Assembly: GCF_004168035.1 (NCBI RefSeq)
Contig: NZ_SDPU01000022.1
Location: forward strand, 124,001 to 188,000
Direction: 5' to 3'
Source of the DNA: Nocardioides iriomotensis
Lineage (GTDB): Bacteria; Actinomycetota; Actinomycetes; Propionibacteriales; Nocardioidaceae
Length of the DNA stretch: 64,000 nt
The position numbers were made by a program, and so were the translations under genes. This document shows positions 1-64,000 of this stretch, piece by piece. The first letter of the stretch is position 1, and every line of letters starts with the position of its first letter. Under the pieces are notes generated by a model that saw only the letters and a list, made by a program, of their open reading frames with translations, did no database searches and was not told the origin of the DNA.

Positions 1-1993
1 TACGGGCGTAGAGGACGTGGAACGCGACGGTGTTCCAGTAGGTCAGGAGCACCTTGCGGACCGTCTCCTGGATGGAGGCGTGCCCCACCCGGCGGGAGGC
101 CCACGGCGAGCCGGACGCGGCCATGAACCACCGCACCGCGTCGGCACCGTGCTGCTCCATCAGCGGGATCGGCTCGAGGATGTTGCCGAGGTGCTTGGAC
201 ATCTTGCGACCGTCCTCGGCGAGGATGTGGCCGAGGCAGAGCACGTTCTTGTACGACGACTGGTCGAACACCAGCGTGCCGATCGCCATCAGCGTGTAGA
301 ACCAGCCGCGGGTCTGGTCGATCGCCTCGCAGATGAAGTCGGCCGGGTACGCCGCCTCGAACCGCTCCGCCGACCCCGGCCTGTGCGGGTAGCCCCACTG
401 GGCGAACGGCATCGAGCCGCTGTCGAACCAGGCGTCGATGACCTCGGGCACGCGGCGCGCCTCGCCGTCGCACTCCGGGCAGGTGACGACGACGTCGTCG
501 ACGTACGGGCGGTGCGGGTCGAGCTCGGACTGGTCGGACCCGGACAGCTCCGACAGCTCGGCGAGCGAGCCGACGCAGGTGAGGTGGCCCTCGCCGCAGC
601 GCCAGATCGGCAGCGGCGTGCCCCAGTAGCGGCTGCGTGACAGCGCCCAGTCGATGTTGTTGTTCAGCCAGTCGCCGTAGCGGCCCCACTTGATCGTGTC
701 GGGGTACCAGCTCGTCTTCTCGTTCTCGCGCAGCAGGGCGTCCTTGACCGCGGTGGTGCGGACGTACCAGGACGGCTGCGCGTAGTACATGAGCGCGGTG
801 TGGCAGCGCCAGCAGTGCGGGTAGGAGTGCTCGTAGGCGACGTGCCGGAACAGCAGGCCGCGCGCCTCGAGGTCGGCCACCAGGTCGGTGTCGGCGTGCT
901 TGAAGAACTGGCCGCCGACCAGGTCGATGTCGTCCTCGAAGTGGCCGTCGGGCCGCACCGGCACCACGACGGGCAGGTCGTAGGCCTTGCAGACCTTGAG
1001 GTCGTCCTCGCCGAAGGCGGGGGACTGGTGCACCAGGCCGGTGCCGTCCTCGGTGGTGACGTAGTCGGCGAGCACGACGATGTGGGCGGCCTCGGGGAAC
1101 TCCACGAGCTCGAACGGCCGCTGGTAGGTCCACCGCTCCATCTCGGTGGCCGGCAGCGTCGCCTCGACGGTCCAGCCCTCGCCCAGCACCTGCGCGAGCA
1201 GCGGCTCCGCGACGACGAGGCTCTCCTCGCCGTTCGACGCGACGACGTAGTCGACGTCCGGGTTCACCGCGACGGCGGTGTTGGACACCAGCGTCCACGG
1301 CGTCGTCGTCCACACCAGCAGCGCGGCCTTGCCGGCCCACGGCCCGGAGGTGAGCGGGAACCGGACGTACACGGACGGGTCGGTCACGGTCTCGTAGCCC
1401 TGAGCCAGCTCGTGGTCGGAGAGGCCGGTGCCGCAGCGCGGGCAGTACGGCGCCACGCGGTAGTCCTCGACGAGCAGGCCCTTGTCGAAGATCTGCTTGA
1501 GCGCCCACCACACCGACTGGACGTAGCCGGGCGTCATGGTGACGTAGGGGTCCTCGTTGTCGACCCAGAAGCCCATCCGGTCCGACATCTCCTCGAACGC
1601 GTCGACGTGCCGCAGCACCGACTCGCGGCACTTGGCGTTGAACTCCGCGACGCCGTACGCCTCGATGTCGCCCTTGCCGGAAAAGCCCAGCTCCTTCTCG
1701 ACGGCGAGCTCGACGGGCAGGCCGTGGCAGTCCCAACCGGCCTTGCGGTCCACCCGGTAGCCCTGCATGGTCTTGAACCGCGGGAAGACGTCCTTGAACA
1801 CCCGGGCCTCGACGTGGTGGGTGCCGGGCATGCCGTTGGCGGTCGGCGGCCCCTCGTAGAACGTCCAGCGAGGCCGGTCGCCGGTGAGGTCCAGCGAATG
1901 CTCGAAGGTCTTGTCGTCCTCCCAGAACGCCAGCACGTCGTGCTCCATGGCGGGGAGGTCCACCTGCGGCGGGACCGGGGTGTAGTTGTTCAC
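1..1993 (-). CDS. ileS: isoleucyl-tRNA synthetase, 3' end outside window
   Basis: Charges tRNA-Ile with isoleucine in the cytoplasm. Reading the minus strand gives a class I synthetase: an N-terminal nucleotide-binding segment with the HIGH-type motif GTHH (about 1813-1824) after PTANG, an editing domain in the middle, CxxC-type zinc-like pairs (YCPRCG and CPECDG) and the KMSKH ATP-binding loop at 191-205. The C-terminal anticodon-binding part lies beyond base 1. I chose the GTG at 1991-1993 because an AAGGA Shine-Dalgarno sits at 2004-2008, ten bases upstream, inside the T-box sequestrator hairpin. A GTG at 2009-2011 is in frame but lies within that hairpin. Expression should be controlled by uncharged tRNA-Ile through the leader. 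The upstream neighbour on the other strand is the DksA-like gene. Confidence 0.97.
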   Translation of the reverse strand, partial: MNNYTPVPPQVDLPAMEHDVLAFWEDDKTFEHSLDLTGDRPRWTFYEGPPTANGMPGTHHVEARVFKDVFPRFKTMQGYRVDRKAGWDCHGLPVELAVEKELGFSGKGDIEAYGVAEFNAKCRESVLRHVDAFEEMSDRMGFWVDNEDPYVTMTPGYVQSVWWALKQIFDKGLLVEDYRVAPYCPRCGTGLSDHELAQGYETVTDPSVYVRFPLTSGPWAGKAALLVWTTTPWTLVSNTAVAVNPDVDYVVASNGEESLVVAEPLLAQVLGEGWTVEATLPATEMERWTYQRPFELVEFPEAAHIVVLADYVTTEDGTGLVHQSPAFGEDDLKVCKAYDLPVVVPVRPDGHFEDDIDLVGGQFFKHADTDLVADLEARGLLFRHVAYEHSYPHCWRCHTALMYYAQPSWYVRTTAVKDALLRENEKTSWYPDTIKWGRYGDWLNNNIDWALSRSRYWGTPLPIWRCGEGHLTCVGSLAELSELSGSDQSELDPHRPYVDDVVVTCPECDGEARRVPEVIDAWFDSGSMPFAQWGYPHRPGSAERFEAAYPADFICEAIDQTRGWFYTLMAIGTLVFDQSSYKNVLCLGHILAEDGRKMSKHLGNILEPIPLMEQHGADAVRWFMAASGSPWASRRVGHASIQETVRKVLLTYWNTVAFHVLYAR

Positions 1994-2002
1994 GTCTGAC
2001 GA

Positions 2003-2300
2003 GTCCTTCACGGTCGATGCTCTGCCGTGAAGGGACGAGTCCGACCCTCGGCCGGTCCCGCGGTACCACCCTTCTTGACGCCCGCTTTCCGGCCCTGGCC
2101 GGTCCGCGAGCACCCTCTCGTGCTCCACCGCTGCCGGGTCTACCTGCCGTGCGGGGCCTCGCGGTCCCGGTGCGGCGCTCTTCCGGCGGCTCGGGGGTGA
2201 TCTTCGCTCCGGACAACACCCCCGGGCTCTCACCCTCCCCGGGTCGCTGCCGGCTGTGCTCGGAGCTACTCGTCCCGTCCACGCCTGTGCGGTACGGGAG
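2003..2300 (-). promoter_or_regulatory. ileS T-box riboswitch, translational type
   Basis: On the minus strand the conserved T-box bulge TGGTACCGCG lies at 2059-2068. GAAGGG (2069-2074) can pair with CCCTTC (2029-2034), forming the antisequestrator around the bulge. The same CCCTTCACGG segment (2025-2034) can instead pair with CCGTGAAGG (2005-2013), which contains the AAGGA ribosome site of ileS. An ATC triplet at 2199-2201 preceded by GAAG is a candidate isoleucine specifier. There is no U-tract terminator, so control should act on translation, as known for actinobacterial ileS T-boxes. The 5' limit is approximate. Confidence 0.9.
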
Positions 2301-2374
2301 AGTCTGCCAGACGACGGCAGCCGGGATCATGCGGGTTTCGGTACGGCGGGCCCGAAAATGGGCGGCGCGGCTGG

Positions 2375-2403
2375 TTGTCTGGCCCGGTCCGCGGGTCTAT
2401 CCT
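2375..2403 (+). promoter_or_regulatory. sigma70-like promoter for the DksA-like gene
   Basis: TTGTCT at 2375-2380 and TATCCT at 2398-2403 are separated by 17 bases, close to the vegetative consensus. The predicted start of transcription near 2410 leaves a leader of about 80 bases. Confidence 0.55.
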
Positions 2404-2412
2404 CGCCGCACG

Positions 2413-2432
2413 CGTGTGGCAGGAGCCACACG
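2413..2432. repeat. 8-bp inverted repeat in leader of DksA-like gene
   Basis: CGTGTGGC and GCCACACG flank a four-base loop (AGGA), directly after the putative -10 box. It could be an operator or an RNA hairpin that hides an AGGA sequence. Its function cannot be decided from sequence. Confidence 0.5.
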
Positions 2433-2490
2433 TGCCTTTAGTATCCGGCCCGCCCGGGCCGGGTGCCCACCTGTTCGAGGGGGCCTGGAC

Positions 2491-3357
2491 ATGGCACGAG
2501 GGACGGCACGCAAAGTCGCCGGGAAGGCGGCCGCGGCGGCGAAGCGCGTGACCTCCGGCGGTGCCCGGAGGTCCGCGGCCACGACGGCCCCGGCGAAGAA
2601 GGCCCCGGCGAAGAAGTCCACGCCCGCCAAGAAGGCGGCGCCTGCCACGAAGGCTGCGGCGAAGAAGGCGGCCCCCGCCACGAAGGCTGCCGCCAAGAAG
2701 GCGACGCCGGCCAAGAAGACGGCGGCCAAGAAGACTGCGGCGAAGAAGACCGTGGCCAAGAAGGCGGCCCCCGCCACGAAGGCTGCCGCCAAGAAGGCGA
2801 CGCCGGCCAAGAAGACGGCCGCGAAGAAGACCGTGGCCAAGAAGACCGCCGCGAAGAAGGTCACTGCCCCGGTCAAGAAGGCCACCCCCGCGAAGAAGAC
2901 GGCGGCGAAGGCCGCGCCGGTGAAGAAGGCCGCCGCGAAGAAGGCTGCCCCGGCCCGAGCGCCCCGCAAGCTCGCGGTCAAGGCCGACGAGAAGCCCTGG
3001 ACCAAGAAGGAGCTCGACGAGGTCCGCGGCGAGCTGCTCGCCGAGCGTGACCGGCTCAAGGACGAGCTCAACCTCGCCGAGCACGAGCTGCACGACCTGA
3101 TGCGCGACGCCGGCGACGGTGCCGGCAACGACCAGGCCGACGTGGGCTCGACGACGTTCGAGCGCGACCACGAGATGAGCCTGGCCAACAACGCCCGCGA
3201 GATGCTCGCCCAGACGCAGAAGGCCCTGACCCGCATCGAGGACGGCACCTACGGCGTGTGCGAGCGGTGCGGGGAGCCCATCGGCAAGATGCGGTTGATG
3301 GCATTCCCGCGTGCGACACTGTGCCTGTCATGCAAGCAGCGCGAGGAGCGTCGCTGA
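2491..3357 (+). CDS. DksA/TraR-type zinc-finger protein with histone-H1-like tail
   Basis: 288 residues. Residues 1-165 are almost only Ala, Lys, Pro and Thr in repeats of the PAKKA/AAKK type, like the C-terminal tail of histone H1 or mycobacterial HupB, and should bind DNA or RNA without sequence preference. Residues about 170-240 form a charged helical stretch ([20 protein letters not shown]). The C-terminus has a C4 zinc finger of the DksA/TraR family: CERC, then CLSC 17 residues on. DksA relatives act at the secondary channel of RNA polymerase; whether this one does is inference. Start chosen at ATG 2491, behind AGGGGG; the long open frame upstream is T-box and promoter DNA. The 3' end overlaps lspA by 28 bases, suggesting coupled translation. 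Confidence 0.85.
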
Positions 3358-3938
3358 CCGGCGACGACAACACCCAGCCCGAGACCCCGGACCAGCCTGC
3401 CCCGACGGGGCGTGGCCGCCCCGTGCCCAGCCGACGACACCTGCTGCTGTTCGCGGCGGTGGCGCTCGCCGGCTACGCGCTCGACCTCGGGTCCAAGCAG
3501 CTGGTGCTCGCCACCCTCGAGCCGCACACCGGCGTCCCCGTGGTCGGCGACTGGTTCAGCATCTTCCTGACCTTCAACAGCGGGGCGGCGTTCAGCCTCG
3601 GCACCGGCTACACGTTCCTGCTGTCCTGCGTGGCGATCGGCGCGGCGGTCGCCGTGCTCTGGACGGCCCGCCGCCTGCACAGCGTCGGCTGGGCGCTCGG
3701 CCTCGGGTTCCTGCTCGCCGGGGTCATCGGCAACCTCACCGACCGGATCTTCCGCGACCCCAGCCCCATGCGCGGGCACGTCGTGGACTTCTTCCGGTTC
3801 CCGAGCTTCCCGGTGTTCAACGTCGCCGACGTCTGCATCAACATCGCAGCCGGGCTGGTGATCCTCCAGGCGATCCGCGGGATGCGGGTCGACGGCACCC
3901 GGGACGGCGAGCCGCGCCGCCAGGACCTGCCCCGGTGA
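3330..3938 (+). CDS. lspA: lipoprotein signal peptidase
   Basis: Inner-membrane aspartyl protease that removes signal peptides from prolipoproteins after Lgt has added diacylglycerol. 202 residues with about 40 cytoplasmic residues, then four membrane helices. The two catalytic Asp motifs are present: GNLTDR near residue 135 and FNVADV near residue 163. The conserved FNSGAAFS segment after the first helix is also present. The ATG at 3330 overlaps the preceding gene and has no clear ribosome site. GTG 3321 and GTG 3423 are in-frame alternatives; the latter would remove the unusual Pro-rich N-terminus. Partner gene lgt is at 29878. The stop overlaps the rluD start (GTGA), so the two are translationally coupled. 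Confidence 0.92.
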   Translation: MQAARGASLTGDDNTQPETPDQPAPTGRGRPVPSRRHLLLFAAVALAGYALDLGSKQLVLATLEPHTGVPVVGDWFSIFLTFNSGAAFSLGTGYTFLLSCVAIGAAVAVLWTARRLHSVGWALGLGFLLAGVIGNLTDRIFRDPSPMRGHVVDFFRFPSFPVFNVADVCINIAAGLVILQAIRGMRVDGTRDGEPRRQDLPR

Positions 3939-4891
3939 CGGCGGCACCCCAGGGCACCGGTTCGAGCGAGCACCGCACCGTCACCGTGCCCGACGGGCTG
4001 GCGGGGGAGCGGCTCGACGCCGCCCTCGCCCGGATGTTCGGCTTCTCCCGCTCGCGCGCCGCCGACCTGGTCGCCCAGGGGCTGGTCCGCGTCGACGGGC
4101 ACGCCCCCGCCAAGTCGGAGCGGGTGCACGCCGGCTCCCTGCTCGACGTCGAGATCCCCGCCGCGCTCGACCCGGTGGCCGTCGTCCCCGAGATCGTCGA
4201 GGGCATCAAGATCATCCACGACGACGACGCCCTGGTCGTCATCGACAAGCCCATCGGCGTCGCCGTCCACCCCAGCCCGGGCTGGTCAGGCCCCACCGTC
4301 GTCGGCCACCTGACCGCGGCCGGCTTCCGGATCGCCACCAGCGGCGCCTCGGAGCGGCAGGGCATCGTGCAGCGGCTCGACGTCGGTACGTCGGGCGTCA
4401 TGGTCATCGCCAAGTCGGAGTACGCCTACTCCCGGCTCAAGAACGCCTTCCGGCACCGCACGGTCGACAAGACCTACCACGCGCTCGTCCAGGGGCATCC
4501 CGACCCGCTGCGCGGCACCGTCGACGCGCCGATCGGCCGGAACCCCAAGTACGACTACAAGTTCGCCGTCCGCGCCGACGGCAAGCACAGCGTCACCCAC
4601 TACGAGACGCTCGAGGCGCACCGCTTCGCCAGCCTGCTCGAGATCCACCTCGAGACCGGCCGCACGCACCAGATCCGCGTGCACATGGCGGCGCTCAAGC
4701 ACCCCTGCGTCGGCGACCTCACCTACGGCGCCGACCCGACGCTGGCCGCCCGCGTCGGCCTGGAGCGGCAGTGGCTGCACGCCGTACGCCTCGGCTTCGA
4801 GCACCCCGACACGGGGGAGTACGTCGAGTACGAGTCCGACTACCCCGACGACCTGGCCGCCTCGCTCGAGCAGATCCGTGACGCCCACTGA
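3935..4891 (+). CDS. rluD: RluA-family 23S rRNA pseudouridine synthase
   Basis: 318 residues. An S4 RNA-binding domain lies at about residues 20-70 (GERLDAALARMFGFSRSRAA). The catalytic domain follows with QRLDVGTSG near residue 148, where Asp is the nucleophile. ETGRTHQIRVHMA, a family signature, lies near residue 245. RluD-type enzymes modify uridines of 23S rRNA helix 69; which uridines this one modifies cannot be read from sequence. The position directly after lspA is the standard bacterial arrangement. Start is the GTG of the GTGA overlap with lspA. Confidence 0.93.
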   Translation: MTAAPQGTGSSEHRTVTVPDGLAGERLDAALARMFGFSRSRAADLVAQGLVRVDGHAPAKSERVHAGSLLDVEIPAALDPVAVVPEIVEGIKIIHDDDALVVIDKPIGVAVHPSPGWSGPTVVGHLTAAGFRIATSGASERQGIVQRLDVGTSGVMVIAKSEYAYSRLKNAFRHRTVDKTYHALVQGHPDPLRGTVDAPIGRNPKYDYKFAVRADGKHSVTHYETLEAHRFASLLEIHLETGRTHQIRVHMAALKHPCVGDLTYGADPTLAARVGLERQWLHAVRLGFEHPDTGEYVEYESDYPDDLAASLEQIRDAH

Positions 4892-5636
4892 CCCAGGCGA
4901 CCTCGACCTCCGCCCGGCGATCGGGGCGGACGCCGGGACCCTGGCCGACCTCTTCTGGGCAGCCCGCGAGGCGGCCCACCCGGCCATGCCGCGCTCGGTG
5001 CACACGCGGGAGGAGTGCGGCCACTGGTTCCGCGAGGTCCTCGGCCTGGAGCCGCGCACGACGGCGATGCCGCTCGAACGGGCGACCTGGGTGGCCGCCC
5101 GGCGCGGCGAGGTCGTCGGCTACGTCGTCGTCGACCCGGGATGGCTCGACTCCCTGTACGTCCGCCCCGACCTGACCGGGCAGGGCATCGGGACCGTCCT
5201 GCTCGACCTCGTCAAGGGCCTGCTCCCGGCCGGGTTCGGGCTCTGGGTCTTCGAGACCAACATCCGGGCGCAGGCGTTCTACGCCCGCCACGGCTTGGTC
5301 GTCGTACGGCGGACCGACGGGTCCGACAACGAGGAGCGCGCGCCCGACCTGGAGATGTCGTGGTTCGGCGCCGACCCGGTCGCCGGTGTCCGGCGGCGGA
5401 TCGACGACGTCGACGACCGGCTCGCCGGCCTGCTCGCGGAGCGCGCCGCGCTGACCGCGGCCGCCCAGCGGCTCAAGGACGTGCCGGGAGAGGCCGGGCG
5501 CGACCCGGCGCGCGAGGCCGAGATCGCGGCCCGGATGGCGCGCCGCGGACCGGCCGTCGGGGACCGGCTCGGGCGTGACCGGCTGGGCCGGATCATGCAC
5601 GTCGTCATCTCCGAGAGCCTCGACGCCGCGGATTAG
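4878..5636 (+). CDS. GNAT acetyltransferase fused to chorismate-mutase-like domain
   Basis: 252 residues. Residues 1-150 look like a GNAT domain: RPAIGADAGTLADLF at the start, then YVVVDPGWLDSLYVRPDLTGQGIGTVLL, which fits motif A with the acetyl-CoA-binding Q/RxxGxG/A (QGIGTV). Residues 168-252 fit the AroQ chorismate mutase fold: RRRIDDVDDRLAGLLAERAA, then QRLKD and RDPAREAEIAARMARR, ending in IMHVVISESL. The Arg, Lys, Asp and Glu pattern of AroQ active sites is largely visible. GTG start at 4878 overlaps rluD by 14 bases. The substrate of either domain is unknown. The helical domain could be catalytic or only a dimerisation module. Confidence 0.8.
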   Translation: MTPTDPGDLDLRPAIGADAGTLADLFWAAREAAHPAMPRSVHTREECGHWFREVLGLEPRTTAMPLERATWVAARRGEVVGYVVVDPGWLDSLYVRPDLTGQGIGTVLLDLVKGLLPAGFGLWVFETNIRAQAFYARHGLVVVRRTDGSDNEERAPDLEMSWFGADPVAGVRRRIDDVDDRLAGLLAERAALTAAAQRLKDVPGEAGRDPAREAEIAARMARRGPAVGDRLGRDRLGRIMHVVISESLDAAD

Positions 5637-5664
5637 CATGCGGGTAGGCGCCACCCCGCACGGG

Positions 5665-5670
5665 TACGTT
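5665..5670 (+). promoter_or_regulatory. -10 box for leaderless PPOX gene
   Basis: TACGTT ends six bases before the ATG at 5677. This matches the TANNNT-N6-start layout seen repeatedly in this window. No Shine-Dalgarno precedes the ATG. Confidence 0.6.
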
Positions 5671-5676
5671 CGACGC

Positions 5677-6129
5677 ATGGCAGAGAACGCACCCTTCCGG
5701 CTGCCCGACGACGTCCGCGCGCTGCTGGCCAAGCCCAACCCGGCGACGATCACGACGCTCCGCAAGGACGGCGCCCCGGTGTCGGTGGCGACCTGGTACC
5801 TGCTGGACAGCTCCGAGGAGCACGGCGACCGAATCCACGTGAACATGGACCAGGGCCGCAAGCGCCTGGGCCACCTCCGGCGCGACCCGCGGGTGGCGCT
5901 GACCGTGCTCGACGAGGCCGGCTGGTACACCCACGTGTCGCTCACCGGCCACGTCGAGGAGATGGCCGACGACCCCGACCTGGCGGGCATCGACCGGCTC
6001 GCGCTGCACTACACCGGCTCGCCGTACAAGCGCCGCGACCGCGGCCGCGTCGACGCCTGGATCGCGATCGACAAGGTGCACGGCTGGGGCCGCACGAGCA
6101 TCGCCGCGGGGACGCCGGCCGGCTCCTGA
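5677..6129 (+). CDS. PPOX-class F420/flavin-dependent oxidoreductase
   Basis: 150 residues with the split beta-barrel signature of the pyridoxamine-phosphate-oxidase-like superfamily: ATITTLRKDGAPVSVATWYL at the N-terminus, HVNMDQGRKRLGHLRRDPRVALTV in the middle, and a C-terminal YKRRDRGRVDAWI that usually contacts the cofactor phosphate. In actinobacteria such short proteins mostly bind F420, fewer FMN; which one applies here is open. Substrate unknown. The start is ATG 5677 because of the -10 box directly upstream; the open frame further upstream overlaps the previous gene. Confidence 0.85.
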   Translation: MAENAPFRLPDDVRALLAKPNPATITTLRKDGAPVSVATWYLLDSSEEHGDRIHVNMDQGRKRLGHLRRDPRVALTVLDEAGWYTHVSLTGHVEEMADDPDLAGIDRLALHYTGSPYKRRDRGRVDAWIAIDKVHGWGRTSIAAGTPAGS

Positions 6130-6182
6130 CCGGAGCGCGAAACAGTCGGTGGGTCCTGCCACATTGGGGGCACCGGGTCGCG

Positions 6183-6188
6183 TAGGCT
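6183..6188 (+). promoter_or_regulatory. -10 box upstream of dnaE
   Basis: TAGGCT, identical to the -10 boxes of priA and pyk in this window. It would give a leader of about 85 bases before the dnaE ATG. No good -35 element was found at 16-18 bases. Confidence 0.45.
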
Positions 6189-6278
6189 GACGTCCTTCCC
6201 CATCGAGGTGCGGCCGGCCACCATCCCCGGTCGTCCCTGGCATGCCCGCACACGCTCCGGAAGGGGTCATCGCAGCAG

Positions 6279-9200
6279 ATGACGGCAGCAGTGTCCGACC
6301 CGAGCAGCTTCGTGCACCTGCACGTGCACACCGAGTACTCCATGCTCGACGGCGCCTCGCTCCTCGACGGGCTCTTCGGCCGGACCGCCGAGCTCGGCAT
6401 GCCCGCCATCGCAATGACCGACCACGGCAACCTCCACGGCGCCTACGACTTCTGGTCCAAGGCTCGCCGCCACGGGGTCAAGCCGATCATCGGCATCGAG
6501 GCCTACGTCACGCCCGGCACGCCGCGCGGAGAGCGGCGCCGGGTCCGCTGGGGCAAGGGCGACATCGCCGAGGAGGGCGGCAACGACGTCGCCGGCGGCG
6601 GCGCCTACACCCACATGACGATGTGGGCGGAGACGACCGAGGGCATGCACAACCTGTTCCGGCTGTCCTCGCGCTCGAGCCTCGAGGGCTTCTTCTACAA
6701 GCCGCGCATGGACAAGGAGATCCTCGCCGAGCACAGCAAGGGGCTGATCGTCAGCACCGGGTGCCCGAGCGGCGCGATCCAGACCCGGCTCCGGCTCGGC
6801 CAGTGGGACGAGGCGGTCCGCGAGGCCGGCGAGCTGCAGGACATCTTCGGCCGCGAGAGCGTGTTCCTCGAGCTGATGGACCACGGCATCGGTATCGAGA
6901 AGCGGGTCCGCGACGACCTGCTCCGGCTCGGTCGCGAGCTCGGCATCCCGCCGCTGGCCACCAACGACTCGCACTACAACACCCCTCAGGACGCCGACGC
7001 CCACGACGCCCTGATCTGCGTCGCCTCCGGCAAGCGGCTGGCCGACCCCAACCGGCTGAAGTTCGACGGCGGCGGCTACTACATCAAGTCCGCCGCCGAG
7101 ATGCGCGAGCTCTGGGCGGTCCAGCACGGCATGCCGGAGGCCTGCGACAACACCCTCGCCATCGCCGAGCGTTGCGAGATCGAGTTCACCGAGTCCACCG
7201 GCGGCTACATGGCGCGCGCGGACGTGCCGGCCGGCGAGACCGAGGAGAGCTGGTTCCGCAAGGAGGTCTGGCGCGGCATCGAGACGCGCTACCCCGGCGA
7301 CCGGCTCACCCAGGAGGTCCGGGACCGCGTCGAGCTCGAGCTCGGCGTCATCTCGCAGAAGGGCTACTGCGGCTACTACCTCGTCGTCGCCGACTTCATC
7401 CAGTGGTCGAAGGACAACGGCATCCGGGTCGGCCCCGGCCGTGGCTCCGGTGCGGGCTCCATCGCCGCCTACTCCCTGCGCATCACCGACCTGTGCCCCC
7501 TCGAGCACGGCCTGTTCTTCGAGCGGTTCCTCAACCCCGAGCGGCCGTCGATGCCCGACTTCGACATCGACTTCGACGACCACCGCCGGGCCGAGGTCAT
7601 CCAGTACGTCGCCGACAAGTACGGCTCCGACCGGGTCGCCTACATCGCGACGTTCGGACGGCTCAAGGCGAAGGCCGCGATCAAGGACGCTGCACGCGTG
7701 CTCGACCACGGCTTCGCGATCTCCGACCGGATCACCAAGGCGCTGCCCGCCGACGTGATGGGCAAGGGCGTGCCGCTCAAGGAGCTGTTCAACCCCGAGC
7801 ACAAGAGGTACGCCGAGGGTGGCGAGTTCCGGTCGCTGCACGAGTCCGACCCCGACGTCCGCACCATCTACGACACGGCCGTCGGCCTCGAGGGCCAGAT
7901 CCGCAACTGGGGTGTGCACGCAGCCGGCGTGATCATGTCCAGCGAGCCGCTGATCGACGTGGTGCCGATCATGGCCCGCGCCCAGGACGGCGCGGTCATC
8001 ACCCAGTTCGACTACCCCATGTGTGAGTCGCTCGGCCTGGTCAAGATGGACTTCCTCGGCCTCAGCAACCTGCACACGCTCCAGGACGCCGTCGAGAACA
8101 TCGCTCTCAACCGCGGCCAGGAGGTGGTCCTCGAGGACCTCCCGTTCGACGACCGGGCGACCTACGAGCTGATGGGCCGTGGCGACACGCTCGGCGTGTT
8201 CCAGCTTGATGGCGGCGGTATGCGCGCGCTGCTGCGGTCGATGCAGCCCGACGTGTTCGCCGACATCACCGCCGTCTCGGCGCTCTACCGCCCGGGCCCG
8301 ATGGGCGCCGACTCCCACAACAAGTACGCCCGCCGCAAGAACGGCCGCGAGGCGATCGAGCCGATCCACCCCGCGCTGGCCGAGGCGCTCGAGCCGGTGC
8401 TGGGGGAGACCTACGGCCTGATCGTCTACCAGGAGCAGGTCATGGCGATCGCCCAGGTGCTCGCCGGCTTCACCCTGGGTGCCGCGGACAACCTGCGCCG
8501 GGCGATGGGCAAGAAGAAGAAGGAGGAGCTCGACAAGCAGTACGCCGGCTTCCAGGGCGGCATGATCGAGCGCGGCTTCCCGCAGGATGCGATCGACACG
8601 CTGTGGGCGGTCCTGCTCCCGTTCTCCGACTACGCCTTCAACAAGTCGCACTCCGCGGCCTACGGCGTCATCACCTACTGGACCGCCTACCTCAAGGCCA
8701 ACTACCCCGCCGAGTACATGGCCGCGCTCCTGACGTCCGTCAAGGACGACAAGGACAAGATGGCCATCTACCTCAACGAGTGCCGGCGGATGAAGATCCA
8801 GGTCCTTCCGCCCGACGTCAACGAGTCGGCGCACAACTTCACCCCGGTCGGCCACGACATCCGCTTCGGCCTCACCGCCGTGCGCAACGTGGGCAGCAGC
8901 GTGGTCGACAGGATCGTCGAGGCCCGCGAGGAGCGCGGGCGCTACGTCGACTTCAACGACTTCATGGACAAGGTCGACGCCCTCGTGTGCAACAAGCGCG
9001 TCATCGAGTCCCTGGTCAAGGCCGGGGCCTTCGACGACATGAAGCACAAGCGCCGCGCGCTCGTGAGCATCCACGAGGAGGCGGTCGACCGCTACGCCGC
9101 GATCAAGAAGGACGCCGGCTCCGGACAGGACTCCCTCTTCGACTCGCTGTTCAACGAGGGTGGCACGAGCGGCGCCGAGCCGATCTTCGACATGGCGGTC

Positions 9201-9863
9201 GCCATCCCCGACATCGACGAGTGGGACAAGATGGCCCTGCTCGGTCACGAGCGGGAGATGCTCGGCCTCTACGTCTCCGACCACCCGCTGCTCGGCCTCG
9301 AGCACCTCCTGTCCCGGGGCACGGACACCACGATCGGCGGACTCCTGCTCGACGAGGACCGGCCCGACGGCAGCATGGTCACTGTCTCCGGCCTGGTCAC
9401 CAGCGTCCAGCGCAAGATCACCAAGCGCGGCGACCCGTGGGCGATGGTGACGCTCGAGGACCTCGAGGGCGCGATCGACGTGCTGCTGTTCCCGAGCTCC
9501 TACCAGCTCGCGAGCACCCTGCTCCAGGAGGACGCGATCATCACGGTCAAGGGCCGGCTGTCCCGGTCCAAGGACCAGCCCGAGCTGCTCGGCCAGGAGG
9601 TCACCCTGCCCGACCTGTCCGACGGACCGTCGGGCCCGGTGATCATCTCGATGCCGTCGACGCGGTGCACGCCGCCCGTCGTGGAGCAGCTCAAGGACGT
9701 CCTCGGTACGCACCCTGGGGTGACCGAAGTACGGTTGCGCCTGATGACCAAGCACGCCACGACCGTCATGCGCCTCGACGACCGGCTCCGGGTCGCGCCC
9801 AGCCCGGCCCTGTTCGCCGACCTCAAGGCGCTGCTCGGGCCGCACTGCCTGTCGGGCAGCTGA
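6279..9863 (+). CDS. dnaE: DNA polymerase III alpha subunit
   Basis: Replicative polymerase, 1194 residues, a normal length for actinobacterial DnaE1. It starts with a PHP domain (FVHLHVHTEYSMLDG, ITDHGN-type AMTDHGNLHG), which in these bacteria provides proofreading. The polymerase core has MPDFDIDFDD near residue 425 with the catalytic aspartates and GPGRGSGAGS shortly before. Then come helix-hairpin-helix and an OB-fold (MVTVSGLVTSVQRKITKRGDPWAMVTLEDLEG, about residues 1030-1060). A GGAAGGGG lies 12 bases upstream of ATG 6279; GTG 6291 is an alternative. The gene after it starts one base past the stop. Confidence 0.97.
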   Translation: MTAAVSDPSSFVHLHVHTEYSMLDGASLLDGLFGRTAELGMPAIAMTDHGNLHGAYDFWSKARRHGVKPIIGIEAYVTPGTPRGERRRVRWGKGDIAEEGGNDVAGGGAYTHMTMWAETTEGMHNLFRLSSRSSLEGFFYKPRMDKEILAEHSKGLIVSTGCPSGAIQTRLRLGQWDEAVREAGELQDIFGRESVFLELMDHGIGIEKRVRDDLLRLGRELGIPPLATNDSHYNTPQDADAHDALICVASGKRLADPNRLKFDGGGYYIKSAAEMRELWAVQHGMPEACDNTLAIAERCEIEFTESTGGYMARADVPAGETEESWFRKEVWRGIETRYPGDRLTQEVRDRVELELGVISQKGYCGYYLVVADFIQWSKDNGIRVGPGRGSGAGSIAAYSLRITDLCPLEHGLFFERFLNPERPSMPDFDIDFDDHRRAEVIQYVADKYGSDRVAYIATFGRLKAKAAIKDAARVLDHGFAISDRITKALPADVMGKGVPLKELFNPEHKRYAEGGEFRSLHESDPDVRTIYDTAVGLEGQIRNWGVHAAGVIMSSEPLIDVVPIMARAQDGAVITQFDYPMCESLGLVKMDFLGLSNLHTLQDAVENIALNRGQEVVLEDLPFDDRATYELMGRGDTLGVFQLDGGGMRALLRSMQPDVFADITAVSALYRPGPMGADSHNKYARRKNGREAIEPIHPALAEALEPVLGETYGLIVYQEQVMAIAQVLAGFTLGAADNLRRAMGKKKKEELDKQYAGFQGGMIERGFPQDAIDTLWAVLLPFSDYAFNKSHSAAYGVITYWTAYLKANYPAEYMAALLTSVKDDKDKMAIYLNECRRMKIQVLPPDVNESAHNFTPVGHDIRFGLTAVRNVGSSVVDRIVEAREERGRYVDFNDFMDKVDALVCNKRVIESLVKAGAFDDMKHKRRALVSIHEEAVDRYAAIKKDAGSGQDSLFDSLFNEGGTSGAEPIFDMAVAIPDIDEWDKMALLGHEREMLGLYVSDHPLLGLEHLLSRGTDTTIGGLLLDEDRPDGSMVTVSGLVTSVQRKITKRGDPWAMVTLEDLEGAIDVLLFPSSYQLASTLLQEDAIITVKGRLSRSKDQPELLGQEVTLPDLSDGPSGPVIISMPSTRCTPPVVEQLKDVLGTHPGVTEVRLRLMTKHATTVMRLDDRLRVAPSPALFADLKALLGPHCLSGS

Positions 9864-9864
9864 C

Positions 9865-10431
9865 ATGTCCGTCCCGTCCGGCGACCCCGCGGTCCGGGAG
9901 GTCGCCGATCCCGACGAGCCGCACGGTTCGCCGGGACCCCGACGTGCGGGCGCCCTCGACGACGTGGTCGCGGTGCTCGGGGTCTACGTCGCCCTCGGCG
10001 TGCTGGGGGCGGTCCTCTGGTGGCTGCTCGTCGAGCCCGCGCTCTTCACCAAGGCCGCCAGCGGCGGGCTCGGCATGGGGGAGGGCCAGCTCGGCGAGCG
10101 GTTCAACGCCGACGCCTGGTACGCCGTGATCGCGGGCATCGGCGGGCTGCTGTCCGGCACCGCCCTGTCGTGGTGGCGCAGCCGCGACCCGCTGCTGACC
10201 TCCGCGCTGGTCCTCGGTGGTTCCCTGGTCGCCGCGGGCGTGATGTCCGTTCTGGGCGGCTGGCTCGGACCGCCCGACCCGCAGTCGGTGGCCGCCACCG
10301 TCGCCGTGGGCGCCACCGTGCCGACGCAGCTCGCCGTCGACGCGACGGTCTGCTACCTCGTCTGGCCGGTCACCGCGATGATCGGCTGCCTGATCGTGCT
10401 GTGGTCGCCGCCGCCCGTCGACCAGCCCTGA
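9865..10431 (+). CDS. four-helix membrane protein, family not recognised with certainty
   Basis: 188 residues. About 35 charged residues are followed by four predicted membrane helices: VVAVLGVYVALGVLGAVLWW, WYAVIAGIGGLLSG, LLTSALVLGGSLVAAGVMSV and the C-terminal VWPVTAMIGCLIVLW. It resembles the uncharacterised DUF2567 type of actinobacterial membrane proteins in layout, but this is a guess. The start lies one base after the dnaE stop, so it is probably translated from the dnaE message. No catalytic motif is visible. Confidence 0.75.
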   Translation: MSVPSGDPAVREVADPDEPHGSPGPRRAGALDDVVAVLGVYVALGVLGAVLWWLLVEPALFTKAASGGLGMGEGQLGERFNADAWYAVIAGIGGLLSGTALSWWRSRDPLLTSALVLGGSLVAAGVMSVLGGWLGPPDPQSVAATVAVGATVPTQLAVDATVCYLVWPVTAMIGCLIVLWSPPPVDQP

Positions 10432-10532
10432 CCGGCCTTCCCACTGCTCGACCGGTGGTCACGGCTCTGGACCGCACGTCACGACCCGGTGAAGAACCCC
10501 CGGTTCCGACCCGGTCCCACGCCGCCGCGTCC

Positions 10533-10538
10533 TAGGCT
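10533..10538 (+). promoter_or_regulatory. -10 box upstream of DUF3352 gene
   Basis: TAGGCT about 55 bases before the ATG at 10593. The gene also has a good Shine-Dalgarno (GGGAGGAG), so this mRNA should have a normal leader of about 48 bases. Confidence 0.5.
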
Positions 10539-10592
10539 GGCGACCGGACCCGTCGGCCGCCTGTGGCAGGCGGACACGGGAGGAGTCCACGC

Positions 10593-12239
10593 ATGAGCGA
10601 CCAGCACACCGGTGCGCCCGGGTACGGCGAGCCGGAGTACCTCGGAGGCGCGGCCGCGCCCGCGACCGAGCCGGGTGCGGAGGGAGCCTCGCGCTCCGGG
10701 CCGCGCTGGGGCCTGGTCGCGGGAGCCGGTGCGGGCGTGGTGGCCGTCGTCGCCGCCGGTGGCTTCGGTCTCGCGCAGCTGCTCTCCGGGTCGGGCTCCC
10801 CGGCGGACGCCGTACCGGCGAACGCGCTGGCCTACGTCAGCGTCGACCTCGACCCGTCGGCGTCGCAGAAGATCGCCGCGATCCAGATGCTGCGGAAGTT
10901 CCCCGCGCTGAAGGAGGAGATGGGCCTCGACGCGCGCGACGACGTGCGGAAGTGGTTCTTCGAGGACGTCCTCGACGACGGCTGCAAGGGCGTGACCTAC
11001 GAGGCCGACGTCGCACCGTGGATCGGCAACCGGATGGCGCTCGCCGCCGTGCCGGACCAGGGCTCGACCGTCGCGCCGCTCTTCGCAGTCCAGGTCACCG
11101 ACCCGGACGCGGCTGCGCAGGGGGTCCGCGCGCTCGCCGACTCGTGCGGCGAGGGTGAGGACATCGGGGTCGCGTTCGTCGGCGACTACGCCGTGCTGAC
11201 GGAGAAGCAGGCCGACGCCGACTCCTACGCCCGGGCCGCCGAGGCCTCGGCGCTGTCCGACGACGCCGACTACCGGACCTGGACCGACCGGATCGGCGAC
11301 CCCGGCATCGTCAACGTCTACGTCTCGGCCGAGGCGCCGGCGCGGATGACCGACGTCGCCGCCGACATGGCCGGTGAGGCCGGCGACGACGTGGCGCCGC
11401 AGGAGCAGATGCAGAAGATGCGGCAGGACGTGGTGGAGCTCTACCGCGACTTCGAGGGCGCCGCCGGCACGTTGCGCTTCGACGACGGGACGCTGGAGCT
11501 CGCGATGGCCACCAAGGGCATGCCCGGCGGCGTCGCGGCCGTGGACGCGCCCGGCGCCCCGGCGCTCGGCGACCTGCCGGCCTCGACGGCAGCGGCGTTC
11601 ACGGTGTCGTTCCCGGACAACTGGCTCCAGGACTGGATGACGTCGATGGGCGACCTGCTCGGTGGCGGTGCGGCCGGCGGCGGTTCCGAGGACCTCTGGA
11701 AGGACCTGGAGGCCGCGACCGGGCTGCAGCTGCCCGAGGACGTCGAGACGCTGCTCGGCGACGGGCTGCGGGTGTCGGTCGACTCCTCGCTCGACACCGC
11801 GGCGCTGGACAGCCCGGACGTCCCCACGGTCCCGATCGGCATCCGGATCAACGGCGACGCCGCCGAGATCGACCGCGTCCTCGACACCCTCCTGGCGCAG
11901 GTGCCGGCCGGTGAGCTGGACGAGCTGAAGCGGACCAGCGGCGACGGGTACGTCGTGCTCGGCCTCGACCAGGCGTACGTCGACACGCTGACCTCGGGCG
12001 GCGGCGGTCTCGCCGACGACCCGTCGTTCCGGGCGGTCGTGCCCGAGGCGGACCGGGTCAGCGGCGGGGTGTTCGTCAACTTCGACGCCGGCGACTGGGC
12101 CACCCGGGTCGCGGGGGAGATGTTCCCCGACGAGCCCGAGGTGAAGGCCAACGTCGCGCCGCTGGACGCCCTCGGCCTGTCCTCCTGGCTCGACGACGAC
12201 CGGGTCCAGCACGGCTCGCTGATCCTCTCCACCGACTGA
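10593..12239 (+). CDS. DUF3352-type membrane-anchored extracellular protein
   Basis: 548 residues. An acidic, Gly/Pro-rich cytoplasmic tail (residues 1-40) is followed by one membrane helix (GLVAGAGAGVVAVVAAGGFG, about 43-66). A large extracytoplasmic domain follows, beginning ADAVPANALAYVSVDLDPS, the typical opening of DUF3352. Two similar halves can be seen: each has LLGDGLRVSVDSS or WIGNRMALAAVPD beta-strand pairs. Function of the family is unknown. ATG 10593 is chosen because GGGAGGAG lies nine bases upstream; GTG 10563 is in frame but lacks a site. The gene is monocistronic and faces ybaK. Confidence 0.82.
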   Translation: MSDQHTGAPGYGEPEYLGGAAAPATEPGAEGASRSGPRWGLVAGAGAGVVAVVAAGGFGLAQLLSGSGSPADAVPANALAYVSVDLDPSASQKIAAIQMLRKFPALKEEMGLDARDDVRKWFFEDVLDDGCKGVTYEADVAPWIGNRMALAAVPDQGSTVAPLFAVQVTDPDAAAQGVRALADSCGEGEDIGVAFVGDYAVLTEKQADADSYARAAEASALSDDADYRTWTDRIGDPGIVNVYVSAEAPARMTDVAADMAGEAGDDVAPQEQMQKMRQDVVELYRDFEGAAGTLRFDDGTLELAMATKGMPGGVAAVDAPGAPALGDLPASTAAAFTVSFPDNWLQDWMTSMGDLLGGGAAGGGSEDLWKDLEAATGLQLPEDVETLLGDGLRVSVDSSLDTAALDSPDVPTVPIGIRINGDAAEIDRVLDTLLAQVPAGELDELKRTSGDGYVVLGLDQAYVDTLTSGGGGLADDPSFRAVVPEADRVSGGVFVNFDAGDWATRVAGEMFPDEPEVKANVAPLDALGLSSWLDDDRVQHGSLILSTD

Positions 12240-12295
12240 CGGCGCGAGAGGCCAGCTCCCCACCGGTCCTGCCGGCGGGTCGTGCGTGATCCGGT

Positions 12296-12790
12296 CTACC
12301 GCCCGATCGCGGCCACCGTCGCCCGGGTCTGCGCGACCAGGTCGGCCGGGGCCAGCTCGATCTCCATCCCGCGGCGGCCACCCGACACGAACACCGTCGG
12401 GTGGCCGAGCGCGGAGGCGTCGACGACGGTCGGGTGCGCGCGCTTCTGGCCGAGCGGGCTGATCCCGCCGACGACGTACCCGGTGGCGCGCTCGGCGTCG
12501 GCCGGGTCGGCCATCACCGCCTTCTTGCCGCCGACGGCGGCGGCCACCGCCTTGAGGTCGAGCTGCCCGGAGACCGGCACGATCCCGACCACGAGCTTGT
12601 CGTCGACCGAGGCCAGCAGCGTCTTGAACACCCGCCCGGGGTCGAGGTCCATCGCCTCGGCCGCCTCCAGCCCGTACGACGCCGCGGCGGGGTCGTGCTC
12701 GTAGGTGTGCACGGCGTGCTCGACGCCGGCCCGCGTCAGCGCGACGGTGGCGGGGGTGCCGCCGGAGCCGGGCTGCTTCTTCTTCGCCAC
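12296..12790 (-). CDS. ybaK: YbaK-type Cys-tRNA(Pro) deacylase
   Basis: 164 residues with the YbaK/EbsC editing fold. The conserved Lys is in [11 protein letters not shown] near residue 56, and the GISPLGQKR and [19 protein letters not shown] segments are typical of YbaK rather than ProX. The enzyme hydrolyses cysteine wrongly attached to tRNA-Pro. GTG start at 12788-12790. A TAGCCT box (12798-12803 on this strand) lies seven bases upstream, indicating a leaderless mRNA. The gene converges on the DUF3352 gene; an imperfect hairpin (CCCACCGG/CCGGCGGG, about 12260-12278) lies between them. Confidence 0.93.
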
Positions 12791-12797
12791 GTCCAGG

Positions 12798-12803
12798 AGG
12801 CTA
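12798..12803 (-). promoter_or_regulatory. -10 box for leaderless ybaK
   Basis: TAGCCT on the minus strand, seven bases before the GTG at 12790. No ribosome site is present between them. Confidence 0.55.
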
Positions 12804-12817
12804 GCGAGGGCGTGGCT

Positions 12818-13492
12818 CTAGTTCGGCGACCAGCTCGTCCGGGCGACCTCGGTCGCGGGAAGCGAGGGGAGCGCCCGCATGGCGCGCATCTCCTCGAGCA
12901 GCGCGTGCCGCAGCATGATCAGCCGGTCGACCGGGCTGGACGCCTCGAGCAGCGCCTGCCGCTCCTGCAGGGTGAGCAGGCAGGTCGCGGCGAGGCTGTA
13001 GGAGAGGTACTCGGGGTCGCGCGGCAGGTCGCCGTCGAGCACGTCGTCGCCGCGCATCTCGGAAAGCCGGCGGCGGTACTCCTCGAACGTCGCGCGGGTC
13101 CGCTCCGCCTCTTCCCGGCCCAGCGGGGTGTCGACCTTGGCCTCGTCGACGGTCTCGACGTCGCCGACGAGGTACCGCCCGGACGTGTCGAGCGCGTCGA
13201 GCCGCAGCCGCCGGCGGCCGACGACCTCGATGTCGAACCGGCCGTCGGGGTAGGGGTCGACCGAGGTCATCTGCACCACGCAGCCGACCCGGTGCACCGA
13301 CTGGACGCCGTGGGAGCCGACCTCGTAGCCCTCCCGGATCGCGACGATCCCGAACAGCCGCTCGGGCTTCTCGCTGATCGTCAGCAGGTGGTGCACCAGC
13401 GCCCGGTAGCGGTCCTCGAACACGTGCAGCGGCACGGTGACGCCCGGGAACACCACGGTGTTCAGCGGGAAGATCGGGAGCTGCACCTGCAC
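12818..13492 (-). CDS. Lon-substrate-binding-domain (LON) protein
   Basis: 224 residues that match the N-terminal substrate-binding domain of Lon protease without any ATPase or protease part: [29 protein letters not shown] opens the protein, then [13 protein letters not shown] and [30 protein letters not shown]. The C-terminal half is helical. Such stand-alone LON proteins are common in bacteria; their role is not established. The GTG at 13490-13492 is chosen because TATGTT ends six bases upstream, the leaderless layout. The region upstream is shared with the divergent hisD promoter. Confidence 0.85.
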
Positions 13493-13498
13493 ACCTGC

Positions 13499-13504
13499 AA
13501 CATA
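13499..13504 (-). promoter_or_regulatory. -10 box for leaderless LON gene
   Basis: TATGTT on the minus strand followed by six bases and the GTG start at 13492. Confidence 0.6.
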
Positions 13505-13554
13505 GCCACATCTCCCGGCTCGGAACGCCCGCGGAGCCGTGTCGGCCCCGCTCT

Positions 13555-13560
13555 TAGACT
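13555..13560 (+). promoter_or_regulatory. -10 box for leaderless hisD
   Basis: TAGACT followed by seven bases (GGTGGCC) and the ATG at 13568. It drives the hisDCBH operon. No Shine-Dalgarno is present. Confidence 0.6.
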
Positions 13561-13567
13561 GGTGGCC

Positions 13568-14878
13568 ATGATCCGCCGTACCGACCTCCGGGGCCGCGCC
13601 GACGACGCGACCCCGGACTACCGCGCCGTCGTGCCGCGCGCAGAGTTCGACGTCGAGGCCGCCCTCGACGTCGTGCGCCCGATCTGCGACGCGGTCCGTC
13701 ATCGCGGGGTCGAGGCGATCACGGAGTACGCCGCCCGCTTCGACGGCGTCGAGCAGACCGACATCGCCGTGCCCGCCGAGGCGCTGCGCACGGCACTCGA
13801 CGGCCTCGACCCAGCGGTGCGGGCCGGGCTCGAGGAGTCGATCGCGCGGCTGCGCCGCACCTGCGAGGCCGAGCTCGAGCACGACAAGGTCACCGAGGTC
13901 GTGCCCGGCGGCACCGTCACCCAGCGGATGATCCCGGTCGAGCGGGTCGGCCTGTACGTCCCCGGCGGCATCGCCCCGCTCGTGTCCAGCGTCGTGATGA
14001 ACGTCGTCCCGGCGCAGGTCGCCGGGGTCGGCTCGATCGCGCTGACCTCGTCGCCGCAGGCGGAGCACGGCGGGCTGCCGCACCCGACGATCCTCGCGGC
14101 CTGCGCGCTGCTCGGCATCGACGAGGTGTACGCCGTCGGCGGCGCCCAGGCGATCGCGATGTTCGCCTACGGCGCCGGTCCGTGCCGCAAGGTCGACCTG
14201 GTCACCGGGCCCGGCAACATCTACACCGTCTCGGCCAAGCGGCTGCTGAAGGGCGTCGTCGGCATCGACTCCGAGGCCGGCCCCACCGAGATCGCGATCC
14301 TGGCCGACGAGACGGCCGACCCGGCGTTCGTCGCCGCCGACCTGCTCAGCCAGGCCGAGCACGACCCGCTGGCCGCGTCCGTGCTGGTGACCACCTCCGA
14401 GGAGCTCGCCGCCGACGTCGAGGCCGAGCTCGACAAACAGGTCTCCGTCACCCGCCACGTCGAGCGGGTGCGCACCGCGCTGAGCGGCGCCCAGTCCGGC
14501 ATCGTGCTGGTCGACGACCTGGAGCAGGGCCTCGCCGTCGTCAACGCCTACGCCGCCGAGCACCTCGAGATCCAGACCCGCGACGCCGAGCGCTGGGCCG
14601 CGCGGGTGGTCAACGCGGGCGCGATCTTCGTCGGCCCGTTCGCCCCGGTGTCGCTCGGTGACTACGCCGCCGGCTCCAACCACGTCCTGCCCACCGCCGG
14701 CTGCGCCTGCCACAGCGGCGGGCTGTCGGTCCGCGCGTTCCGCAAGGCCGTGCACGTGATTTCCTACGACGAGCCCGCCCTGCGCGGCGTCGCCGACCAC
14801 GTGGTCGCGCTCGCCGAGGCCGAAGACCTGCCCGGCCACGGCGCCGCCATCCGCGTGCGCTTCGACCAGGAGGCGTGA
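13568..14878 (+). CDS. hisD: histidinol dehydrogenase
   Basis: Last two steps of histidine synthesis: NAD-dependent, zinc-containing oxidation of histidinol to histidine. 436 residues, normal length. Motifs visible: [23 protein letters not shown], then [45 protein letters not shown], and the catalytic AEHLEIQ with Glu and His near residue 325. [12 protein letters not shown] provides a zinc-site His. First gene of hisD-hisC-hisB-hisH; its stop overlaps the hisC start. Confidence 0.97.
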
Positions 14879-15963
14879 TGGAGCTTCCTCTGCGTGAGGA
14901 GCTGCGGGGGATCCAGCCGTACGGCGCACCGCAGCTCGACGTGCCCGTCGCCCTCAACGTCAACGAGAACCCCTACGCCCCGAGCGAGGACGTCGTCGCC
15001 GACGTCGCGCGCTCGGTGGCAGAGGCGACCCGCTCGCTCAACCGGTACCCCGACCGTGAGGCCCGCGCGCTCCGCGAGGCGCTGGCGGCGTACCTCGGTC
15101 ACGGCGTCACCGCCGACCAGGTGTGGGCCGCCAACGGCTCCAACGAGGTCATGCTGCAGCTGCTGCAGGCGTTCGGCGGCCCCGGCCGTACGGCGGTGTC
15201 GTTCGCGCCGACGTACTCCATGTACCCCGAGTACGCCCGCGACACGGCCACCGGCTGGGTCGTGGGCCACCGCGCCGAGGACTTCAGCCTCGACGTCGAG
15301 CACGCCGTGTCGGTGGTCAAGGAGCACCGGCCGACGGTCGTGCTGCTGCCGTCGCCCAACAACCCGACCGGCACGGCGCTGCCGCCCGACACCGTCGGCT
15401 CGCTCGCCGCGGCGACGGCGGAGGTCGGCGGCGTGCTGGTGATCGACGAGGCGTACGGCGAGTTCCGCCGCGCCGGCACCCCGAGCGCGCTGGAGCTGCT
15501 GTCGGCCACGCCGAACCTGGTCGTCAGCCGCACGATGAGCAAGGCCTTCGCCCTGGCCGGCGCACGGCTGGGGTACCTCGCCGCGTCGACCGAGATCGTC
15601 GACGCGCTGCGGGTCGTGCGGCTGCCGTACCACCTGTCCTCGGTGACCCAGGCCGTCGCGCTGGCGGCGCTGCGGCACAGCGCGGAGCTGCTCGGCCGGG
15701 TCGACGACCTGCGTGCCGAGCGGGACCGGACCGTCGACTGGCTGCGCGCGCAGGGCCACGACGTAGCCGACTCCGACGCGAACTTCGCGTTGTTCGGCCG
15801 GTTCGACGACCGGCATGCTGTGTGGCAGGGGCTGCTCGACCGGGGCGTGCTGATCCGGGAGACCGGCCCCGACGGCTGGCTGCGGGTGTCGATCGGGACG
15901 CCCGAGGAGATGGCTGCCTTCCGGGCAGCCCTGGTGGACGTGACAGGGAAGGGAACCCCATGA
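14878..15963 (+). CDS. hisC: histidinol-phosphate aminotransferase
   Basis: PLP enzyme converting imidazole-acetol phosphate and glutamate to histidinol phosphate. 361 residues with [11 protein letters not shown] at the substrate-binding N-terminus, [21 protein letters not shown] and [17 protein letters not shown] containing the PLP-binding Lys near residue 222. ATG 14878 is chosen because AGGAGG ends about five bases before it; the GTG at 14875 would be too close. The ATG shares its A with the hisD stop (TGATG), and the stop overlaps hisB (ATGA). Confidence 0.96.
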
Positions 15964-16571
15964 GTGCGCAGGCGCGACGAGCACGCATCGAGCGGACGAC
16001 CAAGGAGTCCAAGGTCCTGGTCGAGCTCGACATCGACGGCACCGGGCGCGGCGACGTGCACACGGGTGTGGGCTTCTACGACCACATGCTCGACTCGTTC
16101 TCCCGGCACTCGCTGATCGACCTGACGATCCAGACCGACGGTGACACCCACATCGACGCCCACCACACCGTCGAGGACACCGCAATCGTCCTCGGCGAGG
16201 CGCTCCGCGAGGCGCTGGGCGACAAGAAGGGCATCCGCCGCTTCGGCGACGCCACCGTGCCGCTCGACGAGGCGCTCGTGCAGGGCGTGGTCGACGTGTC
16301 CGGCCGGCCCTACTGCGTGCACATCGGCGAGCCCGAGGGCCAGGAGTTCGTGGCCATCGGTCGCGACGGCTACCTCGGCGCGCTGACCCGGCACGTCTTC
16401 GAGACGCTTGCCTTCCACGCCCAGATCGCCCTGCACGTGCGGGTGCTGTCGGGGCGCGAGCCGCACCACGTCGTCGAGGCGCAGTTCAAGGCGGTCGCCC
16501 GCGCGCTGCGTGACGCGGTGGCCCTCGACCCCCGCGAGACCGGCGTGCCGTCCACCAAGGGCAGCCTGTGA
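15960..16571 (+). CDS. hisB: imidazoleglycerol-phosphate dehydratase
   Basis: 203 residues, a single-domain enzyme without the fused phosphatase found in enterobacterial HisB. Metal-binding His-rich motifs are visible: [31 protein letters not shown] and [15 protein letters not shown]. It dehydrates imidazoleglycerol phosphate to imidazole-acetol phosphate. ATG 15960 overlaps the hisC stop and the TGA overlaps the hisH start, so the four his genes are translationally coupled. Confidence 0.96.
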
Positions 16572-17212
16572 CCGCACCCCCCGTGGTGGTCCTCGACTAC
16601 GGCTCGGGGAACCTCCGCTCCGCCGTGCGCGCCCTCGAACGCGCCGGTGCCGACGTCACGCTGACCGCCGACCGTGCCGCCGCGCAGGAGGCCGCGGGCC
16701 TCGTCGTGCCCGGCGTCGGCGCGTTCCGGTCGTGCGTCGAGGGCATCCGGTCCGTCCGCGGGCACGAGGTCATCGGCCGCCGGCTGGCCGGTGGCCGACC
16801 GGTGCTGGGCATCTGCGTGGGCATGCAGGTGCTGTTCGAGCACGGCGTCGAGCACGGCGAGGACACCGCGGGGCTCGACGAGTGGCCCGGCGTCGTCGAG
16901 CGGCTGCAGGCGCCCGTCGTGCCGCACATGGGCTGGAACACCGTCGAGGCGCCCGAGGGCAGCCTGCTGTTCGACGGGATCGAGGACGAGCGGTTCTACT
17001 TCGTGCACTCGTACGGCGTGCGCGACTGGACGTTGCGCACCCACGGCCGCACCCGGCCGCCGCTGGTCACCTGGTCCGAGCACGGCGGCGACCGGTTCGT
17101 CGCGGCCGTCGAGAACGGCCCGCTGTGCGCCACCCAGTTCCACCCGGAGAAGTCCGGCGACGCCGGTGCCCGACTGCTGGCCAACTGGGTCGGCTCGCTG
17201 AAGGCCGCCTGA
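16568..17212 (+). CDS. hisH: imidazole glycerol phosphate synthase, glutaminase subunit
   Basis: 214 residues, class I glutamine amidotransferase. The nucleophile Cys is in [12 protein letters not shown] near residue 83; the His-Glu pair is in TQFHPEKS near residue 195. DYGSGNLRS opens the protein. HisH supplies ammonia to HisF (18372, minus strand). The two partners are on opposite strands here with two short genes between them. GTG start overlaps the hisB stop. Confidence 0.96.
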
Positions 17213-17224
17213 GCCGGTGGCCCG

Positions 17225-17569
17225 ATGAGCAAGGAGCGCGCCCGCCGGCGCGAGGAGCGCGAGCGCGAGGCGGCAGTGAGGGCGGCCGCGCGCGCGGCCG
17301 AGGCCGAGCGGCGGGAGCGCCGCGCGGCCAGGTCGAAGGCCGTCCGCCGGCACACCACCGACCGGCTGCCCCGGCTGCGCCCGGTCGGCCGCGACACCGG
17401 CGCGCTGGCGCGCAGGCGCCGGATCCAGCGCGGCCTGCTGGTCGCGCTCCTGCTCGCGCTGAACATCCTGTGCTGGGTGGTCCGCCCCGACTGGGAGGCC
17501 CGGCTTGCCGCGCTGGTGGTCAGCGTTCTGGCCTACCCCGTCCTCCAGCACATGCTCGTCCGTCGCTGA
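17225..17569 (+). CDS. small membrane protein of the his cluster
   Basis: 114 residues. The first 60 are very rich in Arg and Glu and likely form a charged helix (RARRREEREREAAVRAAARA). A hydrophobic segment follows, LLVALLLALNILCWVV, then RLAALVVSVLAYPVLQHML as a second helix. It starts 12 bases after hisH, so it is probably co-transcribed. No function is known to me; similar short proteins occur near his genes in related actinobacteria. Confidence 0.75.
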   Translation: MSKERARRREEREREAAVRAAARAAEAERRERRAARSKAVRRHTTDRLPRLRPVGRDTGALARRRRIQRGLLVALLLALNILCWVVRPDWEARLAALVVSVLAYPVLQHMLVRR

Positions 17570-17587
17570 CCCGCGAGCCGGCCCGCC

Positions 17588-18328
17588 TCAGGGCAGGTCG
17601 GGGTGCACCAGCCAGATGTTCGGCTCCCAGTAGGTCGCCGTGTCGTTCTCCCGGTCGATCCGCAGGGTGGCCAGGCCCTCGGGGAAGACGTACTCGCCGC
17701 TCTCCGGGAAGACCATCGACGTCCACGACTCCCACTCCGCGACGGTCCCGGAGATCAGCATCGACTCGGGCAGCGGGGTGGCCACGCGGGCGCCGAGCCG
17801 CTCGTGCACCCGCATCCACGGGTCGAGCAGCTGGCCGTCCTCGCGTCGCCAGGTGACGTACCGCTCGATCGGGGTCAGCGGGTACCTCTCCTTCCACGAC
17901 GGCCGCACCGGCGCGACCAGGTGGGTCAGCCCGTGCCGGCCGGCCAGGGTGCGCATCGCGCCGAGGATCTCGACGGCCATGCCGCGCGCCCGGCTGTCGC
18001 GCGGCGTCTCCGCGGCGAGCGCGCAGAGCGTGTTGGCGCGCTCGCGCTCCCCGTCGGCGAACGCCGCGGTGATGGCGGCGTCGATCCCGGGCAGGAGCGT
18101 CGCGTCGTCGCCGTCCCAGAAGATCGGGGCGGTGTGGCCTTCCGCCAGGACGGTGTCCGTCGCCTCGTCGTACAGCACGAACTGGAAGTCGGCGAGCTCC
18201 TGGTCGAGCCGGCCCCAGTACTGGTTGAGCACGTCGCCGTGCAGGTTGTACTCCGGCCAGACGTCCTCGGACTCGATGCCGCGCTCCCAGAGGTCGGGGC
18301 GCTCGGCGGCGGTGTGCAGGGTCGGCAT
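17588..18328 (-). CDS. GNAT-like protein, function unknown
   Basis: 246 residues, cytoplasmic, no membrane segment. RGMAVEILGAMRTLAGRHGL followed by APVRPSWKERYPLTPIERYV resembles the acetyl-CoA-binding and downstream strand region of GNAT acetyltransferases, but the match is weak. The N-terminus (ESEDVWPEYNLHGDVLNQYW) and C-terminus (ATYWEPNIWLVHPDLP) are rich in aromatics. The start is the ATG at 18326-18328; frame further upstream would run into the hisF region. It converges on the small membrane protein and lies downstream of hisF. Confidence 0.75.
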   Translation of the reverse strand: MPTLHTAAERPDLWERGIESEDVWPEYNLHGDVLNQYWGRLDQELADFQFVLYDEATDTVLAEGHTAPIFWDGDDATLLPGIDAAITAAFADGERERANTLCALAAETPRDSRARGMAVEILGAMRTLAGRHGLTHLVAPVRPSWKERYPLTPIERYVTWRREDGQLLDPWMRVHERLGARVATPLPESMLISGTVAEWESWTSMVFPESGEYVFPEGLATLRIDRENDTATYWEPNIWLVHPDLP

Positions 18329-18371
18329 GGCGCAGATTCTGCGGGAACGACGGCCGCCGCGCCGCCGGTTT

Positions 18372-19142
18372 TCAGCGGACGGCGTGCCCGGCGCCGCGCA
18401 GGGCGTCCTTGACCTCGGCGATGGCGACGGTGCCGAAGTGGAAGACCGATGCCGCCAGGACGGCGTCCGCCCCCGCCTCCACCGCCGGCGGGAAGTGCTC
18501 GGCCGCACCGGCCCCACCCGACGCGATCACCGGGATCGAGACCTCGGCACGGACGAGCCGGATCAGGTCGACGTCGAAGCCCTCGCGGGTGCCGTCGGCG
18601 TCCATCGCGTTGAGCAGGATCTCGCCGGCGCCGAGGTCGGCGGCCTGCTTCGCCCAGGCGATCGCGTCGAGGCCGGCGCTCGTGCGGCCGCCGTGCGTGG
18701 TGACCTCGAAGCCGCTGTCGGTGGCGGTGCCGGGACCGGCCCGGCGGGCGTCGACCGACAGCACCAGCACCTGGCTGCCGAACCGGTCGGCGATCTCGGC
18801 GACCAGGTCGGGTCGCGCGATCGCCGCGGTGTTGACCGCGACCTTGTCGGCGCCGGCGCGCAGCAGCCGGTCGACGTCCTCGACGCTGCCGACACCGCCG
18901 CCGACGGTGAGCGGGATGAAGACCTGCTCGGCCGTCGCCGACACGATCTCCATCGTCGTCGCCCGGCCCTCGTGGGAGGCGGAGATGTCGAGGAAGGTCA
19001 GCTCGTCGGCGCCCTCGGCGTCGTACCGCTTGGCCAGCTCGACGGGGTCGCCCGCGTCGCGCAGGCCCTGGAAGTTCACGCCCTTGACGACGCGGCCACC
19101 GTCGACGTCGAGGCAGGGGATGACCCGGACCGCGAGGCTCAT
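18372..19142 (-). CDS. hisF: imidazole glycerol phosphate synthase, cyclase subunit
   Basis: 256 residues, (beta/alpha)8 barrel. Catalytic Asp in [15 protein letters not shown] near residue 11 and the second in [15 protein letters not shown] near residue 130. Phosphate loops ISASHEGR and VIASGGAG are visible. HisF makes imidazole glycerol phosphate and AICAR from PRFAR with ammonia from HisH. Its ATG overlaps the priA stop by four bases, so priA-hisF form an operon. Confidence 0.97.
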
Positions 19143-19885
19143 GCGCCGCTCGGCCCGTTCGGCAGGGTGAGGGTGAGCGCCTCCTCGAGGGTGAACCGGC
19201 CCTCGTACAGCGCGGTGCCGATGATCGCGCCCTCGACGCCGTCTTCGACCAGCCCCTGCAGCGCCTCGAGGTCGGCGAGCTCGGTGATGCCGCCGGAGGC
19301 GACGACGGGCTGGTCCGTGGCGGCGCACACGTCGCGCAGCAGGTCGAGGTTCGGGCCCTGCAGCATGCCGTCCTTGTTGACGTCGGTGACGACGTACCGC
19401 GCGCAGCCCTCGGAGTCGAGCCGTGCGAGCACCTCGTAGAGGTCGCCGCCCTCGCGGGTCCAGCCGCGGGCGGCGAGGGTGCGTCCGCGGACGTCGAGGC
19501 CGACCGCCACCCGGTCGCCGTACGACGCGATCGCCCGCGCGCACCACTCCGGCTGCTCCAGGGCGGCGGTGCCGATGTTGACCCGGCGGCAGCCGGTGGC
19601 CATCGCGGCCTCGAGCGAGTCGTCGTCGCGGATCCCGCCGCTCATCTCGACCTTGATGTCGAGGGTGCCGACGATCTTGGCGAGCAGGTCGCGGTTGTGG
19701 CCGCGGCCGAACGCCGCGTCGAGGTCGACGAGGTGGATCCACTCCCCGCCGCGGCGCTGCCAGTTGAGCGCGGCCTCGACCGGGTCGCCGAAGTGCTTCT
19801 CCGAGCCGGCGACGCCCTGCACCAGCTGGACGGCCTGGCCGTCCGCGATGTCGACGGCGGGCAGCAGCTCGAGGTAAGCGCTCAT
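19139..19885 (-). CDS. priA: PriA, bifunctional HisA/TrpF isomerase
   Basis: 248 residues, (beta/alpha)8 barrel. [18 protein letters not shown] carries the catalytic base Asp; [15 protein letters not shown] carries the second Asp. [10 protein letters not shown] near residue 137 matches the Arg-Trp loop that lets actinobacterial PriA isomerise both ProFAR (histidine) and phosphoribosyl-anthranilate (tryptophan). No trpF is present beside trpC-trpB-trpA in this window, consistent with the dual role. The ATG at 19885 lies six bases after a TAGGCT box, so the mRNA should be leaderless. Confidence 0.95.
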
Positions 19886-19891
19886 GGCTCC

Positions 19892-19897
19892 AGCCTA
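19892..19897 (-). promoter_or_regulatory. -10 box for leaderless priA-hisF
   Basis: TAGGCT on the minus strand, followed by GGAGCC and the ATG at 19885. Confidence 0.65.
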
Positions 19898-19935
19898 GGA
19901 GCCGTGGAGCCCGTGACGGTGCCCGGTCTCAGGGC

Positions 19936-20571
19936 TCAGAAACCGAGGGACGCCCCGGTCAGGGTGGCCACCGCCTCGTCGGGTCCGGACAGCTCGACCC
20001 GGGCCTGCTGCTGCCGGCCGAAGGCGAACATCGTCAGCTCGCTCGGCACGCCGGTCACGACGACGGGCTCGGACGCGTCCTTGAGCACCACCTCGGAGCC
20101 GGTCGTCGCGTTGCGCAGCCAGACGCCGACGGTGGCGTTGCGGACGAGCTGCTTGCCGGCGGTGCGGACCATCGACCAGAGCAGCTTCTGCTCGTCGTCC
20201 CCGAGCACGCGCGGCTCCCAGCCGTCCTGAGCGCGCCGGATGTCCTCGTGGTGGACGAAGAACTCCAGGGTGTTCGTCAGCTGGTCGATCTTCGGGACGG
20301 CGTACGGCGACCACAGCGGCGGCCCTCCGCGGAGCCGCTCGACGAGCTCGGCGAAGCCGGCCTTGCCCACACGGCGCATCTCCGCCTCGGTCACCCGGGC
20401 CAGCGGCGCCACGGCGATGCCGACCGCGCCGAGGGAGCGTTCGCGGACGAGGAGGTGGGCCACGAGGTCCTTCACGGTCCAGTCGCCACAGAGCGTGGGC
20501 TGGTCCTCGCCGACCTGCAGGGCCGTGTCGCAGAGCGCCGCGCGCTCCGACTGCGCCATCCGGACTGTCAC
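19936..20571 (-). CDS. TIGR03085-family DinB-like metal-binding protein
   Basis: 211 residues. The N-terminal four-helix part has LCGDWTVKDLVAHLLVRERS, the metal-ligand His of DinB/maleylpyruvate-isomerase-like proteins, and FFVHHEDIRRAQ supplies further His ligands near residue 110. The C-terminal half is a beta domain (VVVTGVPSELTMFAFGRQQQ). Related actinobacterial enzymes use mycothiol as cofactor; the reaction here is unknown. GTG 20571 is chosen because TAGGCT ends six bases upstream. An ATG four codons later is possible. Divergent from the ABC exporter with overlapping promoters. Confidence 0.85.
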   Translation of the reverse strand: MTVRMAQSERAALCDTALQVGEDQPTLCGDWTVKDLVAHLLVRERSLGAVGIAVAPLARVTEAEMRRVGKAGFAELVERLRGGPPLWSPYAVPKIDQLTNTLEFFVHHEDIRRAQDGWEPRVLGDDEQKLLWSMVRTAGKQLVRNATVGVWLRNATTGSEVVLKDASEPVVVTGVPSELTMFAFGRQQQARVELSGPDEAVATLTGASLGF

Positions 20572-20577
20572 CCCCTC

Positions 20578-20583
20578 AGCCTA
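20578..20583 (-). promoter_or_regulatory. -10 box for leaderless TIGR03085 gene
   Basis: TAGGCT on the minus strand, six bases before the GTG at 20571. It shares two base pairs with the -10 box of the divergent ABC gene. Confidence 0.65.
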
Positions 20584-20587
20584 GGGT
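20582..20587 (+). promoter_or_regulatory. -10 box for leaderless ABC exporter operon
   Basis: TAGGGT followed by seven bases and GTG at 20595. It overlaps the divergent -10 box at 20578-20583. Confidence 0.6.
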
Positions 20588-20594
20588 TGTGCCC

Positions 20595-22415
20595 GTGAGT
20601 CGAACCCGCGACCGGTCCTCCTCGGTCTCGGCGGGCAGCACCCTGCGCGACGGGTTCGCGGTCCTCGGGGTGGCGATCCGCCGTGAGCCGTGGATCTTCA
20701 CGGTCTCCACCCTGGGCAGCCTGCTCTTCGGCGCGCTGACCGTCGCCGACGCCTGGGTGCTCGGCTGGTCGACCGACCACGTCGTGCTGCCGGCGTTCGA
20801 GACCGGCGAGGTCGGCTGGGGCGGGCTCGTCGCGGTGCTCGCGCTGTTCCTCGGCGTCGCGATCCTCCGCGCGGTCGGGATCGTCGCGCGCCGGCTCGGC
20901 GCGGGCGTCATGCAGTACCGCATGCAGGCCCACTACCGCCGCGACGTCACCCGGCAGTACCTCCGCCTGCCGATGTCCTGGCACCAGAAGCACCCGACCG
21001 GGCAGCTGCTCTCCAACGCCAACGCCGACGTCGAGGCCGCGTGGGCGCCGATCGCGCCGCTGCCGATGGCCGTCGGCACCGTCGCGATGATGGTCATCGC
21101 GGTGCTGCAGATGCTGCTCACCGACCTGGTGATGGCGCTCGTCGGCCTGCTGGTCTTCCCGGCCGTCATCCTGGCCAACCTGGTGTTCCAGCGGCTGCAG
21201 TCGCCGCTGATGACCCGCGCGCAGGCCCTGCGCGCCGAGGTGTCCGAGGTCGCCCACGAGTCCTTCGACGGCGCGCAGGTCGTCAAGACGCTCGGCCGCG
21301 AGCAGGAGGAGACCGAGCGGTTCGCCCGCAAGGCCCACCAGCTCCGCGACACCAACATCAAGGCCGGGCACGTCCGCGCGTTCTTCGACCCCGCGCTCGA
21401 GGCGCTGCCCAACCTCGGCGTGCTCGCGGTCCTCGCGGTCGGCGTGCAGCGCGTGCTCCACGGCCAGGCCGACCCGGGCGACGTGGTCACCATCGGCTAC
21501 CTGCTCACGATCGTGGCCTTCCCGATCCGGTCGCTGGGCTGGCTGCTCGGCGAGTTCCCGCGCAGCGTCGTCGGCTTCCGCCGGGTGTCCGCGGTGCTCG
21601 CCGCCACCGGCGAGATGCAGTACGGCGCCGCGGCGCCCGAGCGGGGCCGGCCGGGCGCGCTGCTCGAGGTGGACGACCTGGCCTACCGCTACGACGACGG
21701 GCCCCCGCTGCTCGAGGGCGTGACCTTCGACGCCGAGCCCGGCCGCACCGTGGCCGTCGTCGGCGCGACCGCGTCCGGCAAGAGCACGCTGACGTCGCTG
21801 CTCGTCCGCCTCGTCGACCCGCGGGACGGCGCCGTACGCCTCGACGGCACCGACCTGCGCGCCCTCGCCCCCGGCGCCCTCGCCGCGCACGTCGCGCTGG
21901 TGCCGCAGCAGGCGTTCCTCTTCGACGACACCGTGCGCGGCAACGTGGCGCTCGGCGCCGACGTCCCCGACGAGGACGTGTGGGCCGCGCTGCGCACGGC
22001 GCAGGCCGACGGCTTCGTCGCCGCGCTGCCCGACGGCCTGGACACCCGCCTCGGGGAGCGCGGCACGTCCCTGTCGGGCGGCCAGCGGCAGCGGCTCTCG
22101 CTGGCCCGCGCGCTGGTCCGCCGGCCGCGGCTGCTGATCATGGACGACGCCACGTCGGCGGTCGACCCGGAGGTCGAGGCCCGGATCCTCGCCGCGCTGC
22201 GGGGCACCCCCGGCCAGGAGGGCTCGACCGTCCTGGTCGTCGCCTACCGCAAGGCGACGATCGCGCTCGCCGACCAGGTGGTCTACCTGCGCGACGGCCG
22301 GGTCGCCGACCAGGGCACCCACGCCGAGCTGCTCGACCGCAGCCCCGGCTACGCCCACCTCGTCAACGCCTACGAGGTCGAGCACCCCGACGAGCAGGCG
22401 GAGGTGAGCAGGTGA
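20595..22415 (+). CDS. ABC exporter half-transporter with degenerate ATP site
   Basis: 606 residues: six membrane helices (residues about 20-310) and a nucleotide-binding domain. Walker A is GATASGKST and the signature LSGGQ is intact. The Walker B region LLIMDDATSAVD has Asp where the catalytic Glu normally stands, and the switch His is Tyr (VVAYRKAT). This subunit therefore supplies the non-catalytic site of a heterodimer with the next gene. Substrate unknown; drug or lipid export is the usual role of this family. GTG 20595 is preferred over GTG 20589 because of the -10 spacing. The stop overlaps the next start (GTGA). Confidence 0.93.
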   Translation: MSRTRDRSSSVSAGSTLRDGFAVLGVAIRREPWIFTVSTLGSLLFGALTVADAWVLGWSTDHVVLPAFETGEVGWGGLVAVLALFLGVAILRAVGIVARRLGAGVMQYRMQAHYRRDVTRQYLRLPMSWHQKHPTGQLLSNANADVEAAWAPIAPLPMAVGTVAMMVIAVLQMLLTDLVMALVGLLVFPAVILANLVFQRLQSPLMTRAQALRAEVSEVAHESFDGAQVVKTLGREQEETERFARKAHQLRDTNIKAGHVRAFFDPALEALPNLGVLAVLAVGVQRVLHGQADPGDVVTIGYLLTIVAFPIRSLGWLLGEFPRSVVGFRRVSAVLAATGEMQYGAAAPERGRPGALLEVDDLAYRYDDGPPLLEGVTFDAEPGRTVAVVGATASGKSTLTSLLVRLVDPRDGAVRLDGTDLRALAPGALAAHVALVPQQAFLFDDTVRGNVALGADVPDEDVWAALRTAQADGFVAALPDGLDTRLGERGTSLSGGQRQRLSLARALVRRPRLLIMDDATSAVDPEVEARILAALRGTPGQEGSTVLVVAYRKATIALADQVVYLRDGRVADQGTHAELLDRSPGYAHLVNAYEVEHPDEQAEVSR

Positions 22416-24196
22416 GCACGACCCTCGACACCGGCGAGGAGATCGGTGCCTGGCAGACCATCCGCCGCGGCATCGAGTTCTCGCCCGAGCTGCGCGAGGG
22501 GATCGGCGGCACCTTCGCGTTCGCCGTCCTGTCCACCCTCGGCCGGGTCGTCGTCCCGATCGCCGTCCAGCAGACCCTCGACCGCGGCCTCGGCGCCGCC
22601 GGTGAGCCGGACCTGTCGTTCATGGGCTGGATGGCCACGCTCGCCGGCGCCGCGATCCTGGTCACCGCCGTGGCGTCGTACTTCATGACCGCTCGGCTGT
22701 TCACCGCCGCCGAGCGCGGTCTCGCGACGTTGCGGATCAAGGCGTTCCGGCACGTCCACGACCTGCCGCTGCTCACGCAGAACACCGAGCGCCGCGGCGC
22801 CCTGGTCTCGCGTGTCACCTCCGACGTCGACCAGGTGTCACAGTTCCTGATCTTCGGCGGCCTGATCGCCGTGGTCAGCGTCGGGCAGATCGCGATCGCG
22901 ACGGTCGTGATGCTGTTCTACTCCTGGCAGCTCACGCTGGTCGTCTGGATCTGCTTCCTGCCGCTGTTCCTCTCCCTGCGCTACTTCCAGCGCAAGCTCT
23001 CCGCGGCGTACGGCATCGTCCGTCAGCAGGTCGGCGTGATGCTCAGCGCGATCTCGGAGCCGGTCGTGGGCGCGGCGACGGTCCGCTCCTACGCCATCGA
23101 GGACCGCACCCAGGAGCGCATCGACGGGGCGATCGACCGCTACAAGCAGGCCAGCACCAAGGCCCAGGGGCTCACGGCGTTCTCGTTCTCGCTCGGCGGT
23201 GTCTCCGCCGGCCTGGCCAACGCCGGCGTGCTGATCTTCGGGGTGCTGCTCGGTGTCGACGGCACGATCACGGCCGGCGAGGTGCTGGCGTTCGCGTTCC
23301 TCGTCACGCTGTTCGTCGGCCCGGTCCAGATGGGCACCCAGGTGCTCACCGACGCGCAGAACGCCATCGCCGGCTGGCGTCGCGTCATCGGCATCCTCGA
23401 CACCCCCGCCGACGTGGTCGACCCCGGCGCCGCGGGCGAGGTGCTGCCGAAGGGTGCGGTCGCGATCCGGTTCGAGGACGTCACGTTCGCCTACCCCGGC
23501 GGCCGGCCGGTGCTGCACGACGTCGACCTCGACATCGCGCCGAACACGCGCGTGGCCGTCGTCGGCGAGACCGGCTCGGGCAAGACCACGCTCGCCAAGC
23601 TGCTCACGCGGCTGATGGACCCCACCTCCGGCGTGGTGCGACTCGACGGGGTCGACCTCCGCACCGTGCCGTTCTCGTCGCTGCGCGACCGCGTGGTGAT
23701 GGTGCCGCAGGAGGGGTTCCTGTTCGACTCGACGCTGCGCGCCAACGCGCTCTACGGCAAGCTCGACGCCACCGACGAGGACATCGTCGCGGCCGCGACC
23801 GAGCTCGGCCTGGCCGACTGGCTCGACACGCTGCCGCGCGGCCTCGACACCCCGGTCGGGCAGCGCGGCGAGTCGCTGTCGGCGGGGGAGCGGCAGCTCG
23901 CCGCGCTGATCCGCGCCCACCTCGCCGACCCCGACCTGCTCGTCCTCGACGAGGCCACCTCGGCGGTCGACCCCGCGCTGGAGATGCGGATCGGCCGGGC
24001 GCTCGAACGTCTCACCCGCGGCCGCACCTCCGTCACGATCGCGCACCGGATGTCCACCGCCGAGAACGCCGACGAGGTCGTCGTGGTCGACAAGGGCCGC
24101 ATCGTGCAGCGTGGCCCGCACGCTGCCCTGCTGGTCGAGGGCGGCGTCTACGGCCGCCTGCACGCGTCCTGGATCGCGCAGCAGTCCCTGCTCTGA
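22412..24196 (+). CDS. ABC exporter half-transporter with catalytic ATP site
   Basis: 594 residues, partner of the preceding gene. Six membrane helices, then a nucleotide-binding domain with Walker [10 protein letters not shown], Walker [13 protein letters not shown] with the catalytic Glu, and switch His in IAHRMST. Its signature is the degenerate LSAGE. Together with the first subunit this gives one competent site (Walker motifs here, LSGGQ of the partner) and one degenerate site, the pattern of heterodimeric exporters such as TM287/288. GTG start overlaps the previous stop. Confidence 0.94.
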
Positions 24197-24215
24197 GTCA
24201 CGTCCGCCCCGGTGG

Positions 24216-24221
24216 GAGACT
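24216..24221 (+). promoter_or_regulatory. possible -10 box for hisI
   Basis: GAGACT followed by six bases and the GTG at 24228. The first position is G instead of T, so this is weaker than the other boxes. Confidence 0.35.
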
Positions 24222-24227
24222 GGCCCG

Positions 24228-24629
24228 GTGAGCACCCCTTCGACAGGCTCAGGTCAACGTCTCGACCCGCAGATCGCCGCCCTCCTCAAGCGCGACGACG
24301 CCGGCCTGGTCACCGCCGTGGTGCAGCAGCACGACACCGGCGAGGTGCTGATGGTCGGCTGGATGGACGACGAGGCGCTGCACCGCACGCTCACCACCGG
24401 CCGCGCGACGTACTGGAGCCGGTCCCGCGAGGAGTACTGGGTCAAGGGCGAGACCTCCGGTCACCGCCAGTGGGTCAAGGGCGTCCGCCTCGACTGCGAC
24501 GGCGACACCCTGCTCGTCACCGTCGACCAGGAGGGCGCGGCCTGCCACACGGGTGACCGCACCTGCTTCGACGCGCGCGAGCTGACCGTGGCCACGCCGG
24601 TGGCGCCGACCACGCCGGGAGCGGTGTGA
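24228..24629 (+). CDS. hisI: phosphoribosyl-AMP cyclohydrolase
   Basis: 133 residues. Opens the adenine ring of PR-AMP in histidine synthesis; single-function HisI without a HisE domain. [29 protein letters not shown] and the metal-binding [29 protein letters not shown] are all present with the three Cys. The start is GTG 24228. The first ten residues ([10 protein letters not shown]) are encoded by a copy of a dispersed 16-base repeat (24236-24251), so the N-terminus is extended compared with a usual HisI. The stop overlaps the next start. Confidence 0.95.
24236..24251 (-). repeat. dispersed 16-bp repeat, copy inside hisI
   Basis: TGAGCCTGTCGAAGGG on the minus strand, identical to two copies after rpsA (60557 and 60580). 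Here it is read in frame at the N-terminus of HisI. Confidence 0.7.
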
Positions 24630-25189
24630 GGGACCGCAGCTTCGGACCGACCGTCCTCGGCGGTCTCGCGGCCGCGGCGCTCACCGCCGTCGCCGCGGCC
24701 CAGGACTGGGGCGAGGCGACCGGCGACAACGCCGGCGTCGCCGCCACCGGCCGTGCCGACGGCGCCCAGACCGCGCCGCTGGCCCTGGCCCTCGCGCTCG
24801 TCGCTCTCGCGTCGTGGGGTGTGCTCCTCGTGCTGCGCGGCCGGGCCCGCCGCGTCGTCGCGGTCGTCGGCGCGCTCGCCGCCGCGGGGGTCGTGACCGC
24901 GGTCGTCCTCGCGTACGGCGACGTGGACGCCGCAGCCGTCGAGGCCGCGCGTGCTGCGGGCGCCACCTCCGACGTGTTCGCGACGTCGATCACCGCCTGG
25001 TACTGGACCGCGCTCGTCGCCGGCGTCCTCTCGCTCGCCGCCCTCGTCGTCGCCGTGCTGCGCGCGCCGGGCTGGCCGGCGATGGGCAGCCGCTACGACA
25101 ACCCGGCCGCCCGCGACGCGGCCGCGACGCCGAGGACCGACGAGGACCTCTGGAAGGCGCTCGACGAGGGTCGGGACCCGACGGCCTGA
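24626..25189 (+). CDS. Trp biosynthesis-associated membrane protein (TIGR02234)
   Basis: 187 residues with four membrane helices: [58 protein letters not shown] and [21 protein letters not shown]. The family is found beside trp genes in actinobacteria; its function is unknown. The C-terminal tail ([17 protein letters not shown]) is typical. GTG start overlaps the hisI stop. In related genomes trpE precedes this gene; here hisI does. Confidence 0.88.
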
Positions 25190-25203
25190 GGATCGCCGTC
25201 CCC

Positions 25204-25209
25204 TAGACT
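25204..25209 (+). promoter_or_regulatory. -10 box for HGxxPAAW gene
   Basis: TAGACT about 50 bases before the ATG at 25258, which has its own GGGAG ribosome site. Confidence 0.5.
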
Positions 25210-25257
25210 GTGGCGCGCCGACCCCGGCCGACGAACGACAGAGGGAGAACCACCGAC

Positions 25258-25464
25258 ATGGCTCACCACGGCAACACCCCGGCCGCCTGGACCGGCGTGA
25301 CGATCATCCTGATCGGGTTCGTGATCGGCGGTATCGGCATGATCATCGACCAGTGGGCGCTGTTCTGGGTCGGCGTCGCGCTCTGCCCGATCGGCGGCAT
25401 CGTCGGCAAGATCATGCAGAAGATGGGCCTCGGCGCCGAGCCGGCCTCGTCCTCCTCCCACTGA
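25258..25464 (+). CDS. HGxxPAAW-family small membrane protein
   Basis: 68 residues. MAHHGNTPAAWTGV carries the HGxxPAAW motif that names this actinobacterial family. Two membrane helices follow: TIILIGFVIGGIGMII and LFWVGVALCPIGGIVGKIM. The tail is Ser-rich. The ATG at 25258 has AGGGAGAA about ten bases upstream; the longer in-frame GTG at 25210 coincides with the predicted start of transcription and is rejected. Function unknown; the family is usually linked to trp genes, as here. Confidence 0.9.
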   Translation: MAHHGNTPAAWTGVTIILIGFVIGGIGMIIDQWALFWVGVALCPIGGIVGKIMQKMGLGAEPASSSSH

Positions 25465-25489
25465 CGACCCTCACGGACGACGCCGTGCG

Positions 25490-25903
25490 ATGACCACCGC
25501 CGCCCGCTGGCGCGGGGTCCGCACGCCGATCCTCCTCGCGGCGGTCGCGCTCGCCGCCGCGCTCCTGCTGCAGGTGCGCGACCCGCACCTGCACGGCAGC
25601 TACGGGTTCTGCCCGTGGCTCGCGCTGACCGGGACCGCCTGCCCGCTGTGCGGCGGTCTCCGCGCGGTCAACGACCTCGGCCGGGGCGACGTGGTCGCCG
25701 CCGCGTCGAGCAACCTCCTGCTCGTGGCGTCGCTCCCGGTCCTCGCGGCCGTCTGGCTGCGGTCCCTGGCCGCCGGGTGGCGCGGCCGCGGGTCGCCGTA
25801 CGACGACCGCACGGTGCGGCTGCTCCTCCTGACCGGCGTCGGGCTGACGGTGGCGTTCTGGGTGGTGCGGAACCTGCCGGTGAGCGCCTGGCTCCTGCCG
25901 TAG
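25490..25903 (+). CDS. DUF2752 membrane protein
   Basis: 137 residues. The motif GFCPWLALTGTACPLCGGLRA, with three Cys, is the hallmark of DUF2752. Three membrane helices are predicted (ILLAAVALAAALLLQV, NLLLVASLPVLAAVWL, LLLTGVGLTVAFWVV). Function unknown. Starts 25 bases after the HGxxPAAW gene on the same strand and converges on the DUF4190 gene with only four bases between stops. Confidence 0.88.
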   Translation: MTTAARWRGVRTPILLAAVALAAALLLQVRDPHLHGSYGFCPWLALTGTACPLCGGLRAVNDLGRGDVVAAASSNLLLVASLPVLAAVWLRSLAAGWRGRGSPYDDRTVRLLLLTGVGLTVAFWVVRNLPVSAWLLP

Positions 25904-25907
25904 AGCG

Positions 25908-26192
25908 CTAGGCCGCGCCGCCGGTCGCGAACGTCTCCAGCACGGCGTACGCGACGACGAGTGACAGCAGCACGGCCAGGGCGCCGGTGACGATCCCCGC
26001 GACCGCCCGCCCGTCCCCGCCGAGCGCACCGGCGGAGGCGCGGATCTCGGCTCGGGCCCGGACCCCCTGGACGACGGCGACGACGCCGAGGAACCCGGCG
26101 AAGCAGGTCCAGAAGCCGACGAGCGTGACCACCCCGACGACGAGGGCGGTCGTCGCCCTCCGGTGGACGGGCGGGTGCACGGGCGTGCTCAT
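25908..26192 (-). CDS. DUF4190-type two-helix membrane protein
   Basis: 94 residues. TTALVVGVVTLVGFWTCFAGFLGVVAVVQG is the first hairpin helix with the Gly-rich pattern of DUF4190, followed by RAEIRASAGALGGDGRAVAGIVTGALAVLLSLV. Function unknown. ATG 26192 is chosen over upstream in-frame ATGs because GGGGGAACC precedes it directly. Divergent from trpC. Confidence 0.8.
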   Translation of the reverse strand: MSTPVHPPVHRRATTALVVGVVTLVGFWTCFAGFLGVVAVVQGVRARAEIRASAGALGGDGRAVAGIVTGALAVLLSLVVAYAVLETFATGGAA

Positions 26193-26263
26193 GGTTCCCC
26201 CAGGCAAGGCTCGGCCCGCTCGCGGGGCGGACCTCCCGGCACGCGGCGCCCGCGGCGCATGAG

Positions 26264-26269
26264 AGTCTA
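26264..26269 (-). promoter_or_regulatory. -10 box for DUF4190 gene
   Basis: TAGACT on the minus strand, giving a leader of about 65 bases. Confidence 0.45.
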
Positions 26270-26275
26270 AGGACG

Positions 26276-26327
26276 GCAGATTCGCCGCAGTCACCAGAGC
26301 CATCAAGAGTCAGCAGACTCGCCGTAG
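26276..26327. repeat. 15-bp direct repeat in trpC/DUF4190 intergenic region
   Basis: GCAGATTCGCCGCAG (26276-26290) and GCAGACTCGCCGTAG (26313-26327) differ at two positions and start 37 bases apart. They sit upstream of trpC and beside the divergent -10 box, so they could be binding sites for a shared regulator. No known family consensus is recognised. Confidence 0.5.
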
Positions 26328-26352
26328 CACCCCTGGGGGAGAAGGAGCCGTC

Positions 26353-27170
26353 GTGAGCACGTCCGTCCTGGCCGAGATCGTCGAGGGCGTGCGCGAGGAC
26401 CTCGCCGCCCGGGAGGCCGTGACGTCGCTCGACGAGCTCAAGGCCATGGCCCGCAAGGCGCCCGACGCGCTCGACCCGATGCCGGCGTTCCGCGCCGAGG
26501 GCGTCAGCGTGATCGCCGAGGTGAAGCGCTCCAGCCCGAGCAAGGGCGCGCTGGCCACGATCGACGACCCCGCGTCGCTCGCGGCCGAGTACGCCGCCGG
26601 CGGTGCCGCCACGATCAGCGTGCTCACCGAGCAGCGCCGCTTCGGCGGCAGCCTCGACGACCTGCGCGCCGTGCGCGGCCGCGTCGACGTCCCGGTGCTG
26701 CGCAAGGACTTCATCGTGACGTCGTACCAGCTCTGGGAGGCCCGCGCCGCCGGCGCCGACCTCGCCCTGCTGATCGTCGCCGCCCTCGACCAGCCCACCC
26801 TCGTCGGCCTGCTCGAGCGCGCGGTCTCCATCGGCCTCACCCCGCTCGTCGAGGTGCACGACGAGGAGGAGGTCGAGCGCGCGGTCGACGCCGGCGCCAC
26901 CCTGCTCGGCGTCAACGCCCGCAACCTGAAGACCCTCGAGGTCGACCGCGACACCTTCGCCCGCCTCGCCCCTCGCATCCCCGACGGCGTCGTCCGGGTC
27001 GCGGAGTCCGGGGTGCGGGGGCCGCACGACGTGTTCGAGTACGCCAAGCAGGGCGCCGACGTCGTCCTCGTCGGCGAGACGCTGGTCAAGGGCGACAACC
27101 CGCGCGAGGCGGTCGCCGACCTCGTCGCCGCCGGTGCGCACCCGTCCCTCAAGCAGCGCGAGGTCGGCCG

Positions 27171-27174
<4 letters not shown>
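26353..27174 (+). CDS. trpC: indole-3-glycerol phosphate synthase
   Basis: 273 residues, single-domain TrpC without fused TrpF. Motifs: [13 protein letters not shown] near residue 55, [20 protein letters not shown] with the catalytic Lys, [15 protein letters not shown] and [13 protein letters not shown]. Converts carboxyphenylamino-deoxyribulose phosphate to indole-glycerol phosphate. GTG 26353 is preceded by GAGAAGGAG. First of trpC-trpB-trpA; the stop overlaps trpB (GTGA). Confidence 0.96.
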
Positions 27175-28370
<1,196 letters not shown>

Positions 28371-28419
28371 TCACCCCACCACGCCACTCGCTTCGCTCGC
28401 GCCGCGTCGGGGACCCCGA
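28371..28419 (+). other. trpB-trpA spacer with small hairpin repeat
   Basis: Forty-nine bases between stop and start. It contains CACTCGCTTCGCTCGCG, a short palindrome-like element (CGCTTCGCTCG type) often dispersed in GC-rich genomes, and GGGGACCCC just before the trpA ATG. There is no clear Shine-Dalgarno for trpA. Confidence 0.4.
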
Positions 28420-29220
28420 ATGAGCCACAGCACCACCCGCGCCTTCGACCAGGCGAGGGCCGAGGGCCGCGCCGCCCTGGTCGGCTACCTCCCGGCCGGC
28501 TTCCCCGACGTCGCGGGCGGTATCGACGCCATCAAGGTCATGGTCGAGAACGGCTGCGACGCGATCGAGGTCGGCCTGCCCTACAGCGACCCGGTCATGG
28601 ACGGCCCGACGATCCAGGCCGCCGCCCAGCAGGCGCTCGAGCAGGGGGTCCGCACCCGCGACGTGCTCCGCACCGTCGAGGCCGTCGCCGCCACCGGCGC
28701 CCCGACGCTGGTGATGACCTACTGGAACCCTGTCGAGCGGTACGGCGTCGACCGGTTCGCCGCCGACCTCGCGTCCGCCGGCGGAGCCGGCCTGATCACG
28801 CCGGACCTGGTGCCCGACGAGGCGACCGGCTGGATCGCGGCCGCCGACGCGCACGACCTCGACAAGGTCTTTCTCGTCTCGCCCTCCTCGACCGACGCCC
28901 GCCTCGCGATGACCACGGCCGCCTGCCGCGGCTTCGTCTACGCCACCGCGGTGATGGGCGTCACCGGCGCCCGCGAGTCCACCAGCGAGCTCGCCGCACC
29001 GCTCGTCGAGCGGACCAAGAAGGTCACCGACCTGCCGGTCGCCGTCGGCCTCGGCGTCTCCAACGGCGACCAGGCGGCCGAGGTGGCGCGGCACGCCGAC
29101 GGGGTCATCGTCGGCTCGGCCTTCGTGCGCGTCCTGCTCGACGCCCCCGACCGCACCACCGGCCTCGAGGCGCTCGCCGACCTCACCCGCGACCTCGCGG
29201 ACGGTGTGCGACGTGCGTAG
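28420..29220 (+). CDS. trpA: tryptophan synthase alpha chain
   Basis: 266 residues, (beta/alpha)8 barrel. VGYLPAGFPD opens the fold, DAIEVGLPYSDPVMDGPTIQ carries catalytic Glu and Asp, and GFVYATAVMGVTGAR plus VAVGLGVSNGDQ form the phosphate site. Cleaves indole-glycerol phosphate to indole. Start is ATG 28420; no ATG or GTG closer to trpB keeps the normal N-terminus. Confidence 0.96.
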   Translation: MSHSTTRAFDQARAEGRAALVGYLPAGFPDVAGGIDAIKVMVENGCDAIEVGLPYSDPVMDGPTIQAAAQQALEQGVRTRDVLRTVEAVAATGAPTLVMTYWNPVERYGVDRFAADLASAGGAGLITPDLVPDEATGWIAAADAHDLDKVFLVSPSSTDARLAMTTAACRGFVYATAVMGVTGARESTSELAAPLVERTKKVTDLPVAVGLGVSNGDQAAEVARHADGVIVGSAFVRVLLDAPDRTTGLEALADLTRDLADGVRRA

Positions 29221-29881
29221 GGCCCTGGTCGCGGCCGGGTTGTCCGGCCTGCTCCTCTCCGCCTGCTCGGTCGGCACCCCGCCCGACGACGGCGGCCCCG
29301 TCGCGGGCATGACCGTGCAGGACGACGACGGCCTCAACGGCGCCGTGCTGCCCACGCCGTACGCCGCCTCCGACGTGCCGCTCACCGACACCGAGGGCGG
29401 CAAGCAGGCACTCGACACCGTCACCGCCGACGCCGGGGACGAGCTGACGCTGGTGTTCTTCGGCTACACGCACTGCCCGGACATCTGCCAGATCGTGATG
29501 GCCGACATCGCCTCGGCGCTGACCCGGCTCGACGACGACGAGCGCGAGCGCATCGGGATGACCTTCGTGACCACCGACCCGGCGCGCGACGACGAGGCCA
29601 CCCTGCGGGCGTACCTCGACCGGTTCGACCCGTCGTTCGGCGGGCTCACCGGGCCGTTGCCGCGCATCGTGGAGGTGGGTCACTCTCTCGGGGTGGCGAT
29701 CGAGAAGGGCGAGAAGATGCCGAGCGGCGGCTACGAGGTCAACCACGGCACGCAGGTCGTCGGGCTGCTGCCCGACGGGACCGCGCCGGTCGTGTGGACG
29801 GAGGGCACCGGACCGGACCGGATCGCCCAGGACCTGCAGGCGATCCTCGCCGACGGCGTACCGGAGGTGAGCGGCTCGTGA
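29213..29881 (+). CDS. SCO1/SenC-type copper lipoprotein
   Basis: 222 residues. Signal sequence with lipobox LLLSAC near residue 17, so it is a lipoprotein anchored outside the membrane. Thioredoxin-like fold with the copper-binding CxxxC in FFGYTHCPDICQIVM and the third ligand His in NHGTQVV near residue 178. SCO proteins deliver copper to the CuA centre of cytochrome c oxidase. GTG 29213 gives a classical signal peptide (RRALVAAGL); GTG 29204 adds three residues. It overlaps the trpA stop and its own stop overlaps lgt. Confidence 0.92.
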   Translation: MRRALVAAGLSGLLLSACSVGTPPDDGGPVAGMTVQDDDGLNGAVLPTPYAASDVPLTDTEGGKQALDTVTADAGDELTLVFFGYTHCPDICQIVMADIASALTRLDDDERERIGMTFVTTDPARDDEATLRAYLDRFDPSFGGLTGPLPRIVEVGHSLGVAIEKGEKMPSGGYEVNHGTQVVGLLPDGTAPVVWTEGTGPDRIAQDLQAILADGVPEVSGS

Positions 29882-30729
29882 TCCTGGCCAGCATCCCCAG
29901 CCCCGCCCAAGGCGTCTGGCACCTCGGCCCGTTGCCGATCCGCGCCTACGCGCTGTGCATCATCCTCGGCGTCGTCGTCGCGATCTGGCTCGGCGAGAAG
30001 CGCTGGGTCGCCCGCGGCGGCAAGCCCGGCCAGGTCGGCGACATCGCGATCTGGGCGGTGCCGTTCGGCCTCGTCGGCGGCCGGCTGTACCACGTCATCA
30101 CCGACTGGCGGCTCTACTTCGGCGAGGGCAAGGAGCCGATCACCGCCCTCTACGTCTGGCAGGGCGGCCTCGGCATCTGGGGCGCGATCGCGCTCGGCGG
30201 CGTCGGCGCCTACATCGGCTCGCGCCGCTACAACGCGAAGTTCCTCCCGCTCGCCGACGCCCTCGCCCCCGGCATCGCCATCGCCCAGGCGATCGGCCGC
30301 TGGGGCAACTGGTTCAACCAGGAGCTCTACGGCCGTCCCACCACGCTGCCCTGGGGGCTGGAGATCGACCAGGAGCACCGCGAGGAGGGCTACGAGGACC
30401 CGAACCTGCTGTTCCACCCGGCGTTCCTCTACGAGTTCGTGTGGAACCTCGGCGTGGCTGGCCTGGTGATCTGGGCCGACCGGCGGTTCCGGCTCGGCTA
30501 CGGCCGCGCCTTCGCGCTGTACGTCATGGGCTACACCGCCGGCCGCGGCTGGATCGAGTACCTCCGCATCGACGAGGTGCAGGGCAGCGACGTCTTCGGC
30601 CTGCGCCTCAACGTGTGGACCTCGATCGTCGTGTTCCTGTGCGCGCTCGGGTTCTTCCTGTGGTCGCGACGCAAGCACCCCGGCCGTGAGGAGCAGGTGC
30701 TGCGCGTCCCGGAGCCCGTCGAGGCCTGA
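29878..30729 (+). CDS. lgt: prolipoprotein diacylglyceryl transferase
   Basis: 283 residues, seven membrane helices. The Lgt signature [16 protein letters not shown] lies near residue 141 with essential Arg and Asn. [12 protein letters not shown] and the C-terminal [11 protein letters not shown] are also typical. Transfers diacylglycerol to the lipobox Cys of prolipoproteins, the step before LspA. GTG 29878 overlaps the stop of the SCO1 gene, itself a lipoprotein. Its position after the trp genes is conserved in actinobacteria. Confidence 0.96.
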
Positions 30730-30732
30730 GGC

Positions 30733-31599
30733 TTGACGCCGGCCGCGCTCGCGCTCGTCCTGACCGCCGCGGTCGCGCACGCCCTCTGGAACCTCGCCGC
30801 CAAGCGGGTCGTCGCCGACCGGGTCGTCCTCGTCTGGCTGTACGTCGTCGGGGCGGCCGTGCTGTGGGTGCCGCCGGCGCTGGTCTGGGCCGTCGTCAGC
30901 GGCCAGCGGCCGAACGGGGGCTGGCTGCTCGTCGCCGGCGTCTCGGCGCTGCTGCACGTCGCCTACAACCTGGTGCTGGTGCACGGGTACGCCGCCGGCG
31001 ACCTCAACCTCGTCTACCCGCTCGCCCGCGGTGTCGGCCCGCTCGTCGTGCTCGTGGTCGCGGTCGGGCTGCTGGGGGAGTCGCCCGGGCCGGCCGCCCT
31101 CGCCGGTGCCTGCCTCGTGGTGCTCGGGGTGCTGGTGATGACGCTCGGCGGAGGCGGTGGCCGCCGTCGCGCCGACGGCACGTTCTGGGGTGTGGCGACC
31201 GGTCTCACGATCGCGGCCTACACGCTCTGGGACCACCACGCCGTGTCCGCGCTCGCCGTACCGCCGCTGACGTACTTCTGCCTCGGTCTGCTGCTCCAGG
31301 CCGTCCCGCTGACGGTCGCGACCGTCGCGGGCGCCGGACGGCGCGCCCAGGTCGCACCGGTGCTGCGCCGCTACTGGCTGGAGGTGCTCGCCGTGGCCGT
31401 GCTGTCGCCGCTGGCCTACGTCCTCGTCCTCCAGGCGCTCACGTCCGCCCCGGTGTCCCTCGTCGCCCCGCTTCGGGAGTCCAGCATCGTCGTTGGCGCC
31501 GTGCTGGGCTGGTGGCTGCTCGGGGAGCCCCGAGCCGCGCGTCGGCTCGCCGGCGCCGCCGTGGTGCTGGGCGGGATAGCGCTGCTGAGCCTCGCCTGA
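30733..31599 (+). CDS. EamA-family (DMT) transporter
   Basis: 288 residues with about ten predicted membrane helices in two EamA repeats (residues 5-140 and 150-285). [22 protein letters not shown] and [23 protein letters not shown] are characteristic of the family, as is the second repeat [23 protein letters not shown]. It probably exports a small metabolite; substrate unknown. TTG start at 30733, four bases after the lgt stop, with GAGGC upstream. Confidence 0.88.
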
Positions 31600-31671
31600 G
31601 CCTCCCGGTCGGCGCTCCCTCCGGCGCGAAGGCAAGCCTTCCCTTCGATGAAACGGGCCCTGACCTCGGGC

Positions 31672-31677
31672 TATGTT
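31672..31677 (+). promoter_or_regulatory. -10 box for leaderless VIT1-type gene
   Basis: TATGTT followed by CCGACC and the ATG at 31684. Confidence 0.65.
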
Positions 31678-31683
31678 CCGACC

Positions 31684-32430
31684 ATGACCAGCGACGCCGT
31701 CCCCGCCCCCGGCAACGTCCCCGAGAACCCTGGTGTCCAGCACGAGCACGCCGACGTCACCGGCGGCTGGCTGCGGCCCGCGGTCTTCGGCGCGATGGAC
31801 GGCCTCGTCTCGAACCTCGCCCTCATCGCGGGCGTCGCGGGCGGCACCCGCGCCGCGGGCGCTCCCACCGCCGTCGTGCTGGCCGGACTCGCCGGTCTCG
31901 CCGCCGGTGCGTTCTCGATGGCGGCGGGGGAGTACACCTCGGTCGCCAGCCAGTCCGAGGCCGCCGAGCTGGAGATCGAGAAGGAGCGCGCGGAGCTCCT
32001 GCGCAACCCCGAGGGCGAGCTCCGCGAGCTCGCCGAGATGTACGTCGGCAAGGGCATCGAGCCCGAGCTGGCCGAGCAGGTCGCCCGGCAGATCCACCGC
32101 GACCACGACAACGCGCTCGACGTGCACGCCCGCGAGGAGCTCGGCGTCGACCCCGACGCCCTGGCCTCGCCGATGCTCGCCGCGGTCTCGTCGTTCCTCG
32201 CGTTCGCCGTCGGCGCGATGGTCCCGGTGCTGCCGTACCTGCTGGGTGCCGGCACCCTGACGCCCGGCCTGGTCGCCACCCTGGTCGCGCTGTTCGCCTG
32301 CGGCGCGGTCGTCACCCGGGTGACCAGCCGCCCGTGGTGGTTCGGCGGGCTCCGCCAGCTCGTCCTCGGCGGGGCGGCCGCCGCGCTCACCTACGGCTTC
32401 GGCGCGCTGGTCGGCACCGGCCTGGGCTAG
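31684..32430 (+). CDS. VIT1/CCC1-type metal transporter
   Basis: 248 residues. [19 protein letters not shown] is the conserved first helix; [16 protein letters not shown] is the second family motif. A charged cytoplasmic insertion (residues about 95-160, rich in Glu) corresponds to the metal-binding domain. Three further helices end the protein. VIT1/CCC1 proteins move Fe(II) or Mn(II) out of the cytoplasm. A His pair lies near the N-terminus (VQHEHAD). ATG 31684 is chosen by the leaderless layout; ATG 31648 is upstream of the -10 box. Confidence 0.92.
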
Positions 32431-32444
32431 CCGGGCGGATTCCA

Positions 32445-32462
32445 TGCCTCGATATCGGGGCA
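32445..32462. repeat. 18-bp palindrome upstream of gltB
   Basis: TGCCTCGATATCGGGGCA is a dyad with a single mismatched pair. It lies between the VIT1 stop and the gltB promoter region and is a candidate operator. Confidence 0.5.
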
Positions 32463-32525
32463 ACCTGGGTTACCGACGAGTGTTGTACGCTTCCTGAACC
32501 GCAAGGGCCAATGTCGTCCCGCGCC

Positions 32526-32547
32526 AGTTCGCAGCTAGTTCGCAACT
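32526..32547 (+). repeat. tandem 11-bp direct repeat in gltB leader
   Basis: AGTTCGCAGCT is followed at once by AGTTCGCAACT, one helical turn apart. The pair sits about 60-80 bases before the gltB start, downstream of a possible TACGCT -10 box (32486-32491). Confidence 0.55.
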
Positions 32548-32603
32548 CACAGCAGCACCGGCCCTCTCGGGCGGCAGGTGCAACGACGACGGGAGAGTGC
32601 CCC

Positions 32604-37161
<4,558 letters not shown>

Positions 37162-37169
<8 letters not shown>

Positions 37170-38628
37170 CCCCAAGGGCTTCCTGAAGGACGGCCGCGAG
37201 GTCGCGACCCGCCGTCCCGTCGACGAGCGGGTGCAAGACTGGAACGAGGTCTACCCCGAGGGGGCGGGCCGTTCCCTGCTGCCGATCATCACCAAGCAGG
37301 CCGGGCGCTGCATGGACTGCGGCATCCCGTTCTGCCACCAGGGCTGCCCGCTCGGCAACATCATCCCCGAGTGGAACGACCTGGTCTGGCGCGACGACTG
37401 GGAGGGCGCGACCGAGCGCCTGCACGCGACGAACAACTTCCCGGAGTTCACCGGGCGGCTGTGCCCGGCGCCGTGCGAGACCGCCTGCGTCCTCGGCATC
37501 AACCAGGACCCGGTGACCATCAAGAACGTCGAGGTGGCCATCGCCGACAAGGCGTGGGACTCCGGCTTCGTGCGGCCGCAGCCGCCGGAGTGGCTGACCG
37601 GCAAGACCGTCGCGGTCGTGGGCTCCGGCCCGGCCGGCCTCGCCGTCGCGCAGCAGCTCACCCGGGCCGGTCACACCGTCGCGGTCTACGAGCGCGCCGA
37701 CAAGGTCGGCGGCCTGCTGCGCTACGGCATCCCCGAGTTCAAGATGGAGAAGAAGTACCTCGACCGGCGCCTCGACCAGATGCGCCGCGAGGGCACGATC
37801 TTCCGGGCCGGCGTCGACGTCGGCTCCGAGGTGACCGGCGACCAGCTGCGCGAGCGGTTCGACGCCGTCGTCCTCGCCGTCGGCGCCACCGCCGCGCGTG
37901 ACCTGCCGATCCCCGGCCGCGAGCTCGCCGGCATCCACCAGGCGATGGAGTTCCTGCCCCAGTCCAACCGCGCCTCGCTCGGCGAGGACGTCGAGGACCA
38001 GATCACCGCCACCGGCAAGCACGTCGTGATCATCGGCGGCGGCGACACCGGTGCGGACTGCCTCGGCACGTCGCACCGCCAGGGCGCGAAGTCCGTGACG
38101 CAGCTGGAGATCATGCCGCAGCCGGGGGAGGAGCGCCCGGCCGGCCAGCCGTGGCCGACGTACCCGATGCTGTTCCGCGTCTCGTCCGCGCACGAGGAGG
38201 GCGGCGAGCGGGTCTACTCCGTGTCGACCAAGGAGTTCCTGGGCGACGACCAGGGCAACGTCCGGGCGCTGCGCCTGGTCGAGGTGGAGATGAAGGACGG
38301 CCGGTTCTCTGACGTCGAGGGCTCGGAGCGCGAGATCCCGGCCGAGCTGGTCCTGTTCGCGATGGGCTTCACCGGCCCGGAGCAGGACGGAGTCCTGGCG
38401 CAGCTGGGCGTCGAGCTCGACGAGCGCGGCAACATCAAGCGCGATGCGGCGTACCACTCCACGGTGCCGGGTGTCTTCGTTGCCGGCGACGCAGGTCGTG
38501 GCCAGTCCCTGATCGTCTGGGCGATCGCCGAGGGCCGGGCCGCGGCGGCTGCCGTCGACACGCACCTCACGGGTGCGACCACACTGCCGGCGCCGATCAA
38601 GCCGACCGAGCGTCCGCTGGTCGTCTGA
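37162..38628 (+). CDS. gltD: glutamate synthase small subunit
   Basis: 488 residues. Supplies electrons from NADPH via FAD and two 4Fe-4S clusters to GltB. N-terminal cluster ligands are in [17 protein letters not shown] and [15 protein letters not shown] binds at [17 protein letters not shown] near residue 151 and NADPH at [15 protein letters not shown] near residue 289. ATG 37162 overlaps gltB. The stop lies in the loop of a terminator-like hairpin. Confidence 0.97.
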
Positions 38629-38641
38629 CGACCAGCGGACG
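38611..38641 (+). terminator. hairpin across the gltD stop codon
   Basis: CGTCCGCTGGTC (38611-38622) pairs perfectly with GACCAGCGGACG (38630-38641); the seven-base loop holds the gltD TGA. No U-tract follows, as usual in GC-rich actinobacteria. Confidence 0.6.
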
Positions 38642-38667
38642 GGCGGGCTTGGATCGTTCAAGTCCGC

Positions 38668-38673
38668 TAGGCT
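38668..38673 (+). promoter_or_regulatory. -10 box for leaderless pyk
   Basis: TAGGCT followed by TCGGGC and the GTG at 38680. Confidence 0.65.
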
Positions 38674-38679
38674 TCGGGC

Positions 38680-40128
38680 GTGCGTAGAGCCAAGATCGTC
38701 TGCACCCTCGGTCCCGCCACCTCCTCCCCGGAGTCGATCCGGGCGCTCGTCGACGCCGGCATGGACGTCGCTCGGATGAACATGAGCCACGGGAGCCACG
38801 CCGACCACGAGAAGGTCTATCGGATGGTCCGCGAGGCCTCCGACGCCACCGGTCACGCGATCGGCATCTTCGCGGACCTGCAGGGGCCGAAGATCCGGCT
38901 CGGGAAAGTATCGGCTGGGCCGTGCCAGCTGGAGGAGGGTGCGACCTTCACGATCACCACGCGTGAGGTGCCGGGCGACACGGAGATCTGCTCGACGACG
39001 TACGACGGTCTCCCCGGCGACGTCGCGAAGGGCGACCAGATCCTCATCGACGACGGCAAGGTGCGACTCGAGGTGCTCGAGGTCGACGACACCGACGTGA
39101 CGACCAGGGTGGTCGTGCCCGGACCCGTCAGCGACAACAAGGGCATCAACCTGCCCGGCGTCGCCGTGTCGGTGCCGGCCCTGTCCGAGAAGGACAAGGA
39201 GGACCTGCGCTTCGCGCTGCACCTCACGGTCGACTTCATCGCGCTGTCGTTCGTGCGCTCGGCCAAGGACGTCGAGGACGTCCGGATGGTCATGCACGAG
39301 GAGGGCATCTTCCTGCCGGTGATCGCGAAGATCGAGAAGCCGCAGGCGATCGACAACATCGAGGGGATCGTCGACGCGTTCGACGGCTTCATGGTGGCGC
39401 GCGGCGACCTCGGCGTGGAGTGCCCGCTGGAGGACGTCCCGTTCCTGCAGAAGCACGTGATCGACGTCGCCCGCCGCCACGCCAAGCCGGTCATCGTCGC
39501 CACGCAGATGCTCGAGTCGATGATCACCAACCCGCGCCCGACCCGCGCCGAGGCGTCCGACGTCGCCAACGCCGTGCTCGACGGCGCCGACGCCGTGATG
39601 CTGTCCGGCGAGACCAGCGTCGGTGACTGGCCGACCGAGACGGTCGAGACGATGGCCCGGATCATCGAGTCCACCGAGGTGCACGGCCTCGGCCGGATGA
39701 CCGCCATCGACTGGCAGCCCCGCACCCGTGGCGGCGTCATCGCCAAGGCGGCCGCCGAGGTGGCGCAGCGGGTCGGCGCGAAGTACCTCGTCGCGTTCAC
39801 GCAGAGCGGCGACTCCGCCCGCCGGCTGTCGCGCTACCGCGGACCGATCCCGATGATCGCGTTCACGCCCGTCGCGGCGGTCCGCTCCCAGCTCGCGCTG
39901 TCGTGGGGCATCGAGACGTTCAAGGCGCCCGAGGTCGAGCACACCGACGAGATGGTGCGCCAGGTCGACGAGCACCTGCTGAAGATCAACCGGGTCGTCG
40001 AGGGCGACCTCGTGGTGATCATCGCGGGCAGCCCACCCGGCCTTCCCGGCTCCACCAACGCGCTGCGCATCCACCGCATGGGCGACGCGATCAACGAGGT
40101 GGCACCGGCGTACCGTCGCTTCGGCTGA
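38680..40128 (+). CDS. pyk: pyruvate kinase
   Basis: 482 residues, normal length. RAKIVCTLGPATSS opens the protein; DLQGPKIRLG, the catalytic-Lys signature PVIAKIEKPQAIDNI near residue 215, MVARGDLGVE, and KPVIVATQMLESMI follow. The C-terminal domain has FTQSGDSARRLSRYR, the allosteric phosphate-binding loop. Makes pyruvate and ATP from PEP and ADP. GTG 38680 sits six bases after a -10 box and should head a leaderless mRNA. Converges on the LAGLIDADG gene with three bases between stops. Confidence 0.97.
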   Translation: MRRAKIVCTLGPATSSPESIRALVDAGMDVARMNMSHGSHADHEKVYRMVREASDATGHAIGIFADLQGPKIRLGKVSAGPCQLEEGATFTITTREVPGDTEICSTTYDGLPGDVAKGDQILIDDGKVRLEVLEVDDTDVTTRVVVPGPVSDNKGINLPGVAVSVPALSEKDKEDLRFALHLTVDFIALSFVRSAKDVEDVRMVMHEEGIFLPVIAKIEKPQAIDNIEGIVDAFDGFMVARGDLGVECPLEDVPFLQKHVIDVARRHAKPVIVATQMLESMITNPRPTRAEASDVANAVLDGADAVMLSGETSVGDWPTETVETMARIIESTEVHGLGRMTAIDWQPRTRGGVIAKAAAEVAQRVGAKYLVAFTQSGDSARRLSRYRGPIPMIAFTPVAAVRSQLALSWGIETFKAPEVEHTDEMVRQVDEHLLKINRVVEGDLVVIIAGSPPGLPGSTNALRIHRMGDAINEVAPAYRRFG

Positions 40129-40131
40129 GGC

Positions 40132-40911
40132 TCAGCTCTTCGGGCCGACCAGCTCGTCCAGCCGCGCCACCCCGGCCCGCGTCGACACCGACACCGTCCA
40201 GCGGCCACTGCGTCGCCACGGCACCTCGACGAGGTCGAGCGCGTCGGTGCACCAGCCGAGGATCTGCTCGGACCGGTTCACGAACTGCCACCGGGCGTAG
40301 TCGTAGCGCTTCGTCTCTCCCGCGACCGTCCGGGTCGCCCAGTTGGCGACGCGGGCGCCGTCGGAGTGGAACAGCCCGCGCAGGAAGTCGCCCGGGCGGC
40401 GTTCGACGACCTGCCACTGCCAGTCCTCCATCGGCAGCACCCGCTCGTGCTTGCGGCCGGGGCCGTGCTGGGGGAGCAGGCAGGGCCAGTGGTTCCAGCC
40501 CACGGAGATCGTGCAGGAACCGTTGCGAAGCCGTCGGTGCGGTCTACCGCCGGGCTTCACCAGACGGAGCAGCTCCTCGACCCGGTCGTTCAGGTCGGTG
40601 TAGGTCGCATCGTTGTAGATGTGCAGCGTGAAGACCCCACGTGGTGATGTCTCGATCCACCCGTCGCCCAGGTACCAGCCGAGGAGCTCGGCGTATGCCT
40701 CATCTGCGAGCGTGGCATCGCCGCAACGAGGGCACGGAACTCGGGTGTGCGCTTGGCCGCGTGGTCTCCCGCGGCGTTGGTAGAGGCGTCGCCAGCGTCG
40801 GATGGTCTTGACCGCCACACCGTGCTGGGCGGCGTTCTCCGCATCGCCGACACCAGCGTCTGACGCGGCGAGCGCTGAGGCGACGAGCTCGTCGGCGCGG
40901 ACGTGGACCAT
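40132..40911 (-). CDS. LAGLIDADG-type protein with helix-turn-helix N-terminus
   Basis: 259 residues. Residues 1-55 look like a helix-turn-helix (AENAAQHGVAVKTIRRWRRLYQRRG). A CPRC half zinc ribbon follows. Two LAGLIDADG-like motifs, YAELLGWYLGDGWI near residue 94 and GDFLRGLFHSDGARV near residue 178, are spaced as in a monomeric homing endonuclease; the acidic Asp is present in both. Such proteins may be endonucleases or regulators that have lost cutting activity. ATG 40911 is chosen as the first start after the tRNA gene; the longer open frame runs into tRNA-Leu. It lies 48 bases downstream of the tRNA on the same strand and may be co-transcribed with it. Confidence 0.72.
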   Translation of the reverse strand: MVHVRADELVASALAASDAGVGDAENAAQHGVAVKTIRRWRRLYQRRGRPRGQAHTRVPCPRCGDATLADEAYAELLGWYLGDGWIETSPRGVFTLHIYNDATYTDLNDRVEELLRLVKPGGRPHRRLRNGSCTISVGWNHWPCLLPQHGPGRKHERVLPMEDWQWQVVERRPGDFLRGLFHSDGARVANWATRTVAGETKRYDYARWQFVNRSEQILGWCTDALDLVEVPWRRSGRWTVSVSTRAGVARLDELVGPKS

Positions 40912-40958
40912 GCCGTGATCGTGGCGGCCCGCGCCGACAGTTCGGCGCGGGCATCCAC

Positions 40959-41045
40959 TGGTGCCGGGTGTGGGACTTGAACCCACACGCCCTTTCGGGC
41001 AATGGTGTTTGAGACCATCGCGTCTGCCGATTCCGCCAACCCGGC
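40959..41045 (-). tRNA. tRNA-Leu (anticodon CAA)
   Basis: On the minus strand the acceptor arms GCCGGGT and ACCCGGC pair fully, followed by ACCA with an encoded CCA end. The anticodon loop CTCAAAC between ATGGT and ACCAT gives anticodon CAA, reading UUG. The long variable arm (GCCCGAAAGGGC type) and GTTCAAGTCC T-loop confirm a class II tRNA-Leu. Length 87 bases. Confidence 0.96.
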
Positions 41046-41062
41046 CGCCGGTGACGGAGCCA

Positions 41063-41068
41063 ACCGTA
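41063..41068 (-). promoter_or_regulatory. possible -10 box of tRNA-Leu
   Basis: TACGGT on the minus strand, 17 bases before the tRNA 5' end. TTGGGC 15 bases upstream could be the -35. It overlaps the -35 region of the divergent promoter. Confidence 0.4.
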
Positions 41069-41081
41069 GCCGAGAAACCCC

Positions 41082-41110
41082 TTGCCCAATCTCTACTGAC
41101 TCACTATAGT
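41082..41110 (+). promoter_or_regulatory. sigma70-like promoter of a 57-residue ORF
   Basis: TTGCCC (41082-41087) and TATAGT (41105-41110) with a spacer of exactly 17 bases. This is one of the best vegetative promoters in the window. Confidence 0.7.
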
Positions 41111-41139
41111 TTGAATCCGGAACGTCAGAGGGAGGGAAC

Positions 41140-41313
41140 GTGCGCGGACTCAAGGACCTGGTCGACCGGTTGAACCGTCAGAGCCAGGAACGGGCGCGCG
41201 CCAACGCCCGCGCGGCCGCGACCGAGCTGTCTCGGGCGCGCGTCGAGCGCGAGGAGGTCGAGCTGTTCCTCGCGGCCCACGCCCCGCGCCGCCGGGTGAG
41301 CCGCACAGCCTGA
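41140..41313 (+). CDS. small basic helical protein (57 aa), unrecognised
   Basis: GTG at 41140 with AGGGAGGGA six bases upstream and a strong promoter 30 bases further up. The 57 residues are highly charged and should form one long amphipathic helix (GLKDLVDRLNRQSQERARAN, then VEREEVELFLAAHAPRRR). No family is recognised. It ends 47 bases before pdtaR. It could be a real small protein or a leader peptide; promoter, ribosome site and codon bias support translation. Confidence 0.65.
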   Translation: MRGLKDLVDRLNRQSQERARANARAAATELSRARVEREEVELFLAAHAPRRRVSRTA

Positions 41314-41347
41314 CCGACCGGCCGGTGCGACCGGCGCGGCCCCCGGA

Positions 41348-41353
41348 TAATCT
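41348..41353 (+). promoter_or_regulatory. -10 box for leaderless pdtaR
   Basis: TAATCT followed by seven bases and the GTG at 41361. Confidence 0.6.
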
Positions 41354-41360
41354 GAGCCGC

Positions 41361-41996
41361 GTGACCGCACCGCAGGAGACCCCCGTCCGCCGCGTCGTCA
41401 TCGCGGAGGACGAGGCGCTCATCAGGCTCGACCTCGCCGAGATGCTCGGCGAGGAGGGGTACGACGTCGTCGGCCAGGCCGGCGACGGCGAGCGGGCCGT
41501 CACGCTCGCCGAGGAGCACCGTCCCGACCTGGTCGTGCTCGACGTGAAGATGCCCAAGCTCGACGGGATCAGCGCCGCCCAGCGGATCGCCGAGCAGCGG
41601 ATCGCGCCGGTCGTCATCCTGACGGCGTTCAGCCAGCGCGACCTCGTCGAGCGTGCGCGCGACGCCGGCGCGATGGCCTACCTGGTCAAGCCGTTCACCA
41701 AGAGCGACCTCGTCCCCGCGATCGAGATGGCCGTGAGCCGGTTCGCCGAGCTCCAGCTGCTCGAGGCCGAGGTCGCCGACCTGTCGGAGCGGCTCGAGAC
41801 GCGCAAGGCCGTCGACCGTGCGAAGAGCATCCTGCAGAAGCAGCTCGGCCTCTCCGAGCCCGACGCCTTCCGCTGGATCCAGAAGACCGCGATGGACCTC
41901 CGGCTGTCGATGCGGCAGGTCGCCGACGGGGTCGTGCAGCACGGTCCGAGCGTCGGTGGCGCGGCCGGCAGCGCCGTCGGCGGCGGAGACGCCTGA
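41361..41996 (+). CDS. pdtaR: PdtaR-type response regulator with ANTAR domain
   Basis: 211 residues. Receiver domain (residues 10-130) with RRVVIAEDEALIRLDLAEML, phosphoacceptor Asp in LVVLDVKMPKLDG near residue 65, and switch Lys in AYLVKPFTKSDL. The C-terminal ANTAR domain (ERLETRKAVDRAKSILQKQ, then DAFRWIQKTAMDLRLSMRQVA) binds paired RNA hairpins and prevents termination. It matches Mycobacterium Rv1626. A cognate PdtaS kinase is not in the window. Start is GTG 41361, supported by the -10 box seven bases upstream. Confidence 0.93.
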   Translation: MTAPQETPVRRVVIAEDEALIRLDLAEMLGEEGYDVVGQAGDGERAVTLAEEHRPDLVVLDVKMPKLDGISAAQRIAEQRIAPVVILTAFSQRDLVERARDAGAMAYLVKPFTKSDLVPAIEMAVSRFAELQLLEAEVADLSERLETRKAVDRAKSILQKQLGLSEPDAFRWIQKTAMDLRLSMRQVADGVVQHGPSVGGAAGSAVGGGDA

Positions 41997-42120
41997 CACA
42001 GACAATTCCGACTATTTCGGACATCGTCCGAGCGTCGGCCTGGGGGAGGTCACGAAATGGCAACGACCCTCCACCAATTTCGTCAGAGGTCGCCAGAAAC
42101 AAGGGGTTTTGGCGCTAGGT

Positions 42121-42138
42121 TCGCTCTCGCAAGAGCGA
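42121..42138 (+). other. hairpin in livJ leader
   Basis: TCGCTCT and AGAGCGA enclose a four-base loop (CGCA), about 55 bases before the livJ start. The 195-base gap before livJ also holds a TAGGTT -10-like box (42116-42121). Confidence 0.45.
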
Positions 42139-42191
42139 CCCTGGGTCCCTGAGTCCGGGTATCGCTGACTCTCCTGACGACGGAGGCCCCA

Positions 42192-43484
42192 TTGATTCGC
42201 CCCAACCGCGCCTGGCGCGCAGCTGCGGTCCTCGCGACCGCGGCGCTGGTGCTCACCGCCTGCGGCAGTGACACCGAATCGGACAGCGCTGACGAGCCCA
42301 CCAACAGTGCCAGTGCCTCGGGCGACGAGAGCCCGGCCGCTGAGCCCAAGGGCGACGGCACGCTGCGCATCGGCTCGCTGCTCCCGCAGACCGGTGACCT
42401 CGCGTTCCTCGGCCCGCCGGAGTTCGCCGGTGTCGACCTGGCCATCAAGGACATCAACGCCGCCGGCGGTGTCCTCGGTCAGGACATCGAGGAGTTCGAC
42501 GCCGACTCCGGTGACGGTACGCCGGACATCGCCGGCTCCGAGGTCGACAAGCTGTTCAACCAGAAGGTCGACGCCATCGTCGGCGCGGCCGCCTCGGGTG
42601 TGTCCGTGTCCGTGATCGACAAGATCACCGGCGCGGGTGTCGTCCACTTCTCGCCGGCCAACACCGCGGCGGGCTTCGACACCTACGACGACAACGGCCT
42701 CTACTTCCGCACGGCCCCGTCCGACCGTCTGCAGGGCCAGGTTCTCGCGAACCTCGCCGTCGAGGACGGCTTCTCCAACGTCGCCATCATGGCGCGCCAG
42801 GACTTCTACGGTGAGGGTCTCGCCGAGCAGGTGAAGTCCACGCTGGAGGAGAAGGGCGCCACAGTCAGCGAGTACGTCCTGTACTCCGCCGACGCGCAGA
42901 ACTTCACCGCCGAGGTCAACAAGGTCGCCGCCTCCAAGCCCGACGCCATCGTGCTGGTGGCCTTCGAGGAGACCACGAAGATCGTCCCGCAGCTCATCGC
43001 CAAGGGGGTCGGCCCGCAGGACGTCCAGCTCTACTTCGTGGACGGCAACACGGCCGACTACTCCAGCGAGAACTTCGACCTCGCTGGCGTCAAGGGCACC
43101 ATCCCGGTCCCGGCCGAGGTCGACGAGTCGTTCAACGACCGCCTCCTCGAGATCAACCCCAAGCTGAAGGACTTCTCCTACAGCGCCCAGTCGTACGACG
43201 CCGTCGTGATCATCGCGCTCGCGGCGATCGCGGCCGGTGACGACTCCGGTGAGGCCGTCGGTGCCAACATCATCGACGTCACCAAGGACGGCACGCAGTG
43301 CTCGTCCTTCGAGGAGTGCGCCAAGCTGCTCGAGCAGGGCGAGGACATCGACTACGAAGGTGCCTCCGGCCCGACCGACATGAACGACACCGGTAGCCCG
43401 GCCTCCGGCACCATCGGTGTCCAGCTGTACTCGAAGGACAACAAGTACAAGCAGGTCGACGCGGTCTCCGGCGTCGTCAACTGA
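42192..43484 (+). CDS. livJ: branched-chain amino-acid ABC transporter binding lipoprotein
   Basis: 430 residues. Lipobox LVLTACGSD near residue 21 shows a membrane-anchored lipoprotein; a Ser/Asp/Glu-rich linker follows. The type I periplasmic-binding fold (Peripla_BP_6) opens with LRIGSLLPQTGDLAFLGPPEFAGVDLAIKDINAAGG. VGAAASGVSVSVIDKITGAGVVHFSP is the hinge region with ligand-binding Ser. Branched-chain amino acids are the likely ligands, but related receptors bind amides or urea. TTG 42192 has GGAGG six bases upstream. The transporter genes lie downstream on the opposite strand. Confidence 0.92.
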   Translation: MIRPNRAWRAAAVLATAALVLTACGSDTESDSADEPTNSASASGDESPAAEPKGDGTLRIGSLLPQTGDLAFLGPPEFAGVDLAIKDINAAGGVLGQDIEEFDADSGDGTPDIAGSEVDKLFNQKVDAIVGAAASGVSVSVIDKITGAGVVHFSPANTAAGFDTYDDNGLYFRTAPSDRLQGQVLANLAVEDGFSNVAIMARQDFYGEGLAEQVKSTLEEKGATVSEYVLYSADAQNFTAEVNKVAASKPDAIVLVAFEETTKIVPQLIAKGVGPQDVQLYFVDGNTADYSSENFDLAGVKGTIPVPAEVDESFNDRLLEINPKLKDFSYSAQSYDAVVIIALAAIAAGDDSGEAVGANIIDVTKDGTQCSSFEECAKLLEQGEDIDYEGASGPTDMNDTGSPASGTIGVQLYSKDNKYKQVDAVSGVVN

Positions 43485-43526
43485 TCCACCCGAGCGCCCC
43501 GGACGTCTGACGTTCTGACAGCTCAG

Positions 43527-43558
43527 CGAAGGGCCCGGCCGCAAGGCCGGGCCCTTCG
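43527..43558 (+). terminator. rho-independent terminator of livJ
   Basis: A 14-base-pair perfect stem (CGAAGGGCCCGGCC and its complement) with loop GCAA, 42 bases after the livJ stop and followed by TCGTT. Confidence 0.85.
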
Positions 43559-43824
43559 TCGTTGGCGCTCCGTGGCTGGCACTACGTCTCGCTGTGGCCG
43601 CGCGCCGCTACCAGGGCCACCTTGCCTTCTCGGGCTCCCGCAGGCCCTGCGCACGTGCGGTCCCTGCGGGGCGGTGACGGTCAGTTCCACACGTCCTCGC
43701 CTAGCGGCTCGTCGCGCGGAACGGACCCCTCACCGCAGGGCTCGTGGTGGCCCCACTGCCTCCCTGCTGGCTGTCGTGCAGGCCAGTCCCTGCCTGGCGC
43801 CTTCCTGCCTCCGGTGCACAGCAA
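43559..43824. other. non-coding stretch between the two liv terminators
   Basis: About 266 bases, GC-rich with many CCTGC runs. No ORF with codon bias, promoter or RNA structure could be supported. Confidence 0.5.
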
Positions 43825-43858
43825 AGGGCCCCGGCCGCCTGTCGGCGGCCGGGGCCCT
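43825..43858 (-). terminator. terminator of livHMGF operon
   Basis: A 15-base-pair perfect stem (AGGGCCCCGGCCGCC and complement) with loop TGTC, 18 bases after the livF stop. On the minus strand it is followed by TTGC. Confidence 0.85.
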
Positions 43859-43876
43859 CTGCGTCGTGCTGGGTTG

Positions 43877-44689
43877 CTAGGCCTTGGCCAGCGTGCCCAG
43901 GTAGAGCTCGATGACCTTGGGGTCGTTGGCGAGCTGCTTGCCGGTGCCGGTGTAGGCGTTGCGGCCCTGGTCGAGCACGTAACCGCGGTCGCAGATCTGC
44001 AGGCAGCGGCGGGCGTTCTGCTCGACCATGACGACCGAGACGCCGGCGCGGTTGATGCGCCGGGTCTGCACGAACACCTCGTCCTGCATGACGGGGGAGA
44101 GGCCCGCGGAAGGCTCGTCGAGCAGCAGCACGGACGGCTCCATCATGAGCGCGCGGCCCATGGCGACCATCTGCCGCTCACCACCGGACAGCGACCCGGC
44201 ACGTTGGGCACGACGGTCGACGAGGGCGGGGAACAGCTCACCGACGAAGTCGAATCGCTTCTTGAACGACTTCGGGCGCTGGAAGACGCCCATCTCCAGG
44301 TTCTCCTGGATGGTGAGCGACGGGAACACGTTGTTCGTCTGGGGGACGAAGCCGATGCCCTTCGTCACCAGCGCGTCGGCGCGCTGGTTGGTGACGTCGT
44401 CGCCGTTGAGGGAGACCGTGCCGGTGTTGATCTTCACCAGGCCGAAGAGCGCCTTGAGCAGCGTCGACTTGCCGGCCCCGTTCGGGCCGATGATGCCGAC
44501 GAGCTCTCCCTGCTGGCAGTAGAGGTCGGCGCCGTTGAGGATGTTCACCCCTGGCAGGTAGCCGGCGATGAGGTCGTCGGCCCGCAGGACGGCGCCCTCG
44601 GCGTTCTTGAGGTGCTCCTCGCGGCCGGGGACCTCGAGGTCCGACCGCGACTCGACCGCAGCGTCCGGGGTCTGGTTCTCGTCGGTCAC
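43877..44689 (-). CDS. livF: branched-chain amino-acid ABC transporter ATPase LivF
   Basis: 270 residues. Walker A GPNGAGKST near residue 69, signature LSGGERQ, Walker B VLLLDEPSAGLSP and switch His replaced region VMVEQNARRCL, which is typical for LivF (Gln-Asn-Ala). An acidic extension of about 35 residues precedes the domain. Powers the LivHM permease. GTG start overlaps the livG stop. Confidence 0.94.
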   Translation of the reverse strand: MTDENQTPDAAVESRSDLEVPGREEHLKNAEGAVLRADDLIAGYLPGVNILNGADLYCQQGELVGIIGPNGAGKSTLLKALFGLVKINTGTVSLNGDDVTNQRADALVTKGIGFVPQTNNVFPSLTIQENLEMGVFQRPKSFKKRFDFVGELFPALVDRRAQRAGSLSGGERQMVAMGRALMMEPSVLLLDEPSAGLSPVMQDEVFVQTRRINRAGVSVVMVEQNARRCLQICDRGYVLDQGRNAYTGTGKQLANDPKVIELYLGTLAKA

Positions 44690-45648
44690 TGGGGCTCCTC
44701 CTGCTTGGCGGCGATCTCAGCCTCGGCAGCGGCGAGGATCTGCTCCTCCTGCTCCTCGGAGATGTCGGTGTCGTGGTGCGCGCCGAGGTAGGCGTCGATG
44801 ACGCGCTGGTCGGCCATGACGGCGTCGGGCGGGCCCTCGGCCACGATCTTCCCCTGGGCCATGACGATGACCCAGTCGGAGATGTCGCGGACCATGTCCA
44901 TGTCGTGCTCGACGAAGAGAACCGAGCGGCCCTCGTCGCGCAGCGACTTCACGTGACCGAGCAGCGACTGCTTCAGCGCCGGGTTCACGCCCGCCATCGG
45001 CTCGTCGAGCATGACCAGCTCCGGGTCGGCCATCAGCGCGCGAGCCATCTCGAGCAGCTTGCGCTGACCGCCCGAGAGCGAGCCGGCGAAGTCGTCCTTC
45101 TTCTTGATCAGGAGGAAGCGCTCCAGCAGGCCGTTAGCCCGCTCGGTGTTCGCGTTCTCCTGGCCGCGCCAGAGCGGGGCGAACATCGCCGACCGGAGCT
45201 TCTCGCCCTTCTGCCCGGTGGCGCCGACGCGCATGTTCTCCATGACCGTGAGCTTGGAGAGCACCTTGGTCAGCTGGAAGGTGCGGACCATGCCCATGCG
45301 GGCCACCTTGTACGCCGGCACCTTGCCGAGGCTGGTGCCGTTGAACGACCACTCGCCCGCGTCGGGCCGGTCGAAGCCGGTCAGCAGGTTGAAGAAGGTG
45401 GTCTTGCCGGCACCGTTGGGCCCGATCAGCGCGGTGATGACGCCACGCTGGATCTCGACGTGCTCGACGTCGACGGCGATGAGGCCGCCGAACATGCGGC
45501 GTACGCCGTCGGCAACCACGATCGGGTCGGGCTTCTTCGAGCCCGGCTCGTGCGCTACGTCGCCGAGCGCGCGGCGCGCGGCGCCGATGTCGACGCCGGT
45601 CTCGTTCTGGACTTCCACGGTTGTGGAGTCGCTCGCGTCAGCGGGCAT
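44686..45648 (-). CDS. livG: branched-chain amino-acid ABC transporter ATPase LivG
   Basis: 320 residues. Walker A GPNGAGKTT near residue 75, signature LSGGQRKLLE, Walker B LVMLDEPMAGVNP and switch His in VLFVEHDMDMVRD. The C-terminus has a long acidic extension (HHDTDISEEQEEQILAAAEA), not usual in LivG. ATG 45648 lies inside the 3' end of livM (11-base overlap), so translation is coupled. Confidence 0.94.
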   Translation of the reverse strand: MPADASDSTTVEVQNETGVDIGAARRALGDVAHEPGSKKPDPIVVADGVRRMFGGLIAVDVEHVEIQRGVITALIGPNGAGKTTFFNLLTGFDRPDAGEWSFNGTSLGKVPAYKVARMGMVRTFQLTKVLSKLTVMENMRVGATGQKGEKLRSAMFAPLWRGQENANTERANGLLERFLLIKKKDDFAGSLSGGQRKLLEMARALMADPELVMLDEPMAGVNPALKQSLLGHVKSLRDEGRSVLFVEHDMDMVRDISDWVIVMAQGKIVAEGPPDAVMADQRVIDAYLGAHHDTDISEEQEEQILAAAEAEIAAKQEEPQ

Positions 45649-46633
45649 CGATCGCCAGCTCCCTTCGGTCTCCCAGGATTCCCTGTGGTCTGAAGATCAT
45701 CAGCAGCATCAGCCCGAGGCCGACGAGGATGAAGCGCATGATGCTGGCCTGGCTGGAGTCCATGATCCAGCTCGGGATCAGCGGGTCGGGACCGCTGGTG
45801 GCCTGGCTGAAGAACGACCCGAAGAAGTTGATCAGGAACCAGAAGACGATGGCGCCGAGGACGGGCCCGAGCACCCGGGCGGCACCGCCGATCAGCAGCG
45901 CGGTGTAGGCGAAGAACGTCACGTCGGTGGCGAAGAAGGACGGACCGACCGCGGCGGACCGCAGTGACGTCATGAAGCCGGCCAGGCCACCGATGACGCC
46001 ACCGATGATCAGGGCCTGCATCTTGTAGGAGTAGACGTTCTTGCCGAGCGAGCGCACGGCGTTCTCGTCCTCGCGGATCGACTTGAGCACCCGGCCCCAC
46101 GGGCTGCGCATCAGCAGCCAGACGATCACGCAGCACACCGCGACGAGCGCCCAACCGACGGTCATGACCCACGCGTCGTAGGCGCCCCACGAGACGATGC
46201 CGAGGTCGATCGGGCCGTTGTACGGGTTGGCGGCGCGGAACCCGGGGATGAAGTCCGTGATGCCGTCCTGGCCGCCGAACGTGTCCGAGAACGCCGCCGC
46301 ACCGACCGTCTGCCGGATGATCTCGGCGGCCGCGATGGTGACGATGGCGAGGTAGTCGGCGCGCAGTCGCAGGGTCGGGACACCGAGCAGCAGCGCGAGG
46401 CCGACACAGAGCAGCAGGCCCACCACGGTGCCGACCCAGAGCGACGACCCGAAGATCGTCACGGCGCCGCCGATGGAGTAGCCGGCGACCAGCATGAAGC
46501 CGGCCTGGCCGAAGTTGAGCAGGCCGGTGTAGCCGAAGTGGATGTTGAGGCCGATCGCGGCCAGGCAGTAGATGATCGCCGTCGGGCCGAGCGCCTGCTG
46601 GACCGCGAAGCCGAAGAGATTGGTGATGTCCAT
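45638..46633 (-). CDS. livM: branched-chain amino-acid ABC transporter permease LivM
   Basis: 331 residues with about nine membrane helices. GYTGLLNFGQAGFMLVAGYS near residue 35 and the coupling segment RSPWGRVLKSIREDENAVRSLGKNVYSYK are diagnostic of LivM. ATG 46633 is chosen because GGGAAGG lies nine bases upstream. The very long open frame extending to 48217 is only a shadow of livH. Confidence 0.94.
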   Translation of the reverse strand: MDITNLFGFAVQQALGPTAIIYCLAAIGLNIHFGYTGLLNFGQAGFMLVAGYSIGGAVTIFGSSLWVGTVVGLLLCVGLALLLGVPTLRLRADYLAIVTIAAAEIIRQTVGAAAFSDTFGGQDGITDFIPGFRAANPYNGPIDLGIVSWGAYDAWVMTVGWALVAVCCVIVWLLMRSPWGRVLKSIREDENAVRSLGKNVYSYKMQALIIGGVIGGLAGFMTSLRSAAVGPSFFATDVTFFAYTALLIGGAARVLGPVLGAIVFWFLINFFGSFFSQATSGPDPLIPSWIMDSSQASIMRFILVGLGLMLLMIFRPQGILGDRRELAIDAR

Positions 46634-46647
46634 GCGACGTCCTTCCC

Positions 46648-48036
46648 TCAGCCGACCCGCTGGGCCCGGCCGAGCAGACCCTGGGGACGGATGAGCAGCA
46701 CCACGATCAGCAGCAGCAGTGCGCCCACGAACTTGAACTCGGCCGGCACGAACAGCGTGCTGAGCTCGGTGAAGAGGCCGATGATGAACGCGCCGACGAT
46801 GGCGCCCCAGATGGTGCCCAGGCCGCCGAGAACGACGGCGGCGAAGACGAGCAGCAGGATCTTGAAGCCGATCTGGTAGTCGAAGCCCTGCGTGAGCCCG
46901 AGGAGCGCGCCCGACAGGCCGGCGAGGGCGGTGCCGCCGATCCACACGAGCGAGATCACTCGCTCGACGTTGATGCCCGTGGCGGAGGACAGTGCGGGAT
47001 TGTCGGCGACGGCGCGGGTGGCCTTGCCGATCCGGGTGAACTGCAGCAGCGAGGTGGTGACCACCAGAACACCCATCGCCAGCAGGAACACGAGGAGCTC
47101 CTTGGGGGTCAGCAGGACCGGCCCGATCTCCCAGGGCGTGACGGCGGCGTACTGCGAGTAGTTCTGGCTCTGCGCGCCCCCGATGTACTGGTAGACGCTG
47201 CGCAGGAACAGCGACAGGCCGATGCTGACGATCATCATGGCGATCAAGCCGGTGCCGCGCCGGCGCAGCGGCCGCCACAGAGCGGCGTCGTTGAGCCAGC
47301 CGAAGGCCCCCCCGAGGACGAACGCGGCGATGACGCCGATGATCACGGTGACCTCGACACCGCCGATCGAGATCGTGCCGGGCAGCCTGTCGATCGCGAG
47401 CGCGACGAGCGCGCCGAACGTGATCAGCTCGCCGTGGGCGAAGTTGGTGAGGCCGGTGGTGCCGAAGACCATCGACAGGCCGAGTGCGGCCATCGCCAGC
47501 AGGGCCGAGAACACGAGGCCGCCGACCGCGAGCTGGAGGGCCTGGGCGGCGAACCCGGTGCCTCCCGGCCCGGCGGCGCCGATCGGGAACGTCACCGAGA
47601 CGTCGTTGTCGAGGTTGATCGGCAGCTTGCGCGTGAGCACCTCGGGCTCGGTGTCCTCGGGCAGCGAGTCCTCGTTGATCTTGACGGTGAACGTCTTGCC
47701 GAGCAGCGACACCGCGGCGCCGGGCAGGTCGACGACGAAGGTGCCGTCGGCACCGGACGTGGCCTCGCCGACGACCTTGCCGGCGTCGTCCTCGACCGTC
47801 ACGTCGACGCCCTCGACGGGCACCTGCGGGTCCTCGCGCCGGTCGCAGATGCGGCCGAGGATGGAGATCGTGTCGTCGTCTGTGGGCTTGGGCAGCGCGC
47901 ACTCGGCGGCGGCGCCGGACGCCGCGGCCTGGGTGGCAGGGGAGGCGGTCGCAGCGGACACCGTCCCCCCGGTCAGCACCAGCGCGGTGACCAGCAGCGC
48001 CAGCAGCGCGGCCAAGCGGATCGGGCGGGCGTGCAT
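46648..48036 (-). CDS. livH: LivH permease with secreted N-terminal domain
   Basis: 462 residues, about 160 more than a usual LivH. Residues 1-30 look like a cleavable signal peptide (RLAALLALLVTALVLTGGTV). Residues 45-150 resemble a carboxypeptidase-regulatory or Ig-like beta domain (VPVEGVDVTVEDDAGKVVGE, then SGADGTFVVDLPGA) with two Cys. The permease follows: GLSMVFGTTGLTNFAHGELITFGAL, TRIGKATRAVADNPALSSATGIN, and a C-terminal LIRPQGLLGR. The extra domain would lie outside the membrane near the receptor. First gene of livH-livM-livG-livF. Confidence 0.92.
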   Translation of the reverse strand: MHARPIRLAALLALLVTALVLTGGTVSAATASPATQAAASGAAAECALPKPTDDDTISILGRICDRREDPQVPVEGVDVTVEDDAGKVVGEATSGADGTFVVDLPGAAVSLLGKTFTVKINEDSLPEDTEPEVLTRKLPINLDNDVSVTFPIGAAGPGGTGFAAQALQLAVGGLVFSALLAMAALGLSMVFGTTGLTNFAHGELITFGALVALAIDRLPGTISIGGVEVTVIIGVIAAFVLGGAFGWLNDAALWRPLRRRGTGLIAMMIVSIGLSLFLRSVYQYIGGAQSQNYSQYAAVTPWEIGPVLLTPKELLVFLLAMGVLVVTTSLLQFTRIGKATRAVADNPALSSATGINVERVISLVWIGGTALAGLSGALLGLTQGFDYQIGFKILLLVFAAVVLGGLGTIWGAIVGAFIIGLFTELSTLFVPAEFKFVGALLLLIVVLLIRPQGLLGRAQRVG

Positions 48037-48079
48037 GGGACTCCTGTCGCCTCGGATTCCGTGGATCGGGACGGGCGGG

Positions 48080-48085
48080 ACTATA
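48080..48085 (-). promoter_or_regulatory. -10 box of livHMGF operon
   Basis: TATAGT on the minus strand, about 45 bases before the livH ATG. A -35 element was not found at normal spacing. Confidence 0.5.
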
Positions 48086-48182
48086 GCGACACGTACGTCG
48101 AGCGCCCCTCCGCCCGGCGTGAGTCCCGCCGGCGTCCCTCTCGTTTCTGCACCCTAAAACCATCCCGGCGCCCCCGGGACTG

Positions 48183-48205
48183 TTTGCGGCAAGGTTTTGC
48201 GGCAA
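48183..48205. repeat. tandem TTTGCGGCAA repeat upstream of livH
   Basis: TTTGCGGCAA occurs at 48183-48192 and 48196-48205, 13 bases apart, about 100 bases upstream of the livH -10 box and 62 bases past the end of the DUF554 gene. The pair looks like two regulator sites. Confidence 0.5.
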
Positions 48206-48267
48206 CAAACCGGTCACGCTCTCGCGGGACGACGTCCCGGTCCCGTGACCACCGTCTCGCGGCGCGG

Positions 48268-49026
48268 TCAGCGCAGCGCGATCACGAGCGCCGTGAGCAG
48301 CGGGGCGAGCACCAGGCCGGGCAGCAGGTCACCCACCGGGAGCTGCTTGATCCGGAGCAGCCGCAGCGCGACGCCTACCAGCATCAGGCCGCCCGTGGCG
48401 CCGAGCGCGGCGACGTGCGCGTCCGGGAGGACGTCGCCGAGCAGCATCCCGACGACGGTGAGCGAGCCCTGCACCGCGACGAGGGCGATCGCGCTGGCGC
48501 CGACGCCCCAGCCGAACGACGCGGCGAACGCGATCGCGGCGAACCCGTCGAGCGCCGCCTTGAGGAAGAGCTGGTCGGCGCCGTTGCCGAGCCCGTCGTT
48601 GAGCGAGCCCAGGATGGTCAGCGGGCCGACGCAGAACACCAGTGAGGCGGTGAGGAAGCCCTCGATGAACCGCTGCCGCTCCGCGCCGTCGCCGCGGCGG
48701 CCCGCGCGCGCCTGGAGCCGGGTCTGCAGCCAGCCCCCGAAGCGTTCGAGCCGGTCCTCGATGCCGAGCAGGGACCCGACGACGCCGCCGAGGACGAGCG
48801 ACGCCAGCACGATCAGCATCGGGGCGCTCGAGCCCACCGCGTCGACGAGGGCTGCGTCGCCGACAGCCATGGCCGCCGTACCGGCGATGAGGAGGGTGAC
48901 CAGGCCGAGCGCGTCGGTTACCACGTCCCGGGTACGGTGTGACAGCCGGTGCCCGACGAGCACGCCGATCACCGTGCCGAGCAGCACCGTGGCGACATTG
49001 ACGAGGGTGCCGATGCCGGGGAACAC
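48268..49026 (-). CDS. DUF554 membrane protein
   Basis: 252 residues, seven or eight helices. GTLVNVATVLLGTVIGVLVGHRL at the N-terminus, FIEGFLTASLVFCVGPLTILGSLNDGL near residue 120 and LKAALDGFAAIAFAASFGWGVG are the conserved DUF554 segments. Function unknown, probably transport. GTG start at 49026 with AGGAG about ten bases upstream. Divergent from the GNAT gene. Confidence 0.92.
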   Translation of the reverse strand: MFPGIGTLVNVATVLLGTVIGVLVGHRLSHRTRDVVTDALGLVTLLIAGTAAMAVGDAALVDAVGSSAPMLIVLASLVLGGVVGSLLGIEDRLERFGGWLQTRLQARAGRRGDGAERQRFIEGFLTASLVFCVGPLTILGSLNDGLGNGADQLFLKAALDGFAAIAFAASFGWGVGASAIALVAVQGSLTVVGMLLGDVLPDAHVAALGATGGLMLVGVALRLLRIKQLPVGDLLPGLVLAPLLTALVIALR

Positions 49027-49055
49027 GGTGCCGCCGCTCCTGGAACAAGGTTGAA

Positions 49056-49071
49056 ATCCGGACTACCGGAT
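49056..49071. repeat. inverted repeat between DUF554 and GNAT genes
   Basis: ATCCGG and CCGGAT flank four bases. It lies in the 182-base divergent region, near TAATCT (49088-49093), a possible -10 for the GNAT gene. Confidence 0.4.
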
Positions 49072-49208
49072 CTGTCGGTTCTAGGCGTAATCTCTCACCT
49101 CAGTCCGGTTCGTCTGTCTCGGGGTGTCTCCAGCGACCGGTTCCGTCGCAAGACCTCCCTCGCAACTACGTGAATCGTCGCCGGACGACCGGCTGGGAAG
49201 AGGTGCCC

Positions 49209-49799
49209 GTGTTCCGCAGCGCCGTGACGGTCCGCGACGCCGACCTCGGAGACGTCGAGGCGCTCCGCTTCGTGATGGCGGGCGCCGCCGGGCCGATCGT
49301 CGACGAGACGCCGGGGGAGGCCGACTCCGCCGTCGCGCGGATCAACGCCGACCCCGACCAGCGGCTGCTCGTGGCGCTCCTCGACGGCCAGGTGGCCGGC
49401 GCGGCGCACCTGGTCCGGGCGCCCGTGTCGCCCCTCCAGTCGGCCCAGGCGGTGCACATCCTGCACCTGCACGTCCTCGACGAGTGCCGCCGTCGCGGCG
49501 TCGGCACTGCGCTGATGGAGGCCGCGGTCGCGTGGGCGGAGGAGAAGGACACCGCCCATGTGGTGGCGGCCGCGAACGTCGGGTCCCGCGACGCCAACCG
49601 CTTCATGGCCCGGCTCGGGCTCAGCCAGCTCGCCGTCGTCCGTGCGGCACCCGTCGCCGCGCTGCGCGCCAAGCTGCCCGTCGAGGCGCCGGCGGTCTGT
49701 CTCGACAACCGCATCTCCAACCGCCAGAGCACCCGCACCGTCGGCCAGGTCCTGGCCCGCCGGCGCTCGCTACGACGGGCGCAGACCAAGACCTCCTGA
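49209..49799 (+). CDS. GNAT-family acetyltransferase
   Basis: 196 residues. VRDADLGDVEALRFVMAGAA is the first strand-helix, and VHILHLHVLDECRRRGVGTALMEAAVAWA contains the acetyl-CoA motif RRRGVG near residue 100. AANVGSRDANRFMARLGL is the C-terminal helix pair. Substrate unknown. GTG 49209 is chosen because GAAGAG lies six bases upstream and the GNAT domain starts immediately after; GTG 49170 and 49203 are in-frame alternatives. A basic tail (LARRRSLRRAQ) ends the protein. Confidence 0.85.
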   Translation: MFRSAVTVRDADLGDVEALRFVMAGAAGPIVDETPGEADSAVARINADPDQRLLVALLDGQVAGAAHLVRAPVSPLQSAQAVHILHLHVLDECRRRGVGTALMEAAVAWAEEKDTAHVVAAANVGSRDANRFMARLGLSQLAVVRAAPVAALRAKLPVEAPAVCLDNRISNRQSTRTVGQVLARRRSLRRAQTKTS

Positions 49800-49848
49800 C
49801 GGCCGCCGTACCCCCGACGGCGCCCCCGTCACCGTCGGTGCCGGCCAC

Positions 49849-49854
49849 TAGGGT
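49849..49854 (+). promoter_or_regulatory. -10 box for leaderless polA
   Basis: TAGGGT followed by GGCCAC and the GTG at 49861. Confidence 0.65.
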
Positions 49855-49860
49855 GGCCAC

Positions 49861-52557
49861 GTGCCTGACACCGCCCCTGACGCGCGTCCCCGCCTGCTGC
49901 TGCTCGACGGCCACTCGCTGGCCTACCGGGCGTTCTTCGCGCTGCCGGTGGAGAACTTCTCGACGACGACCGGGCAGCCGACCAACGCCGTCTACGGCTT
50001 CACCTCGATGCTCATCAACGTGCTGCGCGACGAGCAGCCGACCCACGTGGGCGTGGCCTTCGACAAGTCGCGGCAGACGTTCCGGCTCGAGCAGTACTCC
50101 GACTACAAGGCCAAGCGCAACAAGACCCCGACGGAGTTCTCCAGCCAGCTGCCGCTGATCAAGGAGGTCCTCGACGCGCTCAACATCCGCCACCTCGACC
50201 TCGAGGGCTACGAGGCCGACGACATCATCGCGACGCTGACGACCCAGGCCACCGCCGAGGGCATGGAGGTGCTGCTGCTCACCGGCGACCGCGACTCGCT
50301 GCAGCTCGTGTCCGACGACGCCACGGTCCTCTACCCCACGCGCGGGGTCTCCGAGCTGTCCCGCATGACTCCCGCGGCCGTCGAGGACAAGTACGGCGTG
50401 CCGCCGTCCCGCTACCCCGAGCTCGCCGCCCTCGTCGGGGAGGACTCCGACAACCTGCCGGGCGTGCCCGGCGTCGGGCCGAAGACCGCCGCCAAGTGGA
50501 TCGCCACCTACGACGGCCTGGACAACGTGATCGCCCACGCCGACGAGATCAAGGGCAAGGCCGGCGACAACTTCCGCGAGCACCTCGGCGACGTGATCCG
50601 CAACCGGCAGCTCAACGCCCTGGTCTGCGACCTGGCGCTCGCCGTCACCCCGACCGACCTGGCCAAGCAGCCGTGGGACCGGCAGGCCGTGCACACGCTG
50701 TTCGACGGCCTGGAGTTCCGGGTGCTGCGCGACCGGCTGTTCCAGGAGCTGACGTCCGAGGAGATCCTCGAGGAGGTCGACTTCGACCTCGACATGACGC
50801 GGCTGCAGGAGGGGGAGCTGGCCGGCTGGCTCGCCGCGCACTCGCAACCCGACGCCCTGGTCGGCATGGTCGTGCAGGGCACCTGGCAGGCCGGCACCGG
50901 CGACGTCTTCGCCATCGCGCTCGCGGCTGGCGACGAGGCCGCCGCCTGGATCGACGTCGAGCGGCTGTCCGCGGGCGACGAGCAGGTGCTCGCCGACTGG
51001 CTGGCCGACGGTCGGTTCCGCAAGGTGCTGCACGACGCCAAGGGCCCGATCCTGGCCCTGGCCGCCCGCGGCTGGCAGTTCGTCGGGCTGGAGCGCGACA
51101 CCGCGCTGTCGGCGTACCTCGCCCGCCCGGACCAGCGTTCCTACGACCTCGCCGACCTGACTCTGCGCTACCTCAAGCGAGAGTTGAAGCTGTCGACCGA
51201 CGACTCCGACGAGGGCCAGCTGAGCTTCGACTCCGTCGGTGACGACGGCACCGGCGACACGGCCATGCTTCAGGCCTGGACGGTGCTCGAGCTCGCCGCC
51301 GCGCTCGACGAGGAGCTCGGCAAGGGCGGCGGCACCCGGCTGCTCGGCGAGATCGAGCTGCCCCTGATCGGCGTGCTGGCCCAGATGGAGCGCACCGGCG
51401 TCGCGGTCGACGTCGACCAGCTGCAGGCGCTCGAGTCGCACTTCGCGGGCGAGGTGAAGCTCGCCGCCGACGCGGCGTTCGAGCAGATCGGCAAGGAGAT
51501 CAACCTCGGGTCGCCCAAGCAGCTCCAGGTCGTGCTGTTCGACGAGCTCGGGATGCCGAAGACCAAGCGCACCAAGACCGGCTACACCACCGACGCCGAC
51601 GCGCTGCAGGCGCTGTACGTCAAGACCGAGCACCCGTTCCTCATGCACCTGCTGCGGCACCGCGACGTCTCGCGGCTGCGGCAGACCGTCGAAGGTCTGC
51701 TCAAGACCGTCGCGTCCGACGGGCGGATCCACACGACGTTCAACCAGCTCATCGCGGCCACGGGCCGGCTGTCATCCACCGACCCCAACCTGCAGAACAT
51801 CCCGGTGCGCACCGAGGAGGGCCGCCGCATCCGCGAGGCCTTCGTCGTCGGGGCGGGCTTCGCCACCCTGATGACGGCCGACTACAGCCAGATCGAGATG
51901 CGGATCATGGCGCACCTGTCCGAGGACGACCTGCTGATCGAGGCGTTCCGGTCAGGCCGCGACTTCCACGCCGCCACCGCCGCCCGCGTCTTCGACGTCG
52001 ACGCCGCCGAGGTGACGACCGAGATGCGCGCCAAGATCAAGGCGATGAACTACGGCCTCGCCTACGGCCTGTCCGCCTACGGCCTGTCCCAGCAGCTCGG
52101 CATCGACACCGGCGAGGCGCGCGGGCTGATGGACGAGTACTTCGAGACGTTCGGCGGCATCCGCGACTACCTCGGCGGCATCGTCGACGAGGCCCGCCGC
52201 ACCGGCTACACCGAGACCATCTACGGCCGCCGCCGCTACCTGCCCGACCTGACCAGCGACAACCGCCAGCGCCGCGAGATGGCCGAGCGGATGGCGCTCA
52301 ACGCCCCGATCCAGGGGTCGGCCGCCGACATCATCAAGGTCGCCATGCTGCGCGTCGACGAGGCGCTGCGCGAGGCGAAGCTGAGGAGCCGGATGCTGCT
52401 CCAGGTCCACGACGAGCTCGTGTTCGAGGTGGCCGCGGGGGAGGAGCAGCAGCTCGACGAGCTCGTGCGCCGCGAGATGGCCGGCGCCGCCGAGCTGACC
52501 GTGCCGCTGGACGTCTCGGTCGGGACCGGCAGTTCGTGGCACGAGGCTGCGCACTAG
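49861..52557 (+). CDS. polA: DNA polymerase I
   Basis: 898 residues. 5'-3' exonuclease (1-300) with LLLDGHSLAYRAFFAL, EADDIIATLT and LVGEDSDNLPGVPGVGPKTA. The 3'-5' exonuclease fold (about 310-490) lacks an intact DEDD set, so no proofreading is expected. The polymerase (about 500-898) has TADYSQIEMRI, the O-helix RREMAERMALNAPIQGSAAD region and LLQVHDELVFEV with the catalytic Asp. Used in repair and Okazaki-fragment processing. GTG start six bases after a -10 box; no ribosome site. Confidence 0.97.
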   Translation: MPDTAPDARPRLLLLDGHSLAYRAFFALPVENFSTTTGQPTNAVYGFTSMLINVLRDEQPTHVGVAFDKSRQTFRLEQYSDYKAKRNKTPTEFSSQLPLIKEVLDALNIRHLDLEGYEADDIIATLTTQATAEGMEVLLLTGDRDSLQLVSDDATVLYPTRGVSELSRMTPAAVEDKYGVPPSRYPELAALVGEDSDNLPGVPGVGPKTAAKWIATYDGLDNVIAHADEIKGKAGDNFREHLGDVIRNRQLNALVCDLALAVTPTDLAKQPWDRQAVHTLFDGLEFRVLRDRLFQELTSEEILEEVDFDLDMTRLQEGELAGWLAAHSQPDALVGMVVQGTWQAGTGDVFAIALAAGDEAAAWIDVERLSAGDEQVLADWLADGRFRKVLHDAKGPILALAARGWQFVGLERDTALSAYLARPDQRSYDLADLTLRYLKRELKLSTDDSDEGQLSFDSVGDDGTGDTAMLQAWTVLELAAALDEELGKGGGTRLLGEIELPLIGVLAQMERTGVAVDVDQLQALESHFAGEVKLAADAAFEQIGKEINLGSPKQLQVVLFDELGMPKTKRTKTGYTTDADALQALYVKTEHPFLMHLLRHRDVSRLRQTVEGLLKTVASDGRIHTTFNQLIAATGRLSSTDPNLQNIPVRTEEGRRIREAFVVGAGFATLMTADYSQIEMRIMAHLSEDDLLIEAFRSGRDFHAATAARVFDVDAAEVTTEMRAKIKAMNYGLAYGLSAYGLSQQLGIDTGEARGLMDEYFETFGGIRDYLGGIVDEARRTGYTETIYGRRRYLPDLTSDNRQRREMAERMALNAPIQGSAADIIKVAMLRVDEALREAKLRSRMLLQVHDELVFEVAAGEEQQLDELVRREMAGAAELTVPLDVSVGTGSSWHEAAH

Positions 52558-52578
52558 CTGCGTGCCCTAGACCACGGT

Positions 52579-52609
52579 CGTCAGGTTTCGTGACGTTCAT
52601 CACCTGACG
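52579..52609. promoter_or_regulatory. CRP-like palindrome within a hairpin after polA
   Basis: GTGACGTTCATCAC (52590-52603) fits the GTGA-N6-TCAC pattern of CRP/GlxR-type regulators. It is nested in a larger dyad (CGTCAGGT at 52579 and ACCTGACG at 52602), which might also end polA transcription. Confidence 0.5.
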
Positions 52610-52637
52610 GGACGATTTCCCGCCTTGAGGGGGATCG

Positions 52638-52659
52638 GCAACATTTCTGCAACATTCCT
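52638..52659 (+). repeat. tandem 11-bp direct repeat upstream of secretion operon
   Basis: GCAACATTTCT followed directly by GCAACATTCCT, one helical turn apart and 30 bases upstream of the -10 box. Confidence 0.55.
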
Positions 52660-52688
52660 CCGTTGCTTCCCCGTTACCAGCGAGTACC

Positions 52689-52694
52689 TATAGT
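52689..52694 (+). promoter_or_regulatory. -10 box of the 52777-55979 operon
   Basis: TATAGT. The best -35 candidates (TTGCTT at 52663, TTCCCC at 52667) have spacers of 20 and 16 bases. Confidence 0.5.
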
Positions 52695-52776
52695 CTCGCC
52701 GGGCCGTGACCTAGGGAGGGCACGCCGCCGGGATTCATCGGGATCCCGGCATTCTTTTTGGAGGGAGCGCGCCAGC

Positions 52777-53346
52777 ATGCGCAGAAATCTGCTGGTCGGC
52801 GTGGTGCTGATGGTGGCGGCCGTGGTGGTCGTCGTCGTGAGCGACCTGTTCGACCTGAAACTCGACTCGGCTGCCCTGTTGGGGCTGGCTGTCGGTGCCG
52901 TCGTGGCACTCGTACCCGACGAGAGCCCAGCCACGCGGCTCATCGGCTTCGCCGTCGGCATCGCCGCGGCCTGGGTCGGATACCTGCTTCGTGCCGGCCT
53001 CCTGCCGGACAGCGTGGGTGGGCGCGCGGTCGCCGTCGTGGTCGTGCTCGCGGTCTGTGTGGCCGTGGCTGTCGCCACGGCCGGCCGGGTCCCGCTCTGG
53101 TCCGGGCTTCTCGGCGTCGCCGCGATGGTGGGCGCCTACGAGTTCAGCTACTCGGCTGCGCCGCCCGAGGTGATGTCCACCTCCGTGTCGGCCGTCACCG
53201 CGCTCCTGATGACCTCGGCCGTCGGCTTCCTCGCCACCGCCGTGCTCTCCCCGCGCGAGCCGCGCCCTTCCACCTTCTTCTCCCGCCGTACGACGGCGGA
53301 CGAGGAGACGACCTCGTTCGACGACATGATGGAGACCTCCAAGTGA
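52777..53346 (+). CDS. multi-helix membrane protein, unrecognised
   Basis: 189 residues with six short predicted membrane helices: [82 protein letters not shown] and SVSAVTALLMTSAVGFLATAV. The cytoplasmic tail ends in DEETTSFDDMMETSK. ATG 52777 has GGAGGGA ten bases upstream. Its stop overlaps the start of the large secreted protein, so the two probably work together at the membrane. No known family is recognised. Confidence 0.78.
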   Translation: MRRNLLVGVVLMVAAVVVVVVSDLFDLKLDSAALLGLAVGAVVALVPDESPATRLIGFAVGIAAAWVGYLLRAGLLPDSVGGRAVAVVVVLAVCVAVAVATAGRVPLWSGLLGVAAMVGAYEFSYSAAPPEVMSTSVSAVTALLMTSAVGFLATAVLSPREPRPSTFFSRRTTADEETTSFDDMMETSK

Positions 53347-55979
53347 CCCGCCGCATCCACATGCCGTTGCGCGTCGCCGCCGTCGCTGCGGCCGTGACCC
53401 TGACCGGTCTGTCCCTCGCGCCGGCCGCCGTCGCCGCCGGCGGCGACGTCCAGGTCGTCAACACCGAGACCGTGCAGGTGTACACCGACGCGACCGGAGC
53501 GGTGCAGACCAAGCGCGTCTACGAGCAGGTCGCGATGACCGGCTCCGGCACCGTCGACCTGGCGAACCCGATCGAGACGGACGGCCTGCGCAACCTCGAC
53601 GGCTTCGGTGGCTTCGACGTCGAGGACGGCAACCAGGTCGCGAACATCGCGGTCGACGGCGAGAAGCGCCTGCGCACCGTCAGCAACTACGACGGTGACC
53701 TCCCCCTGGAGGTCTCGGTCCAGTACTTCCTCGACGACGAGCGCGTCGAGCCCGGCGACCTCGTCGGCGCGAGCGGCAAGCTCGGCGTCCAGTACACCGT
53801 CAAGAACGTCACCTCGTCGCCGCAGGAGGTCACCTACACCGACGGCTCCGGTGGCGAGGTCACCAAGACCGTCGACGTCCCGATCCCGATGGTCGGCTCC
53901 CTGACCACCGTCGCCCCGTCGAACTTCACCGACGTGCAGTCCGACCAGGCGAACATCGCCGGCGACGGCAAGGGCGGCACCAAGCTGTCCTTCACGATGA
54001 CGCTCTTCCCGCCGCTCGGCTCGGACACAGCCGAGTTCGGCTACACCGCGCACATCGTGGACGGCGTCGTCCCGCGCGCGGACATCTCCGCCCTGCCGGT
54101 CAACCCGCTGGCGAGCCCGACGTTCAAGACGGCGGCCGACAGCTACCAGGGTGGCGCGACCACCGGTGAGACGCTCGCCGACGGCGCCACCCAGATCGAC
54201 AGCAACCTCCTCAAGCTGCGCGACGGCGCGGGCGACCTGCTCGCGGGTCTGATCCAGCTGCGCGACGGCTCCAGCCAGCTGCAGGCCGGCCTGTCCGGCG
54301 AGGCTGCCCCCGGTGCCGCCAAGCTCGCCGACGGCGCGGGTCAGCTCGACAGCGGCCTCGGCCAGATCAACTCCGGTGCCCGCCGACTGGCGGACGGCAC
54401 GGGTGAGGCGTTCGCCGGCAGCCGTGATCTCGCCGATGGCGCCAAGCGTCTCAAGGGCGGTCTCGGCGACCTCGACAAGGGTGCCGGTGACCTCGACGCG
54501 GGCGCGAACCAGCTGGCCGACGGCCAGAAGGCGTTGGCCGGTGGTCTGAAGACCCTGTACGACGGGGTCGACCTGCTGCCCGAGAGTGTCAAGGAGAAGC
54601 TGAAGGCGGACACGTCGTACAACGCCCTTCTCGGCGCGCTTCAGGCTATTGCGGACGGTGTCGGCAAGCCCACCGATGTGACGAGTCCCGTGACGGGACA
54701 GCCCGCGACTCTTCTGGGTGGCCTCAACGCGATCAAGTACGGTCTGAGGCACCCGAATGGTTACGACCCCGTCAACTGCTTGACGACGAAGACGGCCTGC
54801 GGGGCCATGGACGGGGTGCAGACCATCGCCGTCAACCTGAAGGCAGCGACGGCGGCTGGCGGCGACCTGGATCAGTTGATTGGGGCTGCCCAGCAGGCAT
54901 ACAGCCTCGCAGGCTGCCCCGCGCTCAGCGCCGGTCTGCCGCCTTACCCGGCGTTCCTGGGCACGCCGGCGTGCACCTACGGCGGCCTGGTGATCTATGG
55001 GCTGAATGCCCCTGTCGGAACCTCCCTGCCGTTGGTCAACAAGTCGTTCCCACTGGGTGGCGTCAAGCAGCAGTCCCAGACTGCCTCAGGGGCACTCGAG
55101 GACATCTACACCAAGGTCGATGCTGGCATCGTGAGCTTGGCCATCCCCAAGCTGGCTTCAGGTCTCTCGAATCCTGCGGCCGGCAACTGCCTCACCGCCA
55201 AGGCCACGGCAACCACGGCTGACGACTGCGGCATCAAGGAGGCAGCGACGTTCATCCAGACGACCGGCATCCCGATGCTGGTCGACGGAATCGCCAACAA
55301 CATCAGTACGGAGCTGATGGCGGGCATCGGCCAGCCGACCGCCGGCTGCGACCCGGAGGAGACGCTGCGCTGCGCGGCGGCCGCGCTGGCGGCAGGCGGC
55401 GGCGACCTCACCGCCGGTGTCGCGAAGCTGGTCGACGGCGTCAACCAGCTCAATGACGGCGGCGCCAAGCTCGCCGCGGGCTCCGGTGACCTGTCGGACG
55501 GCCTCGGCCGCATCGACGACGGCGCAGGCCAGCTCGCGGACGGCACCGGCGAGGCCAAGGACGGCTCCGGCCGGCTCGCGGACGGCGCGGGTCAGCTCGC
55601 GGACGGCCTGAAGGACGCTGCGGACGGCTCGAGCCGCCTGACCGACGGACTTGCCACCGCGGCCGACGGCGCGCCGAAGCTCGTCGACGGCGCGGAGAGG
55701 CTGTCCGACGAGGGCACCAAGAAGCTGGTCGAGGCCGGCGAGGACACCGCGCAGAACTACGGCGAGCTCTACGCCACGATCGAGGCGGGCTCCGAGCGGG
55801 CCCAGACCGAGAACATGGCGTACGGCGCTCCGGAGGGCGCGATGGGCCTGACGGCGTACAGCTTCGTCATCAACGGTGAGAACGGCGAGGGTGGCCGCAA
55901 CCTCACCCGCGGCGTGGCGGGTCTGGCGATCCTCGGTGCGGGCGCGGGTGCGTTCGCGCTGCGTCGCCGCCTGATCTGA
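53343..55979 (+). CDS. secreted heptad-repeat surface protein
   Basis: 878 residues. Signal peptide (residues 1-32), then an N-terminal beta-rich domain (33-265). Residues about 273-406 and 683-796 are made of xxxLxxG heptads (LADGAGQLDSGLGQ type), the coiled or helical repeat known from YhgE/Pip-like and RND-linked proteins. Between them lies an insert (about 426-646) with several Cys (CLTTKTACG, CPALS, CTYG). The C-terminus has one membrane helix and basic end (GLAILGAGAGAFALRRRLI), so the protein is anchored outside the cell. GTG 53343 overlaps the previous stop. Codon use in the insert is less GC-rich than elsewhere. Function unknown; a role in cell-envelope structure is inference. Confidence 0.8.
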   Translation: MTRRIHMPLRVAAVAAAVTLTGLSLAPAAVAAGGDVQVVNTETVQVYTDATGAVQTKRVYEQVAMTGSGTVDLANPIETDGLRNLDGFGGFDVEDGNQVANIAVDGEKRLRTVSNYDGDLPLEVSVQYFLDDERVEPGDLVGASGKLGVQYTVKNVTSSPQEVTYTDGSGGEVTKTVDVPIPMVGSLTTVAPSNFTDVQSDQANIAGDGKGGTKLSFTMTLFPPLGSDTAEFGYTAHIVDGVVPRADISALPVNPLASPTFKTAADSYQGGATTGETLADGATQIDSNLLKLRDGAGDLLAGLIQLRDGSSQLQAGLSGEAAPGAAKLADGAGQLDSGLGQINSGARRLADGTGEAFAGSRDLADGAKRLKGGLGDLDKGAGDLDAGANQLADGQKALAGGLKTLYDGVDLLPESVKEKLKADTSYNALLGALQAIADGVGKPTDVTSPVTGQPATLLGGLNAIKYGLRHPNGYDPVNCLTTKTACGAMDGVQTIAVNLKAATAAGGDLDQLIGAAQQAYSLAGCPALSAGLPPYPAFLGTPACTYGGLVIYGLNAPVGTSLPLVNKSFPLGGVKQQSQTASGALEDIYTKVDAGIVSLAIPKLASGLSNPAAGNCLTAKATATTADDCGIKEAATFIQTTGIPMLVDGIANNISTELMAGIGQPTAGCDPEETLRCAAAALAAGGGDLTAGVAKLVDGVNQLNDGGAKLAAGSGDLSDGLGRIDDGAGQLADGTGEAKDGSGRLADGAGQLADGLKDAADGSSRLTDGLATAADGAPKLVDGAERLSDEGTKKLVEAGEDTAQNYGELYATIEAGSERAQTENMAYGAPEGAMGLTAYSFVINGENGEGGRNLTRGVAGLAILGAGAGAFALRRRLI

Positions 55980-56002
55980 GGCACCGAGCTCGAAACAGTC
56001 GG

Positions 56003-56030
56003 AGGGGCGTCGCCGTGAGGCGGCGCCCCT
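56003..56030. terminator. bidirectional terminator
   Basis: AGGGGCGTCGCC and GGCGGCGCCCCT pair over 12 bases (one G-U) around a GTGA loop, between the convergent heptad-repeat and methyltransferase genes. Confidence 0.75.
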
Positions 56031-56053
56031 TCGCCGTGCTCAGACGCGCGGGC

Positions 56054-56872
56054 TCAGCCGAGGTCGGCGGCGACGATCGCCGTGCCCGGGATGAGGAGAC
56101 CGCGCTCGGGTCCCCAGCCACCCCAGATCCGGTCGTGCCCCTCCGGCCACTGCGGCTCCTCGAGCCGCACGATCCGGAAGCCGGCCGCAGCGAGCAGACC
56201 GACCCAGTCGCCGAGCGTGCGGTGGTGCTCGACGTAGCGCGCCTCACCGGTGTCGGCGTCCTCCTCGACGTACGGCGTCCGGTCCCAGTACGACGCGGTC
56301 ACGACGAGCCCCTCGCGGGAGGGGTCGTCGGGCATCGACCAGCGGATCGGGTGCGTGATGGAGAACGCGAACCGCCCACCCGGGCGCAGCACGCGCGCCA
56401 CCTCGCCGACGCAGCGCTCGATGTCCTCGACGAACTGGAGCGCGCCGAACGACGAGAACGCGACGTCGAAGGACGCGTCGGCGAACGGCAGGTGGGTGGC
56501 GGTGCCCAGCACGACCGGGACCCGGACGTCGAGCGCCTCGTCGATCCGATGCGAGTGCTGGAGCTGGCGGAACGAGAGGTCGAGGCCGGTGGCGCGGGCG
56601 CCGCGCGCGACCAGCGACCGCGCGCACTGCGCGGCACCGCAGCCGATCTCGAGAACGCTGCGGCCGTCGACGTCACCGAGCATCCGCAGGTCGGCCTCGT
56701 CGATCCCCTCCGGCCCCCAGACGAAACCGTCGTCGCGCAGGAAGGAACCGTGCGTCGCCTGGTACTCGTCCGCGTAGGCGTCCCAGTCGCGCCGGTTCGC
56801 CCGGCGGGTCTCGACCTCGCCGACGGGGCGGCGGACCGGCTGGACCGACGGGTCCAGCTCGGGCTCAGCCAT
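56054..56872 (-). CDS. class I SAM-dependent methyltransferase
   Basis: 272 residues. SAM-binding motif I is VLEIGCGAAQCARSL near residue 73; ATGLDLSFRQLQ is motif II; ATHLPFADASFDVAFSSFGALQFV and RVLRPGGRFAFSITHP are the motifs of the Methyltransf_11 family. Aromatics at the N-terminus (NRRDWDAYADEYQATHGSFL) may close the substrate pocket. Substrate unknown. ATG 56872 overlaps the end of the upstream gene by eight bases. Confidence 0.9.
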   Translation of the reverse strand: MAEPELDPSVQPVRRPVGEVETRRANRRDWDAYADEYQATHGSFLRDDGFVWGPEGIDEADLRMLGDVDGRSVLEIGCGAAQCARSLVARGARATGLDLSFRQLQHSHRIDEALDVRVPVVLGTATHLPFADASFDVAFSSFGALQFVEDIERCVGEVARVLRPGGRFAFSITHPIRWSMPDDPSREGLVVTASYWDRTPYVEEDADTGEARYVEHHRTLGDWVGLLAAAGFRIVRLEEPQWPEGHDRIWGGWGPERGLLIPGTAIVAADLG

Positions 56873-57326
56873 CGACGGGCGCCTTGCGACGCGCGCCCGG
56901 GATCCGGCCGGCCAGCTGGCTGAGCGGCTCGACGACCTCGTTGAGCGCCGTGACCGAGGCGTGCAGCTCCGGGACGAGCCGCGCCAGCGTGTCCAGCCGC
57001 GGCTGGATCCGCTCCAGCGTCTCGCCGAGCGCGACGAGCTGGTCGAGCGTCCCGCCCGGAGCGAGCAGCCGGTCGAGCGAGCCGCCCGGCTCCAGCCCGT
57101 CGGCCACCGTGTCCACGAGCCGGCGCGGGCCGTCGGGTTCGGTGACGACGGCGGCGATCCGCTCGAGCAGGCCGCCCTCGCCGATCACGGCCATCACCCG
57201 TTCGGCGTACCCCTGCGGCCGCCGCACGGGTCCGTCCTGGGACACGAGACGTCCCAGCGTGAGCGTGGTGTCGACGGCGGCGGAGGTGAGCCGGACGGGC
57301 AGGGTGACCAGGTCGAGGACGGGCAC
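56865..57326 (-). CDS. small helical protein, unrecognised
   Basis: 153 residues, mostly amphipathic helix with leucine heptads: GGSLDRLLAPGGTLDQLVALGETLERIQPRLDTLARLVPE. A first hydrophobic stretch (VPVLDLVTLPVRLTSAAVDTTLTLGRLV) could contact the membrane. The pattern resembles granule- or membrane-associated coiled-coil proteins, but no family is clear. GTG 57326 lies six bases after TACGCT, a leaderless layout, and is preferred to an upstream in-frame ATG. It leads the methyltransferase gene. Confidence 0.75.
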   Translation of the reverse strand: MPVLDLVTLPVRLTSAAVDTTLTLGRLVSQDGPVRRPQGYAERVMAVIGEGGLLERIAAVVTEPDGPRRLVDTVADGLEPGGSLDRLLAPGGTLDQLVALGETLERIQPRLDTLARLVPELHASVTALNEVVEPLSQLAGRIPGARRKAPVDG

Positions 57327-57332
57327 GGATCG

Positions 57333-57338
57333 AGCGTA
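57333..57338 (-). promoter_or_regulatory. -10 box for leaderless small helical gene
   Basis: TACGCT on the minus strand, six bases before the GTG at 57326. It overlaps the promoter region of the divergent phosphotransferase (ATG 57355). Confidence 0.6.
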
Positions 57339-57354
57339 GGGCACCATCGCGGGC

Positions 57355-58230
57355 ATGGATCGGGCGGACGGGTTCGGGCTCCAGCCGCTGGCCGGCGGCT
57401 TCAGCGGCGAGACCTTCCTGGGCGAGGCCGCGGGGGAGCGCACCGTCGTCCGCCTGTACGTCGACCGTGGCGCACGTCGCGGCCCGGCGGCGCCCGAGGT
57501 GGACGCGGCGGTGCTGCGCCTGGTGCGCGGCCTGCTGCCGGTGCCGGAGGTGCTGGAGATCCGTCGCGCCGACGAGGAGCACGGCACGCCGGGCCTGCTC
57601 GTCACGTCGTTCCTGCCGGGCGAGCGGCTCGACGTCGTCCTGCCCGACCTGCCCGACGACGTCCGGGCGGCGACCGGCCGCAACCTCGGCGTGGTCCTCG
57701 GCCGGCTCGCGCAGATGCCGATGCCGAGGGCGGGGATGTTCGTCGACGGCGACCTCACGATCGAGCCGTGGCCGCCGTTCGAGCTCTCCGACGACCTCGT
57801 CCCCGGCCTGGAGGCGGTCGCCGAGGACGCGCAGGCGCTGCTGGACGAGGTCGACCGGGTCTGTCTCGTGCACAGCGACGTGAACCCCAACAACGTCCTC
57901 GTCGACGCCGCGACGGGCGCGGTGACCGGGCTGCTCGACTGGGAGTTCGCGCACGCCGGTCATCCGTCGACCGACCTGGGCAACCTGCTGCGGTTCGACC
58001 GCGAGCCGGTGTTCGTCGAGGCGGTGCTCGACGGCTACCTGTCCGTCGCGGGCCACCTCGACGGCCTCGACCGCCCGGGCGCCAGGCAGCGCGCCCTCGA
58101 CCGCGCCAGAGCCGCGGACCTGGTCGCCCTGGCCGACCTCGCGTCCCGCGCCGGCGAGAACCCCGTCGCCGACCGGGCGGCCGCGCGGCTCCGGGCGATC
58201 TCCCGGAGCCGCGACCTGCACGCGCAGTAG
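57355..58230 (+). CDS. aminoglycoside-phosphotransferase-like kinase
   Basis: 291 residues, APH fold. LAGGFSGETFLGEAAGERTVVRLYV is the Gly-rich loop with the ATP-site region; the catalytic loop is LVHSDVNPNNVLVD near residue 178 with Asp and Asn; the metal-binding Asp is in GLLDWEFAHAGHPSTDLGNLL. Substrate unknown: such genes are common and rarely confer drug resistance. The ATG has no ribosome site; CACCAT (57342-57347) seven bases upstream may be a weak -10. Confidence 0.87.
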   Translation: MDRADGFGLQPLAGGFSGETFLGEAAGERTVVRLYVDRGARRGPAAPEVDAAVLRLVRGLLPVPEVLEIRRADEEHGTPGLLVTSFLPGERLDVVLPDLPDDVRAATGRNLGVVLGRLAQMPMPRAGMFVDGDLTIEPWPPFELSDDLVPGLEAVAEDAQALLDEVDRVCLVHSDVNPNNVLVDAATGAVTGLLDWEFAHAGHPSTDLGNLLRFDREPVFVEAVLDGYLSVAGHLDGLDRPGARQRALDRARAADLVALADLASRAGENPVADRAAARLRAISRSRDLHAQ

Positions 58231-58249
58231 AACGCGGCCGCCACGCCGC

Positions 58250-58765
58250 TCAGCAGCCGCCGCAGTTGTAGAAGGTCACGTCCCAGTGGTTGCCCTCGTC
58301 GGCGTACACGTTGCCGGCGCCGGACCTGTACTGCGGGGCGCCGTCGCCGCGCAGCCCGATGTAGGTGAAGTTCCGGGTGATGTAGGAGCCGATGCAGGTG
58401 TACTTGCTGAAGTCCAGCTTGTAGCCGTTCCAGTGGCTGTAGGTCCCGGACGCGTGGCCGGTCTCCGTGCCACCGGTGATGTTCAGCGCGCAGCCGCTCG
58501 CGGTCTTCAGCGTGACCGCGCCGTCGACGGTTGCCTGGCGCAGCCCCTCGAAGGACGTGCACGTGGAGTTGTACCGGTTCGTGCAGCCGCCGGACGAGGA
58601 CCAGGTGATGCCGACCGAGCGGAACCGGCTCTCGGCGTACGACTGGGTGACAGCCGACGCGGGCAGCGCCGTGGCGACGAGCGTGACCAGGGCGAGGAGG
58701 ACGGCGGCGGCGAGGGAGCGGGGCCGCGGTCGACGGGTGGTGGGGGAGATGTCCGAGATCGTCAT
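58250..58765 (-). CDS. secreted M15-like (DD-peptidase fold) protein
   Basis: 171 residues. Signal peptide with AAAVLLALVTLVATALPASA, cleaved near residue 40. The mature part has six Cys and a segment GGTETGHASGTYSHWNGYKLDF that resembles the SxHxxGxxxD zinc-site motif of M15 peptidases; the C-terminal GNHWDVTFYNC could provide the last His. If right, it would be a zinc peptidase acting on peptidoglycan or another envelope polymer. The match is partial: the catalytic Glu near the end is in DEGNHW. ATG 58765, preceded by a TAGGTT box eight bases upstream. Confidence 0.72.
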   Translation of the reverse strand: MTISDISPTTRRPRPRSLAAAVLLALVTLVATALPASAVTQSYAESRFRSVGITWSSSGGCTNRYNSTCTSFEGLRQATVDGAVTLKTASGCALNITGGTETGHASGTYSHWNGYKLDFSKYTCIGSYITRNFTYIGLRGDGAPQYRSGAGNVYADEGNHWDVTFYNCGGC

Positions 58766-58773
58766 GGTCCCCG

Positions 58774-58779
58774 AACCTA
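58774..58779 (-). promoter_or_regulatory. -10 box of the M15-like gene
   Basis: TAGGTT on the minus strand, eight bases before the ATG at 58765; leader of zero to two bases. Confidence 0.5.
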
Positions 58780-58865
58780 GGATCGGGGGCGCGGGACGGG
58801 GAGAGCGCCGCCCTCGCACGTTCGTGCAGTGCACGAACCCGCAACGACCCGCCCCAGGCCCGCGG

Positions 58866-58896
58866 TTGGACTCGCGCACGCCCCCGCCGGTATCCT
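58866..58896 (+). promoter_or_regulatory. promoter of rpsA
   Basis: TTGGAC (58866-58871) and TATCCT (58891-58896), spacer 19 bases. The predicted leader is about 170 bases, with possible small stems (GTCTG/CAGAC, about 58914-58935). RpsA is often autoregulated through its leader. Confidence 0.5.
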
Positions 58897-59071
58897 GAAC
58901 GGTGCGCAGGGGTCTGCTGGAGTCTCAGACGGAGCAGGTTCCCGCTCGCTATCTCTCCGCGTGACCACAGGGTCGACGTGGGGGCCAAGGCGATCTCATC
59001 ACCTGGGTAGTGAAACCGGACTTCTCGCGCGCCCGTACAACTCCATGTCCATCCAAGGAATCCACATCCCT

Positions 59072-60559
59072 ATGACGATCACCCCCTCCATTTCGGACGC
59101 CCCGCAGATCGCGGTCAACGACATCGGCTCCGAAGAGGACTTCCTCGCAGCGATCGACGCCACCATCAAGTACTTCGACGACGGTTCCATCGTCGAGGGC
59201 ACGATCGTGAAGGTCGACCGTGACGAGGTCCTGCTCGACATCGGCTACAAGACCGAGGGCGTCATCCCCTCGCGCGAGCTGTCCATCAAGCACGACGTCG
59301 ACCCCTCCGAGGTCGTCGAGGTCGGCGACAAGGTCGAGGCCCTCGTCCTCCAGAAGGAGGACAAGGAAGGCCGCCTGATCCTGTCCAAGAAGCGCGCCCA
59401 GTACGAGCGCGCCTGGGGCACCATCGAGCAGGTCAAGGAGGAGGACGGCGTCGTCACCGGCACCGTCATCGAGGTCGTCAAGGGCGGCCTCATCCTCGAC
59501 ATCGGCCTGCGCGGCTTCCTCCCCGCCTCCCTCGTCGAGATGCGTCGCGTCCGCGACCTCCAGCCGTACGTCGGCAAGGAGCTCGAGGCCAAGATCATCG
59601 AGCTCGACAAGAACCGCAACAACGTGGTCCTGTCCCGCCGCGCCTGGCTCGAGCAGACCCAGTCGGAGGTCCGCCAGGGCTTCCTGACCCAGCTCCAGAA
59701 GGGTCAGATCCGCAAGGGTGTCGTCTCCTCGATCGTCAACTTCGGTGCGTTCGTGGACCTCGGCGGCGTCGACGGCCTCGTCCACGTCTCCGAGCTGTCC
59801 TGGAAGCACATCGACCACCCGTCCGAGGTCGTCGCCGTCGGTGACGAGGTCACCGTCGAGGTCCTCGACGTGGACATGGACCGCGAGCGTGTCTCCCTGT
59901 CGCTGAAGGCGACGCAGGAGGACCCGTGGCAGCACTTCGCCCGCACCCACCAGATCGGCCAGATCGTGCCGGGCAAGGTCACCAAGCTGGTGCCCTTCGG
60001 CTCGTTCGTCCGCGTCGAGGAGGGCATCGAGGGCCTGGTGCACATCTCCGAGCTCGCCGAGCGTCACGTCGAGATCCCCGAGCAGGTCGTCCAGGTCAAC
60101 GACGACGTCATGGTCAAGATCATCGACATCGACCTCGAGCGTCGCCGGATCTCGCTGTCGCTCAAGCAGGCCAACGAGACGGCCGCCGCGAGCGACGCCG
60201 AGGAGTTCGACCCGACGCTGTACGGCATGACCGCGTCGTACGACGAGCAGGGCAACTACATCTACCCGGAGGGCTTCGACCCGGAGACCGGCGAGTGGCT
60301 CGAGGGCTTCGACGAGCAGCGCGCGACCTGGGAGGAGCAGTACGCCAAGGCGCACGCCCGCTGGGAGGCCCACGTCAAGCAGCAGGCCGAGGCCAAGCAG
60401 GCCGAGGTCGAGGCCGGCGAGGCGACGTCCTACTCGTCCGACAGCGGCAGCGGTGGCGGCTCGAGCTCGCCGACCCCCAGCGACAGCGGCGCCGGCTCCC
60501 TGGCTTCCGACGAGGCGCTCCAGGCGCTCCGCGAGAAGCTGACCGGCGGCGGCAACTGA
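59072..60559 (+). CDS. rpsA: 30S ribosomal protein S1
   Basis: 495 residues with four S1 RNA-binding domains: SIVEGTIVKVDRDEVLLDIG, GVVTGTVIEVVKGGLILDIG, IRKGVVSSIVNFGAFVDLGG and IVPGKVTKLVPFGSFVRVEE. This is the four-domain actinobacterial form. The C-terminal tail is acidic then Ser/Gly-rich. It helps mRNA binding by the ribosome. ATG 59072 is chosen since AAGGA precedes it and QIAVNDIGSEEDF then stands at the usual distance; ATG 59045 adds nine residues without a site. Confidence 0.96.
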   Translation: MTITPSISDAPQIAVNDIGSEEDFLAAIDATIKYFDDGSIVEGTIVKVDRDEVLLDIGYKTEGVIPSRELSIKHDVDPSEVVEVGDKVEALVLQKEDKEGRLILSKKRAQYERAWGTIEQVKEEDGVVTGTVIEVVKGGLILDIGLRGFLPASLVEMRRVRDLQPYVGKELEAKIIELDKNRNNVVLSRRAWLEQTQSEVRQGFLTQLQKGQIRKGVVSSIVNFGAFVDLGGVDGLVHVSELSWKHIDHPSEVVAVGDEVTVEVLDVDMDRERVSLSLKATQEDPWQHFARTHQIGQIVPGKVTKLVPFGSFVRVEEGIEGLVHISELAERHVEIPEQVVQVNDDVMVKIIDIDLERRRISLSLKQANETAAASDAEEFDPTLYGMTASYDEQGNYIYPEGFDPETGEWLEGFDEQRATWEEQYAKAHARWEAHVKQQAEAKQAEVEAGEATSYSSDSGSGGGSSSPTPSDSGAGSLASDEALQALREKLTGGGN

Positions 60560-60595
60560 GCCTGTCGAAGGGCGGTTCGTGAGCCTGTCGAAGGG
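60557..60595 (+). repeat. two direct copies of dispersed 16-bp repeat
   Basis: TGAGCCTGTCGAAGGG at 60557-60572 (the rpsA stop is its first three bases) and again at 60580-60595. A third copy is in hisI. Confidence 0.75.
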
Positions 60596-60622
60596 CTGAG
60601 CCACCGGTCACCAGCAGCAAGA

Positions 60623-60658
60623 ACAGCGCCCCGCAGCCATCCGGCTGCGGGGCGCTGT
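60623..60658. terminator. bidirectional terminator after rpsA
   Basis: A 16-base-pair perfect stem, ACAGCGCCCCGCAGCC and its complement, with loop ATCC. It lies between rpsA and the convergent 55-residue gene. Confidence 0.85.
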
Positions 60659-60675
60659 GCTGTGTGTCGGGGCGT

Positions 60676-60843
60676 TCAGGCCAGCTTCTGGTAGCGCGGG
60701 TCGAACGCGTCGGGGAAGTGGCTGCTGGGGATGCGCGGGTGTCCGACTCCGTCGGAGAACACCTCGCGCAGCGTGACAACGATCGTGCCGACGATCGCGG
60801 CGACGATCAGCGTGGCGGTGATGAGGACGATGATCTCGGTCAT
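60676..60843 (-). CDS. single-pass small membrane protein (55 aa)
   Basis: ATG 60843. Residues 4-25 form one membrane helix (IIVLITATLIVAAIVGTIVV); the rest is a short tail rich in Pro, His and Phe (IPSSHFPDAFDPRYQKL). An ATG four codons upstream (60856) is an alternative. Codon bias fits the genome. Faces rpsA terminator and is divergent from the GlxA-type regulator, whose operator-like sites lie in its promoter. Function unknown. Confidence 0.7.
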   Translation of the reverse strand: MTEIIVLITATLIVAAIVGTIVVTLREVFSDGVGHPRIPSSHFPDAFDPRYQKLA

Positions 60844-60868
60844 GGCAGTAATCATGCTCTGCGCCAGA

Positions 60869-60927
60869 TCCTGCCACGAGTGGCAGGAATGACAACCTCC
60901 ATCGATTTTCTGCCAATGTTGTGGCAG
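60869..60927. promoter_or_regulatory. paired CTGCCA/TGGCAG operator-like sites
   Basis: TCCTGCCA-CGAG-TGGCAGGA (60869-60888) and CTGCCA-ATGTTG-TGGCAG (60910-60927) place four copies of the same half-site between divergent genes. They resemble the TGGCSNGWWY consensus of AdpA, an AraC-family relative of the adjacent regulator. Confidence 0.6.
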
Positions 60928-60936
60928 CATGGTGGC

Positions 60937-61890
60937 GTGCTCTCCAACGTGGCCGTGCTGGCCCACCACCGGATCGCTCCCTTCGAGCTCGGCGTGCTGG
61001 TCGAGGCCTTCGGCTACGACCGGTCCGAGGAGGGGCTGCCCGTCCTCGACTTCGCGGTCTGCGCGGTGGAGCCGGGCACCTACTCCACCCAGGGCGGGTT
61101 CGGGATCACCGTCGACCACGGGCTCGACCGCCTCGCCGAGGCCGACCTCATCGGCGTCCCCGCCTTCGCCGACGGCACGCACCTGCCCGACGAGGCGCTC
61201 GACGCCCTGCGCGCAGCGCACGACCGCGGAGCCCGCGTGATGTCGGTCTGCTCCGGCGCGTTCGTGCTCGGCGAGGCCGGCCTCCTCGACGGGCGTCGCT
61301 GCACCACGCACTGGCGCTACACCGACGAGCTCGCCCGCCGCTACCCGAAGGCCGAGGTCGTCCCCGAGGTCCTCTACGTCGACGACGGCCCGATCATCAC
61401 CAGCGCCGGCACCGCCGCCGGCATCGACGCGACGCTGCACCTCTGGCGGCAGGAGTACGGCGCCGCGGCCGCGAGCAAGATCGCGCGGCGGATGGTCGTG
61501 CCGCCTCAGCGGGAGGGCGGCCAGGCGCAGTTCATCACCAAGCCCGTGCCCGACTGCTGCGACGCCGAGACCCTCGGCCCGCTGCTGACCTGGCTCGACG
61601 AGCACCTCGACCAGCCGCACACCGTCGACGGTCTCGCCCGGCAGGCCGCGATGTCGGCGCGCACCTTCGCCCGCCGGTTCCGCGACGAGACCGGCACGAC
61701 CCCGCACGCCTGGATCACCAGCCGCCGCGTGCTGCGCGCCGAGGAGCTGCTCGAGACCACCGACCGCTCGATCGACTGGATCGCCGACGAGGTCGGATTC
61801 GGCAACGCCGCGACGCTGCGCCACCACTTCACCCGCGCCCGGTCGGTCAGCCCGCAGCAGTACCGCCGAACGTTCAGCGCGGCAGTCTGA
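60937..61890 (+). CDS. GlxA/AdpA-type AraC-family regulator
   Basis: 317 residues. N-terminal DJ-1/PfpI-like domain (residues 1-170) with the elbow MSVCSGAFVLGEAGLL. Two helix-turn-helix motifs at the C-terminus: LARQAAMSARTFARRFRDETG and WIADEVGFGNAATLRHHFTRA, the second being the AraC signature. Activates or represses transcription; targets unknown, but the operator-like pair upstream suggests autoregulation. GTG 60937 is the start: CAGCAT six bases upstream fits a leaderless -10 weakly. The 3' end overlaps the convergent ligase gene by 17 bases. Confidence 0.9.
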   Translation: MLSNVAVLAHHRIAPFELGVLVEAFGYDRSEEGLPVLDFAVCAVEPGTYSTQGGFGITVDHGLDRLAEADLIGVPAFADGTHLPDEALDALRAAHDRGARVMSVCSGAFVLGEAGLLDGRRCTTHWRYTDELARRYPKAEVVPEVLYVDDGPIITSAGTAAGIDATLHLWRQEYGAAAASKIARRMVVPPQREGGQAQFITKPVPDCCDAETLGPLLTWLDEHLDQPHTVDGLARQAAMSARTFARRFRDETGTTPHAWITSRRVLRAEELLETTDRSIDWIADEVGFGNAATLRHHFTRARSVSPQQYRRTFSAAV

Positions 61891-63145
61891 CCCCGCCGAA
61901 CCGGTCGACCAGGTCGAGCCGCTTCACCTTGCCCGTCGCCGTCAGGGGCAGCGTGTCGAGCCGGTGGTAGGTCTTCGGGCGCTTCGGCGGCACCAGGTTC
62001 TCCGCCGCCAGGGCGCGCAGCTCCTGCTCGTCGGCGTCGCCGACGTACGCCGCACAGACCCGCTGGCCCCACTCCGCATCCGGCACGCCGAACACCGCCA
62101 CCTCGCGCACGCCCGGGTGCGCCGCCAGGACGTGCTCGACCTCGACGGGGTAGACGTTCACCCCGCCGCTGATCACCAGGTCCTCGCGGCGGCCGTCGAG
62201 GTACAGGTAGCCGTCGTCGTCGAGCCGGCCGAGGTCGCCCACGGTGAACGCGTCGCCGCGCCACGCGGCCGCGGTCTTCTCCGGCGCGCCCCAGTACTCG
62301 AAGCGCGCGTGCTCCGGCACCCCGCACCAGATCGTGCCGTCGCCGTCCACCTTCAGCGCCCGGCCGGGCCGGGCCCGCCCCACCGTGCCGGGACGGTCGA
62401 GCTGCTCCTCGCTGCGGCAGGCGGTGACTTGGCCCTCCGTCGAGCCGTAGAACTCCCACGTCGTGCCGATCGGGAACGCCTCGACCAGGCGGCGCTTCAC
62501 GTCCGGCGGGCAGGCCGCGCCGGCGTGTGCCACGAGCCGGAACGACGACAGGTCCGGCGGGCCGCCTGTGGCGTCCCAGTGCGCGAACAGCCGCTGCAGG
62601 TGCGTCGGTACGACGAACATGGTGGTCGGGCCCTCGGTGACGATCGTCGCGGACAGGGTGGCCGCGTCGAACGGCCCCGGCACCACGACGCGGCCACCCG
62701 CGAGCAGCGTGCCCATCGCGAAGCGCAGCGGCGCGGAGTGGTGCAGCGGGCTGACGACGAGGTTCACGTCCTCGGCCGCGAAGCCCCACAGGTCGCGCTC
62801 CTCGGCCACCAGCGCCTCGGCCGACGCGACGTCGAGGATGCCGGACCACACGCCCTTCGGCCACCCGGTCGTGCCGCTCGTGACGTGCATCGGGCGGGAC
62901 CGGGGGAGACCGACCGGGAACGCCGCGGCCAGGTCGTCGAGCACCGCCGGGTCCTCGACCACCAGCGCCGGCTCGACGTCGCCGAGGATGCCGTCCCGCT
63001 CGTGCGGGGTGAGGCGCGGGTCGAGCGGCACCGACACCACCTCGGCGGCCAGCAGCCCGAGCACCACCTCGACGTACCGCACGGACCCGGGCACCAGCAA
63101 CGCCACCCGGTCGCCGGACGCGAGCCGTGCGAGGGAGGAGGTCAC
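61874..63145 (-). CDS. AMP-dependent acyl-CoA ligase-like enzyme, short form
   Basis: 423 residues. P-loop MHVTSGTTGWPKGVW near residue 87, EFYGSTEGQ, FTVGDLGRLDDDGYLYLDGRREDLVISGGVNVYPVEVE and the catalytic Lys in LTATGKVKRLDL near residue 410. The usual N-terminal 60-80 residues are shortened. Activates a carboxylate to the acyl-AMP; acceptor and substrate unknown. GTG 63145 start, with CAGGAT six bases upstream as a weak -10. Confidence 0.9.
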   Translation of the reverse strand: MTSSLARLASGDRVALLVPGSVRYVEVVLGLLAAEVVSVPLDPRLTPHERDGILGDVEPALVVEDPAVLDDLAAAFPVGLPRSRPMHVTSGTTGWPKGVWSGILDVASAEALVAEERDLWGFAAEDVNLVVSPLHHSAPLRFAMGTLLAGGRVVVPGPFDAATLSATIVTEGPTTMFVVPTHLQRLFAHWDATGGPPDLSSFRLVAHAGAACPPDVKRRLVEAFPIGTTWEFYGSTEGQVTACRSEEQLDRPGTVGRARPGRALKVDGDGTIWCGVPEHARFEYWGAPEKTAAAWRGDAFTVGDLGRLDDDGYLYLDGRREDLVISGGVNVYPVEVEHVLAAHPGVREVAVFGVPDAEWGQRVCAAYVGDADEQELRALAAENLVPPKRPKTYHRLDTLPLTATGKVKRLDLVDRFGGVRLPR

Positions 63146-63199
63146 CGGAACATCCTGCCGTCCCCCTCTTGACGCCGGGCTCGCGGGCCGACAAGGTGT

Positions 63200-63228
63200 T
63201 TGGTCTAGTCCAATGGTTCACTCATTCT
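63200..63228 (+). promoter_or_regulatory. promoter with DasR/GntR-like operator
   Basis: TTGGTC (63200-63205), 17 bases, CATTCT (63223-63228). TGGTCTAGTCCA (63201-63212) covers the -35 and differs in one base from the TGGTCTAGACCA core of DasR/NagR dre sites. Confidence 0.55.
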
Positions 63229-63242
63229 CGGGAGTGTGGTCC

Positions 63243-64000
63243 ATGCGGCGTCACCGCCTGCTGTCCGTCCTCGTCGCCGCGACCGGTCTGGTCGCCGCCG
63301 GCATCGTCACGACCGCCCCGGCCACCGCCGGCGACGGCCCGGCCTGCGTGACCGATCCCGCCGCACCGAAGCGGCAGCTGCGCGCCGACTGGATCGCCAG
63401 CGTCGTCAACATCGACTGGCCCTCGCGCCCCGGCCTGACGGTCGCGCAGCAGAAGGCCGAGCTCGAGCGCTGGTACGACGACGCCGCCGACCGCGGCCTC
63501 AACTCCGTGATCGTGCAGGTCCGGCCGACCGCCGACACGTTCTGGCCCTCCGACCTCGAGCCCTGGTCGCGCTACCTGACCGGCACGCCCGACGGCGACC
63601 CCGGCTACGACCCGATGGCCTTCGCCGTCGAGGAGGCGCACGAGCGCAACCTGGAGTTCCACGCCTGGTTCAACCCCTACCGGGTCGCGATGAACACCGA
63701 CCGCACCCAGCTCGCCCCCGACAGCCCGGCCGCGCAGCACCCCGACTGGGTGATCGCCTACGGCGGCAAGCTCTACTACGACCCGGGCCTGCCGCAGGTC
63801 CGCCGGCTCACCGAGGACGTGATCCTCGAGGTGGTCGAGCGCTACGACGTCGACGGCGTGCACTTCGACGACTACTTCTACCCCTACCCGGTCGCGGGCC
63901 AGACGTTCGCCGACGCCGGCACGTTCGCCGCCCACGGCGACGGTTTCCCGGACGCCCCGCAGGGTCTCGCCGACTGGCGCCGGCACAACACCGACCTGCT
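63243..64000 (+). CDS. GHL10-family (DUF187) glycosyl hydrolase, 3' end outside window
   Basis: At least 252 residues. Signal peptide RRHRLLSVLVAATGLVAAG with cleavage near residue 34, so it is secreted. The catalytic barrel begins RADWIASVVNIDWPSRPGL; then NSVIVQVRPTADTFWPSD, LEFHAWFNPYRVA and VDGVHFDDYFYPYP, all typical of the glycosyl-hydrolase-like 10 family (PF02638). ATG 63243 has GGGAG seven bases upstream. Likely acts on cell-wall or chitin-derived glycans; the dre-like operator supports an amino-sugar link. Confidence 0.9.
   Translation, partial: MRRHRLLSVLVAATGLVAAGIVTTAPATAGDGPACVTDPAAPKRQLRADWIASVVNIDWPSRPGLTVAQQKAELERWYDDAADRGLNSVIVQVRPTADTFWPSDLEPWSRYLTGTPDGDPGYDPMAFAVEEAHERNLEFHAWFNPYRVAMNTDRTQLAPDSPAAQHPDWVIAYGGKLYYDPGLPQVRRLTEDVILEVVERYDVDGVHFDDYFYPYPVAGQTFADAGTFAAHGDGFPDAPQGLADWRRHNTDL

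Follow-up and report, generated by a model that had tools for sequence, protein, structure and literature searches.

The stretch of DNA analysed here, referred to as the window, comprises 64,000 nucleotides of the genome of Nocardioides iriomotensis and carries a group of genes in which a LivH-like permease is encoded beside a second permease, two ATPases, and a binding protein (Table 1). The LivHMGF-J and UrtABCDE importers have the same five parts, namely two PF02653 permeases, two ATPases, and one PF13458 lipoprotein. The wider neighbourhood consists of gltD, a pyruvate kinase gene, an ANTAR regulator gene, livJ, livFGMH, a DUF554 gene, an acetyltransferase gene, and polA. By homology, the substrate would be an amino acid, and branched-chain amino acid transport is a putative function on the same grounds.

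Table 1. Importer genes and the parts of the long LivH-like protein, in window coordinates.
Feature	Position	Strand	Remarks
livJ-like binding lipoprotein, convergent to livF	42192..43484	+	PF13458; lipobox LTAC recognised by eye
livF-like ATPase	43877..44689	-	profile matches
livG-like ATPase	44686..45648	-	profile matches
livM-like second permease	45638..46633	-	331 aa; PF02653; without an extension like that of LivH
livH-like permease gene with exported N-terminal domain	46648..48036	-	462 aa; ATG start at 48036, stop codon ends at 46648
Signal peptide, residues ~1-28	47953..48036	-	sequence and model helix 4-21; cleavage site judged by eye
Linker, residues ~29-54	47875..47952	-	pLDDT below 50 at residues 24-42
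Beta-sandwich domain, residues 55-156	47569..47874	-	prealbumin / CarboxypepD_reg / CnaB-like fold
Permease part, residues 162-462	46651..47553	-	nine predicted transmembrane helices; PF02653

For comparison, we used the best 80 loci from a scan of named genomes, ranked by full-length score, a sample that favours extended forms of LivH. The usual gene order is livH-M-G-F, and in 60 of these 80 loci livJ is the next recognised gene, on the opposite strand. The initial annotation had pointed to livJ lying on the other strand, and this convergent placement is indeed conserved, but it has no bearing on docking between the two proteins. In two loci livJ is on the same strand (L095 and L132), one locus has an extra ATPase match between livF and livJ (L100), and in 17 of the 80 livJ was unrecognised, partly because of contig ends. 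Within the stretches around these best 80 loci, polA was recognised in 51 and an ANTAR response regulator gene in 32, and the grouping of polA, the liv block, the ANTAR response regulator, pyruvate kinase, and gltD is recurrent (window positions 37162-52557; loci L064-L143). In L086, L094, L116, and L132, the regulator and polA flank the block the other way round, and in L118 the regulator alone was recognised on the opposite side. Since the window shares this recurrent set of neighbours, we infer that its liv block is probably an old chromosomal resident and not a mobile operon. In one genome of the same family (G066, locus L156), pyruvate kinase and the ANTAR regulator flank a different liv operon whose LivH is short, and another importer is thus encoded at the equivalent position of the chromosome.

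The regulator beside the block, which we take to be pdtaR, belongs to the RNA-binding ANTAR type, and its position next to an amino-acid importer makes regulatory control worth testing. Over positions 40000-50000, Rfam gave only one tRNA above its curated score, with six other matches below theirs, so an RNA element in the operon was rejected as far as Rfam matches in that range are concerned. An open reading frame of 284 aa on the minus strand (40132-40986) overlaps the end of the tRNA gene (40962-41045, minus strand); by eye its product resembled a relative of homing endonucleases, but no Pfam family matched it at E ≤ 1e-5.

In the LivH-like protein, the PF02653 profile (BPD_transp_2) matches residues 171-445 (E 5.7e-39) with a score of 134.3 bits, above the curated cut-off of 26.8, and the approximately 160 residues before the permease begin with a hydrophobic, signal-peptide-like stretch, followed by a linker and a beta domain. 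Given that canonical LivH has about 300 residues, one might suppose that the far start is an artefact and that the true protein begins near the first permease helix. An AGGAG ribosome-binding site lies 5′ of the far ATG, however, and third-position GC is 0.95-0.98 in each segment, including the extension, from codon 1; because it matches that of the permease part, the extension is coding. Together with the conservation of the signal peptide and the domain as protein throughout the phylum, these observations lead us to reject a start-site artefact, for which we see practically no room. Thus, the extra residues with a signal peptide and a beta domain described in the initial annotation are confirmed by the open reading frame, the coordinates, the coding bias, and conservation in the phylum, and an exported domain on a LivH-like permease is well supported. 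In fact, because the same design recurs across Actinomycetota, the long LivH is real and old and not a gene-calling error.

Canonical LivH and UrtB are without an N-terminal domain, unlike the window protein, as seen in three annotated controls (308, 308, and 299 aa), and the two other LivH-like matches in the window genome are also short (294 and 292 aa). Some proteobacterial UrtB proteins may have a longer N-terminus; the one UrtB among our controls is short. The window protein scores 131.4 bits against the NCBIfam LivH equivalog NF008011, which has a cut-off of 379, and is thus a LivH homologue but not the named equivalog; with the UrtB equivalog TIGR03409 it reaches 139.5 bits against a cut-off of 250.3. 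In the part of the literature that was covered, mostly titles and abstracts, we found no LivH with such a domain.

Two surveys provide fairer counts than the 80 loci, all of which have at least 88 residues ahead of the FGTT motif of the first-helix region, as may be expected of a biased sample. In the family (100 genomes), 62 rows were strong matches (E ≤ 1e-60), and in 61 of them the alignment starts no later than query residue 66; that of the remaining one (G084) begins at residue 160, yet its locus encodes the domain, so that all 62 strong family matches carry it. A fragment match in G062 spans residues 7-183, and ten further rows (E 7.4e-36 to 5.8e-31) align over the permease only. In the phylum survey of 296 genomes, 60 genomes had a match at E ≤ 1e-40, and there were 55 strong rows (E ≤ 1e-65, in 51 genomes), and in 51 of these the alignment begins no later than residue 91. 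Of the remaining four, three end at contig ends (L145, L160, and G165), and in L145 and L160 the last part of the domain is still encoded there; the fourth, in G222 (locus L144), is truly without the domain. In ten weaker rows the alignment starts at residue 155 or beyond. The extended form is therefore found in nearly all strong matches in Actinomycetota, and the view that LivH is normally short holds for the controls but not for the actinobacterial orthologue, in which the long form is the rule.

Phyla beyond Actinomycetota were covered by the named-genome scan and by tblastn against plasmids. The best 80 loci of the scan come from Nocardioides, Aeromicrobium, Arthrobacter, Nonomuraea, Glycomyces, Geodermatophilus, Nanopelagicales, Acidimicrobiaceae, and others, and all but one, a Rubrivirga, are labelled Actinomycetota. 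This exception (L121) is a MAG contig labelled Rubrivirga (Bacteroidota), in which LivH groups with Nanopelagicales rows and polA and ANTAR neighbours are present; it was probably wrongly binned. Among 216 plasmid records matched by tblastn, two cover at least 80% of the query, one from Arthrobacter and one from Nonomuraea. There is an 11.85-Mb Nonomuraea record filed as a plasmid (NZ_LT559118.1), whose size suggests a chromosome. In L154 (G332), a livH-like gene near 4641-5500 has other hydrophobic segments in place of the beta domain in the upstream frame, possibly a second kind of N-terminal extension.

When the permease part was used on its own for a tree (138 rows, made by a quick method with SH-aLRT support only and with several long branches among the short forms), the 124 extended rows fell on one side of a branch (SH-aLRT 94); they are joined by the domain-less L144 with a support of 99, and 13 short forms lie outside. 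A recent fusion in this genome is ruled out by this tree and by the two surveys. L144 branches as the sister of the extended rows taken together, so it may either have lost the domain or reflect the condition before the domain was gained, both of which fit. In this locus, a signal-peptide-like start runs straight into the permease, and the H-M-G-F order with a convergent livJ is kept. The domain-less form is present in 7 of 150 genomes of the same genus; identity is 95-100% in six of them and 85% in the other. Such proteins, with a signal-peptide-like start and without the beta domain (L144 and L174-L180), are a natural control for the domain.

The export signal deserves attention in its own right. 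In the AlphaFold2 model, the window protein has a helix at residues 4-21 (pLDDT around 61-78 by block), followed by the linker, in which residues 24-42 are modelled as disordered. A lipoprotein is ruled out, as no lipobox was found in the window protein or in any of 77 relatives, three of the 80 loci (L092, L113, and L125) having been left out of the signature and co-divergence counts because their signal peptide was not recovered. An A-x-A motif after the hydrophobic core is present in 70 of these 77 relatives, compared with 41.6 expected from shuffled segments; the starts of the relatives were picked by a score that includes hydrophobicity, which somewhat favours the signal-peptide rate. The model further contains nine transmembrane helices, and the counts of lysine plus arginine are three in loop 334-356, three in the C-terminal tail, one each in loops 217-229 and 260-263, the latter after an RPLRRR stretch, and zero in the others. 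Since nine helices combine with positively charged loops and tail on the inside, the C-terminus is predicted to be inside and the N-terminus outside. According to PMC3098086, the crystallised BtuC-type permeases have an N-terminal helix that UrtB lacks, in line with an N-terminus of LivH that lies outside. With such an orientation, a signal peptide would allow an exported domain to be added to the permease.

The same feature of UrtB could be used to argue for another arrangement, in which the signal peptide is not cleaved but acts as a first transmembrane helix like helix 1 of BtuC, and the beta domain is an insertion in the first outside loop. The structural alignment made with VIA-align agrees with this, as it pairs residues 1..454 of the model with BtuC and HmuU, starting at the first helix of each. 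The excess of A-x-A motifs speaks for cleavage, on the other hand, and the model is uncertain in exactly this region, with pLDDT below 50 in the linker and modest values in the helix itself. AlphaFold2 sometimes puts signal peptides against membranes, which also counts against an uncleaved anchor, and we consider this arrangement quite improbable. It is even harder to believe that the domain is no more than a passenger, bearing the signal peptide and aiding targeting or insertion of an N-out permease but playing no part in the finished importer. The domain-less relatives did keep the signal peptide, so that export of the N-terminus may be what counts; LivH-like permeases without a signal peptide are common, however, as the three controls and the two paralogues of the window genome illustrate, so the permease itself needs none, and the fact that the domain has been kept across the phylum suggests that it is of use.

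As to what is exported, the AlphaFold2 model of the whole protein shows seven beta strands between residues 58 and 152, with pLDDT of 86-97 per ten-residue block over residues 51-150, and the isolated domain reaches a mean pLDDT of 90. VIA-align gives Z scores of around 10-11 between model residues ~53-157 and the SdrD B, CnaB2, and transthyretin-like domains, and the Foldseek TM scores by query length are 0.71 for GBS52, 0.68 for SdrD, and 0.63 for CnaB2. When the sequence of the whole protein was searched against solved structures, nothing matched up to E 1, and a profile of 56 domains searched against the PDB has SdrD as its best match (E 1.3e-10). CarboxypepD_reg (PF13620) matches 50 of the 56 members at E ≤ 0.001, a threshold used for the members in place of the curated cut-offs; the domain of the window protein is itself under the curated cut-off (23.0 against 32.3 bits), and thus we name the fold and claim no family membership. 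With this provision, the Ig-like or carboxypeptidase-regulatory type of domain proposed initially is borne out by both the profile and the structural alignments, and judging from the models the fold is a seven-stranded sandwich of CarboxypepD_reg / prealbumin-like topology, close to CnaB.

The resemblance to CarboxypepD_reg, prealbumin-like, and CnaB proteins (PF13620, PF17802, SdrD B) is one of fold and profile, whereas the LivH domain differs from them in being a single copy, attached to an importer permease, and without a conserved isopeptide triad. No alignment column has lysine, asparagine, or cysteine in at least 40% of the 56 members, so there is no conserved isopeptide bond or disulphide, and an isopeptide CnaB domain is ruled out. 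The near-invariant residues (G86, G98, L125, and P126) look structural. Elsewhere in the genome, the domain has a single weak match (E 0.39, 25% identity), and a further copy was thus rejected.

The nearest solved folds are wall-anchored adhesin and pilin domains and S-layer or transthyretin-like proteins, and one may imagine the domain as a spacer or a contact with the cell wall that supports the importer or its mouth against peptidoglycan or some other part of the envelope and does not handle LivJ. Fast evolution in which structural residues alone are kept, as well as the wide distribution of the family in Actinomycetota, would be in line with this, but a common fold is no proof of function, and the domain varies little in length and occurs once per protein in the rows examined, whereas spacer domains often differ in copy number. 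We consider such a role somewhat unlikely.

The initial annotation suggested that the domain could dock LivJ. In a co-divergence test with the window and the 54 of the 80 loci in which the five genes are complete and the convergent livJ is of sufficient length (55 rows), the partial rank correlation between the distances of the domain and LivJ was 0.10 (bootstrap -0.05 to 0.22; the test is a weak one), compared with 0.20 for the domain and the permease and 0.17 for the domain and LivM; co-divergence of the domain with LivJ was thus not above background in these 55 rows. Mean pairwise identity in the same rows is 0.35 for the domain, 0.54 for LivJ, and 0.57 for the permease, the domain being the least conserved and fastest-evolving of the six parts compared. 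With no specific co-divergence, the lowest conservation, and near relatives without the domain, docking finds no backing here. It is possible nevertheless, and given the weakness of the test, a role in binding LivJ may be one that tolerates sequence change. A stronger version, in which the beta domain is a docking module acquired once and early in Actinomycetota that holds or gates LivJ at the mouth of the importer, seems to us unlikely; if true, it would be a cell-envelope solution undescribed for the LivHMGF-J class of importers.

For a permease with a folded extracytoplasmic part beside the binding protein, there is a known counterpart in MalF of the maltose importer, which belongs to an unrelated permease family and in which the P2 part is an internal loop, in contrast to the N-terminal domain of LivH with its own signal peptide. 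The P2 loop of MalF moves around MalE, according to PMC8134467, and activation has been ascribed to this loop in works cited there. Our preferred explanation covers both the architecture and the role of the domain, and as a whole we assign it a probability of roughly 0.5. In it, LivH is one permease half of an ABC importer of the LivHMGF-J type with its N-terminus outside the membrane, a cleavable signal peptide exports the small beta-sandwich, and a few residues tether this domain to the first transmembrane helix. The signal peptide, the fold of the domain, the nine-helix N-out permease, the operon, and the phylum-wide conservation are predicted with good support. The domain would be an accessory module at the outer face, outside the core transport machinery, as relatives without it exist and it evolves fast; the domain-less members indicate that it is not needed everywhere. 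By analogy with what has been reported for the P2 loop, it would most likely modulate the way in which LivJ engages with or departs from the permease, or stabilise the complex on its outer side.

We regard the long LivH as an architectural variant, shared across the phylum, of an already known type of importer, and it illustrates how the short, standard label of "branched-chain amino acid permease" can hide an exported domain that is present throughout a phylum. The members with the domain and their near relatives without it form a natural pair, which makes the role of the domain directly testable. If the domain acts on LivJ or on the outer mouth of the importer, amino-acid uptake in the whole phylum would use a part that is absent from the textbook importer.
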